Source of the DNA: an uncultured Roseobacter sp. | GTDB taxonomy: Bacteria; Pseudomonadota; Alphaproteobacteria; Rhodobacterales; Rhodobacteraceae | Length of the DNA stretch: 64,000 nucleotides | Direction of reading: 5' to 3' | Assembly: GCA_947501635.1 (NCBI GenBank) | Contig: CANMWT010000001.1 | Coordinates: forward strand, 372,001-436,000 | Shown here: positions 1 to 64,000 of the stretch, piece by piece | How positions within the stretch are numbered: the first letter of the stretch is position 1 | Layout of the letters: each line of letters opens with the position of its first letter | Made by a program: the position numbers and the translations under genes | Notes under the pieces: generated by a model | Told to the model about the DNA's origin: nothing | Database searches by the model: none | The model's input: only the letters and a program-made list of their open reading frames with translations

Positions 1-1
1 G

Positions 2-223
2 GTGCTGACGGCGGTTCTGATCCTCATCAGCGTTCAACTCTTTGGCGGCGTGCAGCGGTACTATGGCAATGGCGAGACGACCTTTTTCTTGCAGTTTCCC
101 GTTTGGTGGGCCTATGCGGCAAGCTTTGCGGCCTCTGTCGTGACCTGTGTCGTCGCGGTCTATTGTGCGGTGATGCGGTTGGGTGAATGCCTGACGGGTC
201 GCAGCAAGCTGCCGCAGGTTTGA
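2..223 (+). CDS. TRAP transporter small permease (DctQ type), C-terminal part, cut by the window edge
   Basis: The open frame enters from the left edge and ends 7 nt before the DctM-type gene. The visible 73 residues contain a hydrophobic segment (about residues 34-55, starting WWAYAASFAASVVTCVV) typical of the last membrane helix of the small TRAP permease. In TRAP importers this subunit joins the large permease in the inner membrane and helps couple solute uptake to the Na+ or H+ gradient. The identity rests mostly on the adjacent large permease. The true start lies outside the window. Confidence 0.75.
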   Translation: MLTAVLILISVQLFGGVQRYYGNGETTFFLQFPVWWAYAASFAASVVTCVVAVYCAVMRLGECLTGRSKLPQV

Positions 224-230
224 TCACCTT

Positions 231-1583
231 ATGAGCACATTACTTGATCTGTTGCCTTTTGCGGATATGGATCGCCTCGCGCTCGGGTTCTGGTCCTTTC
301 TTGTGCTGTTGGGGCTGATATTTCTGCGTGCGCCCATTGGCCTTGCGATGCTGCTGTGCGGGTTTGGTGGCTGGTACTATGCGATGAACGGTAACCCGAC
401 GCCGCTTCTCGCCAAGCTGAAATCCGAGACGTATACGACCTTTTCAGACTATTCGCTGACCATCATTCCGCTGTTCTTGCTGATGGGGCAGTTCGCCACC
501 CTCTCGGGCATGTCGCAGGCGTTGTTCCGTGCCGCCGAAAGCTTCCTGGGGCATCGGCGTGGTGGGGTTGCAATGGCCGCTGTCGGGGCGTGCGCGGGCT
601 TTGGCGCGATTTGCGGATCGTCTCTGGCGACGGCAGCGACCATGTCCAAAGTGGCGCTGCCAGAGTTGCGCCGTTACGGGTACTCGGGTGGTTTTTCCAC
701 CGCAACGCTGGCCGCGGGGGGAACGCTTGGTATCCTGATACCGCCCTCGGTCATTCTGGTGATCTACGCCATCATAACCGAGCAGAACATCGCCAAACTG
801 TTCCTCGCAGCCTTCGTTCCGGGCGTGCTGGCAGCGCTGGGATACATGATAACGATCTCGATTTACGTGCGGCTCTACCCCGATGCCGCGGGTACGCGTG
901 CGGCTATGCCAATGTCCGAACGCTGGCGGGCACTGGGCGCCACATGGCCTGTGCTACTGATTTTCGGCGTTGTCGTTGGCGGCATCTACCTAGGCTGGTT
1001 CACACCTACCGAAGGAGCCGCCATCGGTGCTGCGGGTACCGGACTGGTCGCGCTGTTGTCGGGCAGCCTGTCCTGGCCGGCGTTCAAGGAATGCCTGCTT
1101 GGGACCGGGCGGACAACGGCAATGATCTTTTTCATTATTCTTGGTGCCAGCTTTTACAACGGTTTTCTGGCGCTGTCCGGTGTGCCCCAGTTCATGGCTG
1201 ATTGGGTGCTCTCGCGCGAGCTTAACCCTTGGGTCGTCTTGTCGGTCGTTTTGCTGTTCTATCTTGTCTTCGGTTGCCTGATGGACAGCCTGTCGATGAT
1301 CCTGCTCACCGTGCCGATCTTCTTTCCGGTGATCTCGGCAATGGATTTCGGTATGACCACGGAAGAGATTGCAATCTGGTTCGGAATTCTCGTGTTGATC
1401 GTGGTCGAGGTGGGGCTGATCACGCCACCTGTCGGAATGAACCTTTTCATAATCAATGCGATGGACCGCGAGACCCCCATGACCTCCACCTACAAAGCGG
1501 TGCTGTTTTTCGTGGCGTCGGATATCCTGCGCGTCGCTCTATTGGTCATGTTCCCGGCCATCACATTGTTCCTTTTGTGGTAA
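231..1583 (+). CDS. TRAP transporter large permease (DctM type)
   Basis: This 450-aa polytopic membrane protein has the usual length of DctM subunits. Recognisable family segments include the LRAPIGLAMLL opening, the PLFLLMGQFA stretch near residue 83, the GILIPPSVILVIYAI segment near residue 167 and the GLITPPVGMNLFIINA segment near residue 398. It forms the solute-translocating channel of a TRAP importer for organic acids or related solutes. The binding protein lies outside the window, so the substrate is unknown. It follows the small permease by 7 nt in one operon. Confidence 0.93.
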   Translation: MSTLLDLLPFADMDRLALGFWSFLVLLGLIFLRAPIGLAMLLCGFGGWYYAMNGNPTPLLAKLKSETYTTFSDYSLTIIPLFLLMGQFATLSGMSQALFRAAESFLGHRRGGVAMAAVGACAGFGAICGSSLATAATMSKVALPELRRYGYSGGFSTATLAAGGTLGILIPPSVILVIYAIITEQNIAKLFLAAFVPGVLAALGYMITISIYVRLYPDAAGTRAAMPMSERWRALGATWPVLLIFGVVVGGIYLGWFTPTEGAAIGAAGTGLVALLSGSLSWPAFKECLLGTGRTTAMIFFIILGASFYNGFLALSGVPQFMADWVLSRELNPWVVLSVVLLFYLVFGCLMDSLSMILLTVPIFFPVISAMDFGMTTEEIAIWFGILVLIVVEVGLITPPVGMNLFIINAMDRETPMTSTYKAVLFFVASDILRVALLVMFPAITLFLLW

Positions 1584-1707
1584 GAACGATCAAAAAATGT
1601 CCGGATGCCGGGAAATACCGCGTTTTTCTGTCAGGAAATAGCTTGCAGCCCGACAGGGAAAGTGCAGGATACATACGGTGACGTCTGCAGGATCTTGGGA
1701 GGGATTC

Positions 1708-1938
1708 GTGATCCTTTCAGCGGCTCTGGTCCATGAACAAACCGCCGGTTGCTTTCGGGAGGAATGGCAATTGGCAGGTGGGACATGCGCTCTGGGGGTT
1801 GGTCGGACTGTTACTCTTGTTAAGGCACTGGCGGTGCTTGATTTCGAGCCTGCCAGTGTCGACATCCCAACCGATACCGCAACGCGCTGGGGGCTGATCC
1901 ACGAGGGGGCGTTTTTCAAGGAGCGCCGCAATGAGTGA
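1708..1938 (+). CDS. small protein of unknown function
   Basis: I do not recognise this 76-aa product. I chose the GTG at 1708 because a good ribosome site (GGGAGGG, 1697-1703) precedes it; the same frame opens earlier at a GTG at 1678. The sequence is mixed, with no signal peptide or membrane helix; it starts with ILSAALVHEQTAGCF and ends in a charged tail FFKERRNE. Its stop overlaps the start of the DUF309-like gene by 8 nt, which argues for translation coupled to that gene. Confidence 0.5.
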   Translation: MILSAALVHEQTAGCFREEWQLAGGTCALGVGRTVTLVKALAVLDFEPASVDIPTDTATRWGLIHEGAFFKERRNE

Positions 1939-2395
1939 AGACCCGCCTGAAATACCCATGCCACCGCATGTGTATATTCCCGGTTTAAGCCCGCGGCATC
2001 CGGATCATATCTTTGACGATCTCAAGGCTTCCGTACTGTCGGGTATGCCTGCAAGCGAGTTGCACAACACCAAAGCGTTCATCGCGGGCAGGCTCTTTTA
2101 CGATGGTGGCTACTTCTGGGAATGCTACGCGGTGCTTGAGGCCGTCTGGCGACAAACCAAAGACCCAAGCCCCGAGCGGGACATGGTGCTGGCACTTATC
2201 CAACTGGCCAATGCACGATTGAAGGTTTTGATGCTGCAGCCGCGCGCCGCCATGCGGTTATGCGATATGGTCGAGGCCCATCTGTCACGCTGTCCGCAAG
2301 ACCGGGCGGTCTTGGGCCTTCGGGTGCCTGATATGCTGTCGCGTGTCGGTGAAGCAAAGCGGATTGCAAAGGCGGCTATCGAAACACCTTATTGA
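1931..2395 (+). CDS. DUF309-like protein
   Basis: This 154-aa soluble protein carries a segment near residues 49-72 (AFIAGRLFYDGGYFWECYAV followed by LEAVWR) that matches the helical signature of DUF309 proteins, where a W/F-E-x-H-E-like motif sits after a tyrosine/phenylalanine-rich turn. Here the usual His is replaced (WECYAVLE). The role of DUF309 is not established. The start overlaps the upstream small gene by 8 nt, so the two are probably co-translated. Confidence 0.65.
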   Translation: MSEDPPEIPMPPHVYIPGLSPRHPDHIFDDLKASVLSGMPASELHNTKAFIAGRLFYDGGYFWECYAVLEAVWRQTKDPSPERDMVLALIQLANARLKVLMLQPRAAMRLCDMVEAHLSRCPQDRAVLGLRVPDMLSRVGEAKRIAKAAIETPY

Positions 2396-2443
2396 CGGCG
2401 CCTCTTTCGCCGCAGCAGGCGGCCCCCCCCCGACAGGTGGATA

Positions 2444-2457
2444 TTGATCCATGTCAA
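2444..2457 (+). promoter_or_regulatory. FNR/FnrL-type box
   Basis: TTGATCCATGTCAA matches the FNR consensus TTGAT-N4-ATCAA with one mismatch. Its centre (2450.5) lies about 41.5 bp before a start site predicted near 2492, the class II activator geometry. It points to activation under low oxygen of the 47-aa gene at 2532. Confidence 0.65.
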
Positions 2458-2479
2458 TGCGCGTGTGCCGCAGTTTCGT

Positions 2480-2486
2480 TCAATAA
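2480..2486 (+). promoter_or_regulatory. candidate -10 element of the FNR-type promoter
   Basis: TCAATAA contains a plausible -10 hexamer (CAATAA) at the distance expected downstream of an FNR dimer bound at 2444-2457. The untranslated leader would be about 40 nt and contains the ribosome site AGGGAGA at 2519-2525. Confidence 0.45.
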
Positions 2487-2531
2487 GAGGTGGTCGCCAT
2501 TCGGTGATGCGCATTCCCAGGGAGACGGACC

Positions 2532-2675
2532 ATGCAGCAAGACGTGAAGACCAGAAAACTCAAGGCCCGCACTGATTGCATCGGTTGCTCGGATTGCACG
2601 GGCGTTTGCCGTGCTTTACTTGATCTGGCATTTTTGCCTGAAACTGTGCTGCGCTACGCCCACGCCATGCGCTGA
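2532..2675 (+). CDS. 47-aa four-cysteine mini-ferredoxin-like protein
   Basis: This short gene encodes 47 residues and has a good ribosome site (AGGGAGA) 6 nt before the ATG. Cys16, Cys19, Cys22 and Cys26 form CX2CX2CX3C, the spacing of a [4Fe-4S] ferredoxin half-site, within DCIGCSDCTGVCRALLDLA. The flanks are basic at the N-terminus (KTRKLKAR) and helical at the C-terminus. A single-cluster electron carrier or redox sensor is an inference; a small zinc site is the alternative. Control by an FNR-type box makes a low-oxygen role plausible. It is convergent with the membrane protein gene ending at 2680. Confidence 0.7.
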   Translation: MQQDVKTRKLKARTDCIGCSDCTGVCRALLDLAFLPETVLRYAHAMR

Positions 2676-2679
2676 CGCC

Positions 2680-3168
2680 TTAGCTTTGGGCATTCAGGAT
2701 GATTGTGCCCAGCCCCCATAGCGTCATCTGAAAGTGGGTGTTCTGCGTGCCCTCGTGGCTGAACCAATAGCTGAAGTGGTTCCCGATCACCAGAAAACCG
2801 GCCCAGATAGATGTGAATGCCGTGGCGCCAAGAATGCCTGCGGCCCGCGCGCTATCCGCAGACAGGATGCCGAACACCGCCAGCGCGAGGCAGGCTGTTG
2901 CGATCCATAACAGCAGGCTTGCGGCAAGCTCCGCGCCCACCACGGTTTTGAATGCAAGCATCTGCAGGCGCCTGTCCTTGACCGCGCGATGTGCAACCTG
3001 CGCGAATGCCTCGGGGTATTCCTCGCGCATGCGTGTCATTTCCAGCACTTCGGCGGTGTAGGTTTCGTTGATGGAGGGATGTAGAAGGTTGTCGCGTACA
3101 CCCAGTGTCAGCCAAGCCGCCAATGCCCCGGTCACAACGGTCTGGGCGATAAGAAGAGCAACTTCCAT
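2680..3168 (-). CDS. small integral membrane protein, possibly DUF2165-like
   Basis: The 162-aa product begins MEVALLIAQTVVTGALAAWL, a membrane helix. Two further hydrophobic stretches lie in the middle, and the C-terminal part reads GNHFSYWF then QMTLWGLG. The start at 3168 is chosen because AGGAA precedes it on the minus strand; the frame stays open upstream to 3213. The resemblance to predicted small integral membrane proteins of the DUF2165 type is from memory and uncertain. No function can be assigned. Confidence 0.6.
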   Translation of the reverse strand: MEVALLIAQTVVTGALAAWLTLGVRDNLLHPSINETYTAEVLEMTRMREEYPEAFAQVAHRAVKDRRLQMLAFKTVVGAELAASLLLWIATACLALAVFGILSADSARAAGILGATAFTSIWAGFLVIGNHFSYWFSHEGTQNTHFQMTLWGLGTIILNAQS

Positions 3169-3197
3169 GAAGTGTTCCTGTGCGCTGTCGCAAAACG

Positions 3198-3226
3198 TAA
3201 AAAGGCCGCGCAAATTGCGCGGCCTT
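3198..3226 (-). terminator. rho-independent terminator of the solute-binding protein gene
   Basis: A perfect 11-bp stem (AAGGCCGCGCA with TGCGCGGCCTT, loop AAT) lies at 3202-3226. On the minus strand it runs straight into a short T tract. It sits 18 nt past the stop codon of the binding-protein gene. Confidence 0.85.
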
Positions 3227-3243
3227 CTGTTTCTTCAGCTGGA

Positions 3244-4911
3244 TCAGGTCCAGGCGATTTCCGCAGGGCGGAACTCGAAAGCGATGTGGTGTCCGGCACC
3301 GACAAGACCCTCTTTGGTGTGATTGTAGAGCGACCGCCAATAAGGCTGGATCGTCACACCTTCTTCCTGGATCATCATCTCGCCCTTCTTGACGATTTCT
3401 GCGCGCTTGGCGACATCCGCCGTTGCCAAAGCTTCTTCAAGCAGCGCGTCGAACTCTGGGTTGGCCCACCCGAATTCGTTCCACGCCTCGCCAGAGCGAT
3501 AGGCAAGCGCCCAGATCTGCACGCCCAGCGGACGGTGGTTCCAGTTGGTGGACGAGAACGGGTACTTGACCCAGTCGTTCCAGAACGTTGAGCCGGGCAG
3601 GATCGTACGCTTGACCTTGATGCCAGCGTCACGCAGCTGTGCCGCTACGGCATCGGTGGTGTCTTTGCGCCAGGCGTCGTCAATAGACATCAGCTCGTGC
3701 TCAAAGTCACCCATGCCCGCCTCATCCATCAGAGCCTTGGCCGCTGCCGGATCATGCTTCATCGGGGGCAAGGCGGCGTAGTCAGGGTGCATCGGGCCCA
3801 CGTGGTGGTTCTCGGCGACGATCCCGCGCCCGGCATAGCCCAGCTCGAGCAGGATAGAGTTGTCCACCGCCATGGCAATCGCCTGACGGACGCGTTTGTC
3901 CGCGTAGGGCTTCATGCCATCGATTTCGGCAAGCTGATTGGGCCGGATGACAATGGTAGAGGCAGTCGCGATAGAATTCTCTACCCAGCCGTCCAATGTG
4001 CTGAAGATATCGATGAAATCGCCTTCAATGGAGTAGGTGAAGTCGATCTCTTCGGCTTCTGCCGCCGCGACAAAAGCGGAAGGGTCGGTGCCGTAGTCGA
4101 TGTATTCCAGACGGTCAAGGTATGGTCCGCCGTAGACTTCGGTGCCCCACCATGTGTGCTCGGTGTTCTTGACCAGAACAGCTTTGACGCCAACTTCCAG
4201 CATTTCGGGCAGATACGGGCCAGTGCCAACAGGGTTGGCAAGTGGATCGGCTGCGTCAAAGGATGCAGGTACAATCGCCGCAGGGTAGTCGGACATGCCA
4301 GGGATCAGCGAGATGTCGGGGCGTGGCAGCACCAGTTTAACGGTTGTGTCATCCACCACCTGAATGGCACCATCAAGCGCTTTACCGGTGTTTTCGTCAA
4401 TGAGAACCGCAAACCGCCCAGCCATCGAGTTGCCTTCGAGTTCTTTGTCACACCAACCGGTAATGTTGCGCGCGACGTCTTCGGCCGTGAAAGCCGAACC
4501 ATCGTTCCACGAGACACCGGGCCGAACGTTCAGCGTGTATTCTGTCGCATCCTCGTTGATCTCCCAGCTTTCCAGAAGGCTGGGGCGGAAGGTACCATCG
4601 TTTTCATAGGTCACGAGGTATTCCAGCCAGCCGCGGCTGAAGTTTGCAATCTGGCTCCAGTCATAGGTGCGCGGGTCTTTGAGCGCACGTACTTCCTGTT
4701 GCATCCGAGCGGTGCCGCCCATCTGGTGGCCACCGGCCTGTGCGGCAGGCGCAGACAGGCCCAGCATCGCGTATGCGGTCGCGGTTGTTGCACCAAAGGC
4801 GCTGGCTGTCGCCAGAAACTCGCGGCGCGTGACTGCGTCAGTGCCGACCTTGGATGCGGAATCCACTACCGCTTTCGGCAATGGCTTTCCGGTACGTGTT
4901 AGAAACGTCAT
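3244..4911 (-). CDS. ABC transporter solute-binding protein, peptide/opine family (SBP_bac_5), Tat-exported
   Basis: The 555-aa protein has the length of family 5 periplasmic binding proteins for peptides, opines, nickel or similar ligands. A twin-arginine signal is visible near residue 29 (TRREFLATASAFG) with a cleavable AQA end. The start at 4911 follows a GAGGAAG ribosome site. Typical family segments are the WEINEDATEYTLNVRPGVSW stretch and the VRQAIAMAVDN helix. No permease or ATPase gene of this ABC system is in the window, so it must pair with components elsewhere. It is the last gene of the minus-strand catabolic set and is followed by a strong terminator. Confidence 0.92.
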   Translation of the reverse strand: MTFLTRTGKPLPKAVVDSASKVGTDAVTRREFLATASAFGATTATAYAMLGLSAPAAQAGGHQMGGTARMQQEVRALKDPRTYDWSQIANFSRGWLEYLVTYENDGTFRPSLLESWEINEDATEYTLNVRPGVSWNDGSAFTAEDVARNITGWCDKELEGNSMAGRFAVLIDENTGKALDGAIQVVDDTTVKLVLPRPDISLIPGMSDYPAAIVPASFDAADPLANPVGTGPYLPEMLEVGVKAVLVKNTEHTWWGTEVYGGPYLDRLEYIDYGTDPSAFVAAAEAEEIDFTYSIEGDFIDIFSTLDGWVENSIATASTIVIRPNQLAEIDGMKPYADKRVRQAIAMAVDNSILLELGYAGRGIVAENHHVGPMHPDYAALPPMKHDPAAAKALMDEAGMGDFEHELMSIDDAWRKDTTDAVAAQLRDAGIKVKRTILPGSTFWNDWVKYPFSSTNWNHRPLGVQIWALAYRSGEAWNEFGWANPEFDALLEEALATADVAKRAEIVKKGEMMIQEEGVTIQPYWRSLYNHTKEGLVGAGHHIAFEFRPAEIAWT

Positions 4912-5033
4912 GTTCTTCCTCTCTGTTGGCATGCGTGCTTTTCTTGAGTGCATGCGCCGGCATCTTGTCCGGCTTGGTGATGCAGTTGTCCTGCTTTTCA
5001 TTCGAAGCCCCTTTTCGGGGAACGACGCGATAC

Positions 5034-5909
5034 TCAAACACTCTGACGCATGGCGTCAAGCCCATCTTGAGCTTGAAGTGAGACGCAAATGCTCGATAGT
5101 TTGCGCGGTTGGTCGTAATCCCACGGTGTCGCGCGGTGTAAAACGGCGCGCTGGTCCCAGATCAATACATCGCCAATTCGCCATTTATGGCTGTAAACAT
5201 ACTCTGGTTTGGTGATGAATGACGTTAATGTATCAATCAGTGTCGCTGATGCCCCTTGATCGTCGCCGTCGATTTTGAATGTGTGGCTGGCGATGTAGAG
5301 TGCTTCGCGACCGTTTACGGGGTTCGAGACCACTGCCGGCCAGCACTGGTCTGGCCACTTGTTAAACATCGGTAATTTTGCCAAGTCCGGCGAAATGCGC
5401 GCGCGCGAGTGCGAATAACGGTGCCAAAGCGCTTTGTTGCGAATCTGTTCTTTGAGCGTTTCGGGCATTTCGGCCCATGCCGCGCGGGAGGATGCGAGCT
5501 GGGTTTCGCCCCCTTTCTGTGTCACGACGCGTCCGATCAGGATGTTGGTCAGCGCGGGCACGGGCAGGAACGTGCTGTCGATGTGCCACAGCATATTCGC
5601 CCGCAGATTGAGAGTGTGCAGGTCCATCTCACCCGTCAGGCTGCCGTCGTCTTTTATGTTCGAAACCTCGGGCACTTTGAATGTCTCGCCTTCCGCACGC
5701 TCGTCTGCCAGCCGGTCTTCGATGGGCCCAAACTTGCGGGCAAGCTCAATATGGGCCGCATCGTCTATGCGTTGATCGCGCAACAACAGCACCGAATGCT
5801 CTTCGAAGGCGGCCCGCAGTGCGGCAAAACCCTTATCGTCCAGCCCGGCCAGATCAAGACCCGTGATTTCAACACCGAAACGCGGCGTCAGCGGAGTCGT
5901 GGTCAGCAT
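5034..5909 (-). CDS. TauD/TfdA-family Fe(II)/2-oxoglutarate dioxygenase
   Basis: The 291-aa enzyme has the full iron triad: His109 and Asp111 in WHIDSTF and the distal His258 in HRATPWDYD. Arg269 is placed to bind 2-oxoglutarate. Family members hydroxylate or oxidatively cleave taurine, 2,4-D, carnitine-like or other small acids; the substrate here cannot be read from sequence. The ATG at 5909 lies directly after the stop of the FAD oxidase gene (2-nt gap), so the two are co-transcribed. Confidence 0.92.
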   Translation of the reverse strand: MLTTTPLTPRFGVEITGLDLAGLDDKGFAALRAAFEEHSVLLLRDQRIDDAAHIELARKFGPIEDRLADERAEGETFKVPEVSNIKDDGSLTGEMDLHTLNLRANMLWHIDSTFLPVPALTNILIGRVVTQKGGETQLASSRAAWAEMPETLKEQIRNKALWHRYSHSRARISPDLAKLPMFNKWPDQCWPAVVSNPVNGREALYIASHTFKIDGDDQGASATLIDTLTSFITKPEYVYSHKWRIGDVLIWDQRAVLHRATPWDYDQPRKLSSICVSLQAQDGLDAMRQSV

Positions 5910-5911
5910 CT

Positions 5912-7318
5912 TTACAACCCTCCCATAGCTTCGATTGCATCTGCTGGCATGTCGCGCACCTCTTGCCAGACCGCCGACTTGGCCGCATTCAGCAGCCCCT
6001 TGGGGTCCATCCGTTTTTTCCAGGCCAGATGCCGGTAATCGGCATTTTTCAACCCGCCGCCCTCGACCCGCCACGTATGGGCGTCATAGACGGGAAATCC
6101 GTTTGCCTCGTAGGTCGCATTGATCTCGGCCAACCGTTCCGGGGTCGAGAACCATATGATCGGCAGGTCAAAGGTTACGATCTGCCCGCCGACCCGCGCA
6201 AATTCATGGTGCATCCACACGTCATCGCCGATCTTTAGGCGCAGTGCTGCAATCGCTGCAGGATCGGGCGGCGTGGGGCAGCCGACTTGCTGGTATGTGG
6301 CGCTGCGGTCTGCTTTGAGCACCTGCAGCGTTGTGTGGTTATACGAGAAGTCGAAGACATGCGGCAGCTTGGCCGCAACCCGCTCTGCTTCTGTCAGGGT
6401 CAGGTCCAGATGACCGCCCGCAGCCGCTATAATTGCTGCGAAACGCGCGATATCCTCTTTTGGCACCAAAGAGACCAACAGGTGTTTTTCGGGGCGGATG
6501 TGGCCTTCGAGTTTTGGGAAATAGGCGCAGATGCGTGCATCGACCGTGGTCAGCAGTTTGCGCGCCACATCCGGCGCCTTGGCAATCTCCACCCCTGCCG
6601 CATAGGCCCCTTCGTAGGTATCAAAGGTAGCCAGACAGCCAACCCAGTCGCGTGTCGGAACCGTGCGCAATGTCACTTCGGTTATGACCCCGTTCAGCCC
6701 CCAGGCGTGGTGTATTTGCAAAACGTCCGCACCTTCGAATATGTGCTCTTGTGGCGTGGCCTCGACTGACTGCACCTTGAGCGCGATAAGGTTGCCAGGA
6801 TCGCGCAGGGCCCCATTGGCGATGGAGCCGATCCCGGCGGAGCCGCCCGCAACAAAGCCGCCGATCGTTGCAATGTCCTGCGTGGACGGGAACATCGCCA
6901 TTTCCTGACCCTCTTTTAAGAGGGCCGCATTGATATCTGCCATCAACGCGCCGGCCTCGGCCCTCACATAGCCGTCGCCGATCTCGAGCACGCGGTTCAT
7001 CCCCGTCGTCTCGATGATAAGCCCGCCATCCATCGGCACAGATTGTCCGTAGTTTCCCGTGCCACCACCGCGCAGAACAACAGGTGCGTCATGGGCATAG
7101 GCCACTGCCAGAACATGGCGCATCTCTTCCGGTGTCTTCGGGCAGGCGACAAGATCGCCAAAGCACTTTTTCAATTCGGCATTCAGGATTGGGCTGTACC
7201 AGAAAAAGTCGCGGCTGCGTTTTTTCACCAGCACAGCCTCGTCAATCACCTCCACGGGGGCGAGAGCTGCAGCAAAAGCGTTCCAGTCGATCGATGTTTT
7301 TCCGGAAATGGACGTCAT
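5912..7318 (-). CDS. FAD-binding oxidase/dehydrogenase (GlcD-like, PCMH fold)
   Basis: This 468-aa flavoenzyme has the FAD-binding segment VVLRGGGTGNYGQSVP and the later ATIGGFVAGGSAGIGS loop, both characteristic of the vanillyl-alcohol-oxidase/glycolate-oxidase-D superfamily. Such enzymes oxidise 2-hydroxy acids or similar alcohols. It overlaps the amidohydrolase gene by 4 nt (ATGA) and precedes the dioxygenase by 2 nt, so it belongs to the same operon. Its substrate is probably an intermediate shared with those enzymes, which is inference. Confidence 0.88.
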   Translation of the reverse strand: MTSISGKTSIDWNAFAAALAPVEVIDEAVLVKKRSRDFFWYSPILNAELKKCFGDLVACPKTPEEMRHVLAVAYAHDAPVVLRGGGTGNYGQSVPMDGGLIIETTGMNRVLEIGDGYVRAEAGALMADINAALLKEGQEMAMFPSTQDIATIGGFVAGGSAGIGSIANGALRDPGNLIALKVQSVEATPQEHIFEGADVLQIHHAWGLNGVITEVTLRTVPTRDWVGCLATFDTYEGAYAAGVEIAKAPDVARKLLTTVDARICAYFPKLEGHIRPEKHLLVSLVPKEDIARFAAIIAAAGGHLDLTLTEAERVAAKLPHVFDFSYNHTTLQVLKADRSATYQQVGCPTPPDPAAIAALRLKIGDDVWMHHEFARVGGQIVTFDLPIIWFSTPERLAEINATYEANGFPVYDAHTWRVEGGGLKNADYRHLAWKKRMDPKGLLNAAKSAVWQEVRDMPADAIEAMGGL

Positions 7319-8577
7319 AATTCAAAAGCCTCCGAAGACAGGGGAAGAGGGTAAAGGGGCGTGTGTGAGGCCACGCATGCGCCGGTTGAAGGCACATCGC
7401 AGAGCCTCAGATCCTCCAGCGGTGCCGCCTCGATGCAGGGCGCGGCAAGGCCCAGAGCGGCGGCAGCATTGCGAGTTATCGTGCGCAGCCAATGCCCCAT
7501 GGGTGGGTCAAGATGCGCGGCCAGCACCCCCAGATGCAGCGCGGCGCGCGGGTCATGTTGGCCGACGGGACAGAAGGCATCCGCCACGTTGTCCGAGGCC
7601 AGCACGACCGGTACGCCGGCCTTGTCCAATTCGCGCAGCCGGGTGATGCCGCGTCGGTTAGGCGTGCCCGCGCGGCGGCCTTGCAGATAAAGGTTGGTGG
7701 TGGGCAGGGCACAGACATACACGCCCGCGGCCAGCAGTTTGTCGGTCACACGCTCCAGATCATCTCCGTGCCTGTCGGCAAGGCTGACGGCGTGCCCGCA
7801 CAGGATCGGGCCCTGAAAACGCGTGGCAAGGGCTGCGTCACAAATCGCTTCCAACCCATTGTACGCGCCCAGACCCTCGTCCACATGGAAATCAAGCGGC
7901 AGCCCGAACCGCTCTGCCGCGCTGAAGGCATGCCTGAGACCGCGGCGTATCTTGTCGGGGTCATGGTGCAAAACAAACGCACCCAGCACCCCGCCCTGCG
8001 TCTGTGAGATCGACATCGCCGCCTTGGTGCAAAAATCTTCCTCCGCCAACTGGTCAATGCTGGTCAGCGCGGCGGTTTGAAGGGTCAGCGGATGATCGCG
8101 TGCCATCTCGTTCAGGACCGTCCATGCCAAGGGGGGCTCCGGCTCCAACCCCCAGTCGATATGGCTGCGCACAGCGCGACAACCGGCACTCGCAAGCTCA
8201 GCAAGACCCTTGCCCATCCGCTGGTACAGATCGTCCGCGGTCCAGTTGACCTTGTCCTCTTTTTGCGCGGCAATGGCCTGCGACAGATCCCCGCCCACAT
8301 GCCCCATCCGGTGCAGGCTGTGGCACTTATCAAGGTGGCAATGCGCCTCGACAAGTGCGGGCAGCAAAAGCCGCGGGGCTGGCCCTGCCGGTGCCGCAGT
8401 CATCCGTCGTGCGCGCCCGTTGACGATTTGAAGGTCACCACGCAATACATCGCCCGCGCGCGTGCCACCAAATGCCACCGGGTCACTCAACAGCGCGCGC
8501 GGCACACAGATGTCGTGCAAAACCATGTCTGGCACATCAGAAGTGTCATGCGCGCCGCTCATGTCTGGCGGCCCCAT
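7315..8577 (-). CDS. amidohydrolase, cytosine-deaminase/AtzC-like
   Basis: The 420-aa protein has amidohydrolase metal ligands in order: H79-C-H81 in VEAHCHLDK, a later His in HVDEG, another in CGHAVSL, and the Asp in ASDNVADAF. This order fits the cytosine-deaminase branch, which removes amino groups from pyrimidines, triazines or related heterocycles. The start is uncertain: ATGs at 8577, 8562 and 8526 are in frame and none has a strong ribosome site. It is the first gene of the minus-strand set and is divergent from the RidA gene. Confidence 0.85.
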   Translation of the reverse strand: MGPPDMSGAHDTSDVPDMVLHDICVPRALLSDPVAFGGTRAGDVLRGDLQIVNGRARRMTAAPAGPAPRLLLPALVEAHCHLDKCHSLHRMGHVGGDLSQAIAAQKEDKVNWTADDLYQRMGKGLAELASAGCRAVRSHIDWGLEPEPPLAWTVLNEMARDHPLTLQTAALTSIDQLAEEDFCTKAAMSISQTQGGVLGAFVLHHDPDKIRRGLRHAFSAAERFGLPLDFHVDEGLGAYNGLEAICDAALATRFQGPILCGHAVSLADRHGDDLERVTDKLLAAGVYVCALPTTNLYLQGRRAGTPNRRGITRLRELDKAGVPVVLASDNVADAFCPVGQHDPRAALHLGVLAAHLDPPMGHWLRTITRNAAAALGLAAPCIEAAPLEDLRLCDVPSTGACVASHTPLYPLPLSSEAFEL

Positions 8578-8753
8578 GTTTGCAGTCGGTCGTGGATTAG
8601 TGTCATTTTGGCCGGCACCTTTCGCCCCCGCAAGCGGAGTTCATTGGGCGGCCCTGAGAGATCAGCGATCTGTGCCTGTTTATCTGGCCGCAGGGTTTCA
8701 AATATTTGCGCGCTGCGCAAGGATGTTCTTGGTTCAGCATGGATGAGGTCAAA

Positions 8754-9149
8754 ATGAAGCCACTGACGCCTGACGCGATCGCCCCGCCCTTTGCGCGCTA
8801 CTCGCACGGCATCGAAATTCCCGCAGGGGCACGTATCGTGCGCACATCCGGTCAGCTTGGTCTGGCGCGGGATGGCTCTGTGCCCCCTGATGCGGCGGCG
8901 CAGGCTGAAATCTGCTTTGCCAACATCGGCCATATTCTTGCCCAAGCAGATATGAGTGCCGCTGATGTCTTTCATGTCTCGGCTTATGTGACAGACCGCG
9001 CGCATATGGCGGGATACATGCAGGCGCGCGACAGTTTTCTGGCGCCAGCAACTGTTTTGCCGACCTCCACACTTGTGATCGTCTCGGGCTTTACACGACC
9101 CGAGTTTGTGGTCGAGGTTGAGGTCTGGGCCGCCCGGACTGACCCTTAA
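8754..9149 (+). CDS. RidA/YjgF/YER057c/UK114-family protein
   Basis: The 131-aa protein fits the RidA fold: a conserved VRTSGQLGL region, the DVFHVSAYVTDR segment and a C-terminal LVIVSGFTRPEFVVEVEVWA stretch. RidA proteins hydrolyse reactive enamine/imine intermediates, and some are embedded in catabolic operons as specific deaminases. The Arg of the last strand that binds the substrate carboxylate in classical RidA appears as FTRPEF here. The start at 8754 follows GATGAGG. It is divergent from the amidohydrolase, so a nitrogen-compound pathway is likely. Confidence 0.9.
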   Translation: MKPLTPDAIAPPFARYSHGIEIPAGARIVRTSGQLGLARDGSVPPDAAAQAEICFANIGHILAQADMSAADVFHVSAYVTDRAHMAGYMQARDSFLAPATVLPTSTLVIVSGFTRPEFVVEVEVWAARTDP

Positions 9150-9364
9150 TCAGCACTGTCATCATGCTTGAGCCGGCGCAGCTTGAGAATGCTCCACACA
9201 AGTGTGCCGCCGAAAAAGGCGCCGGCGATGCCCACGACTTCAAACATGGCAGGGCCGCGCGGCAACCCGCGAAACGCGATGGCACCCAGCAGCAGTGTCA
9301 AACCCGCGACAGACGCCCAAAGGCGGAACATGATCTCGGCGCGGGAGGGTGCAAACTTGGACAT
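9146..9364 (-). CDS. small membrane protein, two predicted helices
   Basis: The 72-aa protein has two hydrophobic segments (about residues 13-31 and 40-58) and a short charged tail. I do not recognise a family. It lies 6 nt after a 38-aa membrane peptide gene in the same direction, so the two probably form one transcript. Its stop codon overlaps the RidA stop within a TTAA palindrome, a tail-to-tail arrangement. Confidence 0.55.
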   Translation of the reverse strand: MSKFAPSRAEIMFRLWASVAGLTLLLGAIAFRGLPRGPAMFEVVGIAGAFFGGTLVWSILKLRRLKHDDSAD

Positions 9365-9370
9365 ATGCTG

Positions 9371-9487
9371 TCAGTCGTCCTTTTTTGTATCGTCAGACCG
9401 TTTGCGTTTTTGCAGCAGTTTAAAGCCAAAAAACATCGCCACAAAGACAATGATCCAGAAAATAAGATCGGCCAGCGCAGTGTTCAT
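9371..9487 (-). CDS. 38-aa single-helix membrane peptide
   Basis: This short gene encodes a peptide starting MNTALADLIFWIIVFVAMFF, one clear transmembrane helix, followed by a strongly basic then mixed-charge tail (KLLQKRKRSDDTKKDD). A good ribosome site (GCAGGAG) precedes the ATG at 9487. It is followed after 6 nt by another small membrane protein gene. A role as a small subunit or regulator of a membrane complex is possible but unproven. Confidence 0.6.
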   Translation of the reverse strand: MNTALADLIFWIIVFVAMFFGFKLLQKRKRSDDTKKDD

Positions 9488-9631
9488 GCATGCTCCTGCA
9501 AGTAGAGTTTCCAAAGGCTGCCGGTTTCAGGCAAACCGCCGCGTGTCACAGGATGTAGGATTATCGTTTTGAAATCCAGCACTATGGGCTCAAGGCTTTA
9601 CTTGCCGCGCAAAAGCAGGCACCGCTGCGCT

Positions 9632-10501
9632 ATGAATGATACCGCGAAGGGCCTTTTGATAACGACCTGTGGCGTGCTTTTGGTGGTGCCGGATAGTCTG
9701 TTCGTGCGCCTGATTGACGCCAGCGCCCTGACCATTGCCTTTTGGCGGCTGTCCCTGTCGGGCGGCCTGCTGGGGCTTGGTCTTTTGTTGCTGCAGGGCA
9801 CGCGCCCGTTTCAGGCCGTTCTGGGCACGGGTCGCTATGGCCTGATCTACATCTTCGGCGTGGGGCTCAGTGGTATTCTCTTTATTCTGGCAGTCAGCTT
9901 GACCTCTGTCGCCAATGTCGTATTCATCATTGCGTCACTGCCTGTGTTTGCAGCCCTTTATAGCCGCATCTTTCTGGCAGAGCCGGTCCGTCTGCGCATG
10001 TGGCTGACAATGGCTGCGGTCATGGCCGGGCTGGCGGTCATCGCCTACGGGTCTGCCGGCGCGGAGCGTTCGAGCCTTGCCGGCGATGCGTTGGCGCTGG
10101 CGGTCTCGGCGCTGTTTGCAGCCGCACTGACCGCGGCGCGGCGGGTCAAACATGTCTCCATGGTGCCCGCTGTGGCCATGGGGTACGTGCTGGCTGCTCT
10201 GCTGATCCTGCCGTTTGCCGCGCCCCTGTCCGTGCCATCCGAACAGGTGGCGCTGGTTGGCCTGCACGGCGCTTTCATTCTGGGCAGTTCGGTTCTGCTG
10301 GCGATTGGTCCACGCTACATCACCTCGGCAGAGGTCGGTTTGCTGGTGTTGTTGGAAAGCGCACTGGCACCGCTGCTGGCATGGGCAGTTGTTGACGAAA
10401 ACCCTGGCCGTTTTGCACTGCTTGGCGGTGCGATTGTAATGAGCGCCCTGGCCGTATCGAACCTTGTCGCCCTAAGGCGTGAACTTAGAAATCGACGCTG
10501 A
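9632..10501 (+). CDS. EamA-family (DMT superfamily) transporter
   Basis: The 289-aa protein has about ten hydrophobic segments in two related halves, the hallmark of EamA/RhaT-type drug/metabolite transporters. The opening TCGVLLVVPDSLFVRLIDA and the AFWRLSLSGG segment match the first half. Such proteins usually export amino acids or metabolites; no substrate can be inferred. I chose the ATG at 9632 because translation starting there begins directly before helix 1. Its 3' end overlaps the convergent mipZ gene by 17 nt. Confidence 0.85.
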   Translation: MNDTAKGLLITTCGVLLVVPDSLFVRLIDASALTIAFWRLSLSGGLLGLGLLLLQGTRPFQAVLGTGRYGLIYIFGVGLSGILFILAVSLTSVANVVFIIASLPVFAALYSRIFLAEPVRLRMWLTMAAVMAGLAVIAYGSAGAERSSLAGDALALAVSALFAAALTAARRVKHVSMVPAVAMGYVLAALLILPFAAPLSVPSEQVALVGLHGAFILGSSVLLAIGPRYITSAEVGLLVLLESALAPLLAWAVVDENPGRFALLGGAIVMSALAVSNLVALRRELRNRR

Positions 10502-11294
10502 CGCCGGGCAGTTCCAGTGCCTTCATCAGATCGCGCAGTTCCTGACGCGCAGCCACGTTCGAGATGTTCAGCTGTTTGACGCCAATATCTTTGAGATCCA
10601 GCAGCGTCAGACCCCGCGGGAACAGCTCGCGAAACACCACGCGTTCGGAAAAGCCGGGTGCGACGCGGAAGCCAATGCGCTTGGACAGGTTTTTGATCGC
10701 CCGCTCCATCTTTTCCTTGTTGACCATCCGTTGCGCGCCCGTGCGGTTGCGCACCACGACCCAATCGATTGGCGTAAGCCCGGCCTGCGCGCGCAATTGG
10801 CGGGCATTCCACACCATTTCCGAATAGACCGACGGACCCAGAATTTCTTCGCCAGAGGCGTCGGTGCGCGCCAGCAGGTCAAAATCGACAAAGCTGTCAT
10901 TCAACGGCGTGATCAGCGTATCGGCGAGGCTGTGCGCCACCTGGCTAAGACGGGTATGCGAGCCGGGACAGTCGATCAGGATAAAGTCATTGTCCGGCTC
11001 CAGCTCGGCCACAGCCGCCGACAGGCGGTGGTCATAGATATTCTCGCCGGGTTTAAGCGTCTCGGGAGCGATCTCGGGAAGCGGGTGCGCTTTGGGGCTG
11101 GCCAGTGCCAGTCCCGACTTTTGCAGAAAGTTGGCGCGATTTTCGGTGTAGCGCCCAAATGTGCGCTGCCGCAGGTCAAGATCAAGTGCGCTGATCCTGT
11201 GCCCCATGCGCGCCAGCGCGGTGGCCACATGCATTGACACGGTCGACTTGCCCGCGCCGCCTTTTTCATTTCCGACGACGATGATATGCGCCAT
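10485..11294 (-). CDS. mipZ: division plane positioning ATPase MipZ
   Basis: The 269-aa protein is a ParA-family ATPase with the deviant Walker A GNEKGGAGKST at residues 8-18, followed by LDLDLRQRT and the NDSFVDFDLL and FRELFPRGLTLLDL segments, which match Caulobacter MipZ closely. In alphaproteobacteria MipZ binds ParB near the poles, forms a gradient over the nucleoid and inhibits FtsZ assembly so that division occurs at midcell. It is monocistronic by layout. Confidence 0.95.
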   Translation of the reverse strand: MAHIIVVGNEKGGAGKSTVSMHVATALARMGHRISALDLDLRQRTFGRYTENRANFLQKSGLALASPKAHPLPEIAPETLKPGENIYDHRLSAAVAELEPDNDFILIDCPGSHTRLSQVAHSLADTLITPLNDSFVDFDLLARTDASGEEILGPSVYSEMVWNARQLRAQAGLTPIDWVVVRNRTGAQRMVNKEKMERAIKNLSKRIGFRVAPGFSERVVFRELFPRGLTLLDLKDIGVKQLNISNVAARQELRDLMKALELPGVSVDF

Positions 11295-11504
11295 TTGCCC
11301 GATCCTTTGCCCCTGCCGCTTGCTGCGGCATTGTTGGCGTCACTATATGGCGCGTTGGGCGCTTTGGGAAGGCAATATGGCGTATGTTAGAGCCTGTTTC
11401 GGCCGAATTTTGGCAAGTGTCGCTTTTCGGTACACAGGCTGTTTCGGTGCCCGCGGGGAGTGGCGTGCGGCGGCGGACAAGAGGGCCTGATGGTCTTGCC
11501 AGCA

Positions 11505-11534
11505 CACAAAAAAACCGCCCGTTGCGGGGCGGCT
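11505..11534 (-). terminator. rho-independent terminator after rpmE
   Basis: On the minus strand, CCGCCC (11527-11532 complement) and GGGCGG (11515-11520 complement) form a stem that runs into a T7 tract (complement of 11508-11514). It begins about 25 nt past the rpmE stop codon. Confidence 0.8.
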
Positions 11535-11559
11535 TTTGTTTTTGCAACGTGTGTCCGGT

Positions 11560-11781
11560 TTAGAAACCAAGACCCGCATATTTGTTCTTGAACTTGGACA
11601 CGCGACCGCCGGTGTCGAGCAGGCGGGACGAGCCACCGGTCCATGCGGGGTGCGCGGAAGGGTCGATGTCAAGCGACAGCTGGTCGCCTTCCTTGCCCCA
11701 GGTGGATTTCATCTGAACGATGGTGCCATCGGTCATTTTGACATCGATGACGTGATAATCGGGATGTGTATCTGCTTTCAT
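11560..11781 (-). CDS. rpmE: 50S ribosomal protein L31
   Basis: The 73-aa protein begins [19 protein letters not shown] and has the HPAWTGG segment typical of bacterial L31. It is the zinc-free (C-minus) form, since no CXXC pairs are present. It lies 11 nt after rplS in one transcript and is followed by a terminator. Confidence 0.97.
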
Positions 11782-11792
11782 CGGTCTGGTCC

Positions 11793-12176
11793 TTATGCGT
11801 TGGCGCCGGGCAGCGGCTTGTAATTGGCGTTCTCTGCGATACGCGCGGATTTACCACGGCGGCTGCGCAGATAGTAAAGCTTTGCGCGGCGCACGCGACC
11901 ACGGCGGACAACCGTGATGCTGTCGATGTTGGTGGAGTGCAGCGGGAAGACACGCTCAACACCTTCACCGAAAGAAATCTTGCGAACTGTGAAAGACCCG
12001 GCGATGCCATGGCCGTTGTTGCGCGCGATGCACACACCTTCGTAGTTCTGCACACGTGTCCGTGTGCCTTCTGTCACTTTGAAACCGACGCGGACGGTGT
12101 CGCCGGCGCGGAAGTCGGGAATATCTTTTCCCAGAGCGGCGATTTGTTCCGCTTCAAGCTGTGCAATCAGATCCAT
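11793..12176 (-). CDS. rplS: 50S ribosomal protein L19
   Basis: The 127-aa protein has the L19 signature: [22 protein letters not shown], shown here as DTVRVGFKV and [14 protein letters not shown], then [21 protein letters not shown] and the basic [14 protein letters not shown] segment. L19 sits at the 30S-50S interface. The ATG at 12176 follows a GGAGACGAT ribosome site, which fixes the start. In many bacteria it follows rpsP-rimM-trmD; here the same order is kept with a 674-nt gap after trmD. Confidence 0.97.
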
Positions 12177-12402
12177 CTGATCGTCTCCTATGATGCTCGT
12201 GGTTTGCCCACGAAGTTTTACGCGTTTCAGAGCTTCCGGTTGTCGTGATCGGGTCCGCGCATGGCGCCCGCCGGGAGAGTGCAAACATCATTCCTTTTTC
12301 GAACGTTCCAATAATGAAACGGCCCGGAGCCGATAAAACCGATTCCAGACTGGCGCGGTATAGGGCGGAATGCACTGCGGATCAAGTCGCTTTGCGTGTG
12401 GA

Positions 12403-12708
12403 TCAGCGGAACAGGAACTCGTCGCTGCCGGCCTCCAGTTTTGCAAAGCGCAGCGGCAGCGCTTTACGCAGAACAGCAACCGGCACCCCCCCTTTTCCGC
12501 GTGCAGGGCGCATCTGCGTGCCCCGGGGTGCCGTTCGGGTGCGCGCCTCGGCCGGCATGGCCGGTTTGGCGCACGCTGTCGACTGTGCCGGAGCATGCGC
12601 GCGGTCGTGGGGCAGGGCGCCTGCAGGTGCCGCTGCCGCAGCTGAAACCTGCGGTGCCGGCCGGTGCGTGCCGCGCGTTTTGCTGAACAATCGGGATAGT
12701 TTCAGCAT
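12403..12708 (-). CDS. hypothetical Ala/Arg-rich protein (doubtful)
   Basis: This is a 101-aa open frame in the trmD-rplS gap, starting MLKLSRLFSKTRG after a weak AAAGG ribosome site. It is Ala-, Pro- and Arg-rich and has no recognisable domain. It is oriented like its neighbours. In DNA of this composition such a frame can arise by chance, so it may be untranslated leader or spacer. If it is not a gene, the stretch 12177-12850 holds nothing I can identify. Confidence 0.3.
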   Translation of the reverse strand: MLKLSRLFSKTRGTHRPAPQVSAAAAAPAGALPHDRAHAPAQSTACAKPAMPAEARTRTAPRGTQMRPARGKGGVPVAVLRKALPLRFAKLEAGSDEFLFR

Positions 12709-12850
12709 CTGGATACCTTTCCCGACCCCTTTGGTCTGTCGGGGATCGTACCGATGAGTATCTCAGAACATTTTGTTAAAACTTTGCCTTGAGGCTCTGG
12801 AAATGGGACCGGAATATGACCTGATGAAAGCGGACCAAGCGCAGGGTTTC

Positions 12851-13654
12851 TCAGGCCTTGTCGTCCGGGTCGCGATCAAGCTTTGCCAGCATGTCAGGGC
12901 GGCGTTGCGCAGTGATCTCCAGCGCTTTTTGCCGCCGCCATTTTGCGATCTCGCCGTGGTTGCCGGACATCAGCACGTCAGGGATGGGCTTGTCGTGCCA
13001 CAGGCTGGGACGTGTGTACTGGGGGTGTTCAAGCAGCCCGTTCGCGTGGCTTTCGTCAACCGTGCTTTGCGCATTTCCCAAGACACCCGGCAGCAGTCTG
13101 ACGGTGGCGTCCAGCATCGCCTGTGCAGCGATCTCGCCCCCCGTCAGCACATAGTCGCCCATTGACACTTCGCGGATGCCGTAGTGTTCCAGCACGCGTT
13201 CATCTACGCCCTCAAAGCGTCCGCATAGCACGGTGACCCCGTCGCAACGCGCCAGATCGCGCGCCATGGACTGGTCAAAGCGTTGTCCCCGCGGGGACAT
13301 ATAGAGAATGGGCCAGCGGCCTTTTGCGTAGCTTTGGGCGTCTTCGATGGCAGGCCCCAGCACATCCGCACGCAGTACCATCCCGGCACCGCCACCTGCG
13401 GGGGTGTCATCGACGTTGCGGTGTTTGCCGATGCCAAACGCGCGCAGGTCGTGGGTGTGCATCTGCCACAGCCCGTCCTGCAACGCCTTGCCCGTAAGCG
13501 ACAGGCCCAGCACGCCCGGAAAAGCATCCGGGAAAAGGGTAATAATGCGGGCTTGCCAGACGCCTGCCAGCTCTTCGGTGCTGTCCATCAGGGCGCGCGG
13601 TTTGAGCGTTGGCCGGATTGTCTTGCGGCCGTGGCTTTTGGGCGCGGCGCTCAT
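12851..13654 (-). CDS. trmD: tRNA (guanine-N1-)-methyltransferase TrmD
   Basis: The 267-aa SPOUT enzyme methylates G37 of tRNAs reading CNN/CGG codons and so prevents +1 frameshifting. The trefoil-knot SAM site is visible as YMSPRGQRFDQ, the CGRFEGVDERVLEH segment and GDYVLTGGE. The catalytic Asp lies in the DDTPAGGGAGM/DESHANG regions as usual. About 33 residues precede the usual start (ITLFPDAFPG), a short N-terminal extension. It begins 1 nt after the rimM stop codon. Confidence 0.97.
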   Translation of the reverse strand: MSAAPKSHGRKTIRPTLKPRALMDSTEELAGVWQARIITLFPDAFPGVLGLSLTGKALQDGLWQMHTHDLRAFGIGKHRNVDDTPAGGGAGMVLRADVLGPAIEDAQSYAKGRWPILYMSPRGQRFDQSMARDLARCDGVTVLCGRFEGVDERVLEHYGIREVSMGDYVLTGGEIAAQAMLDATVRLLPGVLGNAQSTVDESHANGLLEHPQYTRPSLWHDKPIPDVLMSGNHGEIAKWRRQKALEITAQRRPDMLAKLDRDPDDKA

Positions 13655-13655
13655 C

Positions 13656-14162
13656 TCAGACCAGCCCTTCGGGCGGGTCGGCGATGATTTTGCCTGCCGC
13701 AAGATCGACGGTCGGAACCAGCGCCAGCGTGAAGGGCAAAAGGATTGTCTCGGACGCACCGGGCCTGCGAATTTCAAGGATGTCACCCGCGCCATGATCG
13801 AGAACCGTCTTAACGGTGCCAAGCCGCGCGCCGCCGCTGTCAAAGACTTCAAGCCCGATGAGATCGGCATGGTAGTATTCGTCATCCGGCAGCGACGGCA
13901 GTTGATCGCGGGCGGCAAACAACTGTGTCCCCTTCAGGGCGTCGGCTTGTTCCTTGGTACTGACTTCCGCAATGCGCGCGGCAAATCCGTTTTTGATCGG
14001 GCGCAGGATGGCAAGGTGAAAGCTGGCACTGCCGTCTTCCGTGGTCAGAGGTGAATAGCTCTCGATATCCTCAGCCACAGCGCAGAAGCTTTTGATGCGC
14101 ACTTCGCCGCGTACGCCATAGGCGCCGCTGATGGCGCCGACACAGATTTTTTCATCAGTCAT
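13656..14162 (-). CDS. rimM: ribosome maturation factor RimM
   Basis: The 168-aa protein binds S19 and helps mature the 30S head. The N-terminal [20 protein letters not shown] segment is the RimM barrel opening, and the C-terminal PRC-barrel half reads [13 protein letters not shown] then [18 protein letters not shown]. The ATG at 14162 overlaps the stop of the 47-aa peptide gene by 4 nt. trmD follows after 1 nt. Confidence 0.96.
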
Positions 14163-14302
14163 TGGAGCACCCCGATACACAGACCATCCGAGACCATGCC
14201 ACCATGGTCAAGGCAGCGTTCCGAGTGGTTGAACCGCTCGACAAACACGCCGGACAGGAAGGCCAGCAGCACCAGAAAAAGCGTTCGGACAGGACGGAAC
14301 AT
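14159..14302 (-). CDS. 47-aa single-helix membrane or exported peptide between rpsP and rimM
   Basis: The short gene encodes a peptide beginning [20 protein letters not shown], a membrane helix or uncleaved signal, followed by a soluble tail with Cys30 and Cys42 (SERCLDHGG and DGLCIGV) that could form a disulfide in the periplasm. It overlaps rimM by 4 nt (ATGA), so translation is probably coupled. I recall similar tiny genes beside rimM in related bacteria, but this cannot be checked here. Its role is unknown. Confidence 0.6.
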
Positions 14303-14413
14303 CTATAGATCCCGACAGTAGACGGTGTGATGTGTGTCTCCGGCACCGCGCGCGGGACCGGATCGATTGTCTCGGGCCGGCCTGCCTGCGCAGGCCAGCC
14401 CGGCAGGGCCGCG

Positions 14414-14794
14414 TTATTCCGCGGCGGCTTCTTCGGCTGGCGCTTCTTCTGCAGGGGCGGCTGCTTTTGCCGCCTTCTCTTCTGCGCGCTCTTGCGCTTT
14501 TTTGCCGGGTGTCCCCTTCTTTGGGTTGTTGCGCTCGGCTTTTTCTTTCAGGCCGGCGGCTTCAAGCATGCGTGCCACACGGTCGGTGGGCTGCGCACCT
14601 TGGGAAATCCAGTACTGGATGCGCTCGGCGTCCATTTTCACGCGCTCTTCGCTGTCTTTGGGCAGGAGCGGGTTGTAGGTGCCCAGCTTCTCGATGAAGC
14701 GGCCGTCACGTGGCATGCGGCTGTCTGCAGCAACGATACGGTAGAAGGGACGTTTTTTGGAGCCGCCACGGGCGAGACGAATTTTCATAGCCAT
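14414..14794 (-). CDS. rpsP: 30S ribosomal protein S16
   Basis: The protein has the S16 signature [20 protein letters not shown] and the [12 protein letters not shown] segment. The 126-aa length exceeds the roughly 82 aa of E. coli S16 because of a Lys/Ala/Glu-rich tail (ends PAEEAAAE), a common alphaproteobacterial extension. The start could be Met1 or Met3; the ATG at 14794 is given. A GC-rich hairpin (14379-14396) lies after the stop without a T tract. Confidence 0.97.
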
Positions 14795-14844
14795 GAGTTT
14801 GTTTCCTTTTTGGTGTCTTTGTGTGAGCTGCGTTTCAATGCAGC

Positions 14845-15141
14845 TTACGATTGGTGTGATTTATGGTGCTGAATGACTTCAGCGATGATGAAGTTCAGAA
14901 ACTTCTTGGCGAATTCAGGGTCCAGGTCGGCCTGACTTGCCAAATCTTCGAGCCGTTCGATCTGCGCGGCTTCGCGCGCGGGATCGGACGGGGGAAGGTC
15001 GTGTGTCGCCTTGAGTTTTCCAACGGCCTTGGTGTGTTTGAAGCGTTCTCCAAGCGTGTAGACCAGGATGGCGTCGAGGCGATCGATGGACGCGCGGTGC
15101 TCTTTCAGCACTTCGGCCGCGCGGGTCACGGGGTCGGTCAT
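14845..15141 (-). CDS. chorismate mutase, AroQ type
   Basis: The 98-aa all-helical protein matches monofunctional AroQ chorismate mutases: [19 protein letters not shown], then [20 protein letters not shown], then the C-terminal [13 protein letters not shown] helix. It converts chorismate to prephenate for Phe and Tyr synthesis. The ATG at 15141 follows an AGGACG ribosome site. It lies upstream of rpsP in the same direction. Confidence 0.92.
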
Positions 15142-15234
15142 ATGCGTCCTCCAAAAGCGGGGTTTTGCGTTGTCAGTCCCGCGTCGGGACCACGTCGGTA
15201 CACTGTCTGTGTCCGGCACGCCGTGTTTTTACGA

Positions 15235-15840
15235 TCAGTCAAGTGCCCAGCCTTTCGGTTTGAAGAGCGGATCGGCATAGTGGCTGATCTCCATTTCGAT
15301 GCCATGTTCCAGCTGTGAGCCCTTGAGATCCTGAGGTGACGGGTGACGGTAGACCGCGTCATTGCCGTCGATCGTGGGCGCGCCGTGATCTTTGACCGCG
15401 CCCAGACGTTCGGCCAGCCGGATGCTGTCAAGGTTTTTAGGGTCTATGTAGCTCACGGCCGTGTCCCAGCCGCAGAAGCCATAGAGGTAATTGCGCACCG
15501 CATGCGTCGCCTCGAGCGCGTAGCCGTGGCCGTTCTTGTCGGGCCAGATCACCCATGCGATTTCCGCCTCGGGCCATTTGGCGGGTTTCCAGCCACCGGC
15601 CATGCCGTAGGTCTCATCGGTCTTTTTGTCGTGTATCATCAGCATCCCGTAGCCCCGGATATGCCAGTGGCCGATCTCGGCGGCATAGAGCATCCACGAT
15701 TCGTAAGCATTCAGCGGCCCGCCCATGAAGCGCGCGCGATAGCTGGTGAAAGTCGCTTTGAAGTCGGGGTAATCCTCGGGTTCGGGGCCGCGCAGGAGCA
15801 GACGTTCGGTTTCGATGACGGGGATGAGGGTATCGGTCAC
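15235..15840 (-). CDS. GNAT-family N-acetyltransferase
   Basis: The protein resembles RimJ/RimL-type acetyltransferases: it opens IPVIETERLLLRGPEPEDYP, has the acetyl-CoA loop region VIWPDKNGHGYALEATHAV and ends the fold with SYIDPKNLDSIRLAERLGAV. The target is unknown. I give the GTG at 15840, which starts directly before the fold (201 aa). An ATG at 15906 in the same frame would add 22 residues. A run of eight C (G on the coding strand) at 15847-15854 lies just before this GTG. Confidence 0.85.
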   Translation of the reverse strand: MTDTLIPVIETERLLLRGPEPEDYPDFKATFTSYRARFMGGPLNAYESWMLYAAEIGHWHIRGYGMLMIHDKKTDETYGMAGGWKPAKWPEAEIAWVIWPDKNGHGYALEATHAVRNYLYGFCGWDTAVSYIDPKNLDSIRLAERLGAVKDHGAPTIDGNDAVYRHPSPQDLKGSQLEHGIEMEISHYADPLFKPKGWALD

Positions 15841-15966
15841 GCCAAGCCCCCCCCAATTGCGCCCGTGGCCGGGTGAGGGAGCCTCCGGCGGGAGTTTTTC
15901 CGGCAAAGTGACAGGAGCTGCAGAGCGCGGGTGCTGCCGGTGATCTGAAGGACAGGGAGTGTCATG

Positions 15967-16317
15967 TCACGAAAACCCCAGTTCATCCGCGCTGGCACCG
16001 TTCAGGACGGGCCGCGTGAAGGATCTGTCATAGCGGCGGATGCACTTTGTCTGGGTTGCGAAACGGTAGGCGCGCTGGCAGTCGGCATCCGCATGCATTT
16101 CCGTGCGGTAGTCTTCATAGGCCGCAAGTGACGGGAAGGAAAAGTGGCAATAGGCGATATCATTCGGCCCTTCATAGGGCATGTGGTAGCCGTGGTGGGT
16201 GCCGCCCATATGCGGGATTTTCCACAGCCAGAAACGGGCATAGCGCTCGAAAGCTTCGAGCTGGTCGGGATCTATCTCATAGCGGACGGTGCAGGTGATC
16301 ATTTCGGGCGGGCTCAT
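15967..16317 (-). CDS. NIPSNAP-family protein
   Basis: The 116-aa protein has the NIPSNAP/dimeric alpha-beta barrel pattern: ITCTVRYEIDPDQLEAFERY at the N-terminus, then a GYHMPYEGPNDIAYCHFSFP segment. The molecular function of bacterial NIPSNAP proteins is not settled. Its ATG overlaps the ffh stop codon (ATGA), so it is probably translated from the ffh mRNA. Confidence 0.85.
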   Translation of the reverse strand: MSPPEMITCTVRYEIDPDQLEAFERYARFWLWKIPHMGGTHHGYHMPYEGPNDIAYCHFSFPSLAAYEDYRTEMHADADCQRAYRFATQTKCIRRYDRSFTRPVLNGASADELGFS

Positions 16318-17831
16318 TTCTTCTTGCCAAAACCGCTGAGGCCCGGAGGCAGGGCAGCACCGCCGCCCATGCCGCCCATGCCGCCAAGTCCGCCGGGCAG
16401 TTTGCCGCCCATCTGTTTGGCCGCCGCTTCCAGCGCTTTGGGGTCCATGCCTGCGGCCATGTCCTCGGGCGAGGGGCCGCCTTTTCCGAACATGCCCTTC
16501 ATGGCCTGTTTGAGCATGCCGCCTTTGCCCATCTTGCCCATCTTTTTCATCATGTCGCCCATCTGGCGGTGCATCTTGAGAAGCTTGTTAAGCTCAGATA
16601 CCTCAAGACCCGCACCGCGCGCGATGCGCTTTTTGCGGCTCGCCTGTAAAAGCTGCGGGTTGGCGCGTTCTTTCTTGGTCATCGACTGGATGAGTGCGAT
16701 CTGGCGTTTGAGGATGTTGTCGTCGAAACCTGCGTCCTCGACCTGTTTGGCCATTTTATTCATGCCGGGCATCATGCCCATCATGCCTTGCATGCCGCCC
16801 ATCTTTTGCATCTGCTCAAGCTGCATTCTCAGGTCATTCATGGTGAAGTGGCCCTTCATCATGCGCTTGACCATCTTCTCGGACTGCTCCATTTCGAGCG
16901 TCTCTTGGGCCTTTTCGACAAGTGCCACGATGTCGCCCATGCCGAGGATACGGCCTGCGACGCGGTCGGGTTCGAAGGTTTCGAGCGCGTCCATCTTTTC
17001 GCCCAGTCCCACGAACTTGATGGGCTTGCCCGTGACGGCGCGCATCGAGAGGGCCGCACCGCCGCGGCCGTCGCCGTCCATCCGTGTGAGAACCACGCCG
17101 GAGATGCCGATGCGTTCGTCGAAGTTTTCCGCTGTGTGTACCGCGTCCTGACCGGTGAGCCCGTCCACGACCAGCAGTGTTTCGCGCGGGTTGGCGACAT
17201 TGCGGACGGCTTCGACCTGCGCCATCAGTTCTTCGTCGATCGACAGCCGGCCCGCCGTATCCAGCATGTAGACATCATAGCCACCCAAGCCCGCCTGCGT
17301 CTTGGCGCGTTTGGCGATGGCGACGGGGTCTTCGCCTTTGACGATGGGCAGGGTATCGACGCCGATCTGGGCGCCAAGGATCGCAAGCTGTTCCATCGCC
17401 GCGGGGCGGTTGACGTCGAGCGAGGCCATGAGGACTTTTTTGCCGTCACGCTCCTTGAGGCGTTTGGCGAGTTTGGCGGTGGTTGTGGTTTTACCGCCGC
17501 CCTGCAGGCCAACCATCAGGATCGGTGCGGGCGGATTGTCGACTTTGAGCGTGCCGGGCTCGCCTTCGCCCCTGAGCACGTCCACCAACGCGTCATGAAC
17601 GATCTTGACCACCTGTTGGCCGGGCGTGATGGATTTGGTGACGGCCTGTCCGGTGGCTTTTTCCTGTACGGCTTTGACGAAATCACGCGCCACCGGCAGC
17701 GACACATCGGCCTCGAGCAGGGCGACGCGGACCTCGCGCAGGGCGGTTTTCACGTCCTCGTCGGACAGTGCGCCTTGCTTGGTCAGGCGGTCAAAGACGC
17801 CGGAGAGGCGTTCGGACAGGTTTTCAAACAT
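16314..17831 (-). CDS. ffh: signal recognition particle protein Ffh (SRP54)
   Basis: The 505-aa GTPase targets membrane and secreted proteins co-translationally with 4.5S RNA and FtsY. The N domain opens MFENLSERLSGVFDRL; the G1 loop GLQGGGKTTTTAK lies near residue 108; DTAGR, TRMDGDGRGG and the closing GLGEKMDAL segment follow. The M domain is methionine-rich (KMGGMQGMMGMMPGMNKMAK) with the RNA-binding SKKRIARGAG segment. The C-terminus is a Gly-Met-rich tail ending in three lysines. A NIPSNAP gene is translationally coupled downstream. Confidence 0.98.
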   Translation of the reverse strand: MFENLSERLSGVFDRLTKQGALSDEDVKTALREVRVALLEADVSLPVARDFVKAVQEKATGQAVTKSITPGQQVVKIVHDALVDVLRGEGEPGTLKVDNPPAPILMVGLQGGGKTTTTAKLAKRLKERDGKKVLMASLDVNRPAAMEQLAILGAQIGVDTLPIVKGEDPVAIAKRAKTQAGLGGYDVYMLDTAGRLSIDEELMAQVEAVRNVANPRETLLVVDGLTGQDAVHTAENFDERIGISGVVLTRMDGDGRGGAALSMRAVTGKPIKFVGLGEKMDALETFEPDRVAGRILGMGDIVALVEKAQETLEMEQSEKMVKRMMKGHFTMNDLRMQLEQMQKMGGMQGMMGMMPGMNKMAKQVEDAGFDDNILKRQIALIQSMTKKERANPQLLQASRKKRIARGAGLEVSELNKLLKMHRQMGDMMKKMGKMGKGGMLKQAMKGMFGKGGPSPEDMAAGMDPKALEAAAKQMGGKLPGGLGGMGGMGGGAALPPGLSGFGKKK

Positions 17832-18179
17832 GGGCCATCGCCCCTTTCGTACCGGTTGCAGACTGCCTGTAACCTAGGCAGCCGGCCATTATTTCGCAAA
17901 CGTCCCGCGTCGTGTCTGTTGGGACAAAACCAAATGGTTTTGCCCCCGTGGGCGCAACGCGCTGACGGAGGGCGATCCCGGATAGGTCCGGGACCGGAAG
18001 GCTGGTGCTTCCGGGTGTTGGCGCGTCTCTAGGCTGCGGGTGGCGGTCTGTCAAGCCGCGTCTTGCTGCGCGCCGCGCAGCCCCGGGGCGGGTTTTCCGG
18101 GTGCCGAACGGCGGTGATGACACTGCAGCCAGGGTGCGCGGCGTGGGCCGCGCGCCCTGGGGGAGTGGGTGGGCGCGGG
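17832..18179. other. 348-bp gene-free stretch with three tandem hairpins (17921-18014)
   Basis: No convincing gene lies here. Three strong inverted repeats occur: GGG-A-CAAAACCA / TGGTTTTG-CCC (17921-17945), TCCCGGA / TCCGGGA (17976-17993) and CCGGAAG / CTTCCGG (17994-18014). The last two abut exactly. None is followed by a T tract, so simple termination is unlikely. On the minus strand they would lie in the ffh leader. The region lacks the SRP-RNA core sequence, so it is not 4.5S RNA. Confidence 0.45.
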
Positions 18180-18758
18180 TCAGGCGGCCAGAGTGTCGAC
18201 TTGCGCTTGTGCTTTGGCCAGAGCCTCTTCGGCGTCGACCATCATGCGGTCGGCCGCGACGATCTCTACGTCGCTGATGCCGATAAAGCCCATGATGTGG
18301 CGCAGGTAACCCGAGGCGAAATCGATCTCGGAGCCGATGGCTGTGCCACCGGATGCCACGGCGATCACCGCGCGCTTGCCTTCAAGCAGGCCTTGCGGGC
18401 CATTTTCAGTGTATTTGAAGGTAACGCCTGCGCGCGCGATTTGGTCGATCCATGCTTTCAGGGCAGCGGGCACACCGAAGTTGTAGATAGGCGCGCCGAT
18501 GACCAAGACGTCAGCGGCTTTGATTTCTTTGATGAGGCTGTCGGAGAGAGCCAGCACCGCTTTCTGGGCCTCGGTGCGCTGGTCGGCAGGGGTAAAGTTT
18601 GCCTGCACCCATGTCTCGTCGATCTGGGGAATTGCTTTTGTCAGGTCACGATGGATGATGTTTGTGCCAAGTTTGTTGGCGATCTGTGCGGACAAATCGC
18701 GTGAAGTTGATCCTGTCAGGCGGGCGGAGGCGTCGATATGCAGAACTGTCTGTGCCAT
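18180..18758 (-). CDS. azoR: FMN-dependent NADH azoreductase
   Basis: The 192-aa flavodoxin-fold enzyme has the expected segments: VLHIDASARLTGSTSRDLS at the N-terminus (phosphate loop), the APIYNFGVPAALKAWIDQIAR segment split around the FMN edge, and GTFKYTENGPQGLL-like region (VTFKYTENGPQGLLEGK). AzoR reduces quinones and azo compounds with NADH and is linked to thiol/quinone stress. It is divergent from a LysR gene, across an intergenic repeat array, and is probably its target. Confidence 0.94.
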   Translation of the reverse strand: MAQTVLHIDASARLTGSTSRDLSAQIANKLGTNIIHRDLTKAIPQIDETWVQANFTPADQRTEAQKAVLALSDSLIKEIKAADVLVIGAPIYNFGVPAALKAWIDQIARAGVTFKYTENGPQGLLEGKRAVIAVASGGTAIGSEIDFASGYLRHIMGFIGISDVEIVAADRMMVDAEEALAKAQAQVDTLAA

Positions 18759-18813
18759 TGTTCATGTGGTCCTTTGTCACGAGTGAGCGTTGGTATGGAC
18801 AGCAAGATAGATA

Positions 18814-18880
18814 TTGCAAATTCCAACACAACACTGCAAATTGAACGTATTGTGTGCGAAATTGAACGGAAGTAATTTCA
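18814..18880. promoter_or_regulatory. operator array between azoR and lysR
   Basis: TTGCAAATT (18814-18822) recurs as CTGCAAATT (18834-18842), as GCGAAATT (18856-18863) and inverted as GTAATTTCA (18872-18880). AAATTGAACG occurs twice, at 18838 and 18859. Spacings of about 20-21 bp place the copies on one face of the helix, as expected for a LysR tetramer site. Confidence 0.55.
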
Positions 18881-19024
18881 AACGATAGCGTGGCAGCAGG
18901 CGTGCTGGTGTTTGCGCTGCAGTTTTGACCACTTGGCAATATCCTTTGTTTGACGGGCGCTTACCTGCACGGCATGCTTGGGGTGCAAAGCGCGGCGGTG
19001 GCGCCTGGTCGGAAAGAGGCACTG

Positions 19025-19903
19025 ATGGAAAACTGGGACGAGATCAAAACCGCTTTTCAGGTGGCGCGTATGGGAACGGTGAGCGGTGCGGCAGAAGTAC
19101 TGGGCGTGCACCATGCGACAGTGATCCGCCACATCGACTCGTTGGAGGCGCGCTTGGGGGTCAAGCTGTTCCAGCGGCACGCGCGCGGGTATACCTCGAC
19201 CGAAGCGGGCCAGGATCTGCTGCGTGTAGCTCAGGCCACGGATGACCAGTTCAACCAGCTGGCGGGGCGCATCAGGGGTCGCGGCAATGAAGTGTCGGGT
19301 GATCTGGTGATCACCTCTTTGATCGACATCGCGTCGCGCATGGCGCCGCTGTTGAAGGATTTTCAGGAACAGTATCCGGATGTGGTTGTGCGGTATCTGA
19401 CCGGCGAGAGGCTTTACCGGCTTGAATACGGCGAGGCGCATGTGGCCATTCGCGCGGGAACCGTGCCGGACCAGCCCGATAATGTGGTGCAGGAATTCCA
19501 TTATCACCGCGTAGGTCTTTATGCGAGCAAGAGCTATATCGAGCAGTGCGGCATGCCCGAAGGCGTGGACAGCTTTGCCAGACACCGGTTTGTCGCGCAT
19601 GATTCCGACGAAAGCCGCGCCCCTTTCGAACAGTGGCTGCGCCGGCATGTGCCCGCCGAGAACCTGACCTTTCGCAGCAATGACAGCCGGACGATGCGCG
19701 CGGCTATTCTGTCGGGGGCCGGGATCGGGTTTTTGCCGGCTTTTGAGGCGGATTTGCACCCTGAACTGGCCGAAGTGCACCCGCATCAGGAAGAGTGGAG
19801 TGGCCCCTTGTGGCTGGTGACACATGTCGACCTGCACCGCACCACGAAAGTTCAGACCTTTTTAAGCTTTTTGAAGGCTGCTGCCAAAGACTGGGACAAG
19901 TGA
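19025..19903 (+). CDS. LysR-family transcriptional regulator
   Basis: The 292-aa protein has an N-terminal winged helix-turn-helix (AAEVLGVHHATVIRHIDSLE, then LGVKLFQRHARG) and a C-terminal substrate-binding domain. The ATG at 19025 follows AGAGG and gives a normal LysR length. LysR proteins commonly regulate a divergent gene, here azoR, in response to a small ligand such as a quinone or electrophile. Its stop overlaps the GTG of the next transporter gene. Confidence 0.93.
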   Translation: MENWDEIKTAFQVARMGTVSGAAEVLGVHHATVIRHIDSLEARLGVKLFQRHARGYTSTEAGQDLLRVAQATDDQFNQLAGRIRGRGNEVSGDLVITSLIDIASRMAPLLKDFQEQYPDVVVRYLTGERLYRLEYGEAHVAIRAGTVPDQPDNVVQEFHYHRVGLYASKSYIEQCGMPEGVDSFARHRFVAHDSDESRAPFEQWLRRHVPAENLTFRSNDSRTMRAAILSGAGIGFLPAFEADLHPELAEVHPHQEEWSGPLWLVTHVDLHRTTKVQTFLSFLKAAAKDWDK

Positions 19904-20817
19904 CCCCCGCCTTGTGGGGCCATGCAGCGATGCTGCTGTTTTCCGCGCTGGTTGCGGGGTCTTTCTCGCTTGGCGCGCAGGTGGCCAATGACATTGCACC
20001 ACTGGCGTTGAACGCGGTGCGGTTCTGGTTGGCAGCCGGGCTGATCGGACTGGCGCTGTTGATGGGGCCGCACCTGAGCCGCGCGGCCTTTCGGGCAAGC
20101 TGGCGGTATGCGCTGCTGGGTGGGCTTTTTGGCGCGTATTTCGTGCTCATGTTCGAAGGCCTCAAGACCGCAGAGCCGGTGAGTGCGGCGGCGGTCTTTA
20201 CGCTGACACCCGTAATTAGCGCGGGCTTTGGCTGGTTACTTCTGGGACAGGTGACCACATCGCGCATGGCGCTGGCGCTGGCAATCGGAGCCCTCGGCGC
20301 GGTCTGGGTGATCTTTCGTGCGGATATACAGGCATTGCGTGCCTTCGCCGTCGGCAAGGGCGAGATGATCTACTTTGTCGGATGCGTGTGTCACGCGATC
20401 TATACACCGCTTGTGCGTAAGCTGAACCGCGGCGAGCCGGTGCTGGTCTTTACCTTTGGCACGCTGTTGGGCGGCGGTGTGGTGCTGACGCTGATTGGCG
20501 CGCGCGATCTGGCCGCGACCCCCTGGTTGATGCTGCCACCGCTGGTCTGGGGTACCTTGCTTTACGTGGCCATCTTTGCCTCTGCGGGGAGTGTGTGGCT
20601 TTTGCAAACAGCCACCCTGCGCCTGCCGTCCGCGAAAGTGATGGCTTACACCTACCTTGTCCCAAGCTGGGTGATCGTGTGGGAAGCCGCGCAGGGCAAG
20701 GCTTTGCCTCCCGTCGTCGTCATTGGCGGTGTGGCGTTGACGGTCGTTGCGCTGGGGATGCTTTTGCGGGACGAGGAAACGGCGCGCCCGGCGGCAAACA
20801 CGCCTGCGCGGCGGTGA
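19900..20817 (+). CDS. EamA-family (DMT superfamily) transporter
   Basis: The 305-aa protein has about ten hydrophobic helices in two EamA repeats; the first reads AAMLLFSALVAGSFSLG and APLALNAVRFWLAAGL, the second contains GEMIYFVGCVCHAIYTPLVR. It is probably an exporter of a small metabolite. The GTG start at 19900 overlaps the LysR stop (GTGA), implying coupled translation and hence co-regulation with the LysR gene. Confidence 0.88.
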   Translation: MTPALWGHAAMLLFSALVAGSFSLGAQVANDIAPLALNAVRFWLAAGLIGLALLMGPHLSRAAFRASWRYALLGGLFGAYFVLMFEGLKTAEPVSAAAVFTLTPVISAGFGWLLLGQVTTSRMALALAIGALGAVWVIFRADIQALRAFAVGKGEMIYFVGCVCHAIYTPLVRKLNRGEPVLVFTFGTLLGGGVVLTLIGARDLAATPWLMLPPLVWGTLLYVAIFASAGSVWLLQTATLRLPSAKVMAYTYLVPSWVIVWEAAQGKALPPVVVIGGVALTVVALGMLLRDEETARPAANTPARR

Positions 20818-20848
20818 CCACAGCGTCTGATCCGGCCACCGCACCCTG

Positions 20849-21232
20849 TCAGGGCCGGTCGTCTCCGGTGGTCGCGGTCGTGGCAGTGGCCGTCGCCGTG
20901 GCGTCCGGTTGCTCCGGCAATTCCGCGGCGAGGAACCGTTCGAAAGCATCCAGATTGACGGGTTCGAACTGGCCAAACCCCTGCATCCAGACGGATGCGT
21001 CCTTCAGGGCGTCCGGCTCGAGCTTGCACCATTTGACGCGCCCGCGCTTTTCCTGGCTGATAAGTCCTGCCTGCATCAGAACGGTCAGGTGTTTCGAGAT
21101 TGCCGCCAACGACATCTCGAAAGGCTCTGCCACGTCGGTCACGGCCATGTCGTCTTCCAGCAACATGGTCAGGATCGCCCGTCGTGTGGGGTCCGCAAGC
21201 GCCGAAAATACCTGATCCAAATCCTGTCTCAT
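20849..21232 (-). CDS. ArsR-family transcriptional regulator
   Basis: The 127-aa protein opens MRQDLDQVFSALADPTRRAI, the start of an ArsR winged helix, followed by MAVTDVAEPFEMSLAAISKH and the wing SQEKRGRVKWCKLEP. No Cys cluster typical of metal-sensing ArsR proteins is present, so it may sense another signal. The C-terminus carries a Thr/Ala repeat tail (ATATATATTATTG). It is divergent from the F0 operon, 231 bp away, and convergent with the EamA gene. Confidence 0.88.
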   Translation of the reverse strand: MRQDLDQVFSALADPTRRAILTMLLEDDMAVTDVAEPFEMSLAAISKHLTVLMQAGLISQEKRGRVKWCKLEPDALKDASVWMQGFGQFEPVNLDAFERFLAAELPEQPDATATATATTATTGDDRP

Positions 21233-21405
21233 GCCAGATGCTGTGCATGCAGAACTTCTGATCGTCAACCAAATGGTTGAATAAGGGATTTACGGCAATC
21301 TGGCCAATTCCGCCCCTGCGACAGGGTGACCCGCCTGAAGCAGACCTGCGTAAATGTATTTAAAAACAGCCTGTTAGTAGAAAGTGATACCCCGGCGTTG
21401 ACCTG

Positions 21406-21434
21406 TTGACTCACGCGCCGCTGCACCGTAGCAA
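21406..21434 (+). promoter_or_regulatory. candidate sigma70-type promoter of the F0 operon
   Basis: TTGACT (21406-21411) and TAGCAA (21429-21434) are separated by 17 bp. Transcription would start near 21441, about 20 nt before atpI. The -35 box is good and the -10 box weak. The assignment is by pattern only. Confidence 0.4.
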
Positions 21435-21463
21435 AACATCAACTCTGAAAGGGGCTATTGTCA

Positions 21464-21796
21464 GTGCCGGATCCAGACCAACAGCAGCAGATTGAGCAGC
21501 TCGAGGCGCGGATAAAAGCAGCCAAAAAGGCGCAGGCACCCAAGCCCCGATCGGACGAGCACTACTCTCAGGCGCAGCTGGCCTGGCGGATGGTGATCGA
21601 ACTTGTGGCCGGTCTTGGGATCGGTTTCGGCATGGGATACGGGCTGGATTACCTTTTTGGGACCCTGCCGATATTCATGGTGCTGTTTACGATGCTGGGA
21701 CTTGCGGCGGGGGTGAAGACGATGCTCCGCTCGGCGCAGGAAATCCAGGAGAAGAAACTGGCCGAAGAGGCTGAGAAGAAAGACGAGGGAGCCTGA
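21464..21796 (+). CDS. atpI: ATP synthase assembly protein AtpI
   Basis: The protein has a polar, Lys/Gln-rich N-terminus and two membrane helices ([20 protein letters not shown] and [17 protein letters not shown]), then a charged tail, which matches AtpI. AtpI helps insert and assemble the c-ring and may carry Mg2+. I give the GTG at 21464, 9 nt after AAAGGGG; a TTG at 21458 is too close to that ribosome site. It is the first gene of the F0 operon. Confidence 0.9.
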
Positions 21797-21797
21797 A

Positions 21798-22544
21798 ATG
21801 GCGGATAAAGCAGAGACCGGCGGTCTGGTATTCCACCCGATGGACCAGTTCATCATCCAGCCGATTTTTGGCGGTGATGTGACGTGGTACACACCGACCA
21901 ATGCGGCGCTTTGGATGGGGCTTTCCATTGTAGCGATAATCCTGCTTCTGGTCGTCGGGAGCTCCAAGCGTGGGATCGTGCCGACGCGGTCGCAGTCCAT
22001 CGCTGAACTGGCTTATGGCTTCGTCTACAAGATGGTCGAGGATATCTGCGGCAAGGAAGGGCTGAAGTTCTTTCCCTATATCATGACGCTGTTCATGTTC
22101 ATCGTCTGCGCAAATTTTCTGGGTCTGATCCCCACGTCGTTCACGCCCACATCGCATTTTGCGGTTACGGTGGTTCTGGCACTGGCGGTGTTTATCACGG
22201 TGACCGTCGTCGGTTTCGTCAAGAACGGAGCAGCCTTTCTGGGGCTGTTCTGGGTGTCATCCGCACCGCTGCCACTGCGGCCTGTGCTTGCCATTATCGA
22301 GGTGATTTCCTACTTCGTGCGCCCCGTCAGCCATTCCATTCGTCTGGCAGGCAACGTCATGGCCGGTCACGCTGTTATCAAGGTGTTTGCCGGTTTCGCA
22401 GCGATTGCCGCTGTCAGCCCCGTGGCCGTTCTGGGTATCACGGCGATGTACGGTCTGGAGGTGCTTGTGTCCTTCATTCAGGCCTACGTTTTCACAATTC
22501 TGACGTGCGTGTACCTCAAGGACGCACTTCACCCGCATCACTAA
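21798..22544 (+). CDS. atpB: F0 ATP synthase subunit a
   Basis: The 248-aa membrane protein forms the proton half-channels. The essential Arg is in the [14 protein letters not shown] helix. Other family segments are [19 protein letters not shown] and the last helix ending in [17 protein letters not shown]. It follows atpI by 1 nt in the order typical for the separate alphaproteobacterial F0 operon. Confidence 0.98.
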
Positions 22545-22599
22545 TTCGGACGGAAACGCCCGTTCAAATACTCAACTTCCAATCGTAAGGAGAATTCAC

Positions 22600-22824
22600 A
22601 TGGAAGGCGAACTCGCACACATCGGCGCAGGTCTGGCAGCTATCGGTTCTGGTGCCGCGGCTATCGGGGTTGGTAACGTAGCCGGCAACTTCCTCGCAGG
22701 CGCTCTGCGCAACCCATCTGCGGCTGCAGGTCAGACTGCAACACTCTTCATCGGCATCGCTTTCGCCGAGGCTCTGGGCATCTTCGCCTTCCTCGTCGCT
22801 CTGCTGCTGATGTTCGCTGTCTAA
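22600..22824 (+). CDS. atpE: F0 ATP synthase subunit c
   Basis: The 74-aa hairpin membrane protein forms the rotor ring. It has the [17 protein letters not shown] first helix, the polar loop ALRNPS and the second helix with the proton-binding Glu57 (AFAEALGIF). It has its own strong ribosome site (AAGGAGAA) and is followed by an intercistronic hairpin, consistent with the need for many c subunits per complex. Confidence 0.98.
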
Positions 22825-22853
22825 GACTAGCAGACAGACGACAATCCTTACGG

Positions 22854-22884
22854 TCGGGCGGCACGCGACAGGCGCGCTGCCCGA
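22854..22884 (+). promoter_or_regulatory. intercistronic hairpin between atpE and atpF'
   Basis: TCGGGCGGC (22854-22862) pairs with GCTGCCCGA (22876-22884) with one G-U, and the inner ACG/CG(C) bases extend the stem. No T tract follows. It probably protects the atpE 3' end or slows read-through, raising subunit c relative to b. Confidence 0.5.
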
Positions 22885-22931
22885 TGTAACGGCTCCGTAC
22901 CACCGCAGCCCGTTTCTTGCAGGAGAGCAAC

Positions 22932-23462
22932 ATGGCAACCGAAACACTTGGCGCAGACGCCGCGGCCGCCGCACCCGGCATGCCGCAGTTGGATTTCTCG
23001 ACGTGGGGCAACCAGATTTTCTGGCTGATTGTCACGCTGGTGGTTATCTACATGGTCCTGTCCCGGGTCGCCTTGCCGCGTATTGCCGGCATTCTTGCGG
23101 AACGTCAGGGTACGATCACAAATGATATTGCTGCGGCCGAAGACCTGAAGGTCAAGGCGCAGGAAGCGGAAGCGGCCTACGACAAGGCGCTGCTGGATGC
23201 GCGCACCGAAGCGCACCGGATCGTCGCTGAGGCCAAAGCCGAAATCCAGAGCGATCTGGATGCGGCCATCGCGAAAGCGGACGCGGAGATTGCGGCGAAG
23301 GCTGCTGAATCCGAGAAAGCGATTGCAGACATTCGCGCGGGTGCCGCAGTGGCCATCGAAGAGGTCGCCAAAGACACCGCGAAAGAGATCGTTGCCGCCA
23401 TGGGCGGGAGCGCGGATGCGGCGTCGATCACGGCTGCCGTTGACGCACGGTTGAAAGGATAA
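22932..23462 (+). CDS. atpF': F0 ATP synthase subunit b' (peripheral stalk)
   Basis: The 176-aa protein has one N-terminal helix ([20 protein letters not shown]) and then a long Ala/Glu/Lys-rich coiled coil, as in subunit b. It is the b' member, since a second b gene follows after 4 nt. b and b' form a heterodimeric stalk in alphaproteobacteria. The ATG at 22932 follows GCAGGAGAG; the frame extends 5 codons further up. Confidence 0.95.
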
Positions 23463-23466
23463 AGAC

Positions 23467-24033
23467 ATGCGCACCTATTTCAGCCTCTCGACCTTTGGAC
23501 TAGCGCTTTTTGCGGCGAACCCCGCGTGGGCGGCCGGTGGCGGCATCTCGCTGAGCAACACTGACTTTGTGGTGTTCCTTGGTTTGGTCGTCTTTGTCGG
23601 TATTTTGATCTACTTCAAGGTGCCCGGCATGATCGGCAAGATGCTTGACGGCCGCGCCGAGGGTATCGAATCCGAATTGAACGAAGCGCGCGCGCTGCGT
23701 GAAGAAGCCCAGAGCCTTTTGGCCGGCTATGAGCGCAAACAGCGCGAAGTGAAAGATCAGGCCGAGCGCATCGTTGCGGCGGCAAAGGAAGAGGCCACCA
23801 TTGCCGCCGAACAGGCGCGGGCCGACCTTGAGGTTTCGCTGGCGCGCCGGATGGCGGCTGCTGAAGATCAGATCGCAAGTGCACAGTCAGCGGCGATCAA
23901 GGACGTGCGCGACCAGTCCGTGACAGTGGCCATTGCCGCCGCACGTGAAGTGATCGCAAGCCAGATGACCGCGGCGCAAAGCAACGCGCTGATCGACAAG
24001 GCGATCTCGGACGTGGACGCGAAACTGCACTGA
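23467..24033 (+). CDS. atpF: F0 ATP synthase subunit b (peripheral stalk)
   Basis: The 188-aa protein has an N-terminal signal-like hydrophobic stretch, then a membrane helix (FVVFLGLVVFVGILIYFKV) and a long coiled coil with many Glu, Arg and Ala residues. It pairs with the upstream b' subunit to hold the F1 stator. It is the last F0 gene and is followed by a terminator. F1 genes are not in the window, so they form a separate operon. Confidence 0.96.
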   Translation: MRTYFSLSTFGLALFAANPAWAAGGGISLSNTDFVVFLGLVVFVGILIYFKVPGMIGKMLDGRAEGIESELNEARALREEAQSLLAGYERKQREVKDQAERIVAAAKEEATIAAEQARADLEVSLARRMAAAEDQIASAQSAAIKDVRDQSVTVAIAAAREVIASQMTAAQSNALIDKAISDVDAKLH

Positions 24034-24058
24034 TCGCGACACCATAACCCATAGCGGA

Positions 24059-24085
24059 AGGACTGGCGTTGGCCGGTCCTTTTTG
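24059..24085 (+). terminator. rho-independent terminator of the F0 operon
   Basis: A 9-bp stem (AGGACTGGC with GCCGGTCCT, loop GTTG, one G-U pair) at 24059-24080 is followed by TTTTGC. It lies about 26 nt after the atpF stop. Confidence 0.85.
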
Positions 24086-24130
24086 CATTTTCGGGAGGGT
24101 GTGAGTGTCTGGACGGGCCGTCCAGTTGGG

Positions 24131-24934
24131 TCAGCCGGTTTTGCCCTGTCTGACCGGGACGGAGCGCGTGGCGGTTCCAAGGCTGTCGAGGCGCTGTCTG
24201 GCGACCTCTTCCTGAGCGGCGGTACGCACGTTGTGGCGCAATGCTGTTTCGATGTAGTCCAGATGTGTTTCCACAGCCTGCCGCGCGGCCTTGGGGTCTC
24301 GTGCCTGCAGGGCGGCATTGATTGCGCGGTGCTGGTCGAGCAGGTCAGCACGTGACGTCTGCTGTTTGAACATCACATTGCGGTTGTAAAACACGCCATC
24401 GCGCAGAAGTTGGTACATAGAGCGCATCATGTGCAACATCACCACATTGTGGCTGGCTTCGATGATCGACATGTGAAATTCCGCATCAAGGCGGGCCTCT
24501 TCTTCTGCGCTGCGTTTGCCGCGTGCGGCTTCCATTTTGTCAAAGACGGCCTGTACCACCTCCAGATCCGTGTCCGACGCGCGCCGCGCCGCGCGTTCAG
24601 CCGCAAGCCCTTCCATGTCGCGCCGGAAAGACAGGTAGTCAAAAACAGCTTCGTCATTGCGGGCAAAAAGCTCTACCAGAGCGGGTGAGAAGGCCGAGCC
24701 CAGAACATCCGCGATATAGACGCCGGCCCCTGCCTTGGGCACGAGCAGCCCCTGTTTTTCCAACTGGCTGATGGCGTCGCGCAAGCTGGGGCGCGACACG
24801 CGGAGCCGATCCGCCAACTCCCTTTCAGCGGGCAGGCGCTGGCCCGGCTGAAGGATGCCGCGCAGGATAAGCTCTTCGATCTGGCGCACGACGGCAGCTG
24901 AAAGCTTCTCGGATTCGACAGGGCGGAATGGCAT
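24131..24934 (-). CDS. FadR/PdhR/LldR-type regulator (GntR wHTH plus FCD domain)
   Basis: The 267-aa protein has a GntR winged helix-turn-helix (LILRGILQPGQRLPAERELA, then LRVSRPSLRDAISQLE) and a C-terminal FCD domain with candidate metal-binding residues (DAEFHMSIIEASHN, then DQHRAINAAL, then THLDY). Such regulators respond to small carboxylates. A perfect TGGTAA...TTACCA repeat lies 15 bp before its start, so it is probably autoregulated. No obvious catabolic target is adjacent. Confidence 0.93.
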   Translation of the reverse strand: MPFRPVESEKLSAAVVRQIEELILRGILQPGQRLPAERELADRLRVSRPSLRDAISQLEKQGLLVPKAGAGVYIADVLGSAFSPALVELFARNDEAVFDYLSFRRDMEGLAAERAARRASDTDLEVVQAVFDKMEAARGKRSAEEEARLDAEFHMSIIEASHNVVMLHMMRSMYQLLRDGVFYNRNVMFKQQTSRADLLDQHRAINAALQARDPKAARQAVETHLDYIETALRHNVRTAAQEEVARQRLDSLGTATRSVPVRQGKTG

Positions 24935-24948
24935 CGGTCTCTCCTTAC

Positions 24949-24967
24949 TGGTAAAAATATATTACCA
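24949..24967. promoter_or_regulatory. FadR-family operator before the FCD regulator gene
   Basis: TGGTAA and TTACCA form a perfect inverted repeat with a 7-nt A/T spacer. It contains the TGGT/ACCA halves typical of FadR-subfamily operators and lies 15 bp from the start codon, where binding would block transcription. Confidence 0.7.
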
Positions 24968-25032
24968 CATGTGCGCGGCGGCAAACGCTTTTGCGGTAAT
25001 CTCGTATTAATCAACCGGAGCGACACTGTGGC

Positions 25033-25449
25033 ATGCGTTTGGTTTGTGTTGCGATGTCGCTTTGTGTCGGTTTGGCTGGCTGTAATGCGCCGGGTGCGTA
25101 TTTTCACAACGTGCCGCCTACGCGGGTCATGATCGAGGGTGCCACATTTGACGTGCGCTACCGCAACCGTCTGGCGGAGGCCAACAGAATTGATGCACGG
25201 ATTGTCCCGCGCTTTGACGACGTGGCCCTTAAAGCAGCGCGCGCCATGCGGGTTGTCAGCGGCTGCGATGTGGCTGAGGTGCGTGGCGATGCAGCACAGA
25301 TCACCGGTGTTCTGCTGTGTGACGCGGGGCAGGTGCAGCGGCCGCCCACCGGCACCGAACTATATGATTGCGTCGTCATTGACCGCTGGTCGGGCGAGCC
25401 TGATGTGCTGCGCATTGAGGATTACGACTGTGCCGTTTTGCCATTTTGA
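25033..25449 (+). CDS. small lipoprotein of unknown function
   Basis: The 138-aa protein has a lipoprotein signal MRLVCVAMSLCVGLAGCNAP with a lipobox LAGC at Cys17. The mature part contains four more cysteines (SGCD, LLCD, YDCV, YDCA), which could form disulfides in the periplasm. I do not recognise the family. It lies upstream of smc in the same direction, with a 161-bp gap that shows no gene. Confidence 0.75.
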   Translation: MRLVCVAMSLCVGLAGCNAPGAYFHNVPPTRVMIEGATFDVRYRNRLAEANRIDARIVPRFDDVALKAARAMRVVSGCDVAEVRGDAAQITGVLLCDAGQVQRPPTGTELYDCVVIDRWSGEPDVLRIEDYDCAVLPF

Positions 25450-25610
25450 CGGCTGGCTGCCGCGGCCGGCGCAGCGTCGGATCGCCTTCGTGAGGGGTCA
25501 ATATCTTGTGGATAAGTTGCCTTATACCCCAGATTGTGGGGTGATTTGGTTGACAGGGAGGGTGTGAAGGCCGCAGGTTTATGCTCTGACGGAATCATTG
25601 GACGTGTTGC

Positions 25611-28600
25611 GTGCGGTTTTCAAAACTCAGACTGACCGGCTTTAAAAGCTTCGTCGATCCCACGGATCTCATCATTGCCGATGGTCTGACCGGCGTTGTG
25701 GGGCCGAACGGCTGTGGCAAGTCCAATCTGTTGGAGGCGCTGCGCTGGGTGATGGGCGAAAACCGGCCCACCGCGATGCGCGGCGGCGGCATGGAGGACG
25801 TCATCTTTGCCGGTGCCGCGACCCGTCCGGCGCGCAACTTTGCCGAAGTGGCGTTGCATATCGATAACTCTGACCGGCTGGCGCCTGCGGGGTTCAACGA
25901 CAGCGACGCCCTGGAGATCGTCCGCCGGATCACCCGCGACGTCGGCAGCGCTTACAAGGTGGGTGCCAAAGACGTGCGTGCCCGCGACGTTCAGATGTTG
26001 TTTGCAGATGCATCAACCGGGGCGCATTCGCCTGCGCTGGTGCGGCAGGGCCAGATTGCCGAGCTTATCAACGCCAAACCCAAGAGCCGCCGCCGGATCC
26101 TCGAAGAGGCTGCAGGCATCTCGGGGCTGTATCAACGGCGGCATGAGGCAGAGTTAAAGCTCAAAGGGGCCGAGACGAACCTTGCGCGTGTCGACGACGT
26201 AATCGAACAGCTTGCCAGCCAGTTGTCGCAACTGGCCCGTCAAGCGCGTCAGGCCGCGCGCTACCGCGAGATTGGCAACGAATTGCGCCGGGCCGAGGGC
26301 ATGCTGCTTTACCGGCGTTGGCGTGAAGCGGATGAGGCGCGCGCCACAGCAGAGGAGGCGTTGCGCAAGCAGGTCACCCTTGCAGCACAGGCAGAGGGCG
26401 CTGTGCAGGGTGCAGCCAAGGCGCGTGCGGCGGCCGAAGAGGCTCTGCCGCCCCTGCGTGAGGAGGAAGCGATCGCCGCGGCAGTGGTCCAGCGCCTAGC
26501 CGTCCAGCGCGACACTTTGAGCGATCAGGAAGCCCGGGCCCAGTCGATGATCGAGACGTTGACGGGGCGGATTGCCCAGCTTGCGCGCGATATCGAGCGC
26601 GAGGGAGGGTTGAACCGGGACGCGGGCGAAACGATCGAACGGCTTGAATGGGAAGCGCGCGAGCTTGAGAAAGCCTCTGAGGGCCATGAGGACGCGCTGG
26701 CGGCGGCGGCGGAAGCTGCGCGCGAGGCCGCTTCGGTGCTGCAGGCCCGCGAGGAGGACATGTCCGAGCAGACAGAGGATGTGGCACGCCTTGCCGCGCG
26801 GCATGCCTCGGCGCAACGGTTGCTTGAAGACAGCCGCAAGACGCAACAGAAGGCGGAGACCGAAGCGGTCAAGGCGCGCGAGGCTGTGTCGCTCTCGGAA
26901 GCGGCACTGGCCAAGGCCAATGCGGATTTCGAGGCTGCACAGGTTGCAGAGGCCAAAGCGGTTGCAACAGCGGCGGATGCGGACAAGGCGCTTGTGGAGG
27001 CGGACGAAGCGCGTGTCGAGACGCAGGCGCGGGAGACCGAGGCGCGGGCGCACCGCTCCGAGGCTGAGGGCGAGTTGAACGCCCTGCGGGCCGAAGTGGG
27101 CGCTTTGGCCAAGTTGCTTGAGCGCGACACAGCTGAGGGCGGGCAGATCCTTGACCGTTTACAGGTAAGCCATGGGTTTGAAAAAGCGCTGGGAGCGGCC
27201 CTTGCCGATGATTTGCGCGCGCCGCAGGTAGATGCGGATGGTCCCTCTGGCTGGGCGGTATTGCCGGCCTACGGGGTTGAGCAGGCATTGCCCGAGGGCG
27301 TCACCCCGCTGACACTGCATGTGTCGGTGCCGGATGTTTTGACGCGGCGGATGGGCCAGATCGGTCTTGTGGATGCGGACGATGGACCGCGCCTGCAGGC
27401 GGCGCTGAAGCCGGGGCAGCGGTTGGTCTCGACCGAAGGCGACCTCTGGCGCTGGGATGGTTTCCGTGCCTGGGCTGAAGATGCGCCGTCGGCGGCCGCC
27501 CTGCGGTTGCAGCAGTTGAACCGGCTGGAAGAGCTTAAGCAAGCGCTGGAGCAAGCAACCGGCAAAGCCGAGGGCGCGCGTGCGGCGCATGAGACGCTGA
27601 CAGCGCAGTTGGCGCAGCTGACGAGGGCGGATGCGATGGCGCGGGATGCGCGCCGCGCGGCGGACCGTCTGGTGGCAGAAGCGGGTCGCGCGCTCAGCCG
27701 GTCGGAAGCCGACCGGAACCTGTCTCAGGGGCGGCTTGAATCGCTTGGTCTTGCGGTCGCGCGCCACGAGGAAGAGGCGATGGCTGCGCGCACGTCGTGC
27801 AAAGAAGCAGAACGTGCGCTGGCTGAGCTGGGCGATCTGGCGGATGCGCGCGCGCAGGTTGAGGCCGTGCGCATGGCCGTAGAGGCGGCGCGGATTACGA
27901 TGATTTCGCACCGCTCTGCACATGATGAATTGCGCCGTGAAGGTGAGGCCCGCACCAAGCGGTCTCAGGAAGTGGCCAAAGAGGTCAGCGGCTGGCGGCA
28001 CCGGTTGGAAACCGCCGAGAAGCGCAGTGCGGAGCTGGTTGAGCGCAAAGCCGCTGCCGAAGCGGAGCTGGAAGAAGCCAGCGCTTTGCCTGCAGAGATC
28101 ACCGCAAAGCGTGAGGAACTGGGAGCGGCGATAGCAACCGCCGATGCGCGCAAAGCCGAAAGCGCTGACGCTTTGGCCAAGGCCGAAGCCGCGCTTCGTG
28201 ATGCAAGTACGGCAGAGCGGGAGGCGGAGCGTCTGGCTTCTGACGCACGCGAGGCACGTGCGGGCGCCGAAGCGCGCAGCGAGGCAGCACGCGAGACCGT
28301 TGCCCTTGCCGCCGAGCGGATCGCGGATGAAAACCAGCTCACCCCCAGCCAGCTTTTGGCACAACTGGACGTCACGCCCGACGCAATGCCCCGCGCCGAT
28401 GCGTTGGAGGCGGATGTGAACCGCCTCAAACGCCAGCGGGATGCCTTGGGCGCGGTCAACCTGCGTGCTGAGGAAGACGCCAAAGAGGTGCAGGTCGAGC
28501 ATGACACGCTGTGTCAGGAGAAGACTGATCTGGAAGAGGCCATCAAGACCCTGCGCGGCGGAATTGCCAGCCTGAACCGCGAGGGCCGCGAACGGCTGCT

Positions 28601-29066
28601 GACGGCCTTTGAACAGGTGAATTCGAATTTCTCGATGCTGTTCACGCATCTTTTTGGTGGCGGGGAGGCGAACCTCGTCATGGTCGAGAGTGATGATCCG
28701 CTGGAAGCCGGGCTTGAGATCATGTGCCAGCCGCCGGGCAAAAAACTCAGCACGCTGAGCCTGTTGTCGGGCGGCGAACAGACACTGACCGCGATGGCGC
28801 TGATCTTTGCGGTCTTTCTGGCCAATCCAGCGCCAATCTGTGTGCTGGACGAGGTGGATGCGCCGCTTGATGATGCCAATGTGACAAGGTTTTGCGATCT
28901 TTTGGACGAGATGTGCCGCCAGACCGAGACACGGTTTTTGATAATCACGCACCATGCGGTGACCATGGCGCGGATGGACCGGCTCTTTGGGGTCACTATG
29001 GCTGAGCAGGGTGTCAGCCAACTGGTATCGGTTGACCTTAAAAAGGCCGAAACGCTGGTCGCCTAG
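25611..29066 (+). CDS. smc: chromosome partition protein Smc
   Basis: The 1151-aa protein is a bacterial SMC condensin. The N-terminal Walker A GPNGCGKSN lies at residues 31-39. A coiled coil of Ala/Glu/Arg-rich repeats follows, then a hinge around residues 520-630 (GFEKALGAALADDL to WRWDGFRAWAED), the returning coil, and near the C-terminus the signature LLSGGEQTLTAMALIF and Walker B ICVLDEVDAPLDDAN. It starts with a GTG. It compacts and segregates chromosomes with ScpA/ScpB, whose genes are not here. Confidence 0.98.
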   Translation: MRFSKLRLTGFKSFVDPTDLIIADGLTGVVGPNGCGKSNLLEALRWVMGENRPTAMRGGGMEDVIFAGAATRPARNFAEVALHIDNSDRLAPAGFNDSDALEIVRRITRDVGSAYKVGAKDVRARDVQMLFADASTGAHSPALVRQGQIAELINAKPKSRRRILEEAAGISGLYQRRHEAELKLKGAETNLARVDDVIEQLASQLSQLARQARQAARYREIGNELRRAEGMLLYRRWREADEARATAEEALRKQVTLAAQAEGAVQGAAKARAAAEEALPPLREEEAIAAAVVQRLAVQRDTLSDQEARAQSMIETLTGRIAQLARDIEREGGLNRDAGETIERLEWEARELEKASEGHEDALAAAAEAAREAASVLQAREEDMSEQTEDVARLAARHASAQRLLEDSRKTQQKAETEAVKAREAVSLSEAALAKANADFEAAQVAEAKAVATAADADKALVEADEARVETQARETEARAHRSEAEGELNALRAEVGALAKLLERDTAEGGQILDRLQVSHGFEKALGAALADDLRAPQVDADGPSGWAVLPAYGVEQALPEGVTPLTLHVSVPDVLTRRMGQIGLVDADDGPRLQAALKPGQRLVSTEGDLWRWDGFRAWAEDAPSAAALRLQQLNRLEELKQALEQATGKAEGARAAHETLTAQLAQLTRADAMARDARRAADRLVAEAGRALSRSEADRNLSQGRLESLGLAVARHEEEAMAARTSCKEAERALAELGDLADARAQVEAVRMAVEAARITMISHRSAHDELRREGEARTKRSQEVAKEVSGWRHRLETAEKRSAELVERKAAAEAELEEASALPAEITAKREELGAAIATADARKAESADALAKAEAALRDASTAEREAERLASDAREARAGAEARSEAARETVALAAERIADENQLTPSQLLAQLDVTPDAMPRADALEADVNRLKRQRDALGAVNLRAEEDAKEVQVEHDTLCQEKTDLEEAIKTLRGGIASLNREGRERLLTAFEQVNSNFSMLFTHLFGGGEANLVMVESDDPLEAGLEIMCQPPGKKLSTLSLLSGGEQTLTAMALIFAVFLANPAPICVLDEVDAPLDDANVTRFCDLLDEMCRQTETRFLIITHHAVTMARMDRLFGVTMAEQGVSQLVSVDLKKAETLVA

Positions 29067-29132
29067 ACCCGGTGCGGGAACGGTCACTTCATTGTGTGCA
29101 GACTTTTGCATCCCAGCGACTACTGTTGCTGT

Positions 29133-29504
29133 ATGCGAGCGTTCCGGACCTTCCTGATTGCACTGGCTGCGGCCCTGGCGTCTTTGCCGCTGATGGCGGC
29201 CGAGTGGGCACTGCGCGAGACTGACCGCGTGTTGTCTCGCGCGGAGGTCGAGGCGCTGACCGCGGGCCGCACTATTGTGTTTTACGATGACGGGCGGTCG
29301 AAATACTCGGTCGGGGGCGCTTACTCTTATACCTATGCCTCGGGCGAGTCGGCCTTTGGTCAATACGACATAGATGCAGAGGGAATTGTGTGTATCGCCT
29401 ATCGCAACGGGTTTTCACGCTGCGACCGCTATGTCGAGGCGGCGGGGCGTATTGTCTTGCTGACGGAAAACGGGTTGCGCTTTCCCATCCGGCCCATCGA
29501 GTGA
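29133..29504 (+). CDS. small secreted protein of unknown function
   Basis: The 124-aa protein has an N-terminal signal peptide (MRAFRTFLIALAAALASLP, cleavage near LMAAEWA). The mature part is rich in Tyr, Gly and Ser (YSVGGAYSYTYASG) and contains two Cys (GIVCIAYRNGFSRCDRY) that may pair. I do not recognise the family. The start at 29133 is chosen for the signal peptide; the frame continues 13 codons upstream. Confidence 0.65.
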   Translation: MRAFRTFLIALAAALASLPLMAAEWALRETDRVLSRAEVEALTAGRTIVFYDDGRSKYSVGGAYSYTYASGESAFGQYDIDAEGIVCIAYRNGFSRCDRYVEAAGRIVLLTENGLRFPIRPIE

Positions 29505-29512
29505 GACCGGCA

Positions 29513-29548
29513 CAAAAAAGTCCCCGCGCGGATATTTCCTGCGCAGGG
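29513..29548 (-). terminator. rho-independent terminator of the lytic transglycosylase gene
   Basis: On the minus strand a 10-bp stem (CCCTGCGCAGG with CCGCGCGGGG, one bulged A and a G-U pair, loop AAATAT) runs into ACTTTTTT. It ends the transglycosylase transcript about 96 nt past its stop. Confidence 0.75.
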
Positions 29549-29643
29549 TCAGTGAATTAGACCTGAATGTGTGTGTCATCGCGTATTATGTCCGCAAAGC
29601 CCTAAGGACCGGTAAACCGCGCGTGCCTGCATGCGTTCCGGCG

Positions 29644-30822
29644 CTACAAAGCGCCCAGTAAGGCCGGCGTGGGCCATGCATCTGCCGGCAAGCCGAGGCG
29701 CTTTTGTTCCTTCTGCACCGCGATCCGCGTGCGCGCGCCCAGAATGCCGTCGGCAGCGCCGACATCATGTCCGCGGGCCTGCAGTTTTTTTTGCAAAGCG
29801 ACCATTTGCTGCCCGTTCAGCCCCTTGTCTGGCGCGCCGCGTTTCATCTTGGGGGCGCCTTCGATCAGGGTTGCGAAATAGGCGGCGGTGACCACGTAGG
29901 TAAAGCTTTGGTTCCAGTCGAAGTAGACGTTGAAATTGGGATAGGTCAGGAAGGCGGGGCCTTTATGGCCCTGGGGCAGGATGAGGGACGCTTTGAGGTT
30001 CTTGGGCAGCACGCCATTGCGTGGTTTGACGCCCTGCGCTGCCCATGTGCGCACAGGTTGCGTGCTATGGATGCCGGTCTGCGACCAGTCGAGCGTGGCC
30101 GGCACGGTCACTTCCTGCAGCCATGGCTCTCCGGGGCGCCAACCGAACTTGGACAGCATCGCCGCGCCCGATAGCAGCGCATCGGGGGCGGAGGTCTTGA
30201 GGCGTACATGGCCGTCGCCGTCGCCGTCCACTCCGCTTTCGAGGATGTCGCGCGGCAACTTCTGGAGCATTCCGATCTCGCCCGCCCAGGCCCCTGTTGT
30301 CGTGCCCGGGTCGAAATCGCCTCTTTCGTAAAGCTCGATCGCGGCAAAGACCTGCGGGCGAAACAGGTCGGGCCGCCTGCAGTCATGCGCCAGCGTCACC
30401 AGCGCGCTGGCGGTGTTGAAATCTCCCTGATAGGTGCCGTAGGCGGTTTCAAATGCCCAAAACGCCAGCAACACGCCGCGTGACACCCCATAGCGGCGGT
30501 CAATCGCGTCAAATACAGCGTCATATTGGCGGCCCAGTTGCTGGCCTTTTCTGAGACGCGCATCAGAAATCAGGTTGTTTGAAAAGTCGAGAAATGGACG
30601 CTGGAACATGCCCTGATCGCGGTCGGCGCGCAGGACACTCTGGCTTTGACGAACACTGGAAAAGAACCTGTCAACCGCGGCCCTGTCGTGACCTTTCTGT
30701 ACCGCTTCTGTCTTCATGTCGCGGACAAAGTTCTGGAAACTGCCGCCGCAGGCTGCAAGTGCGGGAAGCGAAGTGGCCGCAAGCGCAAGTGCGGTGACGA
30801 TGGCAAGAAGGCGCATTTTCAT
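29644..30822 (-). CDS. lytic murein transglycosylase (MltB-like) with peptidoglycan-binding domain
   Basis: The 392-aa protein has a signal peptide ending around Cys25 (ALAACGG). The SLT_2 domain shows the LLAFWAFETAYGTYQGDFNT catalytic region with its Glu, and GEIGMLQKLPRDILE. A peptidoglycan-binding domain occupies the C-terminus (LQARGHDVGAADGILGARTR). Such enzymes cleave the glycan strand with 1,6-anhydro ring formation during wall turnover. The Cys could be a lipid anchor, but LAAC is only a partial lipobox match. Confidence 0.93.
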   Translation of the reverse strand: MKMRLLAIVTALALAATSLPALAACGGSFQNFVRDMKTEAVQKGHDRAAVDRFFSSVRQSQSVLRADRDQGMFQRPFLDFSNNLISDARLRKGQQLGRQYDAVFDAIDRRYGVSRGVLLAFWAFETAYGTYQGDFNTASALVTLAHDCRRPDLFRPQVFAAIELYERGDFDPGTTTGAWAGEIGMLQKLPRDILESGVDGDGDGHVRLKTSAPDALLSGAAMLSKFGWRPGEPWLQEVTVPATLDWSQTGIHSTQPVRTWAAQGVKPRNGVLPKNLKASLILPQGHKGPAFLTYPNFNVYFDWNQSFTYVVTAAYFATLIEGAPKMKRGAPDKGLNGQQMVALQKKLQARGHDVGAADGILGARTRIAVQKEQKRLGLPADAWPTPALLGAL

Positions 30823-30831
30823 TCTCCGGTT

Positions 30832-31746
30832 CTACAGTGTCAGGTATGCGGTCAGGCCAGACAGCAAGAGCATAACGCCCCATGCTTTCCACAGCATGAC
30901 GATACTCGCGTCAATGTCCACAGGCTCCAGTTTGCGTCGCGCCGCTTCGTTGACCCAAGGAAAGTCGCGGCGGGCGCCGTCGTAGGTGCGAGGTCCGGCA
31001 AGAGCGATGCCGAGGCTACGGGCCATCGCAGCCTCGGGCCACCCCGCGTTGGGCGAACGGTGCAGGCGCGCGTCACGCCAGATGCCGGCGGCGTTCAGGC
31101 AGCCACCGCAAAGTGCGAGAAGCAGTGCCGTCAGGCGCGCAGGGATCAGATTGGCGAGATCGTCGCTGCGCGCTGCGGCCCAGCCAAAGGCTTCGTGACG
31201 CGCGGTGCGGTAGCCAATCATGCTGTCGGCGGTATTGATGCATTTGTAGGCGATCATGGCGGGCAGGCCGCCGACCAGAAACCAAAAGGCGGGTGCGATC
31301 ACGCCGTCAGAAAGGTTTTCCGCGGCGCTTTCGATTGCGGCGCGGGCCACGTCTGCGTCGTTCATCGCAGAGGTATCACGGCTGACAATCATGGCCACAG
31401 CCGCGCGCCCATCTGCCAAGGAGCGGCGGAGTCCGCTGGCAACGGCGGCGACGTGTTCCGTCAGCGAGCGTTGCGCCAGCAGGATCGCAGCACAGACCGC
31501 CTCGACCACGGGGCCCGGCAGGGACAAAAGCCAGCCGCAGGCCAGCCCACCCGCCACCAGCGCGACAAGAACCAGCGCGCCCCTCAGTCTGCGTGTGCGC
31601 CCACGGTTAAAGCGGTTGTCCATCCAGCCGATGGCTCGCCCCATCACGACCGCAGGGTGGGGCAGCCGTGACCAGAGCCAGTCTGGTTCACCAAAGGCAG
31701 CGTCGAGCAGCATGGCGATGGACAGAACGGCCGCCGTCGTCATCAT
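30832..31746 (-). CDS. cbiB: adenosylcobinamide-phosphate synthase CbiB
   Basis: The 304-aa membrane protein joins the aminopropanol-phosphate side chain to adenosylcobyric acid in cobalamin synthesis. Family segments include [20 protein letters not shown], the [19 protein letters not shown] segment, [19 protein letters not shown] and the [11 protein letters not shown] motif. The start overlaps the stop of the aminotransferase gene (ATGATGA), so the pair is coupled. The gene is called cobD in Pseudomonas nomenclature. Confidence 0.94.
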
Positions 31747-32696
31747 GCAAGTGCGGCCTCGAGCCGTGGCCAGTGCAGTGCGTGCGGCAGGCCCAGACGC
31801 AGCCAGCGGGTATTGTAGGGAAAGACGCGCGACCAGATGTGGTGTCGGGCCAGCCTTGTCTGCCACTGAGCCGCGTCGTCCACAGTGTAGAGGCGAAAGA
31901 GCGTCGTACCGCCGGTGATCCCTGCGCCTGCGCGCTGCATCACCCGGTCGAGCCTGTTGCTGTCCTCCGAAAGCCGCGCGCGGGTTTGTGCGGCCCATGC
32001 GTGGTCGCCGAGGGCTGTAGCACCCAGATGCAGCGCGGGCCCTGACACGGCCCATGGGCCAAGCAGCGTACCCAGACGCGCAATCAATGCAGGATCGCCG
32101 ATTGCAAAGCCCAGACGCAGGCCTGCGAGCCCCCAGAATTTACCAAAGCTTTTCAGAATGAGGGTGCCCGGCGCGGTCGACATGTCGATCAGGGAACGGT
32201 CCGGCGCCACGTCGCAGAAGCTTTCGTCGATCACGGTAAGGGCGGCCCGGCGCAGGGGCAGGGTTTCTGCGCGCCAGAAGTCGCCGGTGGGGTTGTTGGG
32301 GTTTACGACCACCTGCGCTTCGGCGTCGGTTGATGCGGCGACGTCCCAGCCGTGAGCGTAGAATGCGGCGGCATGTTCGTTATAGGTCGGTGTCGGGATA
32401 AGGACCTTTGCGCTTTGTCGCAGCGCCGGTATCTGGGCGATTAGGGCAGAGGCGCCGGGGGCTGCGAGAATTGCCGCTTCGCGCGGGACCTGCCAGAACC
32501 TGCGCGCTGTGTCGCACAGACGCTCCATCGCTGCCGCATCAGGCAGGGCGGTCCAGGCATCTGGCGCAAGTCCGGAGGCGGGATAGGCCGTGGGATTGAT
32601 ACCGGTAGACAGGTCAGCCCACGCGATTCGTGCGCCACCGTAGATCGCGCGGGCCGCGTCTATGCCGCCGCCGTGATCCCTCTTTAAAGCCGTCAA
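31743..32696 (-). CDS. cobD: L-threonine-O-3-phosphate decarboxylase (PLP-dependent)
   Basis: The 317-aa class I/II aminotransferase-fold enzyme has [10 protein letters not shown] at the N-terminus, [11 protein letters not shown] as the cofactor-binding loop, DESFCD and Lys186 in [15 protein letters not shown] as the PLP lysine. It makes (R)-1-amino-2-propanol phosphate, the substrate of the downstream CbiB. This is the CobD of Salmonella naming, CobC of Pseudomonas naming. No cobalamin riboswitch is visible upstream. Confidence 0.9.
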
Positions 32697-32888
32697 CAGT
32701 GCCCCCGATCAAGAACGTTTGTGCTGTTCACTGCACTGTTAGCCATTGCGGTTGGCGGAAACCAGCCGGTTATTGAAGTCTCACCGAAACCATTACCTTT
32801 GTAGCGAAAGCATTAACGCTTTCTTAACCTTTCAGGCAGACCAAGAGGATATGCAAAAAATTTGCACCACACGTGGGGTGGAGGTCTT

Positions 32889-33248
32889 ATGAAAGTCTTG
32901 ATCGTTGAAAGCGAGGACGGCCTCGCGCTGGTCTGGGCGCGGCATCTGGAACGTCTGGGAATGACCGTGAAACACGCGCGCACGCAAAGCGCGGCTTTGG
33001 AGCGGCTGAGGATTTGGCGGGCGGATGTCATCATCCTCAACCTGATGCTGACGGATGGCTCGGCGTTGGCAGTTGCGGATTACGCCAGTTACAGGCTCCC
33101 CGATGCGCGGGTGATTTTCGTCACCAACACATCCTTCTTTTCGGACGGGTCGATTTTCTCGTTCGCCCCGAATGCATGCGCCTTTGTGCAGTCTGCGACG
33201 CCGCCGGAGGATCTGGCGGCGATTGTAGAGTATAACGGCCCCGCCTAG
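32889..33248 (+). CDS. receiver-domain protein with altered phospho-acceptor site (pseudo-receiver)
   Basis: The 119-aa protein is a stand-alone response-regulator receiver: KVLIVESEDG at strand 1, HLERLGMTVKHARTQSAAL, then ADVIILNLMLTDGSAL at strand 3 and VIFVTNTSFFSDGSIF at strand 4. The position of the phospho-accepting Asp holds Asn51, and the conserved Lys of strand 5 is not evident (NACAFVQSATPPEDL). The Mg-binding acidic residues Glu9 and Asp10 remain. It probably acts without classical phosphorylation. A GGAGG site lies just before the ATG at 32889. Confidence 0.8.
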   Translation: MKVLIVESEDGLALVWARHLERLGMTVKHARTQSAALERLRIWRADVIILNLMLTDGSALAVADYASYRLPDARVIFVTNTSFFSDGSIFSFAPNACAFVQSATPPEDLAAIVEYNGPA

Positions 33249-33285
33249 GCGCAGGCTCCAGCGCATCTTTTTGACCTGGCGTCCC

Positions 33286-34260
33286 TTAGCCGCGCCCGTG
33301 TGGTGCGGCATAGTCGAGATCAGGGTTCACGGGTATGATCCGGTGCGGGTTGATGCTGTCGTGGCTGTAGTGGTAATGCCGCACGATATGCGCAAAGTTC
33401 ACGGTCTCGGCCACGCCGGGCATCTGGTAGAGCGCGCGGGTATAGGCCCAGATATTGGGGTAGTCGATCAGCCGCTTTTTGTTGCATTTGAAGTGCAGGT
33501 GATAGACCGGGTCAAAGCGGATCAGCGTGGTAAAGAGCCGCCAGTCCGCTTCGGTGAGGATGTCGCCCATCAGGTAGAGGTTGTCCGCAAGGCGCGTCTC
33601 GATCCAGTCCAGCGTGTCAAACAGCGGGCCGACCGCGGCGTCATAGGCCTCTTGCGTTGTGGCAAAACCGCATTTGTAAACGCCGTTGTTCAAGGTGTCG
33701 TAGATGCGGTCGTTCACCGGCGCAATCTGGTCATGCAGGGCGTTGGGCCAGTAGTCCGTTTCATTGCCGGTGATGTGGTTAAAGGCGCTGTTGAACATCC
33801 GGATGATTTCAGAGCTTTCGTTTGACACGATCGTCTGACGCTCCTTGTCCCACAGGATTGGTACGGTGACACGCCCTGTGAAGACCGGATCGGCGCGGGT
33901 GTAGACATCCCGTGCAAAGGGTAGCCCGTAGAGCGTGTCACCCGTCGCGCCGTCGGCGTCCGTGTCAAATGTCCACCCTTCGGTCAACATGTCAGGATGC
34001 ACCGCAGAAATGTCGATATGTGGCTCCAACCCTTTGAGCACGCGGAAAATCAAGGCGCGGTGCGCCCATGGGCAGGCATAGCTGACATAGAGGTGATAAC
34101 GGCCCGAATCGGCTTGGAAACCACCCTCTCCGGAGGGGCCGGCAGCGCCGTCAGGGGTCACCCAGTTACGAAATTTCGATTCTTGCCGCTTGAATTTTCC
34201 ACCGGTCGATTTGGTGTCATACCATTGATCGCGCCACTCACCGTCTACCAAAAGACCCAT
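33286..34260 (-). CDS. glutathionyl-hydroquinone reductase (GST family, Xi class)
   Basis: The 324-aa protein shows the class signature YACPWAHRALIFRVLKGLE, with catalytic Cys63, and the WDKERQTIVSNESSEIIRM segment. The C-terminal part has EADWRLFTTLIRFDPVYHLHF. These enzymes reduce glutathionyl-hydroquinones and are known as Ecm4, YqjG or PcpF types. Such an activity would help cells handling quinones, such as the AzoR substrates nearby, which is inference. Confidence 0.95.
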   Translation of the reverse strand: MGLLVDGEWRDQWYDTKSTGGKFKRQESKFRNWVTPDGAAGPSGEGGFQADSGRYHLYVSYACPWAHRALIFRVLKGLEPHIDISAVHPDMLTEGWTFDTDADGATGDTLYGLPFARDVYTRADPVFTGRVTVPILWDKERQTIVSNESSEIIRMFNSAFNHITGNETDYWPNALHDQIAPVNDRIYDTLNNGVYKCGFATTQEAYDAAVGPLFDTLDWIETRLADNLYLMGDILTEADWRLFTTLIRFDPVYHLHFKCNKKRLIDYPNIWAYTRALYQMPGVAETVNFAHIVRHYHYSHDSINPHRIIPVNPDLDYAAPHGRG

Positions 34261-34449
34261 GTCAAACTCCTTTTTTCTAGGGCGATAGTTAGTCTGCGCG
34301 GCACATCTTGCCTAGCGTCCTGGGCGCGCATCAAGGCTGCATGGATGCACATCCATGGCGGCACTGCGGCAAAAAAGTGGCAAAACTTTGCTTGATTTTT
34401 CAATGGATTCGGACATTTGTTGATTTGGGGATGATAGGAGTACGGTATT

Positions 34450-34800
34450 GTGGAAGCGGTATTTTCCAAAGAAATTCAAGCCGGTCTGGATCAGGCGCGG
34501 ATTGAGGGATTGAAAAAGTCTTCACGGTTGAGGGTTAATCTGGGTGACAACGTGTTGCCGGTTCTGCGCATGTGGAAAACCGGTTTCGCGGTGGAAGCCG
34601 AAGCGCCCCCGCTGCGCGGATTTGTCGACCTTTATGACGGGGCGATCCACCTGTTTCAGTGTCTGATCGTGACCAGTGAAGAAGAGGGCGGTGAGCGCCG
34701 CTACGAATTCAAGCGTGCCACGGCAGTTGCTGAAAAACCTGCAGTGGATTTCGAGATCCTTGATCATGCGCCCGCGGGGCTGATCGAAGACGCACGATAA
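34450..34800 (+). CDS. uncharacterised protein, possibly lineage-conserved
   Basis: The 116-aa soluble protein opens MEAVFSKEIQAGLDQARIEG, followed by a basic stretch KKSSRLRVNLGD and a beta-rich core (DLYDGAIHLFQCLIVT, then YEFKRATAVA). It starts with GTG. The pattern is reminiscent of a PilZ-type or other small beta-barrel, but the key Arg and Asp/Ser/Gly motifs are not clear, so I do not claim it. It lies 3 nt from the convergent aminotransferase stop. Confidence 0.6.
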   Translation: MEAVFSKEIQAGLDQARIEGLKKSSRLRVNLGDNVLPVLRMWKTGFAVEAEAPPLRGFVDLYDGAIHLFQCLIVTSEEEGGERRYEFKRATAVAEKPAVDFEILDHAPAGLIEDAR

Positions 34801-34803
34801 GCC

Positions 34804-35976
34804 TTACTGAAGATCGCAAAAGGCGTCTTGCAGTCGCGCGCAAGCCTCTTGGACGCGTGCGCGCTGCGTGGCGAGGTTGAACCGCAGAAAGCTTTCGCCG
34901 CCCGGACCGAAGGTGGGCCCGTCGCTGGGGGCGATGCGCGCCTTTTGTCGGACCCGTTCATTAATTTCCGCATGCGTCATGCCGGTGCCGGAAAAATCGA
35001 CCCAGGCGAGAAACGTCGATTGCAGCGGGAGCGAGCGCACGCCCGGAATAGCATTTACTGCTGCGTCAAAAATCGTGCGGTTGGCATCGAGATGCGCCAT
35101 CTGCGCGTCGGCCCATACCGCCCCTTCCGGTGAATAAGCGGCAGTAATCATAGTGACCCCCAGCGCAGACGGCTTGTAGTCAAGCATGGCGAGCCGGCGC
35201 GCCATCTCGCTGCGCAGCTTTGCATCGGGGATAATCATGTTGCCTGTGCGTTGCCCTGCGATGTTGAAGGTTTTGGAAGCGGCTGTGAGCAGCACCATCC
35301 TCTCGGTAGCCTCAGGTGCTGCGGTATGCATGGGCACAAAGGTGTGTCCGGGGTACAGCAGGTCATGGTGAATTTCATCCGAGACGATCAGCAGGTTGTT
35401 GCGGGTGGCGAATTCAGCAACCGCGCGCAGCTCGTCGGCGGTCCAGACGCGGCCTGACGGGTTTTGCGGTGAACACCAAATTAGCATCTGTTCCGTCCCG
35501 TCGAGCCGCGATTGTGCGTCTTCCAGATCGAGCACATAGGTGTCGCCCGTGCGTTTGAGAGGGCAAGCGACAACCTCACGGCCGGCTTTTTCGATCTTTA
35601 TGCGGAATTCATGATAGACTGGCGTGAAGGTCACAACCCGTGCGCCCGGGTCTGTCCAGACGTCAAGACACAGCGCAATTGCATTGCCCAAGCCTTGCGT
35701 TGTGAGAATCCACGATGTGTCGATCTGCCAGTTGTGGCGGGTACGCATCCACCACTGGATGGCTTTCAGATAGTCGTCATGGATGTGCATATATCCAAAG
35801 ACGCCGTGGTCAGCGGCCCGACGCACCGCTTCGATCACGCAAGGAGCGGTCGGATAGTCGCTATCGGCGGTCCACATGCCGATCCCGTCTTCGGGTGAGA
35901 CGCCATAGAGCGTCTCCATCAGATCCCATTTGCTGGCATGCGTGCCGCGGCGGTCGATCGGATCGTTGAAAGACAT
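34804..35976 (-). CDS. MalY/PatB-type PLP enzyme (cystathionine beta-lyase-like aminotransferase)
   Basis: The 390-aa fold-type I enzyme has MWTADSDYPTAPCVIEAVRR, the cofactor loop WCSPQNPSGRVW, the DEIHHDLLYPGH motif, and Lys235 in TAASKTFNIAGQRTG as the PLP lysine. MalY/PatB proteins cleave the C-S bond of cystathionine or cysteine conjugates, giving thiol, pyruvate and ammonia. The start at 35976 follows GGAGC. A sulfur-amino-acid role is probable; simple transamination is an alternative. Confidence 0.9.
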   Translation of the reverse strand: MSFNDPIDRRGTHASKWDLMETLYGVSPEDGIGMWTADSDYPTAPCVIEAVRRAADHGVFGYMHIHDDYLKAIQWWMRTRHNWQIDTSWILTTQGLGNAIALCLDVWTDPGARVVTFTPVYHEFRIKIEKAGREVVACPLKRTGDTYVLDLEDAQSRLDGTEQMLIWCSPQNPSGRVWTADELRAVAEFATRNNLLIVSDEIHHDLLYPGHTFVPMHTAAPEATERMVLLTAASKTFNIAGQRTGNMIIPDAKLRSEMARRLAMLDYKPSALGVTMITAAYSPEGAVWADAQMAHLDANRTIFDAAVNAIPGVRSLPLQSTFLAWVDFSGTGMTHAEINERVRQKARIAPSDGPTFGPGGESFLRFNLATQRARVQEACARLQDAFCDLQ

Positions 35977-36070
35977 GAAAGCTCCTTGGTTGCGATTCGG
36001 CAGCAAGCTAACGTTTCGAGCCATAGGGGCAAGGCCAAGTTGTGTTGCACAGCATCCGCGCATCACCTAA

Positions 36071-36598
36071 ATGGACTCCATGAAGAGAAATATCATCTTG
36101 CACCCCGATCCGCGGCTGAAAAAAGTTGCCGAGCCTGTTGAGGATATCAGCGACGCGTTGCGGACGCTGGCCGACGATATGCTTGAAACGATGTATGACG
36201 CGCCGGGCATCGGGCTTGCCGCGCCGCAGGTGGGCGTGTTGCAGCGCGTCGTGGTTGCGGACTGCATCAAGGACCCTGATGACACTCCGCGCCCTTTGGT
36301 GATGTTCAATCCGGAGGTGATCTCGTCATCGGATGAGACGCGCGTCTACGAAGAGGGCTGTTTGTCCATCCCCGAGCAGTTTGCGGATGTTACACGACCG
36401 TCGGAGGTTGAGGTGCGATGGATGGACCGGGACGGGGTTGAGCAGACGGAAGTTTTCACCGATCTGTGGGCAACCTGCGTACAGCACGAGATCGATCACT
36501 TGGATGGAAAGCTTTTTATCGATTACCTCAAACCGCTGAAGCGGCAGATCATCACCCGCAAAATGGTCAAGCTCAAGAGGGAGCTTGCGCGTCCGTGA
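36071..36598 (+). CDS. def: peptide deformylase, copy 1 (canonical)
   Basis: The 175-aa metalloenzyme removes formyl groups from nascent N-terminal Met. All three motifs are intact: GIGLAAPQVG, EEGCLSIP with the metal Cys, and QHEIDHLDG with both His and the catalytic Glu. It is followed by two more def-like genes, each overlapping the previous by 4 nt, and then by fmt, the enzyme that adds the formyl group. Confidence 0.98.
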   Translation: MDSMKRNIILHPDPRLKKVAEPVEDISDALRTLADDMLETMYDAPGIGLAAPQVGVLQRVVVADCIKDPDDTPRPLVMFNPEVISSSDETRVYEEGCLSIPEQFADVTRPSEVEVRWMDRDGVEQTEVFTDLWATCVQHEIDHLDGKLFIDYLKPLKRQIITRKMVKLKRELARP

Positions 36599-37098
36599 GT
36601 GTGTTGGAGATTTTGCGCTGGCCTGATCCGAGGCTGGGCCTGCAATGCGCCCCGGTCGGAGCGGTCACGGATGAGGTGCGGGCGCTGGCGTCGGACATGC
36701 TTGAGACGATGTATGCAGCGCCGGGCAGAGGGCTTGCCGCGCCGCAGGTCGCCGTGCTGCAGCGTCTCTTTGTGATGGATGTTGCATGGAAGGACGGGCC
36801 GCGCAGCCCAGAGGTTTTTGTGGATCCTGAAATTGTCGACGCAAGTACAGAGCTTGTTGAAAACGACGAGGGCTGTTTGTCTATCCCCGGCGTCTTGGCG
36901 GGGGTCAGCAGGCCTGCGTGGGTTGAGATGCGGTGGCACGATCTGGACGGCGCGCCGCAGCAGCGCCGCTTTGACGGGTTTGCGGCCGCCTGCGCGCAGC
37001 ACGAACTGGATCACTTGAACGGCACCGTGACGCTTGACCGTGTGGCACCTGCGGTGCGCGCGACGATTTTGCAGGCGTATCGCGAGGTGCCGGTGTGA
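36595..37098 (+). CDS. def: peptide deformylase, copy 2 (active-site residues retained)
   Basis: The 167-aa paralogue has GRGLAAPQV in place of GIGLAAPQVG, then DEGCLSIPG and QHELDHLNG, so metal Cys, both His and catalytic Glu are present. A GTG start at 36595 overlaps the stop of copy 1 (GTGA). The change of Ile to Arg in motif 1 and the shorter C-terminus could alter substrate choice. Activity is likely but not certain. Confidence 0.93.
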   Translation: MSVLEILRWPDPRLGLQCAPVGAVTDEVRALASDMLETMYAAPGRGLAAPQVAVLQRLFVMDVAWKDGPRSPEVFVDPEIVDASTELVENDEGCLSIPGVLAGVSRPAWVEMRWHDLDGAPQQRRFDGFAAACAQHELDHLNGTVTLDRVAPAVRATILQAYREVPV

Positions 37099-37592
37099 CC
37101 GTGCAACCGTTCCTGAACTGGCCTGACGCGCGGCTGCGTACCGCGGCCGACCCTGTTTCCGAGATCACGGACGAAATCCGGACGATCTGGGACGACCTGA
37201 TCGACACGATGGATGCAATGCCGGGTGTCGGACTGGCGGCTCCACAGATCGGGATTATGCTGCGGCTGGCCGTGGTGGATGCATCGGACGCGCGCAACCG
37301 GCGGATACGCATGGCCAATCCGGAAATCCTCGATGCCTCTTCGGTGCTCAATAGTCACGAGGAAGCCAGTCCGAACCTGCCCGGTGTCTATGCCGCAGTC
37401 AAAAGGCCGCGCGGCGTGTCAGTCCGTTTTTTGGATGAGGCCGGGATGTATGTGAGGCGCGACTTTGTCGGGCTGGAGGCAACAAGCGTGCAACACCAGA
37501 TCGATCACCTGAACGGCAAGATGTATTTTGATCGTCTGAGTAAGGTAAAGCGCGATATGCTGCTGCGGCGGGCGCGAAAGCTGAAGGCGTGA
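37095..37592 (+). CDS. peptide deformylase-like protein, copy 3 (catalytically degenerate)
   Basis: The 165-aa paralogue keeps the fold and motif 1 ([10 protein letters not shown]) but has lost key residues. Motif 2 EGCLSIP reads EASPNLP, replacing the metal Cys with Ser92. Motif 3 HEIDH reads HQIDH, replacing the catalytic Glu with Gln135. His134 and His138 remain. The frame is intact and overlaps copy 2 by 4 nt (GTGA), so it is a maintained protein rather than a pseudogene. It may bind deformylase substrates or ribosomes, or partner the active copies. Confidence 0.9.
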
Positions 37593-37683
37593 CCATGGGT
37601 CATTCACCAAACCGTTCGGGGTCCGGCAAAGTCGCCGTTTCGTCTCAGGACGGCGGCCCGGCCCATTGTCTGGCGGAGGCGTG

Positions 37684-38604
37684 ATGCGCGTCGTTTTCAT
37701 GGGCACGCCGGAGTTTTCGGTGCCAGTGCTGGACGCGTTGGTGACCGCCGGTCATGAGGTTGTGGCTGTCTATTGTCAGCCGCCCCGCCCCGCTGGGCGC
37801 GGCAAGAAAGACCGCCCCAGCCCCGTTCAGGCGCGGGCTGAGGCCCTTGGTCTGCAAGTGAGACATCCGGTGTCGCTGAAGGGTGCAGAGGCGCAGGCCG
37901 AGTTTGCAGCGCTGAACGCCGAGGTTGCTGTCGTCGTGGCCTATGGTCTTATTCTGCCGCAAGCCATTCTGGATATGCCCCGGCGGGGATGCCTGAATAT
38001 CCATGCCAGCCTGCTGCCGCGTTGGCGTGGTGCCGCCCCGATTCACCGGGCCATTCTTGCGGGCGATCAGCTAACTGGCGTTTGCATCATGCAGATGGAA
38101 GCTGGTCTTGATACAGGGCCTGTATTGCAGCGGGCAACTGTAGACATCAGTCCCGAAGAGACAACGGCGCTGCTGCACGACCGGTTAAGCGTCTTGGGCG
38201 CGCAGCAGATCGTCGACGTTCTGGCGAACCTTGACAGGCTGGTGCCAGAACCGCAGCCAGACCAGGGGGTTACCTACGCGGCCAAGATCGATAAGGCCGA
38301 GGCACGGATCGACTGGAGTAAATCCGCGGTCGAGGTTGACAGGCTCATCCGTGGCCTGTCACCCTTTCCCGGTGCCTGGACGCAGCAGAGAGAGACGCGC
38401 ATCAAGCTTTTGGCCTCTCGCGTGAGCGCGGCAGGTTCGGGTGCGCCTGGAACTGTGTTGCTCGACCCGCTGCGTGTGGCCTGTGGTGAAGGTGCGGTCG
38501 AGGTCCTGACCCTGCAACGGGCTGGAAAAGGTGCACAGGATGCGGCAACCTTCCTCAATGGCTGGCCCTTGCAGGCCGGCGATACTTTCGGAGGAGAAGG
38601 CTGA
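37684..38604 (+). CDS. fmt: methionyl-tRNA formyltransferase
   Basis: The 306-aa enzyme formylates initiator Met-tRNA with 10-formyl-THF. The N-terminal Rossmann opening [18 protein letters not shown], the active-site segment [20 protein letters not shown] with Asn and His, and the GLDTGPVL region with Asp are all present, followed by the OB-type C-terminal domain. The ATG at 37684 follows GGAGGCG. It completes the deformylase/formyltransferase cluster. Confidence 0.97.
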
Positions 38605-38840
38605 TGTTTCCCATTCTGATCGGCACAGTCGTGATCGCGGGTATTGTTGGCTATGCCTCGGAAAAATCGGGGTTTACACATAATGGCTATGTCCAGAGCA
38701 TCATCATATGCGTGGGCGGAGCCTTTTTGATGTATTTCGTCACTCTCATGTTTGGCATCGGGTTTCGCAGCCCCGGTGTAAACGCGATCGCCGCGTCGGT
38801 CGGGGCGTTGATTATCGTTCCCACGCATTGGCGCAAGTAG
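38604..38840 (+). CDS. small membrane protein, unknown function
   Basis: The 78-aa protein has two to three hydrophobic helices: an N-terminal one (LIGTVVIAGIVGYASEKSG), one in the middle (IIICVGGAFLMYFVTLMFGI) and one near the C-terminus (VNAIAASVGALIIVPTHW). Gly-rich helices give a general resemblance to GlsB/YeaQ-type proteins, but this is weak. Its ATG shares one base with the fmt stop codon (TGATG), implying co-expression. Confidence 0.6.
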   Translation: MFPILIGTVVIAGIVGYASEKSGFTHNGYVQSIIICVGGAFLMYFVTLMFGIGFRSPGVNAIAASVGALIIVPTHWRK

Positions 38841-38858
38841 CCTGACGCGCGTGGGCGG

Positions 38859-41800
38859 TTATTCCGCCGGTGCGCGGCTGACCAGTTTCTCGTCGTCTTC
38901 CACCGGCGCACGCACGCACAGGCGCAAGAGCGGTGGGACTGTCAGCAGTGTCAGGAACGCCGACATTGACAGCCCCCCGACGACAACAGCGCCCAGACCA
39001 CGGTACAGCTCCGATCCTTCGCCCGGAAATACCACCAGTGGCAGCATGCCAAAAACGGAGGTCAAGGTGGACATAAAGATAGGCCGGATGCGGTTGCGGG
39101 TTGCCTCTTCGATGGCGTCGATGGGGGCCATGCCCTCGTCGCGCAGGTGGTAAAGCGTCTGGTGTACGATCAGGATCGCATTGTTCACCACGATCCCCAC
39201 CAGGATGATAAAGCCCAGCAGTGTGAGCATATCCAGAGGTTGCGTCTGGAACGTGTTGAGCAGCGCCAACCCCCCTACGCCGCCTGCCGCGGCGACAGGA
39301 ACCGAGATCAGGATCACAAGCGGTAATACGAAGCTTTCAAACAGGATGGCCATCACAAGAAAGACGATGATAAGCGCCACGGCAAGGTTGATCTGGATGG
39401 CTTCCCATGTCTGGCTGAGCTGGTCGGCGGTGCCGGACACGGTGACGCGCACCCCATTGGGCAGGCCGCGCTCTTCCAACACTTGCACCACTTCCGTTTC
39501 CAGGAGTTCGACAGCCGCTTCAAGCGGCAGCGCGTCGGAGGGGCGCACCTCGAGCGTGACGGTACGCAGCCGGTCGCGGTGCCTGATTTCGGTGGGCCCT
39601 GCGGTTACGACGACATCCGCAAGCGCAGACACAGGCACGATCTGGCCCGAAGGCGTAACGACCGGGTAGTTGCCGATGTCTTGCGTGCGCTGTTGCAATT
39701 GCAGGCCGGGGTCCCCCTTGAGCATCAGATTGATACGTTCCGCCCCGACGGTGATCTCGGCAATCCGCAAACCGTCGTTGAAGGCATCCACAGTCACAGC
39801 CAGATCCGAGGCTGTGAGCCCTGCGTCGGCAAGCCGCAGACGGTCCGGCATCAAACGCACTTCCGGTGCGCCAAGCTCAAGCCCGGGGATCGGGCGGAAC
39901 TGATGCCCTTCCGAGCGCGGCAGAAGTTGTGAAATGGTGCCTGCGGCCTGTCCTGCCACTGACAGGATATCTTCTAGTTCCTGACCGGAGATATTGAGTT
40001 CGATGGTTCTGCCACCACCGACTCCGCGGCCGAAAAGCGAGGGCTGTGTCATAAAACCGAACGTGCCGGGTTCGGCAAAGATCGGACGCGACAGTACGGG
40101 GATAAGATCGCCCGCACGGGTGCCGTCCACGGCGGAGGCTCCGACGAAAGTTGCGCCGGGGCGCGCCACAAAAAAGAAGTTGTCGATGGTCGGCGTGCCG
40201 TCATCGGTTTGAGGGGCGGGATTTGCCTCCCATAGAGGTTGGGCGACGGTTTCGATCCGTTCAGCGATGGTTTCAGTGGTGTCGAGGTTGTAGCCGGGTG
40301 GCGGTATGATCACACCAAAGACCAGATTTCGGTTGCCCTCGGGCAGATATTCAAGCCGCGGCAGGAAAGTCACCGTCGCGATGGCGGCTCCGCCCGCGAT
40401 GGCCGCAACCATAAAGAGCCCAAGGGCTCGAAAGCGCACGGTCATTCGCACATAGGCCATGACCAGCCGATGGAAGCCGCGGGCAAGATGGTCGAGGCCC
40501 CAGATACCTACTTTGGTTTGCGGGCCTTTGGTCAGCAGGCGGCTCGCAAGCGCGGGGATAACGGTGACCGCGACCACCAGCGACAGCAGCACCGAAACCG
40601 AGATCGCCACCGCGATGTCGCGAAAAAGCTGTCCCGCTTCAAGCTGCATGATAAGGATCGGGACAAAGACCAGCACGGTCGTAAGGGCCGACACAAGAAT
40701 GGCGCCCCAGACTTGCTTGGCGCCAAGATAGGCAGCTTCTCGTCTGGATTTGCCCTCCTCGCGTAGCCTGTAGATGTTTTCCAGCACGACAATGGCCGCA
40801 TCGACGATCATCCCCACTGCAAAGGCGATACCGGCAAGCGAGATCACATTCAGCGTTCTGCCGGTGGCTGCCATCGCGACGAAGGTTGCCACGATGCTGA
40901 CGGGGATTGCCAGCGACACCACCAGCGTGGCACGCGGACTGCGCAGGAATGCCAGCAGCACCGCTGCCGCCAATGCGCCGCCGATCCAGATGTTCTGGGT
41001 GACAAGCTGAATTGCCCCGTTGATGTAAATCGTTTCGTCATAGGCTTGACGCATGTTCAGGCCCGCGTCGGCCACGGAGCCTTCGCGCAACTCGGCCAGC
41101 ACTTCTTGCACGGCTTCCATTGTCTCGATGACATTGGCTCCCGGTTCGCGCACGATGTTGAAGGCCAGCCCGGGTTCGCCACGAAAGCGCAGCCGCGAGG
41201 TAGAGTCCTGAAACGCGAAAGCGACATCCGCCACGTCGCCCACGCGCACCCGGCCTGACCCGCCCGACCCGATGTCGGACCGCAATACGACCTCTTCAAT
41301 GGCGGCCACTGTGTTGAGGTTGCCCTCGGCACGTACCACGTAGCGGCGTTTGCCTTCTTCCACGTCACCAGCGGACAGTGATATGTTTTCGTTGCGCAAT
41401 ATGCGCACGACTTCGGGCACGGTCAGGTCGAAGCGTGCCAGCCGCCGCGGGTCCACGACCACCTGCAACTCGCGTGTCACGCCGCCAAAAACGTTCACGG
41501 CGGACACGCCTTCGATGCGCTCAATCCGGTCCTGAATGATGTCTTCGACAAAATCGCCATAGGTGGGCATGCTGCGGGTGTTACCCTCTTGCGCGGTAAG
41601 CAGTATCCACGCAATCGGGCTATCATCCGAGCCGGAGGTGTCCAGCGTTGGCTCGCCTGCCTCTTCAGGGTAGTCCCCCACGCGGTCAAGCCGGTTTGAA
41701 ACCAGCAGCAGCGACTGGGCCATGTCGGTGCCCACGCCGAATTCCAATGTGACCTCGGCCTCACCGGTGCGGGCTCGAGAGGTCATGATCTCCAGACCCT

Positions 41801-42023
41801 CAAGGCCGCGCAGGGCCTCTTCCTGCGGGTTGATGATTTCGCGTTCCACTTCGGAAGGCGCGGCGCCGGGCCAGTTTGTGCCAATCACAACAATCGGTTT
41901 GCGCACGTCAGGGGCCAGTTGGATTGGAATGCGGCTGACGGCGATCAGGCCGAACAAAACGGCCATAATAACCGCAGCGATCACCGCTACGGGACGTTCA
42001 ATGGCGAAGCGAATAAAATCCAT
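38859..42023 (-). CDS. RND-family multidrug efflux permease (AcrB/MexF type)
   Basis: The 1054-aa protein has the twofold RND layout: helix 1 (RFAIERPVAVIAAVIMAVLF), large periplasmic loops, a GMIVDAAIVVLENIYRLREEGKSRREAA segment around helix 4, and a second half with VVFPGEGSELYRGLGAVVVGG near the end. The proton-relay Asp is kept as VDA. It is the inner-membrane pump, driven by proton entry, paired with the adaptor gene 9 nt upstream. No outer-membrane channel gene is adjacent. Confidence 0.95.
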   Translation of the reverse strand: MDFIRFAIERPVAVIAAVIMAVLFGLIAVSRIPIQLAPDVRKPIVVIGTNWPGAAPSEVEREIINPQEEALRGLEGLEIMTSRARTGEAEVTLEFGVGTDMAQSLLLVSNRLDRVGDYPEEAGEPTLDTSGSDDSPIAWILLTAQEGNTRSMPTYGDFVEDIIQDRIERIEGVSAVNVFGGVTRELQVVVDPRRLARFDLTVPEVVRILRNENISLSAGDVEEGKRRYVVRAEGNLNTVAAIEEVVLRSDIGSGGSGRVRVGDVADVAFAFQDSTSRLRFRGEPGLAFNIVREPGANVIETMEAVQEVLAELREGSVADAGLNMRQAYDETIYINGAIQLVTQNIWIGGALAAAVLLAFLRSPRATLVVSLAIPVSIVATFVAMAATGRTLNVISLAGIAFAVGMIVDAAIVVLENIYRLREEGKSRREAAYLGAKQVWGAILVSALTTVLVFVPILIMQLEAGQLFRDIAVAISVSVLLSLVVAVTVIPALASRLLTKGPQTKVGIWGLDHLARGFHRLVMAYVRMTVRFRALGLFMVAAIAGGAAIATVTFLPRLEYLPEGNRNLVFGVIIPPPGYNLDTTETIAERIETVAQPLWEANPAPQTDDGTPTIDNFFFVARPGATFVGASAVDGTRAGDLIPVLSRPIFAEPGTFGFMTQPSLFGRGVGGGRTIELNISGQELEDILSVAGQAAGTISQLLPRSEGHQFRPIPGLELGAPEVRLMPDRLRLADAGLTASDLAVTVDAFNDGLRIAEITVGAERINLMLKGDPGLQLQQRTQDIGNYPVVTPSGQIVPVSALADVVVTAGPTEIRHRDRLRTVTLEVRPSDALPLEAAVELLETEVVQVLEERGLPNGVRVTVSGTADQLSQTWEAIQINLAVALIIVFLVMAILFESFVLPLVILISVPVAAAGGVGGLALLNTFQTQPLDMLTLLGFIILVGIVVNNAILIVHQTLYHLRDEGMAPIDAIEEATRNRIRPIFMSTLTSVFGMLPLVVFPGEGSELYRGLGAVVVGGLSMSAFLTLLTVPPLLRLCVRAPVEDDEKLVSRAPAE

Positions 42024-42032
42024 GACCGTCCC

Positions 42033-43166
42033 CTAATTGCTCGCGCCCATCGGCGCGATGTCCTGACCCGGGCGCAAGCGTTCGTTGCCGCGGGTGACCA
42101 CGATGTCACCTTCGGCCAGACCATCGAGAACTTCGAACCGGTCCCCTAGTGCCACGCCAATCTGTACGGTGCGGGGCTGCGCTTTGCCTTCGTCGGCCAC
42201 AAATACCGACCAACCGCCACGGGCTTGTACCAAGGCGTCTTTGGGCACCGACAGCACGTCGCGGGGGGAGGAGATCGGGATATTGACGGTGATGGATTGA
42301 CCAATGGCCAAGCGGTCCAGCGCGTTGGGCTGTGTTGAGGTAAAGCGCACAGGGCGGGTCCGCGTCGACGTATCCTCGACGGGCAAAAGCACACGCATTT
42401 CCAGATCCAGCGGTTCGTTCGTTTCGGTGTATCCGTCCACCTTGAGGCCCGGTTCGAGCACGCCGACGTAGCGCGAGGGGACACTGGCTTCGATCTCGAT
42501 GGAGCCGGTGTCGAGCAGCGAGACGACCGGCGCGCCGGAAGCAATGAACTCGCCGGGGTTTGTGTCAACTTCCAGCACGATCCCGGGAAACGGTGCAGTA
42601 ATTTCCGCGCGGTCTAACTGGTAACGCGTTTCAGCCAGATTGGCCTGGGCGGTTTTTACCCTGGCCTCGGCCTCGGCCAGCAGACCCTGCGTCTGGAAAT
42701 AATCACTTTGCGCATCGTCAAAGCGGCTGGTCGAGAAAGAAGCGGTGTCGCGCAGACCTTCAATGCGGGCCAGTGCGTTTTCCGCGCGTGCAACGCTGGA
42801 TTCCGCGATTGTGATGCCGGCCCGTGCCTCGGCCAGACGGGCATCTGCCTGTCTGGCAAAGATTTCCAGCAGCTCTGTATCCAGACGGACCAGAAGGTCA
42901 CCGCGTTCCACGACCGCCCCTTCCAGCACCAGAACCTCGGCCACCGTGCCGCTGATGCGGCTGGCGACGGTGCCTTCACGCGAGGTGACCACCTCAGCAA
43001 AAAGCGGGACGGTTTCCGCAATACGCTGTATTTCAACCGTTTCCACTCCGACTGTGGCCGGCCGGCCTTGGGCGAGCGTGCTGGTCGGTGTGCTCAAGGG
43101 TGCCGCAAGCAGCAATGCAAAAAGAAGGCCGTTCAGGGCGGGGAAGCGGTACATTGGCGGGCTCAT
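42033..43166 (-). CDS. RND efflux periplasmic adaptor (HlyD/MFP family)
   Basis: The protein has an N-terminal signal (LNGLLFALLLAAPLS), a lipoyl/biotinyl-type half (SRISGTVAEVLVLEGAVVERGDLLVRLD, split here as TVAEVLVLEGAVVERGD), a coiled-coil hairpin and a beta-barrel with AEITAPFPGIVLEVDTNPGE. It bridges the RND pump to an outer-membrane channel. The start is uncertain: ATGs at 43166 and 43154 lack clear ribosome sites and the frame runs to 43247. I give 43166. Confidence 0.9.
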   Translation of the reverse strand: MSPPMYRFPALNGLLFALLLAAPLSTPTSTLAQGRPATVGVETVEIQRIAETVPLFAEVVTSREGTVASRISGTVAEVLVLEGAVVERGDLLVRLDTELLEIFARQADARLAEARAGITIAESSVARAENALARIEGLRDTASFSTSRFDDAQSDYFQTQGLLAEAEARVKTAQANLAETRYQLDRAEITAPFPGIVLEVDTNPGEFIASGAPVVSLLDTGSIEIEASVPSRYVGVLEPGLKVDGYTETNEPLDLEMRVLLPVEDTSTRTRPVRFTSTQPNALDRLAIGQSITVNIPISSPRDVLSVPKDALVQARGGWSVFVADEGKAQPRTVQIGVALGDRFEVLDGLAEGDIVVTRGNERLRPGQDIAPMGASN

Positions 43167-43283
43167 TTCACTGGGGTAGGTGTTAACTGAACCAGATAGT
43201 TTGTTTTTTGTCACGTCAACAAGCGGTGAATGTGCATATTCGCGCAAACTTTCAGCGCCAATCGACAGAAAGCCAGCCCGTTT

Positions 43284-43943
43284 TCAGGTCTCAAGCGCGC
43301 TTGCGTAGGCGCGCAGGGCCTCGATCTCTTCGGCGGTAGGGGTCTGGCCGGTAAAGCCGACAAGATAGGCGGGTACCAGTTTGTTGCGCAGGTTCATCGG
43401 CTCATTGAGTTGTGCATCGTCGTATCCGATCTGCATGTAATACAGGATGCGCGCCCGTGCGACGGCTTCCAGTTCAGGATACCCGAAACGTTCGAACATG
43501 GCTTGCAGGGCCCCCAGCCGCCGGCTGTCCGAACTTTGCAGCACAGTGCGTACCTTTTCTGACCGGCGTGCCCAGTCGCGGACAGCGAAATCCAACCGCG
43601 TGTCGAAAAGGGCTGGGTTGATGACACATCTGAAAACATTGCCCACCGCCTGCGTGATCGTGGCGGCAGGGGCGTCCGCCATATCTACCAGAGCTGCGGT
43701 GTTTGTGGCTTGCCAATGCTCCAACAGGGCGTCGAGCAGGTCCTGACGTGATTTGAAGTACCAGTAAAAGCTTGATCTGGAAACGCCCATGGCGCTGCCC
43801 ATCGCTTGTATCTTGACCCCTTCCACACCGTTTGTGACCAATGCGTCAAGTGCGGTGTTCAACCAGTCGTCTCGCGTCACTTTGACATTGCCGACCAGAG
43901 GTGCGCTGTCAGGGTTGTCTCTGTGCAGGAGCGGGCCAGTCAT
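43284..43943 (-). CDS. TetR-family transcriptional regulator
   Basis: The 219-aa protein has an N-terminal helix-turn-helix (WLNTALDALVTNGVEGVKIQ, then MGSAMGVSRSSFYWYFKSRQ) and a C-terminal ligand-binding part. It lies 2 nt after the MttB stop, so it is probably made on the same mRNA, and 117 bp before the adaptor gene. It may regulate the RND pair, the demethylation genes, or both. An AACT-N9-AGTT repeat at 43185-43201 lies just upstream of the adaptor gene. Confidence 0.9.
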   Translation of the reverse strand: MTGPLLHRDNPDSAPLVGNVKVTRDDWLNTALDALVTNGVEGVKIQAMGSAMGVSRSSFYWYFKSRQDLLDALLEHWQATNTAALVDMADAPAATITQAVGNVFRCVINPALFDTRLDFAVRDWARRSEKVRTVLQSSDSRRLGALQAMFERFGYPELEAVARARILYYMQIGYDDAQLNEPMNLRNKLVPAYLVGFTGQTPTAEEIEALRAYASALET

Positions 43944-43944
43944 A

Positions 43945-45486
43945 TCAGCTCTCCGGAGGTGCGCCGCCTTCGGCGGTGCGTTTTGCGATAAAGCCGCGCA
44001 GCACGTCGAGCCGGTCGCCATCCACTGCGGGACGCACATCGGCGGCCAGAATATCCTGCCAGACCTGGGTCGCACGGCTGTTGGCATCCAGAGCGCCGCG
44101 CTCGGTCCATGTGCCGAAGTTGGCGTAGTCATGCACAATGGGTTCGTAAAATGCGGTTGAGTAGCGCTCCATGGTCTGAGGCGCGTCAAAGAAGTGGCCA
44201 CTGGGGTGAACATGGCGCAGGGCGGTGTCAAAGCCGATCTCGTCGGTGCCCGCCTGTGCGCCGGCGCAGAGTTCGGCAATCATATTCAGGACTTCGACAT
44301 CGGTGACGATTTTCTCATAGGACACGCTCAGTCCGCCTTCCAGCCAGCCTGCAGAATGGATCACAACTGTCGCGCCGGCCATCAGGCAGCCCCACAGACC
44401 CATCTGGTTTTCGTTTGCCGCCTGCACGTCGTTGGTGTTCGAGGCCGACCCCGCAGCCGAACGCCACGGCAAGCCGGTCAGTCGCGCAAGCTGGCCCGCC
44501 GCCAGCGAGGCCTGAAAATGCGCCGGCGTGCCAAAGGCGGGCGCGCCCGATTTCATGTCAACGTTAGAGGTGAAGGTGCCATAGCACACCGGTGCGCCTG
44601 TTCGTACAAGCTGTGTCAACGCAATGCCGGCCAGCGCTTCGGCGTGGCTGAGCGTGATGGCCCCCGCGACAGTAATCGGCGCCATGGCTCCCATCAGTGT
44701 AAAGGGCGTAATGATCGACAGTTGCCCGTGTGTGGCGAAATCAATCAACCCCTGTGCCATCGGAATATCCAATGTGCGGGGGCTGTTGGTATTGATGATG
44801 GTATAGCAGTGCGGATCGGCCATGAAGTCTGCATCCGTGACACCGCGAAAGTCGCGCACCATTTCAAAACAGTCCGTTGCCTGTGGCGTGCCGCGCGCAA
44901 AGAGGAACGGAAATTTGTCAGTCAGGCTCAGTTGTGTTTCGGTGGTGAAGTAGTGGCGCAAGTGGGTTGGTACATCCTGCGGTTCAACCGAGGGCGACAT
45001 CATTTGGAACACGTCGAAGTGGTGGCACAGTTGGGTATACTCGCGAAAATCCTGTGCTGAACCGGGCCTGCGTCCGCGTACCAGATCGGTCGCATGCGGT
45101 GCGCCGGCACCGGGCTGAAACACCAGCGTACCGAGTTCGAGCAGGACATCACGCTCCCGCGCACCTGCCCGTCCGGTGATGGACTTTGGCGCAGTTTCGA
45201 GGGCCGCTGATATGATATCGCGTCCGATGTAGACCATCTCGGCTTCGACGCGGGCGCCCGCCTTTCTGAAAAGCTCGACAGCTTCCGGCAACAGCACCCG
45301 GATGCCCAACTCTTCCAGCGTGCGCAGGGCCGTGTCATGCATGGCCGAGATCTGATCGGCGGAAAAAACCTCCATCGGCGGGAAAGGATTGCGCAGATTA
45401 CGATAATCTACTTTGCGCTGAGGGGCGGCAGGGCCTGCCGCGCCGCGCCTTGTCCGTCTGCGTGTCTTCGCGCGCGGGTCTGTCAT
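43945..45486 (-). CDS. trimethylamine methyltransferase (MttB) family protein, non-pyrrolysine type
   Basis: The 513-aa protein matches the MttB superfamily: an N-terminal basic tail, then ADQISAMHDTALRTLEELGI, TPFTLMGAMAPITVAGAI, and the GLWGCLMAGATVVIHSAGWLEGGL segment. Its reading frame has no in-frame TAG, so it lacks pyrrolysine and belongs to the broad branch that demethylates quaternary amines such as glycine betaine or proline betaine. No corrinoid protein gene is beside it. Its start overlaps the dehydrogenase stop by 4 nt. Confidence 0.9.
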   Translation of the reverse strand: MTDPRAKTRRRTRRGAAGPAAPQRKVDYRNLRNPFPPMEVFSADQISAMHDTALRTLEELGIRVLLPEAVELFRKAGARVEAEMVYIGRDIISAALETAPKSITGRAGARERDVLLELGTLVFQPGAGAPHATDLVRGRRPGSAQDFREYTQLCHHFDVFQMMSPSVEPQDVPTHLRHYFTTETQLSLTDKFPFLFARGTPQATDCFEMVRDFRGVTDADFMADPHCYTIINTNSPRTLDIPMAQGLIDFATHGQLSIITPFTLMGAMAPITVAGAITLSHAEALAGIALTQLVRTGAPVCYGTFTSNVDMKSGAPAFGTPAHFQASLAAGQLARLTGLPWRSAAGSASNTNDVQAANENQMGLWGCLMAGATVVIHSAGWLEGGLSVSYEKIVTDVEVLNMIAELCAGAQAGTDEIGFDTALRHVHPSGHFFDAPQTMERYSTAFYEPIVHDYANFGTWTERGALDANSRATQVWQDILAADVRPAVDGDRLDVLRGFIAKRTAEGGAPPES

Positions 45487-47885
45487 CCGCGCATCGCCTT
45501 GCCTTCCGGGTCGTAGGGAGAGGGATCAATCACCCTGGCGCTACGCTCCACACCAACAACGTGAACGCTCAGGGCCGTGCCCGGCGCACAGTGTGCCTGA
45601 TCGACCAGAGCCATGGCCAGCGATTTGCGGGTCCAGTGGCCGTAGCCGCCCGAGGTGACAAAGCCCACCTGCTGGCCGCCGCACCAGATGGGTTCGTAGC
45701 CACTGGCATCCGCGTCCTCGGCGTCGATCTCAAGCGTGACAAGCTTTTGTGCCGGGCCATTGCCGTCACGTTCGGCGATGGCCGCGGATTTTCCAACAAA
45801 GGCCTTGTCCCAGTCGATCCAACGGTCCATGCCGGTCATGCCCGCGGTGTAGCCTTGTGTGAACTCCGCGTTCCAGATGCCAAAACTCTTTTCAAGTCGC
45901 AGCGAGAGCAGGGCGTTGAAGCCATATTCGCGGATGCCCTCTTGTGCGCCGGCATCAAGCAGGACTTGGCGCAGCACGGCGTGATCGCCCGCGCGACAGT
46001 GTATCTCGTAGCCTAGCTCACCTGCGACGGACAACCGCCCGACCTTGCAGCGCAACAACCCGATGTCGAATGACCCGCAGCCCATAAACTTCAGATCGCC
46101 GATCGGGCCGTCCGTGAGTTTTTCGATAACCTTGAGTGATGCGGGCCCCGCAAGAGAGAAACCCGACGTGTCCTCGCCCAGATCGCGCACAGTCACGCCG
46201 TCTGTCAGGTGATCGTCGAACCAGCGTGCATGCCACTGGCGCAGGTAGTAGCTGCCCATGATCCACCATGTGCCATCTCCCCAGTTAAAGACGGTGAGGT
46301 CACCCTTCAGACGGCCGTCTTCGGCCAGCATAGGCGCCAGTTTGGCACGGCCCGGTGTCGGCAGCTTGGACGCCATTATGTGATCGAGCCAGTTTTGCGC
46401 GTTCGGGCCGGTCACTTCAAACCGGGAAAAGCCAGTGATATCGAGAAGGCCCACGCCACTGCGCACGGCATGGCATTCGGCTTCGACGATGGGGTGCGCG
46501 TTGGATCGCTTGAGCGACGGTGTCTCGTTGAAACCCGGCTCGGCGAAGTACAATGGCACCTCCAGATCCCAGCTTTGCCCCCACTGGCACCCTGCTGCGG
46601 TCATGTCTGCGTAGGCGCCGGCGGTCTTGAGCGGGCGGCCCGCCGGCAGTTGTTCATTCGGATAGGTCATCACGAAGCGCCGGGTATAGAACTGGCCGGT
46701 GGTTTCCTTGATGTACTGCTTGTTCTCTGCCCAGATGCCATAGCGGGCCACATCCATCCCGTAGACGTCGGCCTCGGGCGTGCCGTGGATCATCCACTCT
46801 GCCAGCGATTTGCCGACACCACCGCCCTGCAAAAAACCTGCCATCACTGCGCAGGCGGACCAATATCCACGTTTCCCGCGCACAGGTCCGACCAGCGGAT
46901 TGCCATCGGGCGAGAAGGTGAACGCGCCGTTGACCCATGTCTTGACGCCAACCTCCTGCAGGCAGGGGTAGCGTTCAAAGCCCAATGTCAGTTCATGCTC
47001 AATCCGGTCGGGGTCTTCTTGTTGCAGCTCAAACCCGTATTCCCACGGCGCGCCATCCATCATCCAGTGCTGGTGATCTATTTCGTAGATGCCAAGCAGA
47101 ACGCCTTTCTGATCCTGTCTCAGGTAGGTGAAGCCTTCGAGGTCGACGGTCATGGGCACTTCGAAGTCCAGTTCTTCAAGCTGCGGGATCGTGTCAGAGA
47201 TCAAGTAGTGATGGTTTAGCGGGCTCACGGGTAGTTCGATGCCCGCCATGCGGCCCACCTGCTTGGCCCAGAGACCGGCTGCATTGACCACATGTTCACA
47301 TGACACAGTGCCCTTTTCGGTGACAACTTCCCAGCCTTCCAGCGTCTGGTTCAACTCCAGTACACGGTTGTGCTCGATCACGGTTGCACCGCGTTTCTTA
47401 GCGGCACCGGCGTAGGCATGCACGGTGCCGGTGGTGTCAATATAGCCCTCGCGGTCAGCCCACATACCGCCCAGAAGGCCGTCCCCTGACATGATCGGGT
47501 TCAGTTCCAGCGCTTCCTCGACCGTGACAAGCCGACAGTCGTCGATCCCGATCGACTGGAAGGTGCGATAGGCCGATTGCAACCATTCCCAGCGGTCAGG
47601 TGTGCCAGCCATCGTGAGGCCGCCCGTCATATGTAACCCGATGTTCTGGCCGCTTTCTTTCTCGATCTCGCTGAGCAGGTCGATGGTGTAGGCTTGCAGC
47701 TGCGCGATGTTGGGGTCGGCATTCAGTGCGTGAATGCCACCGGCCGCATGCCAGCTGGAACCTGCGGTGAGAACCGAGCGTTCGGTGAGGCAGACATCTG
47801 TCCATCCGAGTTTTGCCAGATGGTACAGAACCGATGCGCCGACGACGCCGCCGCCGATCACAACTACACGATAATGAGACTTCAT
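45483..47885 (-). CDS. dimethylglycine/sarcosine dehydrogenase-type FAD and GcvT protein
   Basis: The 800-aa enzyme has an N-terminal DAO-type FAD domain (VVVIGGGVVGASVLYHLAKLG), the TAGSSWHAAGG motif with His46 in the place of the covalent-FAD His of dimethylglycine dehydrogenase, and a C-terminal GcvT-type tetrahydrofolate domain (from LKRSNAHPIVEAEC to the GYGHWTRKSLAMALV end). It would oxidatively N-demethylate dimethylglycine-like amines and transfer the C1 unit to folate. The start at 47885 follows GGGAGGA. It is the first gene of the run with mttB, tetR and the RND pair. Confidence 0.93.
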   Translation of the reverse strand: MKSHYRVVVIGGGVVGASVLYHLAKLGWTDVCLTERSVLTAGSSWHAAGGIHALNADPNIAQLQAYTIDLLSEIEKESGQNIGLHMTGGLTMAGTPDRWEWLQSAYRTFQSIGIDDCRLVTVEEALELNPIMSGDGLLGGMWADREGYIDTTGTVHAYAGAAKKRGATVIEHNRVLELNQTLEGWEVVTEKGTVSCEHVVNAAGLWAKQVGRMAGIELPVSPLNHHYLISDTIPQLEELDFEVPMTVDLEGFTYLRQDQKGVLLGIYEIDHQHWMMDGAPWEYGFELQQEDPDRIEHELTLGFERYPCLQEVGVKTWVNGAFTFSPDGNPLVGPVRGKRGYWSACAVMAGFLQGGGVGKSLAEWMIHGTPEADVYGMDVARYGIWAENKQYIKETTGQFYTRRFVMTYPNEQLPAGRPLKTAGAYADMTAAGCQWGQSWDLEVPLYFAEPGFNETPSLKRSNAHPIVEAECHAVRSGVGLLDITGFSRFEVTGPNAQNWLDHIMASKLPTPGRAKLAPMLAEDGRLKGDLTVFNWGDGTWWIMGSYYLRQWHARWFDDHLTDGVTVRDLGEDTSGFSLAGPASLKVIEKLTDGPIGDLKFMGCGSFDIGLLRCKVGRLSVAGELGYEIHCRAGDHAVLRQVLLDAGAQEGIREYGFNALLSLRLEKSFGIWNAEFTQGYTAGMTGMDRWIDWDKAFVGKSAAIAERDGNGPAQKLVTLEIDAEDADASGYEPIWCGGQQVGFVTSGGYGHWTRKSLAMALVDQAHCAPGTALSVHVVGVERSARVIDPSPYDPEGKAMRG

Positions 47886-47952
47886 GAGGGGTCCTCCCGA
47901 GCAGATCGCTATAACTGTACACTTGTGTCTAGTGCTTGACATGACGGTAAAT

Positions 47953-47969
47953 CTGAAATGATTTTTCAG
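47953..47969. promoter_or_regulatory. candidate operator upstream of the dehydrogenase gene
   Basis: CTGAAA and TTTCAG form a perfect 6-bp inverted repeat with a 5-nt spacer, 68 bp before the start codon. It may be bound by the TetR regulator of the same run. This is inference from pattern alone. Confidence 0.3.
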
Positions 47970-48082
47970 TCAATCGTTTTGTTGTGGTCTACCCGCGCCG
48001 GCATTCCTTTTTCCCAGCCGCTGCACGGGCTGTTCAAACGCTCCGGTCGCCCTATTTTTGATGAAACAGATAGGAGTATACC

Positions 48083-48586
48083 GTGAAACACGCAGCATAT
48101 CTTGCTCTGGCACTGGTCGTTGGCTCACCCGTTGGTGCCGATATCACTGTTCGTTTTGACGAGGGCGCGCCGAAAGATCGCTTCTCGATTACCAATCAGG
48201 GCGCCTGCCCGTTGGGCGAGGTCGCCGTTACCCTTGATCTGGGTGCGTCGGCGGCGGGTTTGATTTTCGACGTCACCAGTCTGGGTGCGGGCGTGTCCGT
48301 TTTCCAACCTCTTGAAATGGTTGCCGGTCAGGAGTTTCTGGCCAGTGTTCCCGAGGTAAAGGACGGTGACAGCAAGATTACCCTACCGGTCGTTGGGCTC
48401 GCGCCTGGTGCCAGCATTGCCTTTACAATCGACGTTGACGATACGCGGGGCGTATCAGAGACAATGGTTTCCGGCGCTGAAATCTCGGGGGCCAAGGCGG
48501 TTGTCACCGGCTATGCGACTACCGCGGAGGCGACATTCGGCAACAACGCCATCGCCGAAGTTGAATTCACGTCCTGCAACGCCTGA
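48083..48586 (+). CDS. secreted protein, uncertain family (aggregation-factor-core-like)
   Basis: The 167-aa protein has a signal peptide (MKHAAYLALALVVGSPVGA) and a beta-rich mature part with repeated Asp/Gly/Val patterns (FDEGAPKDRFSITNQGACPLG, then SLGAGVSVFQPLE). Two cysteines (GACPLG and the last SCNA) may pair. It resembles from memory proteins named aggregation factor core in roseobacters, but I am not sure. A palindromic terminator follows at 48600. Confidence 0.6.
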   Translation: MKHAAYLALALVVGSPVGADITVRFDEGAPKDRFSITNQGACPLGEVAVTLDLGASAAGLIFDVTSLGAGVSVFQPLEMVAGQEFLASVPEVKDGDSKITLPVVGLAPGASIAFTIDVDDTRGVSETMVSGAEISGAKAVVTGYATTAEATFGNNAIAEVEFTSCNA

Positions 48587-48599
48587 GCTCTAAACGAAG

Positions 48600-48624
48600 A
48601 AGACCGGCGTGTAGCCGGTCTTGC
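48600..48624. terminator. likely bidirectional terminator
   Basis: AAGACCGGC (48600-48608) and GCCGGTCTT (48614-48622) form a perfect 9-bp stem with loop GTGTA. The gene at 48083 and the convergent gene ending at 48649 both end here. The T run is short on each strand. Confidence 0.6.
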
Positions 48625-48648
48625 TAGTGTCGCGATTGATAAACGCCG

Positions 48649-49332
48649 TCAGGTAACTTTGACGTCCATTTCGCCTAAACCTTCTACCGCTATGGTCATA
48701 ACATCGCCTTTTTGCACCGGGCCAACACCTGCGGGTGTACCTGACAAAATCACGTCGCCGGGCGCCAGTGTGTAGTATTCGGAGAGATACGAGATCATCT
48801 CCGGCACTTTCCAGATCATCTGGTTCAGGTCGCCTTCCTGTTTCACTTCGCCGTTCACTTTGAATTCCAGTTTGCCTTCATTCAGGTGGCCTACCTCCTC
48901 GACCTTGTGGATCGGGCCCACGGGTGCGGACGCATCGAAAGCTTTGCCGATTTCCCAGGGGCGGCCCATCTTTTTCGCGACACCCTGCAGGTCGCGGCGG
49001 GTCATGTCGAGGGACAGCGCATACCCGTAAACATGGTCAAGAGCTTGATCCAGCGGGATATCTGTACCGCCGCTCTTTAGAAACACGGCAACCTCTGCCT
49101 CGTGGTGCACGTCACTGCTTTGAGGTGGATAAGGGAATTCGCCAGTGGTGTTCAGGTCGTCGGGGTTCTTTTGGAAAAAGAAAGGTGGTTCGCGGTCCGG
49201 GTCGTGCCCCATCTCGACGGCATGCGCCGCATAGTTGCGCCCGATGCAATAAACACGGCGCACCGGAAAGGCGCCACCGCTTGCGACGGGTACCGACACT
49301 GTCGGCGGAGTGGGGATCACGAAATCGGACAT
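48649..49332 (-). CDS. fumarylacetoacetate hydrolase family protein (fumarylpyruvate-hydrolase-like)
   Basis: The 227-aa enzyme has the FAH family core: RVYCIGRNYAAHAVEMG, then PPFFFQKNPDDL, HHEAEVAVFLK with metal-binding Glu residues and GYALSLDMTRRDLQ with Asp, and the VILSGTPAGVGPVQKGD end. Members hydrolyse or hydrate 2-oxo acids made by aromatic ring cleavage. It is divergent from the FCD regulator across an operator region. The start at 49332 follows GGGAGAC. Confidence 0.93.
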   Translation of the reverse strand: MSDFVIPTPPTVSVPVASGGAFPVRRVYCIGRNYAAHAVEMGHDPDREPPFFFQKNPDDLNTTGEFPYPPQSSDVHHEAEVAVFLKSGGTDIPLDQALDHVYGYALSLDMTRRDLQGVAKKMGRPWEIGKAFDASAPVGPIHKVEEVGHLNEGKLEFKVNGEVKQEGDLNQMIWKVPEMISYLSEYYTLAPGDVILSGTPAGVGPVQKGDVMTIAVEGLGEMDVKVT

Positions 49333-49372
49333 GGAAGTCTCCCTGAATTTTGATTCTGCTGGTGTCTTATAC

Positions 49373-49402
49373 TGGACCAAATTGTAAATCAATCCAGACC
49401 AA
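49373..49402. promoter_or_regulatory. candidate FCD-regulator operator in the divergent promoter
   Basis: GACCAA is repeated at 49375-49380 and 49397-49402, exactly 22 bp apart, within TGGACCAAATT and CAGACCAATCT. A small ATTG...CAAT palindrome (49381-49393) lies between them. It sits between the FAH and FCD genes, so one regulator could control both directions. Confidence 0.4.
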
Positions 49403-49463
49403 TCTAATAAAATTGGAAAAATAGTTATTGATTTATCCCTTTGGAGGGGTATTTTGGCTCAAT

Positions 49464-50192
49464 ATGAACACATTGGATAACCAATACCGAACCAATTCGG
49501 CAATTGATCGACCTGCGGATGATGCTGACATCATCGGAAAGGTGCGCGATTTTATTGCAGAGGGTGGGTTTCAGCCAGGCGACCGTTTGCCGGCGGAGCG
49601 CCAGTTGATTGGTGCGCTTGGCATGCCCCGTGGTGCGTTGCGTCGGGCTTTTGATGCTTTGGAGCGCGAGGGGGTTATCTGGCGCCATGTTGGCAAAGGC
49701 ACTTTTATTGCGCGCGAGGGCGCGGGCGCTGGCGGTGGTGACACAGACTGGACGATGGATGTCGCGCGTCAGATCACGCCACTTCGCATGGTGCGCGCGC
49801 GCTTGTGTATTGAACCTGCACTGGCCGGCGAGGCCGCATTGAATGCATCCGCTCAGTCCGTGACGCGCATGCGCCACGCTTTGGAGCGGGCGAGTGCCGC
49901 ATCTAACTGGGAAGACTACGAGACACAGGACGATCTGTTTCATCGTGCCATCGCACAGGCATCCGACAATGAACTGCTGATCGGTCTTTTCGACCAACTG
50001 AACCGCGTGCGCCGCGCCGTCGCTTTCGGAGCGGTCACGCGCAGTACGCCGCGCCCTGCCGCCGAGCATTCCAGTTTTGCGGAACACGAACGCATTGCCG
50101 CAGCGATTGAGCGACGCGACCGGCATGCAGCGCAAGAGAGCATGCGCAGCCACCTTATCTCTGTGTCTAAACGTCTCTTTGAGGAGGGATAG
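49464..50192 (+). CDS. FadR-type regulator (GntR wHTH plus FCD) of the catabolic island
   Basis: The 242-aa protein has a winged helix (IIGKVRDFIAEGGFQPGDRL, then ALGMPRGALRRAFDALE) and an FCD domain with candidate metal-binding His residues (DDLFHRAIAQASDN, then FAEHERIAAAIE and SHLISVSKR). It precedes the importer genes in the same direction and is divergent from the FAH gene, so it is the obvious local regulator. The ATG at 49464 is given; the ribosome site GGAGGGG is somewhat distant (14 nt). Confidence 0.92.
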   Translation: MNTLDNQYRTNSAIDRPADDADIIGKVRDFIAEGGFQPGDRLPAERQLIGALGMPRGALRRAFDALEREGVIWRHVGKGTFIAREGAGAGGGDTDWTMDVARQITPLRMVRARLCIEPALAGEAALNASAQSVTRMRHALERASAASNWEDYETQDDLFHRAIAQASDNELLIGLFDQLNRVRRAVAFGAVTRSTPRPAAEHSSFAEHERIAAAIERRDRHAAQESMRSHLISVSKRLFEEG

Positions 50193-50282
50193 GGCACGAG
50201 GTCCAGGCATCAGCGCGCAGAAAGGTCCCGGCAAGAGGGCTGACAAGACAGTAATGAATGACATGCACCAAGGGAGGAAACC

Positions 50283-51269
50283 ATGTCCTTAACGAGAAGA
50301 CTTATGCTGAAAGCGGCAGGTGCCGTGACGGCCCTGACGATGACCGCAACCGGCGCATTGGCGTCAGATACTCTGCGCGTCGGTCTGGGCGATATCGCAA
50401 GTGTCGAGAGCCTTAACCTGCTGATCGCGATGGAGCGTGCGAAAGAACGTGGCGTGGATATGGAGATGACATTCTTCAATTCCGAAGACGTCGCCGTTCA
50501 GGCGGTTTTGTCCGGCGAGGCGCATATCGGCGTTGGCGCGCCTTATGCTTTCATGGCCAACTCCAAAGCGCCGATCCGCATGTTCTACCGCATGTCCACT
50601 TTGCTGTTCTTTCCGGTCGTCAATTCCGAAGTCTATTCGGGCTGGTCTGATCTGGACGGCGAAGAGATTACCGTTCACTCGCGCGGTTCAGGCACAGAGG
50701 CGCTGATGCGTCTTATGGAGAAGGTGCACGGCATCGAATATGCCAACATCTCTTATGTGCCGGGCTCCGAAGTGCGCGCGGGTGCTATGCTGCAAGGCAC
50801 CATCAACGCGTCTATCGTTGATGCCGCGAACTTCCGTTTACTGCTGGAAAAGGGCGGGGACAAGTTTGCCAAGCTGCCTTTGGACGGGGTGAACGCGACG
50901 GACGAGGCGCTGTACGCGCGGGCCGATGTGCTTGAAGGGCGTGCCGACGACATGCAGATTTTTGTCGAAGAGTTGCTGCGCACTTGGAATGACATCGCGG
51001 AAAACCCGGCGATCGTCGCCGAACTCCGGGATCAGTATAACTTGCTCGCAGATCTGCCGGATGACGTAATCGCAGACGCAGTGCCATACTATGAAGAAGC
51101 CGTGGCCAACGGTATCTATCCGCTGAACGGCGGCCAGGAATCCGATGCTGCGGATGACATGGCGTTCCTGTCAGCCGCCGGACAGGTCGAAGGTGACCCA
51201 GCGGACGTGAACCCGTCTGATTTCTGGGATTTCTCGGCGCTGAATGCTGCCAAAGCAGCAATGAACTGA
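50283..51269 (+). CDS. ABC solute-binding protein, NMT1/SsuA-like, Tat-exported
   Basis: The 328-aa protein has a twin-arginine-like signal (SLTRRLMLKAAGAVTALTMT, cleavage near ALASDT). The mature part has the periplasmic-binding type 2 pattern (AVQAVLSGEAHIGVGAPYAF, then SRGSGTEALMRLMEKVHG and ASIVDAANFRLL), like proteins that bind sulfonates, nitrate or thiamine precursors. It is the first gene of the importer and is followed by a hairpin, then the two permeases and ATPase. A GGGAGGAAACC ribosome site precedes it. Confidence 0.92.
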   Translation: MSLTRRLMLKAAGAVTALTMTATGALASDTLRVGLGDIASVESLNLLIAMERAKERGVDMEMTFFNSEDVAVQAVLSGEAHIGVGAPYAFMANSKAPIRMFYRMSTLLFFPVVNSEVYSGWSDLDGEEITVHSRGSGTEALMRLMEKVHGIEYANISYVPGSEVRAGAMLQGTINASIVDAANFRLLLEKGGDKFAKLPLDGVNATDEALYARADVLEGRADDMQIFVEELLRTWNDIAENPAIVAELRDQYNLLADLPDDVIADAVPYYEEAVANGIYPLNGGQESDAADDMAFLSAAGQVEGDPADVNPSDFWDFSALNAAKAAMN

Positions 51270-51282
51270 GCAGAGCTCGATG

Positions 51283-51311
51283 ACCGCTCCGACCTTTGTG
51301 GTCGGGGCGGT
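51283..51311 (+). promoter_or_regulatory. 12-bp hairpin after the binding-protein gene (partial terminator)
   Basis: ACCGCTCCGACC (51283-51294) and GGTCGGGGCGGT (51300-51311) form a 12-bp stem with one G-U and a TTTGT loop. The T tract after it is short, so it likely attenuates or stabilises, giving excess binding protein over membrane components. Confidence 0.6.
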
Positions 51312-51339
51312 TTAAACACTTTTCGCAAGGACGTCACAA

Positions 51340-52155
51340 ATGTCGACCGTTCAGACAGAACCGGGTCTCGTGCAGGGTCCGACCAGCCGCGCTTTCGAGA
51401 TGCTTGGAGGCACGCCACTCATGTGGCGTCTCCTGTCGCTGGCAATTTTTTGCACTGTTTGGGAGATCGCCGGTCGGACCAATTTCAACTGGGCCTTTCC
51501 GACCTTTCTCGAGACCATGGCCGCCCTGTGGGACATGCTCACCGACGGCTCCCTGCTGAAAGCATACACGCGCACGCTAGAGCCACTGGTGATTGGCTTG
51601 GTGATATCGCTGAGCATAGGTGTCGGCGCAGGCGTTCTGATGGGGCTGCGCAAGGACGCCGAATGGATCACGCTCCCGGTCTTTATCACGATGCAGGCCG
51701 CACCGATGGCGGCTCTGATCCCGCTGATTACCTTCGTATACGGCATCGGCCTGACGTCCAAAGTTCTGGCGGTCTGCATGCTGGCGATGCCGGTGATTGC
51801 GATCAACAGCTACAAAGCCGTGCGCAATGTGCCGCCGTCTCTGGTGGACATGAGCCAAAGTTTCATGGGGTCGCGTCAGCAGCAGGTCTTCAAGATCATC
51901 CTGCCGGCCGCCAGCCCGATGATGTTCGCAGGTATCCGCCTTGGCGTGGCCGAGGGGTTCTCTGGTGTGGTTCTGGCGGAGCTTCTTATCACGCCGACGG
52001 GGATCGGTGATCTCATCACCTTCAACCGGTCTATCGCCAAGTTCGACTACATGTACGCCACCATCTTCTCCATCGTAGCTTTCGCGGTCATCACCGTATC
52101 GCTGCTGCACCGTCTGGAAACCAGTATTTTCCGGCCTGAAAAACGAGGCTCCTGA
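51340..52155 (+). CDS. ABC transporter permease (SsuC/TauC-like)
   Basis: The 271-aa protein has six predicted helices and a BPD_transp_1-type coupling segment (SLVDMSQSFMGSRQQQVFKI, then AASPMMFAGIRLG). It works with the ATPase and a second permease encoded downstream, a three-gene core typical of sulfonate/nitrate-type importers. The ATPase start overlaps its stop (TGATG). Confidence 0.93.
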   Translation: MSTVQTEPGLVQGPTSRAFEMLGGTPLMWRLLSLAIFCTVWEIAGRTNFNWAFPTFLETMAALWDMLTDGSLLKAYTRTLEPLVIGLVISLSIGVGAGVLMGLRKDAEWITLPVFITMQAAPMAALIPLITFVYGIGLTSKVLAVCMLAMPVIAINSYKAVRNVPPSLVDMSQSFMGSRQQQVFKIILPAASPMMFAGIRLGVAEGFSGVVLAELLITPTGIGDLITFNRSIAKFDYMYATIFSIVAFAVITVSLLHRLETSIFRPEKRGS

Positions 52156-52955
52156 TGAATATGACAACAGCAATCAAGACGCAGGCCGAAACAGCCAACG
52201 ACGCGATCATCGAAACGCGGGGGCTGCACAAAGTCTACGGCGGCGGCGTGACCGCGCTGCAGGATATCAACCTGTCATTCAAACGCGGCGAGTTGACTTC
52301 CTTGCTGGGCCCGTCGGGCTGCGGCAAGACAACTCTCCTGAAAATCATAGCGGGCTTGCTTGAACCGACAAGTGGCGAAGTCGATGTCAACGGGAAGCCG
52401 GTTAAGGGGCCGGGGCCTGAGCGGGCGTTTGTCTTTCAGGACTTTGCCCTCATGCCTTGGGCCACAGTGTTGCGCAACGCAGCCTTTGGGTTGGAGTTGC
52501 AGGGTGTCGCAAAATCTGAACGCGAGGACCGCGCGCGCCATTACGTGGCCGAAGTCGGGCTTGCCGGTTTTGAGGACAAATACCCGCATGAGCTTTCCGG
52601 CGGGATGCGCCAGCGGGTAGGCCTTGCGCGCGCTCTGGCAGTCAATGCCGACGTGTTGCTGATGGACGAGCCCTTCTCGGCGGTGGACGAGCAAACACGC
52701 CGCAAGTTCCAAGAAGACCTGATCCGCCTGCGTGAGGTCGAGAACAAGACATTCATTCTTGTAACCCACTCGATTGAAGAAGCGGTTTATCTGTCAGACA
52801 GCATTGTGATGCTGTCCCCTCGGCCCGGTCGTCTTAACCGCATCGTGCATCCGGCGATTGATCGCTCTGGTGACCCCGACCTGATCCGGCGCAATCCCGA
52901 ATACCTCGATCTGATCGACGAAATTTGGGCGGGCCTGCGGGCCTACGTGGAGTAA
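52155..52955 (+). CDS. ABC transporter ATP-binding protein (SsuB/TauB-like)
   Basis: The 266-aa ATPase has Walker A GPSGCGKTT at residues 52-60, the Q loop QDFALMPW, the signature LSGGMRQRVGLARAL, Walker B LLMDEPFSAVDEQ and the switch His in VTHSIEEAVYLSD. This sequence style is that of sulfonate/nitrate/taurine-type importers. It is flanked by two permease genes with overlapping or 4-nt junctions. Confidence 0.97.
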   Translation: MNMTTAIKTQAETANDAIIETRGLHKVYGGGVTALQDINLSFKRGELTSLLGPSGCGKTTLLKIIAGLLEPTSGEVDVNGKPVKGPGPERAFVFQDFALMPWATVLRNAAFGLELQGVAKSEREDRARHYVAEVGLAGFEDKYPHELSGGMRQRVGLARALAVNADVLLMDEPFSAVDEQTRRKFQEDLIRLREVENKTFILVTHSIEEAVYLSDSIVMLSPRPGRLNRIVHPAIDRSGDPDLIRRNPEYLDLIDEIWAGLRAYVE

Positions 52956-52959
52956 GCAG

Positions 52960-53712
52960 ATGGAATTCTATGGCTTCAAAGTGCCCAAGGCGGCGGCTCT
53001 TTTGTTCTGGGCAGCGCTTTGGGAAATTGTTGGACAGTTTGAGTTGCTTTTGTTGTTCCCGCCGCTCTCAGAGGTACTGTTGGCGTTGCCCGACGTTCTG
53101 ACGACAGCGAGTTTTGCAGAAGCAGCCACACTCACTGTTACGGCTTATCTTGGCGGGCTCGCGCTGGCGGTCGTGATCGGTATCGGTCTGGGCATGTTGA
53201 TGGGGCTTGTGAAGGCCGCGGATAACCTTCTGAACATGTGGGTGAATATCTTTCTCTCCGCCCCTCTGTCCGCATTGGTGCCAGTGATCATGATCATTTT
53301 TGGAATGGGCATGCCAACCGTTGTTGTCACCGTTTTCATGTTCGCAGTCTGGATCATAGCGCTGGATACGCGGGCAGGTGTGCTGCATGTTTCGCCGTCG
53401 CTGATGGAGATGTCTACGTCTTTTGGCGCGTCGCGTCTTGAGCGGTTCAAAATCATCCTGCTGTCGGCAATGCCCGAGATCCTGGCAGGCGTGCGTCTCG
53501 GTGTGATCCGCGGTGTCAAAGGCGTGGTCATCGGGCAACTGCTGGTGTCGATCATCGGTGTCGGTGCACTCTTTTCGCTGTATTCGCAAAACTTCCTGAT
53601 GGCGCATTTCTGGGCGCTCATTCTGATCCTCTTTGCTTTTGCACTCAGCCTTGCTGAGGTCATCGCACGGCTTGAGCACCGGATCGAATACTACGCGGGC
53701 GCTCGTGCATGA
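52960..53712 (+). CDS. ABC transporter permease, second copy
   Basis: The 250-aa protein has about six helices and a coupling segment (SLMEMSTSFGASRLERFKII, then SAMPEILAGVRLG). With the first permease it would form a heterodimeric channel; two distinct permeases are unusual but not rare in this family. Its stop overlaps the ATG of the decarboxylase-like gene (GCATGA). Confidence 0.93.
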   Translation: MEFYGFKVPKAAALLFWAALWEIVGQFELLLLFPPLSEVLLALPDVLTTASFAEAATLTVTAYLGGLALAVVIGIGLGMLMGLVKAADNLLNMWVNIFLSAPLSALVPVIMIIFGMGMPTVVVTVFMFAVWIIALDTRAGVLHVSPSLMEMSTSFGASRLERFKIILLSAMPEILAGVRLGVIRGVKGVVIGQLLVSIIGVGALFSLYSQNFLMAHFWALILILFAFALSLAEVIARLEHRIEYYAGARA

Positions 53713-54686
53713 AACTGACGCTGGCCACATGGGATCACGACCGCTGCATGCCTTTGCATGACGGGCGCGTCTCTGTGCCGGGTGTCGAGTTCGAAAGCCA
53801 TATCCTGCCGACCGGCAAGCTATTCCCGATTGCGGTTCAGGAAGCACGCTTTGACATCACCGAGCTGTCCATTTCCAGCTACATCCTGCAAGTGTCACGC
53901 GGTGATTGCGCCTACACGGCCATTCCCGCGTTCGTCAGCCGTGCGTTCCGCCACAGCGGGTTTTATGCGCGGGCCGGTTCGGGGATCAACGGGCTGGACG
54001 ATCTGGCGGGTAAACGGCTGGGCGTGCCAGAGTACCAGATGACAGCTGCGCTTTGGATGCGCGGGTTGCTGGGAGACGACCACGGGGTTGACCCTGCGCG
54101 TGTACACTGGCGCACCGGCGCGCTGGATGCCGGCGTCCGTCATGAAAGGCTTGCGCTGGACCTTCCCAAAGGCATGGTGGTCGAACCCATCAAGGACGGT
54201 GAAACCCTGCAGGATCTGCTTTTGGCGGGCGACATAGACGGCCTGCTGGCGCCGAACCCGCCAAAGGCTTTTCTGGAAAACGATCCACGCATTCAGCGCA
54301 TCATACCGGATTTTGGCGCAGCGGAACGTGCCTATCACGCGCGCACCGGGTTTTTCCCGATCATGCACGTGATCGCAGTACGCAAGTCTTTGATCGAGCA
54401 AGACCCCGATCTGGCTGTCCGGCTGTATGCGGCATTTACCGAGGCGCGCGATCTTGCCCTTGATCGCTTGCGTGCAGTCTGGCTTGGCTCGGCCAACAGG
54501 TTGTCCTTACCCTGGCTGAACGAGGCTATGGAAGCCACCCGTGGCGCGATGGGCGACAACTACTGGCCCTATGGATTTGAAGAAAACCGTGCCGAACTTG
54601 ACGCAGTCTGCCGCTACTCGTCCGAGCAATTCCTTGCCGCGCGTTGTGTGACGCCGGAAGAGCTTTTCCCGGACGCTGTTCGATGA
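53709..54686 (+). CDS. 4,5-dihydroxyphthalate decarboxylase-like protein
   Basis: The 325-aa protein opens MKLTLATWDHDRCMPLHDGR and has FDITELSISSYILQVSRGDC, AIPAFVSRAFRHSGFYAR, GVPEYQMTAALWMRGLL and the RTGFFPIMHVIAVRKSL segment, all close to bacterial 4,5-dihydroxyphthalate decarboxylase (Pht5). There is no signal peptide, so it is cytoplasmic, although it shares the binding-protein fold. It would decarboxylate an aromatic or heteroaromatic carboxylate; the exact substrate is unknown. It overlaps both neighbours by 4 nt. Confidence 0.88.
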   Translation: MKLTLATWDHDRCMPLHDGRVSVPGVEFESHILPTGKLFPIAVQEARFDITELSISSYILQVSRGDCAYTAIPAFVSRAFRHSGFYARAGSGINGLDDLAGKRLGVPEYQMTAALWMRGLLGDDHGVDPARVHWRTGALDAGVRHERLALDLPKGMVVEPIKDGETLQDLLLAGDIDGLLAPNPPKAFLENDPRIQRIIPDFGAAERAYHARTGFFPIMHVIAVRKSLIEQDPDLAVRLYAAFTEARDLALDRLRAVWLGSANRLSLPWLNEAMEATRGAMGDNYWPYGFEENRAELDAVCRYSSEQFLAARCVTPEELFPDAVR

Positions 54687-55438
54687 GCGCGGATCTGATC
54701 CACGCGGGCCTAGGCTGGCCCATTGCGCTGACGCTTACCGGATTGAGTTTCGTGACGTCTTTCATGACTGTTGCCTTTGGCATCGGCGGGGGGGCGGTCA
54801 TGCTTGCGGTGATGGCTGTCTTGCTGCCTGCGTCGGCAATCATTCCCGTGCATGGTCTGGTGCAGTTGGGATCAAATGCGGGCCGCTTGTCGATCATGTT
54901 GGCGCACGTAAAGCGCGCCGTGCTGCCTGCATTTGTGTTAGGAGCGGTGATCGGTGTGACGGTCGGCGGCTCGATGGTTGTGCAACTGCCAGCAGGTGCC
55001 ATTCAGCTTGGCGTCGGGGCTTTCATCCTATGGTCCGTGTTTTTCAAGCCGCCCGCCTTCATGCGTGATTCCGCTGGTATCACAGGGGTGTTTTCCAGCT
55101 TTCTGACCATGTTTTTCGGGGGCACGGGGCCCTTCGTTGCGACCTTTGTCAAGGCACAGGGCCTTGACCGGCTGGGTCACGTCGCGACACATGCGGCCCT
55201 GATGACGATCCAGCACGCGTTGAAAATCCTCGTCTTCGGATTTCTGGGGTTCGCGTTCGCACAATGGATTTGGTTTGTTGTCCTGCTGATTGCTGCTGGT
55301 TTCGCAGGCACTGTCGTCGGTCGCCAGGTCCTCACCAAAATCGATGAACGGCGGTTTTTGATGCTGCTGAACACAGTTCTCACGCTACTTGCACTGCGGT
55401 TGATCTGGTCGGGCGTATCGCAGCTTGGCAGTGGATAA
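54683..55438 (+). CDS. TauE/SafE-family sulfite exporter-like membrane protein
   Basis: The 251-aa membrane protein has about eight hydrophobic helices and family segments such as SFMTVAFGIGGGAVMLAVMA, VHGLVQLGSNAGRLS and TMFFGGTGPFVATFV. TauE/SafE proteins export sulfite, sulfoacetate or other anions. Its start overlaps the decarboxylase stop (ATGA). Its presence beside a sulfonate-type ABC importer hints at a sulfonated substrate, but family members have broad roles. Confidence 0.88.
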   Translation: MSADLIHAGLGWPIALTLTGLSFVTSFMTVAFGIGGGAVMLAVMAVLLPASAIIPVHGLVQLGSNAGRLSIMLAHVKRAVLPAFVLGAVIGVTVGGSMVVQLPAGAIQLGVGAFILWSVFFKPPAFMRDSAGITGVFSSFLTMFFGGTGPFVATFVKAQGLDRLGHVATHAALMTIQHALKILVFGFLGFAFAQWIWFVVLLIAAGFAGTVVGRQVLTKIDERRFLMLLNTVLTLLALRLIWSGVSQLGSG

Positions 55439-55539
55439 TGCGACAATTTGACCTAGCTTTCAGGTATCCGCGTCGCGCCTGAGAGACAAACAATCACAAG
55501 GCGTAACCGAATAAGAGATCAATAGGGAGGAATATTGAT

Positions 55540-56538
55540 ATGACCAAACTGAAGATGAACCGCCGCACACTGCTCGGCACCGGTCTTGCGGCCTCAGCGA
55601 TGAGCCTTGCGACACCGGGTATCCTGCGGGCTGCGGCGTATCCTGAACGTAACCTTTCGGTGTACATTCCCACGCGCGAGGGCGGTGGTGCGGATCGCAA
55701 TTTCCGCGCTTTTTCGAGCATCTGGAAAGACAAGCTGGGTGCCGAATTCGAACCGGGTTTCTACCCCGGTGCCTCGGGCCGTGTGGGCTATGAGATCTAC
55801 ATGGGCAAGGCCGAGCCAGATGCCTACAATCTGATTTTCGGCAACATGGGGCCGGAAGTGTTGAACTGGGCCGTGCAGGCGCCGACCTTTGACATCAACG
55901 ATTACTTCTACTTCGGGCGCGTTGATACCGATCCGGGCTGCGCCTTTGTCGGCGCCGAAAGCGCGTTCCAGTCGATCGATCAGATTGTCGAAGAAGGCAA
56001 GAAGCGTACGCTGACCGTCGGGACCAGCCGTATGGCGCACCCGGCGTCCATCGGCATTCTGGCACTGGGCGAAGCAACAGGGGCCAAATTCAACCTGATC
56101 CCGCTGTCGGGTGGCAAAAACACCGTCGCTGGCGCGGTCACGGGCGAAGTCGACTTCTCGGTTCTGACATCAGGTTCGGTGATTTCGGCGGGTGACAGTG
56201 TGCGCACCATGCTGGTCTTTGGCGAAAACAAGGTCGGAGACGCGCTGGACAACGCGCAGAACATCAACGACGCCTTTGACATGGACTTGCCGGAGATGTT
56301 GTCTTCGCGTGCGTTCGGCATTCACAAGGCGGCGGCTGACAACCATCCGGACCGCTTCGAAAAGCTGGTGTCGACCTTCAACGCAACCTTCGAAGACCCG
56401 GCGCTGCTGGAGTCCTATGTCGCCGCGCGCGGCACACCCGAGTACCTCAATCGGGGCGGTGTCGAAGAATGCGGCCAGTTTGTCAAAGACATGCTGGAAC
56501 TGGGCGAGCGGTATAAACCGCTGCTGACCGGCGCCTAA
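55540..56538 (+). CDS. tripartite tricarboxylate transporter binding protein (TctC-like), Tat-exported
   Basis: The 332-aa protein has a twin-arginine signal (MNRRTLLGTGLAASAMSLA, cleavage near LRAAAYPE). The mature part matches TctC: an N-terminal RNLSVYIPTREGGGADRNFR with GGGAD in the usual ligand-binding loop, then GTSRMAHPASIGILAL and SGGKNTVAGAVTGEVDF. It captures a carboxylate in the periplasm for the TctAB permease encoded next. A stem-loop separates it from tctB. Confidence 0.92.
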   Translation: MTKLKMNRRTLLGTGLAASAMSLATPGILRAAAYPERNLSVYIPTREGGGADRNFRAFSSIWKDKLGAEFEPGFYPGASGRVGYEIYMGKAEPDAYNLIFGNMGPEVLNWAVQAPTFDINDYFYFGRVDTDPGCAFVGAESAFQSIDQIVEEGKKRTLTVGTSRMAHPASIGILALGEATGAKFNLIPLSGGKNTVAGAVTGEVDFSVLTSGSVISAGDSVRTMLVFGENKVGDALDNAQNINDAFDMDLPEMLSSRAFGIHKAAADNHPDRFEKLVSTFNATFEDPALLESYVAARGTPEYLNRGGVEECGQFVKDMLELGERYKPLLTGA

Positions 56539-56545
56539 ACTGACA

Positions 56546-56582
56546 GGCCCGCACCGGCGCTTCCGATACGCCGGTGCGGGCC
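56546..56582 (+). promoter_or_regulatory. 14-bp hairpin after the TctC-like gene
   Basis: GGCCCGCACCGGCG (56546-56559) and CGCCGGTGCGGGCC (56569-56582) pair perfectly with a 9-nt loop. No T tract follows, so it most likely protects the binding-protein mRNA or slows polymerase, giving more binding protein than permease. Confidence 0.6.
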
Positions 56583-56622
56583 ACATCCTATCCTCCCGTT
56601 TCGCGACGCTTCAGGAATTCTT

Positions 56623-57135
56623 ATGGCAGATGATCCCAACCGCGCGCCCAAACACTTGGGTGCAGACCTCGTAATACCCGTTCTGGCGGTGATCTTTACG
56701 CTCTATTACTTTTCCACGATCTGGAATTCGCCCTGGACCGCTCAGGTCAGTGCGTTCGCGATCGGGGGCGTGCTGCTGTTCATCTGCGCGCTCTATTTCA
56801 TCAAAGTTGCCGGTCAATTCAAGCGGGGCGAGGGGCGCTTTACCTTCACCAGCCTCATCAATTTTGAGGATATCCGTACGGGTCGCGTGGCGCTGCTGGT
56901 TACGACCATCGGCTTTTGCTGGTTCATCGACGAGCTTGGCTTTACCCTGACCACCTTTCTGTTCTTGTGGACCAGCATGGCCATTCTTGGCGCCTTCAAG
57001 CGGCTGGGACTGGTGACGATAGTCTCGGCGGTACTGGCGCTTGGCGGCTGGGCGGTTTTCATCCTCGCGTTTGACACGAGGTTCCCGCGTGGCTGGTTTG
57101 AAGAGACGATGAAAGTGGTGATGGCCAATGGGTGA
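56623..57135 (+). CDS. tripartite tricarboxylate transporter small permease (TctB-like)
   Basis: The 170-aa protein has four membrane helices (LVIPVLAVIFTLYYFS; AFAIGGVLLFICALYFI; VALLVTTIGFCWFI; TTFLFLWTSMAIL), the layout of TctB. It joins the large TctA subunit whose gene overlaps its 3' end by 8 nt. Confidence 0.9.
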   Translation: MADDPNRAPKHLGADLVIPVLAVIFTLYYFSTIWNSPWTAQVSAFAIGGVLLFICALYFIKVAGQFKRGEGRFTFTSLINFEDIRTGRVALLVTTIGFCWFIDELGFTLTTFLFLWTSMAILGAFKRLGLVTIVSAVLALGGWAVFILAFDTRFPRGWFEETMKVVMANG

Positions 57136-58639
57136 CGCAGCAATCATCAGTACCGTCTTTCTGGAGACGATAGGCTATTGGTGGGTTATCATTCCCACCA
57201 TTTTCCTTGGCCTGATCGTGGGCGGCATTCCGGGCTTTTCCGCCGCGAACACCATCATCATACTGATGCCACTGACGCTTGCGATGGACTTGCAGATGGG
57301 CCTTGTCTTTATGGTCTCGCTGTACTGCGCGGCGCGCATGGGGGCGGGTATTCCGGCCATCCTTGTGAATATTCCGGGCACGGCAGGTGCGGCGGCCACG
57401 CCGCTCGATGGGTATCCGATGACCAAACAGGGGCGCGGCCAGCAGGCGCTTGCCATTTCCTTTGTGGCATCCTCACTCGGGGGGCTGTTGACCACCATCA
57501 TCGCCATTGCCGCCATGCCGCTTCTGGCGCGCGTAGGCTTTTACATGCACTCGGTCGAAATGATTGTTGTTATGCTCTTTGGCATCTCGCTGATCGCCTC
57601 GATCGCCGCACAAGACATGCTGAAGGGTCTGATCGCAGGCTTTTTTGGTCTGATGCTGGGTGCCATCGGCACCGATGTGGTGTACGCGACACCGCGCGGC
57701 ACCATGGGTTTTCTGGAGCTTTACGACGGTGTCCCGCTTATCCCCGCGCTGGTTGGTCTTTTCGCCGTGTCGGAAGCCTTTATTATCATCGAAAAACGCG
57801 TGATCCTGACCAAGAAGGGGCAGGAAGCGATGGAGAACCCCTCTTGGGCTGCCACCTTTGAGGGGGTGCGTGACGCCTTAACGCGCTGGACGCATATCTG
57901 CTGGACATCGGTCATCGGGCTTATCATCGGCGTTATCCCTGGCGCGGGTGCCTCGATTGCCAGTTTTGTTGCCTATCAGCAGTCGCGGACCTTCTCAAAG
58001 ACCCCCGAAAAATATGGCACGGGCCATATCGAGGGGCTCGTCGCGCCGGAAAGCGCCAACAACGGTGTCACCTCGGGCACGCTGGTGCCGCTCTTGGTGC
58101 TGGGTATCCCGGGCGGGGCAACGGCTGCCATCATGCTGGTCGTGATGCAGTACCACGGTGTCAGCTTTGGACCGTCACTGTTCCAGCAGGACCCGAAAGT
58201 CGGCTACGGGATGTTTATCGCGATGGCGGTGTCATACTTCCTGATGATCCTGACGATTATCCCCTTGTCCCGATACATGAGCCGCGTAACCACGGTACCG
58301 ACGATCTATCTGGCGCCGATGATCATCTCTTTCACGCTGGTAGGTGCTTTTGTACCACGCGAGTACATGTTCGATATGTACCTCGCGCTGGCCTTTGGGG
58401 TCGTCGGCTATATCGCGCGCCGCACTGGCTACCATGTTGCGGCCATTCTGATCGGGGTGATCCTTGGACCACTGCTCGAGACATACTTCCTGCGCGCGCT
58501 GAAGAAATCCGAAGGCGATATCATGGTGCTGTTCTCTTCGACATTGGGCAACATCCTATGGGTGGCGCTTGTTGTGTCGCTGGTATTGCCCATCGTGTTT
58601 GAGCGCCGCCGCAAGAAAAAGGAGATCGTGATCCAATGA
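57128..58639 (+). CDS. tripartite tricarboxylate transporter large permease (TctA-like)
   Basis: The 503-aa protein has about twelve helices. Family segments are FLGLIVGGIPGFSAANTIII, PAILVNIPGTAGAAATPLDG, GVIPGAGASIASFVAYQQSR and GTLVPLLVLGIPGGATAAIM, the PG-rich signatures of TctA. It imports a carboxylate using the ion gradient. It overlaps tctB by 8 nt and the LVIVD gene by 4 nt. Confidence 0.95.
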   Translation: MGDAAIISTVFLETIGYWWVIIPTIFLGLIVGGIPGFSAANTIIILMPLTLAMDLQMGLVFMVSLYCAARMGAGIPAILVNIPGTAGAAATPLDGYPMTKQGRGQQALAISFVASSLGGLLTTIIAIAAMPLLARVGFYMHSVEMIVVMLFGISLIASIAAQDMLKGLIAGFFGLMLGAIGTDVVYATPRGTMGFLELYDGVPLIPALVGLFAVSEAFIIIEKRVILTKKGQEAMENPSWAATFEGVRDALTRWTHICWTSVIGLIIGVIPGAGASIASFVAYQQSRTFSKTPEKYGTGHIEGLVAPESANNGVTSGTLVPLLVLGIPGGATAAIMLVVMQYHGVSFGPSLFQQDPKVGYGMFIAMAVSYFLMILTIIPLSRYMSRVTTVPTIYLAPMIISFTLVGAFVPREYMFDMYLALAFGVVGYIARRTGYHVAAILIGVILGPLLETYFLRALKKSEGDIMVLFSSTLGNILWVALVVSLVLPIVFERRRKKKEIVIQ

Positions 58640-59901
58640 AGGTGAAAGTTGAATACGATGTGGCACTGTCACAGAATGTCCGGCATCTGGGCAGGCTGGA
58701 TATACCCGGTGGCGGTCAGGTCGTGGTGCAGGGAGACTTTGCCTACGTCGGCCATATGAAGCCGCCGCACGGCACCTCGATTATTGATATTTCAGATCCC
58801 GCAGCGCCCAAAGTTGTGGCGCATATTGACCCGCCGGAGTGGTCGCATACCCATAAGGTGCGCGTGGCCGGGGACATCATGATTACCAACGTCGAGCAGG
58901 ACCGGCGGCATTTCCTGCGTAAGGGCGAAAAAATACCAGCCCTGCGCGCCGCCGGAAAAACCGAAGCAGAGATTGCCGAGGCACTGGGTGTCACGTTGGA
59001 GGATATTCCAGATCTCGATGCTGCGCTTGAGCGGGGGTATACGGGCGGGGGGTTCCGCGTTTGGGACATCTCTGACAAAACCGCGCCGAAACTGCTGTCA
59101 TACGTCAAGACGCATGGCTTTGGCACACACCGGTTCGATATGGACGAAAACTACGCCTACATCTCGACGGAGATGGAGGGCTATGTCGGCAATATCCTTG
59201 TCATCTATGATCTGTCGGATCCTTCCAATCCGACAGAGGTGTCCCGTTGGCACATGCCGGGGCAACATGTGGCGCAGGGCGAGACACCGACAGGTGTGGG
59301 CTACAGCCACCGCCTGCACCACGCGATGCGGGTGGGCGATGAATTCTGGGCAGCCGTCTGGCACGCAGGTCTGCGGGTTCTTGATGCATCCGACATGACC
59401 AACCCGCGCCAGATCGGAAGCTATATCTGGCCGGCCGCCATTCCCGAGCCCACCCATACTGTGATGCCGCTCGAACAGATGATTGGCGGTCGCCGCTATG
59501 CGGTGGCCATTGACGAAGAGCACGCGCACCAACCGGGGCGTTTGCACGGATTTCTCTGGGTCATGGATGTAACCGACCTTGAAAAGATGGAACCTGTGGC
59601 CGCGTGGGATCTGTCAGAGCGTGCATGCCCTTACGTCGGCGAAGAGGGTGTCCGCTTTGGCGCGCATCAGTTCCGTGAAAAGCTCGACAGCACGTTGGTC
59701 TATTGCACGTGGTTTGCCGGCGGTCTGCGCGTTCTTGATCTGGCCGATCCGCTGACGCCCAAAGAGGTCGCTTACTTTATGCCCGAACGAGGCCCGGGCG
59801 ACATGGCGCCACAATCAAACGACGTGGATGTCGGCGACGATGGCCGCATCTACCTGCTCGACCGAAACAACGGTCTCGACATACTGGAGTTAACAATATG
59901 A
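58636..59901 (+). CDS. LVIVD-repeat beta-propeller protein, histidine-rich
   Basis: The 421-aa protein has LVIVD-type repeats (TSIIDISDPAAPKVV, FRVWDISDKTAPKLL, LVIYDLSDPSNPTEV, LRVLDASDMTNPRQI, LRVLDLADPLTPKEV), which predict a beta-propeller. There is no signal peptide, so it is cytoplasmic, unlike many LVIVD proteins. His71/73, His160/165, His225/228/229, His274, His296/298 and His344 recur near blade starts, as in metal-binding propellers. A catalytic or metal role is possible but unproven. It overlaps tctA and the OsmC gene by 4 nt each. Confidence 0.85.
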   Translation: MKVKVEYDVALSQNVRHLGRLDIPGGGQVVVQGDFAYVGHMKPPHGTSIIDISDPAAPKVVAHIDPPEWSHTHKVRVAGDIMITNVEQDRRHFLRKGEKIPALRAAGKTEAEIAEALGVTLEDIPDLDAALERGYTGGGFRVWDISDKTAPKLLSYVKTHGFGTHRFDMDENYAYISTEMEGYVGNILVIYDLSDPSNPTEVSRWHMPGQHVAQGETPTGVGYSHRLHHAMRVGDEFWAAVWHAGLRVLDASDMTNPRQIGSYIWPAAIPEPTHTVMPLEQMIGGRRYAVAIDEEHAHQPGRLHGFLWVMDVTDLEKMEPVAAWDLSERACPYVGEEGVRFGAHQFREKLDSTLVYCTWFAGGLRVLDLADPLTPKEVAYFMPERGPGDMAPQSNDVDVGDDGRIYLLDRNNGLDILELTI

Positions 59902-60386
59902 CCACTGCAACCGACGAACTTTTACCCCCCAGTGTTGATCCCAAGCGCAAGGCGATCGGTATTCGCCGCGTGACCATGCGCAATGAGGCGACGACACGCA
60001 GTGTCATGATGGTGCGAGACCATGTTGTCATTACCGATGAGAAAGAAAGCAACACAGGCCCAACGCCGCTCGAGATGACGCTGTCCTCTCTGTGCGGCTG
60101 CGAGGGGGTTATCATCAACCGCTGCGCCGAGGCGATGAAATTCGAGTATTCCGCCGTTGATATCGAAGCGGACGGCGAAGTGGACCAGCGCGGCAGCCGC
60201 GGCGTTCAGGGCGTGCGCCCCTATTTCAATTCCGTCAAGATGCGCATCCGCATCCATACCGCGGAAAGTGACGAACGTCTGGACCGTTTGCGCAAGAATG
60301 TCGAGTACCGGTGCCCTGTCATGAACCTGTTCAGTTCAGCCGACGTGGAACTTGACGTGACTTGGGAAAAAGTCGACCCGTGCTAA
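59898..60386 (+). CDS. OsmC/Ohr-family protein
   Basis: The 162-aa protein has the OsmC layout: ESNTGPTPLEMTLSSLCGCE with Cys66/Cys68, a central helix, and CPVMNLFSSADV with Cys139. OsmC/Ohr proteins reduce organic peroxides using two cysteines. Within a catabolic operon a more specific thiol-dependent role is possible, for instance with a reactive intermediate. It overlaps the LVIVD gene by 4 nt, and its stop overlaps the GTG of the iron-sulfur subunit gene. Confidence 0.88.
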   Translation: MTTATDELLPPSVDPKRKAIGIRRVTMRNEATTRSVMMVRDHVVITDEKESNTGPTPLEMTLSSLCGCEGVIINRCAEAMKFEYSAVDIEADGEVDQRGSRGVQGVRPYFNSVKMRIRIHTAESDERLDRLRKNVEYRCPVMNLFSSADVELDVTWEKVDPC

Positions 60387-60838
60387 GCCTAAGGGTTAAC
60401 GGGGAAGAGGTTCAGATCAGCACCGATCCGGACACGCCTTTGGCCTATGTTCTGCGTGACATACTCAAGCTGAAAGGCACCAAAATCGGATGCGGTCTTG
60501 AGCAGTGCGGAGCTTGCACGGTTCTGGCCGATGGCGAAGCTGTGCAAAGCTGTGCCACCCCGGTCGCGGTGTTCGAGGGCCGCGACATAACGACAATCGA
60601 AGGTCTGGCGGCCAGTGCAGAGGGCCGCCGCGTCCAGCAGGCGTTTACAAAAGCACGCGCGGCGCAATGCGGATATTGCACCGCAGGCCTTGTGGTAAAG
60701 GTGACCGCATTGGCGCAGGCGGGCGTACCGGCAGACCGCGACCGCTTGAAAGACGCGCTTACCGGGCATTTGTGCCGCTGCGGCAGCCATCCAAGGGTTC
60801 TGCAAGCTGCGGAGGATGTGTTGGAGCGCAAGGCATGA
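60380..60838 (+). CDS. molybdenum hydroxylase small subunit, two [2Fe-2S] clusters
   Basis: The 152-aa protein has a plant-type ferredoxin site (Cys38, Cys43, Cys46, Cys58 in CGLEQCGACTVL...QSC) and a second helical-domain site (Cys97, Cys100, Cys132, Cys134 in CGYCTAGL...CRCGSH). This is the electron-transfer subunit of xanthine-dehydrogenase-family enzymes. The GTG at 60380 overlaps the OsmC stop; the frame extends further up. It pairs with the next gene. Confidence 0.95.
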   Translation: MLSLRVNGEEVQISTDPDTPLAYVLRDILKLKGTKIGCGLEQCGACTVLADGEAVQSCATPVAVFEGRDITTIEGLAASAEGRRVQQAFTKARAAQCGYCTAGLVVKVTALAQAGVPADRDRLKDALTGHLCRCGSHPRVLQAAEDVLERKA

Positions 60839-62958
60839 GCCTAGAAAATTATCCACTGGTACGCGATTGGCTGCATGTGAAAAACGGACGGCTTCACCTG
60901 AGAACAGGCAAGGTGGACTTGGGCCAGCGCATCAGCACCGCGTTGATGTGCATCGCCGCTCAAGAGCTTGCCCTGCCGTTTGACACCATCGACATTGACC
61001 CCGTCCGTACTGACGACAGCCCTGACGAAGGTATCACTTCTGGCAGTAATTCTATTGAACAGTCAGGAGCCGCGCAGCGTCTGGCCTGCGCAACGGCACG
61101 TCAGTGGGCTATGACGGCTGCAGCGGATGCATTGGGGGTGGAGGTTGAAGCCCTGTCTCTTGAAGATGGACAGATCAGCCATCGTGGCACCAACGACAGA
61201 TGTGACCTGCTCGACCTACTTGTTGCCCTGCCCGCAGACTTGCCGGTTGATGCACAAGCGCCTGCATGGGTCTTGAACGGGCCGATACCCGACGCGATGC
61301 CGCGCGGGCTGCGCGACATGGTTGAGGGCCGGTATGTCTATGTGCACGATTTGGAACGCCCGGGCATGCTGCACGCCCGCATCGTCTGCCCTCCCAAAAC
61401 GGATGCAAAACTTGCAAAGCTTGACCCGACTGTAGTCACCCGCCTTGAGGAAAAGGGGGTGCACGTCATCCGCGACGGGGCGTTTCTTGCCATCGCTGGG
61501 CCGCAGGAGTGGCAGGTGGTGCGTGCGGCCTCAAGCCTTGCGGCGGCCTGCGTCTGGGATTTGGGTCCAGAGCTTGCAACAGGGGATATCTTTCAGGCGA
61601 TGGCGGATCGCGACGCACAGCGCTTTTCAGTTGTTGACGGCAAACCCGACCCAGACGCGCCGCTTCCCCCGACGCTCGATGCGCCGGCCTACACGGAAAC
61701 CTTCGAGCGGCCCTATACGCTGCATGGGGCGCTGGGTCCTTCTGCGGCGTTGGCAACTTTCAGCGGTGGTCAGCTGGAAATCCTGACGCACAGTCAGGGC
61801 ATCTATTTTCTGCGCGACAGCATTGCTGACAGTCTGGGAATGGCGCCAAAGGACGTGGTGCTGGAACATGTACCCGGCTCGGGCTGTTATGGGCACAACG
61901 CAGCAGATGACGCCGCATTCGAGGCAGCACTTGTGGCCGTAGCGCTGCCCGAAACGCCAATTTTGCTCAAATACACGCGGTCAGACGAGCATGGGCGCGA
62001 ACCTGTAGGCACGGCAATGGCCGTGCGGCTGGAGGCGCGTTTGAGTGCGGAGGGCCATATTGATGCGGTCTGGATGGAGGCGCGCGGCGATACCCACCGC
62101 GGCAGGCCGCGCGCCGGCGCAAACCGCGCGGGGCCAGCGCGGCTTGCGGCCAATGCTGCGCGCGATTGCGATGTGCCTCGGTTTGTGCCTGAACCCAATA
62201 TGAACCGCCACGCAGGTCTGCACCGAAACCTTGATCCGATTTACACCTTTGCAGACAAGCGAATGGTCAAGGCATTGGTGCCAGATTTGCCGCTCAGGCC
62301 TTCTGCCCTGCGCTGTCTGGGTGCGCCCGCGAATGTGCTGGCGATCGAGAGCATGATGGACGAGCAGGCGGTCGCGGCGGATGACGACCCGATTGCCTTT
62401 CGCATCCGGCATCTGAGTGATCCGCGCGATATTGCCGTGTTGGAAAAGCTGCGCGATGTCCTTGCCTTAGCCGGTCCTTGTGATGGCCCGGATGCGTCCG
62501 GCCGCGGTATTGCCTACGCCCAGTACAAGAACGCGATGACACGGGTTGGCGTGGCGGTGGACCTGTCGGTGACTGAAGTTGGCGCAGTTGCGCTGCACCA
62601 CGTACACCTGGTGGCGGATGCGGGCCGCATTGTTGATGCCGATGGACTTTTGGCGCAATTGGAAGGGGGCGTGCTGCAAGGCGCAAGCTGGGCTTTGCAC
62701 GAACGCGTGACATGGGGCCCGCAGGGTCGTGAAAGCCTCGACTGGGAGAGCTATCCCGTTCTGCGGTTTGACAATGTCCCCACGTTTGACATCCACTTGA
62801 TCGATGCTGGCCACGCGCCTTCAGTCGGGGCGGGAGAAGCAAGCCCGAGCCCGACCGTTGCTGCAATTGCGAACGGGATCTTTGCTGCTTCGGGCCTTCG
62901 GTTGCGGCGCATGCCCTTTGATGCAGATGCCGTGATGCAGGCCGCTTTGCAGGCATAA
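60835..62958 (+). CDS. molybdenum hydroxylase large (molybdopterin-binding) subunit
   Basis: The 707-aa protein belongs to the xanthine-dehydrogenase/isoquinoline-oxidoreductase/nicotinate-dehydrogenase group. Visible are the VDLGQRISTALMCIAAQELA opening, GSGCYGHNAADDAAFEAALV, the RPSALRCLGAPANVLAIESM segment, GGVLQGASWAL and the active-site SVGAGEASPSPTVAAIA with Glu668. It has no Tat signal and no fused cytochrome, and no FAD subunit gene is nearby. It would hydroxylate an aromatic heterocycle or aldehyde with water. It overlaps the small subunit by 4 nt. Confidence 0.93.
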   Translation: MSLENYPLVRDWLHVKNGRLHLRTGKVDLGQRISTALMCIAAQELALPFDTIDIDPVRTDDSPDEGITSGSNSIEQSGAAQRLACATARQWAMTAAADALGVEVEALSLEDGQISHRGTNDRCDLLDLLVALPADLPVDAQAPAWVLNGPIPDAMPRGLRDMVEGRYVYVHDLERPGMLHARIVCPPKTDAKLAKLDPTVVTRLEEKGVHVIRDGAFLAIAGPQEWQVVRAASSLAAACVWDLGPELATGDIFQAMADRDAQRFSVVDGKPDPDAPLPPTLDAPAYTETFERPYTLHGALGPSAALATFSGGQLEILTHSQGIYFLRDSIADSLGMAPKDVVLEHVPGSGCYGHNAADDAAFEAALVAVALPETPILLKYTRSDEHGREPVGTAMAVRLEARLSAEGHIDAVWMEARGDTHRGRPRAGANRAGPARLAANAARDCDVPRFVPEPNMNRHAGLHRNLDPIYTFADKRMVKALVPDLPLRPSALRCLGAPANVLAIESMMDEQAVAADDDPIAFRIRHLSDPRDIAVLEKLRDVLALAGPCDGPDASGRGIAYAQYKNAMTRVGVAVDLSVTEVGAVALHHVHLVADAGRIVDADGLLAQLEGGVLQGASWALHERVTWGPQGRESLDWESYPVLRFDNVPTFDIHLIDAGHAPSVGAGEASPSPTVAAIANGIFAASGLRLRRMPFDADAVMQAALQA

Positions 62959-63076
62959 TTGCTCTAATTTCCAGCGGTTTGACGCGAATAGGCACATCTT
63001 TTGCACGGGGAACTCGCCTTTCTGATTTGTTTCGTGTATGCTGCGGTGCAGAAAAACAGCTTGGAAAGTGTTTCTC

Positions 63077-63709
63077 ATGACTGGACGTATCATCACGGTT
63101 GCTCAGCAAAAGGGCGGATCGGGCAAGACGACCGTCACCGTCAATCTGGCGACTGCACTCCTCGCGCAAGGCAAATCTGTCGCGCTTTTGGATACCGACC
63201 CGCAGGGCAGCCTCGGAAAATGGTTCATGAAACGGGTTGAAACCCACGGCGACGACCCGAACCTGAGGTTTTCGACAGCGACCGCTTGGGGCATTAACTA
63301 CGAACTGCGCTCACTCAGCGCACAGGTCGATTTTGTTATCGTTGATACGCCCCCAAAGGCCGACAGTGATCTGCGACCTGCGCTCAGGGCGGCTGATCTG
63401 GTGCTAGTGCCCTTGTCCGCCAGTCATGTCGATATCTGGGCCACACAAGATGTTCTGGATCTTGCGGATCGGGCCAGCAAACGTGCCTGCATCGTAATGA
63501 ACCGCACACGCGCGGGGACACGGCTGGGTGCTGAGGTTCTGGAAGCGGTCGCTGAACTGGAAGCTGATGTGCTGAAAACAAGCCTGGGCAACCGGATCCT
63601 GTTTGCAGAATCGCTGGGCAAGGGCCTTGGCGCCATTGAAAGCAAAAAAACCAGTGCTGCAGCAAACGAAGTCAGATCGCTGGCTGAAGAAGTAGCGCAT
63701 ATCCTTTAG
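63077..63709 (+). CDS. orphan ParA-family ATPase
   Basis: The 210-aa protein has the deviant Walker A QQKGGSGKTTVTVNLATALL, then LLDTDPQGSLGKWF and the DFVIVDTPPKADSDLRPALR Walker B region. It is short and has no adjacent parB or parS-like repeats. Such orphans position cellular cargo or partition small elements. The start at 63077 is given; the frame continues 13 codons upstream. It is not part of the catabolic operon by spacing (118 nt). Confidence 0.88.
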   Translation: MTGRIITVAQQKGGSGKTTVTVNLATALLAQGKSVALLDTDPQGSLGKWFMKRVETHGDDPNLRFSTATAWGINYELRSLSAQVDFVIVDTPPKADSDLRPALRAADLVLVPLSASHVDIWATQDVLDLADRASKRACIVMNRTRAGTRLGAEVLEAVAELEADVLKTSLGNRILFAESLGKGLGAIESKKTSAAANEVRSLAEEVAHIL

Positions 63710-63764
63710 CTTCAAATACTTGGCGGCCTCTGAGAGAGGGCCTGCGCATGACGATGGGCCTAAA

Positions 63765-64000
63765 TTAAGTGTCGGGTATCTGCCACGCGCCGATAGCTTT
63801 CAGCCCGTCCTCTACAGGGGTCACGGATACAACACCCAAGGTGCCCTTGCAGGCCATCACCAGCACTTTGTCCGACGACAGCGGGATCGCCATGCCGGTC
63901 GTATCCCGCACACCGGCGATCTGGCCACCGGCATTGCCATCAATCGCGGCGTGTAGCCGGGCGGCATGTGCCTCCATCAATGGTCGCCAGACATCGGCAC
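63765..64000 (-). CDS. protein of unknown function, cut by the right edge
   Basis: The frame is open to the window edge and ends at 63765. The visible C-terminal part includes MEAHAARLHAAIDGNAGGQI, SDKVLVMACKGTLGVVSV and ends AIGAWQIPDT. I do not recognise the family. It is convergent with the ParA gene. The true start lies outside the window. Confidence 0.5.
   Translation of the reverse strand, partial: ADVWRPLMEAHAARLHAAIDGNAGGQIAGVRDTTGMAIPLSSDKVLVMACKGTLGVVSVTPVEDGLKAIGAWQIPDT

Follow-up and report, generated by a model that had tools for sequence, protein, structure and literature searches.

A co-inherited, putatively catabolic operon of marine-type bacteria that joins a tripartite carboxylate importer, an LVIVD propeller protein, a Pht5-like protein and a molybdenum hydroxylase

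What compound is handled by a gene cluster that places two importers, a molybdenum hydroxylase and a decarboxylase-like protein side by side in the genome of an uncultured Roseobacter, and do these genes belong together? The cluster lies at 48649-62958 of the window, the 64,000-nucleotide stretch of DNA that was analysed, and every gene family that the initial annotation had named from the letters was found there by Pfam and PDB matches:

48649..49332, minus strand: FAH-family hydrolase (PF01557, 1.1e-55)
49386..49403, plus strand: operator-like motif AAATCAATCCAGACCAAT between the FAH and FCD regulator genes (pattern ATCAAT[CT]N2-4ACCA)
49464..50192, plus strand: GntR-family regulator with an FCD ligand domain (FCD 1.5e-21, GntR 7.5e-14)
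50283..51269, plus strand: periplasmic binding protein (NMT1-like) of the ABC importer, an optional module (PF09084, 3.8e-8)
51340..52155, plus strand: ABC importer permease A (PF00528, 1.5e-19)
52155..52955, plus strand: ABC importer ATPase (PF00005, 6.1e-36)
52960..53712, plus strand: ABC importer permease B (PF00528, 7.7e-15)
53709..54686, plus strand: Pht5-like protein, 4,5-dihydroxyphthalate decarboxylase family (9jp7, E 3.2e-81)
54680..55438, plus strand: TauE/SafE-family membrane exporter (PF01925, 4.2e-13)
55540..56538, plus strand: TctC-type binding protein (PF03401, 2.8e-4, below the curated cut-off; PDB TTT binding protein, 3.4e-13)
56623..57135, plus strand: TctB, small permease subunit (PF07331, 4.6e-7)
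57128..58639, plus strand: TctA, large permease subunit (PF01970, 5.8e-125)
58636..59901, plus strand: LVIVD beta-propeller, proposed metalloenzyme (AlphaFold2 and Foldseek)
59898..60386, plus strand: OsmC-family protein (PF02566, 4.4e-17)
60362..60838, plus strand: IorA-like [2Fe-2S] subunit of a molybdenum hydroxylase (Fer2_2 2.4e-21, Fer2 5.2e-7; TTG start uncertain)
60835..62958, plus strand: IorB-like molybdopterin subunit with permuted domain order (MoCoBD_2 6.4e-28, MoCoBD_1 1.9e-14)

For the FCD regulator an ATG within the open reading frame 49428-50192 was picked; a longer minus-strand frame opposite it (49425-50264) is without a Pfam match and is taken as spurious. IorB was started at 60835 (707 aa) and not at the mechanical GTG at 60505, because homologues support the former. 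From the coordinates, eight of the 13 same-strand junctions overlap (permease A/ATPase, permease B/Pht5, Pht5/TauE, TctB/TctA, TctA/LVIVD, LVIVD/OsmC, OsmC/IorA and IorA/IorB), in line with the overlapping starts and stops described earlier for most gene borders, and the other five leave gaps of 4, 70, 84, 90 and 101 bases.

The search for this gene order in relatives, which the initial annotation had proposed, returned 265 loci, of which 80 named ones were examined with gene starts chosen by a codon model. The neighbourhood is kept: among the 36 of these 80 loci in which IorB was called, the order Pht5-TauE-TctC-TctB-TctA-LVIVD-OsmC-IorA-IorB is retained in 24, five more lack TauE alone and one lacks OsmC alone, while five of the remaining six start at or near a contig end. 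Overlap or abutment recurs at TctB/TctA (31/31), TctA/LVIVD (33/33), LVIVD/OsmC (33/35), OsmC/IorA (34/34) and IorA/IorB (34/35), and at Pht5/TauE in just 8 of 25; the FAH gene accompanies 27 of the 36 loci and TauE 25. The protein distances of 14 other genes track those of LVIVD (rho 0.46-0.82, to which species kinship contributes partly), and the correlation was matched in none of 200 permutations for 13 genes and in two of 200 for the ATPase. The operator-like pattern occurs in 21 of 28 FAH/FCD intergenic stretches, with 0.03 expected from mononucleotide shuffles, and the copy at 49386..49403 is the genome's single exact match, two other sites having three mismatches. Gene order, overlaps, motif and correlated divergence thus bear out the earlier view of a single functional unit, and the operon is real and is inherited as a whole in bacteria of marine type. 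Many Rhodobacterales records, among them Marivita, Thetidibacter, Tateyamaria and Brevirhabdus, contain it in full.

A smaller core reaches further. Of 82 LVIVD copies, 75 follow a TctA gene on the same strand, 66 of them within 150 bases, and LVIVD also stands behind TctA in loci that have no hydroxylase or decarboxylase; TctCBA with LVIVD is the most widespread core, extending to records titled SAR116, Puniceispirillum, Rhodospirillales, Beta- and Gammaproteobacteria, many of which are metagenome bins. This distribution raises the possibility that two modules merely share a transcript, TctCBA-LVIVD serving one acid and FAH-FCD-IorAB-Pht5 another. A called IorB is missing from 44 of the 80 LVIVD loci (one of these, L071, holds a cut IorB by tblastn, and another, L082, ends in LVIVD), and two Roseomonas plasmids carry homologues of FCD, FAH, TctC, IorA, IorB and Pht5 in a different order and without LVIVD. 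Against such a division, the supposed modules are interleaved in the 24 full loci, with Pht5 first, IorAB last and most junctions overlapping; FAH and FCD occur with both; and an alpha/beta hydrolase that is common in the TctCBA-LVIVD loci of relatives (no match in a PDB search) adjoins IorAB-Pht5 in R. haemaphysalidis at 41% identity. We consider the division into two modules rather improbable.

As regards transport, the initial annotation had placed two importers in the unit, and both are present here. The ABC importer is nevertheless optional and outside the conserved core: its binding protein is found in 14 of the 36 IorB loci, and 14 of the 27 loci showing both FCD and Pht5 are without its binding protein or permease. 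The second importer has TctC, TctB and TctA in the order C-B-A, as in tripartite tricarboxylate transporters (TTT); TctC matches solved TTT binding proteins in spite of its score under the Pfam cut-off, and it is in this score and in the propeller protein coupled directly behind TctA that the system differs from the usual ones. Known phthalate importers include both TTT and ABC systems, according to passages of a review (PMC13040137).

The propeller protein itself had been described as a plain beta-propeller. The propeller stands, and the protein now looks like a metalloenzyme, probably a hydrolase, to judge from its predicted structure and conserved residues. In a Foldseek search its AlphaFold2 model (mean pLDDT 84.6) has as best match 5hrm, the phosphotriesterase (haloalkylphosphorus hydrolase; also 5ioj) of Sphingobium sp. 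TCM1, at E 1.8e-18, the next protein following at 2.4e-10; the model has the propeller fold of this Sb-PTE subtype, which reportedly has seven blades, and the blade number here is taken from that report. Nine positions (H40, H73, H165, H228, H229, H274, E294, H344 and D396) are kept in 89 relatives, 78 near and 11 distant. The metal ligands of the Sphingobium enzyme, which we take to be E201, H258, H389, E407 and H475, were checked for spacing, and the profile match covers 366 columns. With the full profile, E87, H165 and E294 align to ligands in all three settings and H274 in two of three, whereas H475 falls three residues off H344; with a profile from the 78 near relatives alone the register slips and none of these four alignments holds. 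Up to four of the five ligands may match invariant residues, in an alignment that is not robust to profile choice. The two proteins are about 18% identical; the sphingomonad one (570 aa) has an extended N-terminal part, whereas the LVIVD protein has 421 aa and no evident signal peptide, and its gene, unlike that of the phosphotriesterase, sits in a carboxylate-importer operon.

It could be argued that the propeller has no catalytic function and serves the TctA permease as a scaffold or sensor: in all 33 IorB loci in which both genes were called, the LVIVD gene overlaps or directly adjoins tctA, and Pfam recognises no catalytic domain in the protein. Nine His/Glu/Asp positions held in all 89 proteins, down to about 28% identity, go beyond what a scaffold would be expected to need, and the nearest fold is a metallohydrolase; a purely structural role appears clearly unlikely. 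On the metalloenzyme reading, we tentatively propose that TctA-coupled LVIVD proteins are an unrecognised cytoplasmic family carrying out the first chemical step, a hydrolysis or ring opening, on the imported compound, and that the sphingomonad flame-retardant phosphotriesterase descends from natural relatives, namely these proteins or their common ancestor, a compound claim that we hold to be somewhat doubtful. If true, LVIVD would supply a step missed earlier, between hydroxylation/decarboxylation and the acylpyruvate hydrolase. Among the papers searched, none joins LVIVD with tripartite tricarboxylate or with phosphotriesterase.

The remaining enzymes speak to the kind of substrate. The best solved relative of the Pht5-like protein, the sole Pht5-family match in the genome, is the 4,5-dihydroxyphthalate decarboxylase 9jp7 (E as listed). 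It belongs to the family of the Pht5 of the phthalate 4,5-dioxygenase pathway by homology and conserved residues: 33 are invariant among it, three Rieske-operon Pht5 proteins and four others, while identity to the three is about 40-42% and 29 positions fixed in the cluster proteins differ from them. No signal peptide is evident by eye. Unlike in the canonical layout, the gene has no adjoining pht3 or pht4 and accompanies a molybdenum hydroxylase. No Rieske oxygenase, reductase or dihydrodiol dehydrogenase was found by Pfam among the proteins scanned in 48649-62958, and the cluster does not have the make-up of a phthalate 4,5-dioxygenase operon, Rieske oxygenase and pht4 being absent beside the Pht5-like gene.

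The hydroxylase, of what we take to be the isoquinoline 1-oxidoreductase type, has the separate [2Fe-2S] subunit, permuted molybdenum subunit and conserved glutamate segment of IorAB enzymes. The eight cluster cysteines of IorA are present in the translation, and E668 and the Moco-binding segments of IorB are invariant in 36 of our own proteins (that of the window included) and five others. Identity to the best plasmid homologues is 36-38%. Three IorB relatives from other genera all have N-terminal extensions and are preceded by a gene annotated as cytochrome c (two) or alcohol dehydrogenase (one), whereas IorB here has no signal extension and no adjoining cytochrome or other such gene; the hydroxylase in the window is without a flavin or cytochrome partner. 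OsmC gave no match in a PDB search.

The FAH protein is closest to the FAA hydrolase 6j5y (5.1e-77) and a putative fumarylpyruvate hydrolase, 4maq (3.6e-67). The reported absence of a ring-cleavage dioxygenase holds for the cluster and excludes nothing elsewhere, as the genome has two adjacent intradiol-dioxygenase matches (PF00775, at C25); LigB and gentisate 1,2-dioxygenase gave no genome match at E 0.001. An aromatic compound might on this basis be funnelled to protocatechuate, which a true Pht5 produces, for ring cleavage by the intradiol enzyme, which would fit the 33 shared Pht5 residues. Within the family sample, all eight genomes that carry the core (two without TauE) have PF00775, a count that is uninformative because PF00775 is present in 148 of the 198 genomes anyway. 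This route also gives the FAH gene no role and is at odds with the lack of a Rieske oxygenase and pht4 in the cluster, and we judge it unlikely.

We favour, as a proposition about evenly balanced between right and wrong, a single catabolic operon, inherited as a unit, that serves an organic acid taken up from outside, with the FCD regulator sensing the acid or a breakdown product. Computed support comes from which genes are present, how they are ordered and inherited together, the motif by the divergent FAH gene, and the intact family residues of IorB and the Pht5-like protein, and the rearranged set on the two Roseomonas plasmids also counts in its favour; the hydroxylase, decarboxylase and acylpyruvate-type hydrolase identities that had suggested catabolism are upheld. 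The substrate is plausibly an aromatic or N-heteroaromatic (poly)carboxylate. TctCBA, with the ABC importer where present, would import the di- or tricarboxylate; LVIVD, with a metal site resembling the one in the Sphingobium enzyme, might hydrolyse or open the substrate or a conjugate in the cytoplasm; IorAB would hydroxylate a ring carbon; the Pht5-like enzyme would remove a carboxylate that the new hydroxyl has rendered labile; FAH would cleave the resulting acylpyruvate; OsmC may deal with peroxide or a reactive intermediate; and TauE may export an anion. The order of steps is a proposal, and LVIVD need not share the reaction chain, given that no more than 36 of the 80 LVIVD loci yielded an IorB. 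Also weighing against the scheme are the missing Rieske oxygenase and pht4, the 29 differing Pht5 positions, the hydroxylase's lack of a flavin or cytochrome partner, and the dependence of the metal-site alignment on the profile used.

TauE may also point to a sulfonated substrate. A sulfonated organic acid would then enter by TctCBA and a taurine/sulfonate-type ABC importer and release sulfite for export by TauE; the ATPase is closest to the taurine NCBIfam model, though under its cut-off, and TauE, besides its frequency in IorB loci, lies next to TctC in Pelagibius loci without IorAB. However, no desulfonating enzyme family is among the cluster's Pfam matches, five otherwise complete cores lack TauE, about half of the informative loci lack the ABC importer, and TauE/SafE proteins transport other anions too, which makes a sulfonate very doubtful. 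Two further pathways were considered beside the favoured carboxylate. The isoquinoline route (presumably IorAB to phthalate to Pht5) was set aside, and kept merely as an idea, because a neutral base needs no acid importer and the cluster has no phthalate dioxygenase; among the papers searched, none joins isoquinoline 1-oxidoreductase with dihydroxyphthalate. For the quinolinate pathway, the literature search likewise gave no paper, and there is no gene-level support.

Since the full operon recurs in Rhodobacterales and the TctCBA-LVIVD core is wider still, the operon is a sign that these bacteria draw on a pool of organic acids that has gone unrecognised. If LVIVD is a metalloenzyme, a protein that now carries the annotation hypothetical or repeat protein, and is related to an enzyme degrading man-made flame retardants, would be assigned a role, and it would become possible to test where the sphingomonad phosphotriesterase came from.

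Among transcription signals, a promoter scan gave three sites against 5.5 expected. Terminator-like sites numbered 24 against 14.9 expected, most of them within genes, and a minus-strand one lies just behind the FAH gene, at 48622-48600. On the plus strand, none falls into an intergenic gap anywhere between FCD and IorB, which speaks for one operon.

The gene content that the initial annotation proposed for 48649-62958 was borne out by Pfam, NCBIfam and PDB sequence searches, which found an FAH-family hydrolase, a GntR/FCD regulator, a four-gene NitT/TauT-type ABC importer, a Pht5-family protein (E 3.2e-81 to its solved relative 9jp7), a TauE/SafE protein, TctC-TctB-TctA, an LVIVD propeller, an OsmC protein, and the [2Fe-2S] (IorA) and permuted molybdopterin (IorB) subunits of a molybdenum hydroxylase. 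A mechanical minus-strand ORF opposite the regulator (49425-50264) has zero Pfam matches and is taken as spurious. By window coordinates, 8 of 13 same-strand junctions overlap, and a scan of the window found no plus-strand terminator-like site within the gaps from FCD to IorB and a minus-strand one just behind FAH. Adjoining the island at 43945-47942 (minus strand), a trimethylamine methyltransferase-like (MTTB) gene overlaps a DMGDH-like FAD/GCV_T gene, a pair that would fit methylated-amine catabolism; matches to either at useful coverage are absent from the fetched operon loci. A ParA/MipZ-like ATPase gene (63038-63709, plus strand) comes immediately after the operon.

The neighbourhood recurs in the gene-order search across relatives that had been suggested at the outset. 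Among 80 loci of named genomes, the best of 265 relatives, 36 carry IorB, and 22 of these show the exact order Pht5-TauE-TctC-TctB-TctA-LVIVD-OsmC-IorA-IorB; two more have it with a second TctA, five are without TauE and one without OsmC. The remaining six span fewer genes; all of these but L109 start at or near a contig end. Gene by gene, the 36 loci hold OsmC and IorA in 35, TctA in 33, TctB and TctC in 31, Pht5 in 30, FCD and FAH in 27, TauE in 25 and the ABC binding protein in 14. Of 198 genomes searched within the family, 20 gave an LVIVD match with E no higher than 1e-20, and in 10, the window's own genome among them, identity reached at least 60%. Five of the nine other family neighbourhoods (L030, L031, L034, L035, L036) hold the whole core; L032 has it without TauE, L033 is a short contig stopping in IorB with no TauE seen, L037 keeps LVIVD-OsmC-IorAB and a TctA fragment, and L038 has LVIVD and TctCBA without IorAB. 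Distances of the LVIVD protein in IorB-type loci correlate with those of each other gene (rho 0.46 to 0.82), a correlation that also mirrors species kinship and counts for less than gene order as evidence for a unit.

The ABC importer is a less constant member, its binding protein and permease both being absent in 14 of the 27 IorB loci that show FCD and Pht5, and FCD stands immediately before Pht5 in 9 of those 27. In its binding protein the window's importer (50283-53712) is 80% identical to that of L050 and 89% to that of L097; the importers of other carriers differ from it (about 37-42%), although the position, between FCD and Pht5, can be shared. FAH, divergent from FCD in the window, adjoins FCD in these loci in either orientation relative to the Pht5 end. 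Of 28 FAH-FCD intergenic stretches (27 loci and the window), 21 contain ATCAAT[CT]N2-4ACCA, against 0.03 expected from mononucleotide shuffles, an expectation that flatters the motif because the pattern was picked after inspecting the same sequences; the seven misses, counted in, are two SAR116 loci and L052, L054, L061, L069 and L128. The palindrome TTGGTN2-3ACCAA occurs in 9 of the 28, and the half-site is similar to FadR-type operators. For the motif's 18 bases, the window genome holds one exact site and two with three mismatches.

That hydroxylase, decarboxylase and FAH would share one substrate is best supported by a separate arrangement, FCD (divergent), FAH, TctC, TctC, IorA, IorB, Pht5, seen on one plasmid from Roseomonas marmotae and one from R. 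haemaphysalidis; since both represent one genus, they are counted as one case. Identities to the window are 38.7, 38.3 and 44.4% for IorA, IorB and Pht5 of R. marmotae, and on both plasmids 31-32% for FCD and 34% for FAH, the TctC matches being weak and partial. The R. haemaphysalidis cluster is followed, on the opposite strand, by a gene for an alpha/beta hydrolase that shares 41% identity with the one frequent in TctCBA-LVIVD loci. Near its own cluster, the R. marmotae plasmid encodes another molybdenum hydroxylase pair together with a c-type cytochrome (L130:11694-14768).

The molybdenum subunit retains the glutamate segment (GAGEAS, E668) and the Moco-binding segments in 36 own proteins, the window's included, and in five homologues. 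Three plasmid homologues from other genera all have an N-terminal extension; in two of them the preceding gene is annotated as cytochrome c, in the third as alcohol dehydrogenase; the window's enzyme, by contrast, has neither extension nor adjacent cytochrome gene, and the Roseomonas IorAB pairs accompanying Pht5 likewise have no adjoining cytochrome gene. In the Pht5-like protein 33 residues are invariant across 32 own, three Rieske-operon and four other members, and the three Rieske-operon proteins depart from the own set at 29 of its invariant positions. Unlike Pht5 of the phthalate operon, it is not accompanied by pht3 and pht4.

In line with the initial annotation, the evidence leans towards an aromatic or N-heteroaromatic polycarboxylate substrate, given the Pht5 kinship, the ring-hydroxylase type, the two kinds of importer and the acylpyruvate-type hydrolase. 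Both kinds of importer are known for phthalates (PMC13040137). The window genome has two adjacent intradiol-dioxygenase matches and zero matches to LigB or gentisate 1,2-dioxygenase; therefore the ring may be cleaved by an enzyme encoded outside the cluster or by the LVIVD protein itself; alternatively, the substrate may not be a carbocycle.

The 80 loci (best of 265 relatives) hold 82 copies of the LVIVD gene, 75 of which have TctA upstream on the same strand, at most 150 bases away in 66; the gap is larger in nine, with one or two intervening genes in eight. In five of the seven exceptions the LVIVD gene begins at or close to the end of its contig; the others are L085, with TctA on the other strand, and L109. 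Outside the IorB loci, partners of the TctCBA-LVIVD core are an alpha/beta hydrolase (22 loci), an aldo/keto reductase (16), OsmC (five), FAH and TauE. A small SBP_bac_11-type binding-protein gene precedes LVIVD on the opposite strand in L083, L087, L095, L098, L111, L126 and L127, and in L098 and L111 two LVIVD copies flank it. Distant relatives (about 30%) occur on records of Rahnella, Erwinia and Klebsiella; in Rahnella victoriana (L134:6968-8215), the sole enterobacterial neighbourhood examined, a sugar ABC binding protein rather than TctA precedes the gene, and the conserved His/Glu/Asp set is retained.

For the AlphaFold2 model of the window's LVIVD protein (mean pLDDT 84.6), Foldseek ranks 5hrm, the phosphotriesterase of Sphingobium sp. 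TCM1, first, with E 1.8e-18 and 18% identity; beta-TrCP, the next protein other than this enzyme, reaches 2.4e-10. The significant match to the phosphotriesterase in the PDB sequence search spans only one LVIVD repeat and would say little on its own. When 78 near and 11 distant relatives (about 28-40% identity) are aligned, H40, H73, H165, R166, H228, H229, H274, E294, H344 and D396 are kept in all 89, in or beside strands distributed along the predicted propeller, as judged by position along the chain. A search through a 36-residue piece led to a 570-aa sphingomonad homologue, to which the LVIVD profile aligns over 366 columns (one-against-one E-value 1.7e-16). Of the residues that we take to be the phosphotriesterase metal ligands (E201, H258, H389, E407, H475), the first two are E and H at the same numbers in this homologue and the others are H, E and H shifted by 13. 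With the full profile E201 pairs with E87, H258 with H165 and E407 with E294 in all three settings, H389 pairs with H274 in two, and H475 lands three residues off H344. When the profile is built from all 11 distant relatives (L039 first), the pairings of H258 and E407 are recovered in each of the three settings and that of H389 in two. Built from the seven most distant, it recovers H389 three times and H258 twice and misses E407 by two residues; built from the 78 near relatives alone, it slips out of register, and the pairings of E201, H258, H389 and E407 are all lost. The LVIVD protein thus likely carries a metal site, graded no higher because the ligand alignment varies with the profile and E87 is not conserved among the seven most distant relatives. 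No signal peptide is evident by eye in the window's protein, which is therefore placed in the cytoplasm. Searches of the literature, with most subscription journals outside their range, found none linking LVIVD with tripartite tricarboxylate or with phosphotriesterase. The sphingomonad homologue (L144:1585-3297) is annotated as hypothetical and is followed by an IS6100 transposase, and the 36-residue piece is identical in five of the six plasmid records matched (four Sphingobium, one Sphingopyxis).
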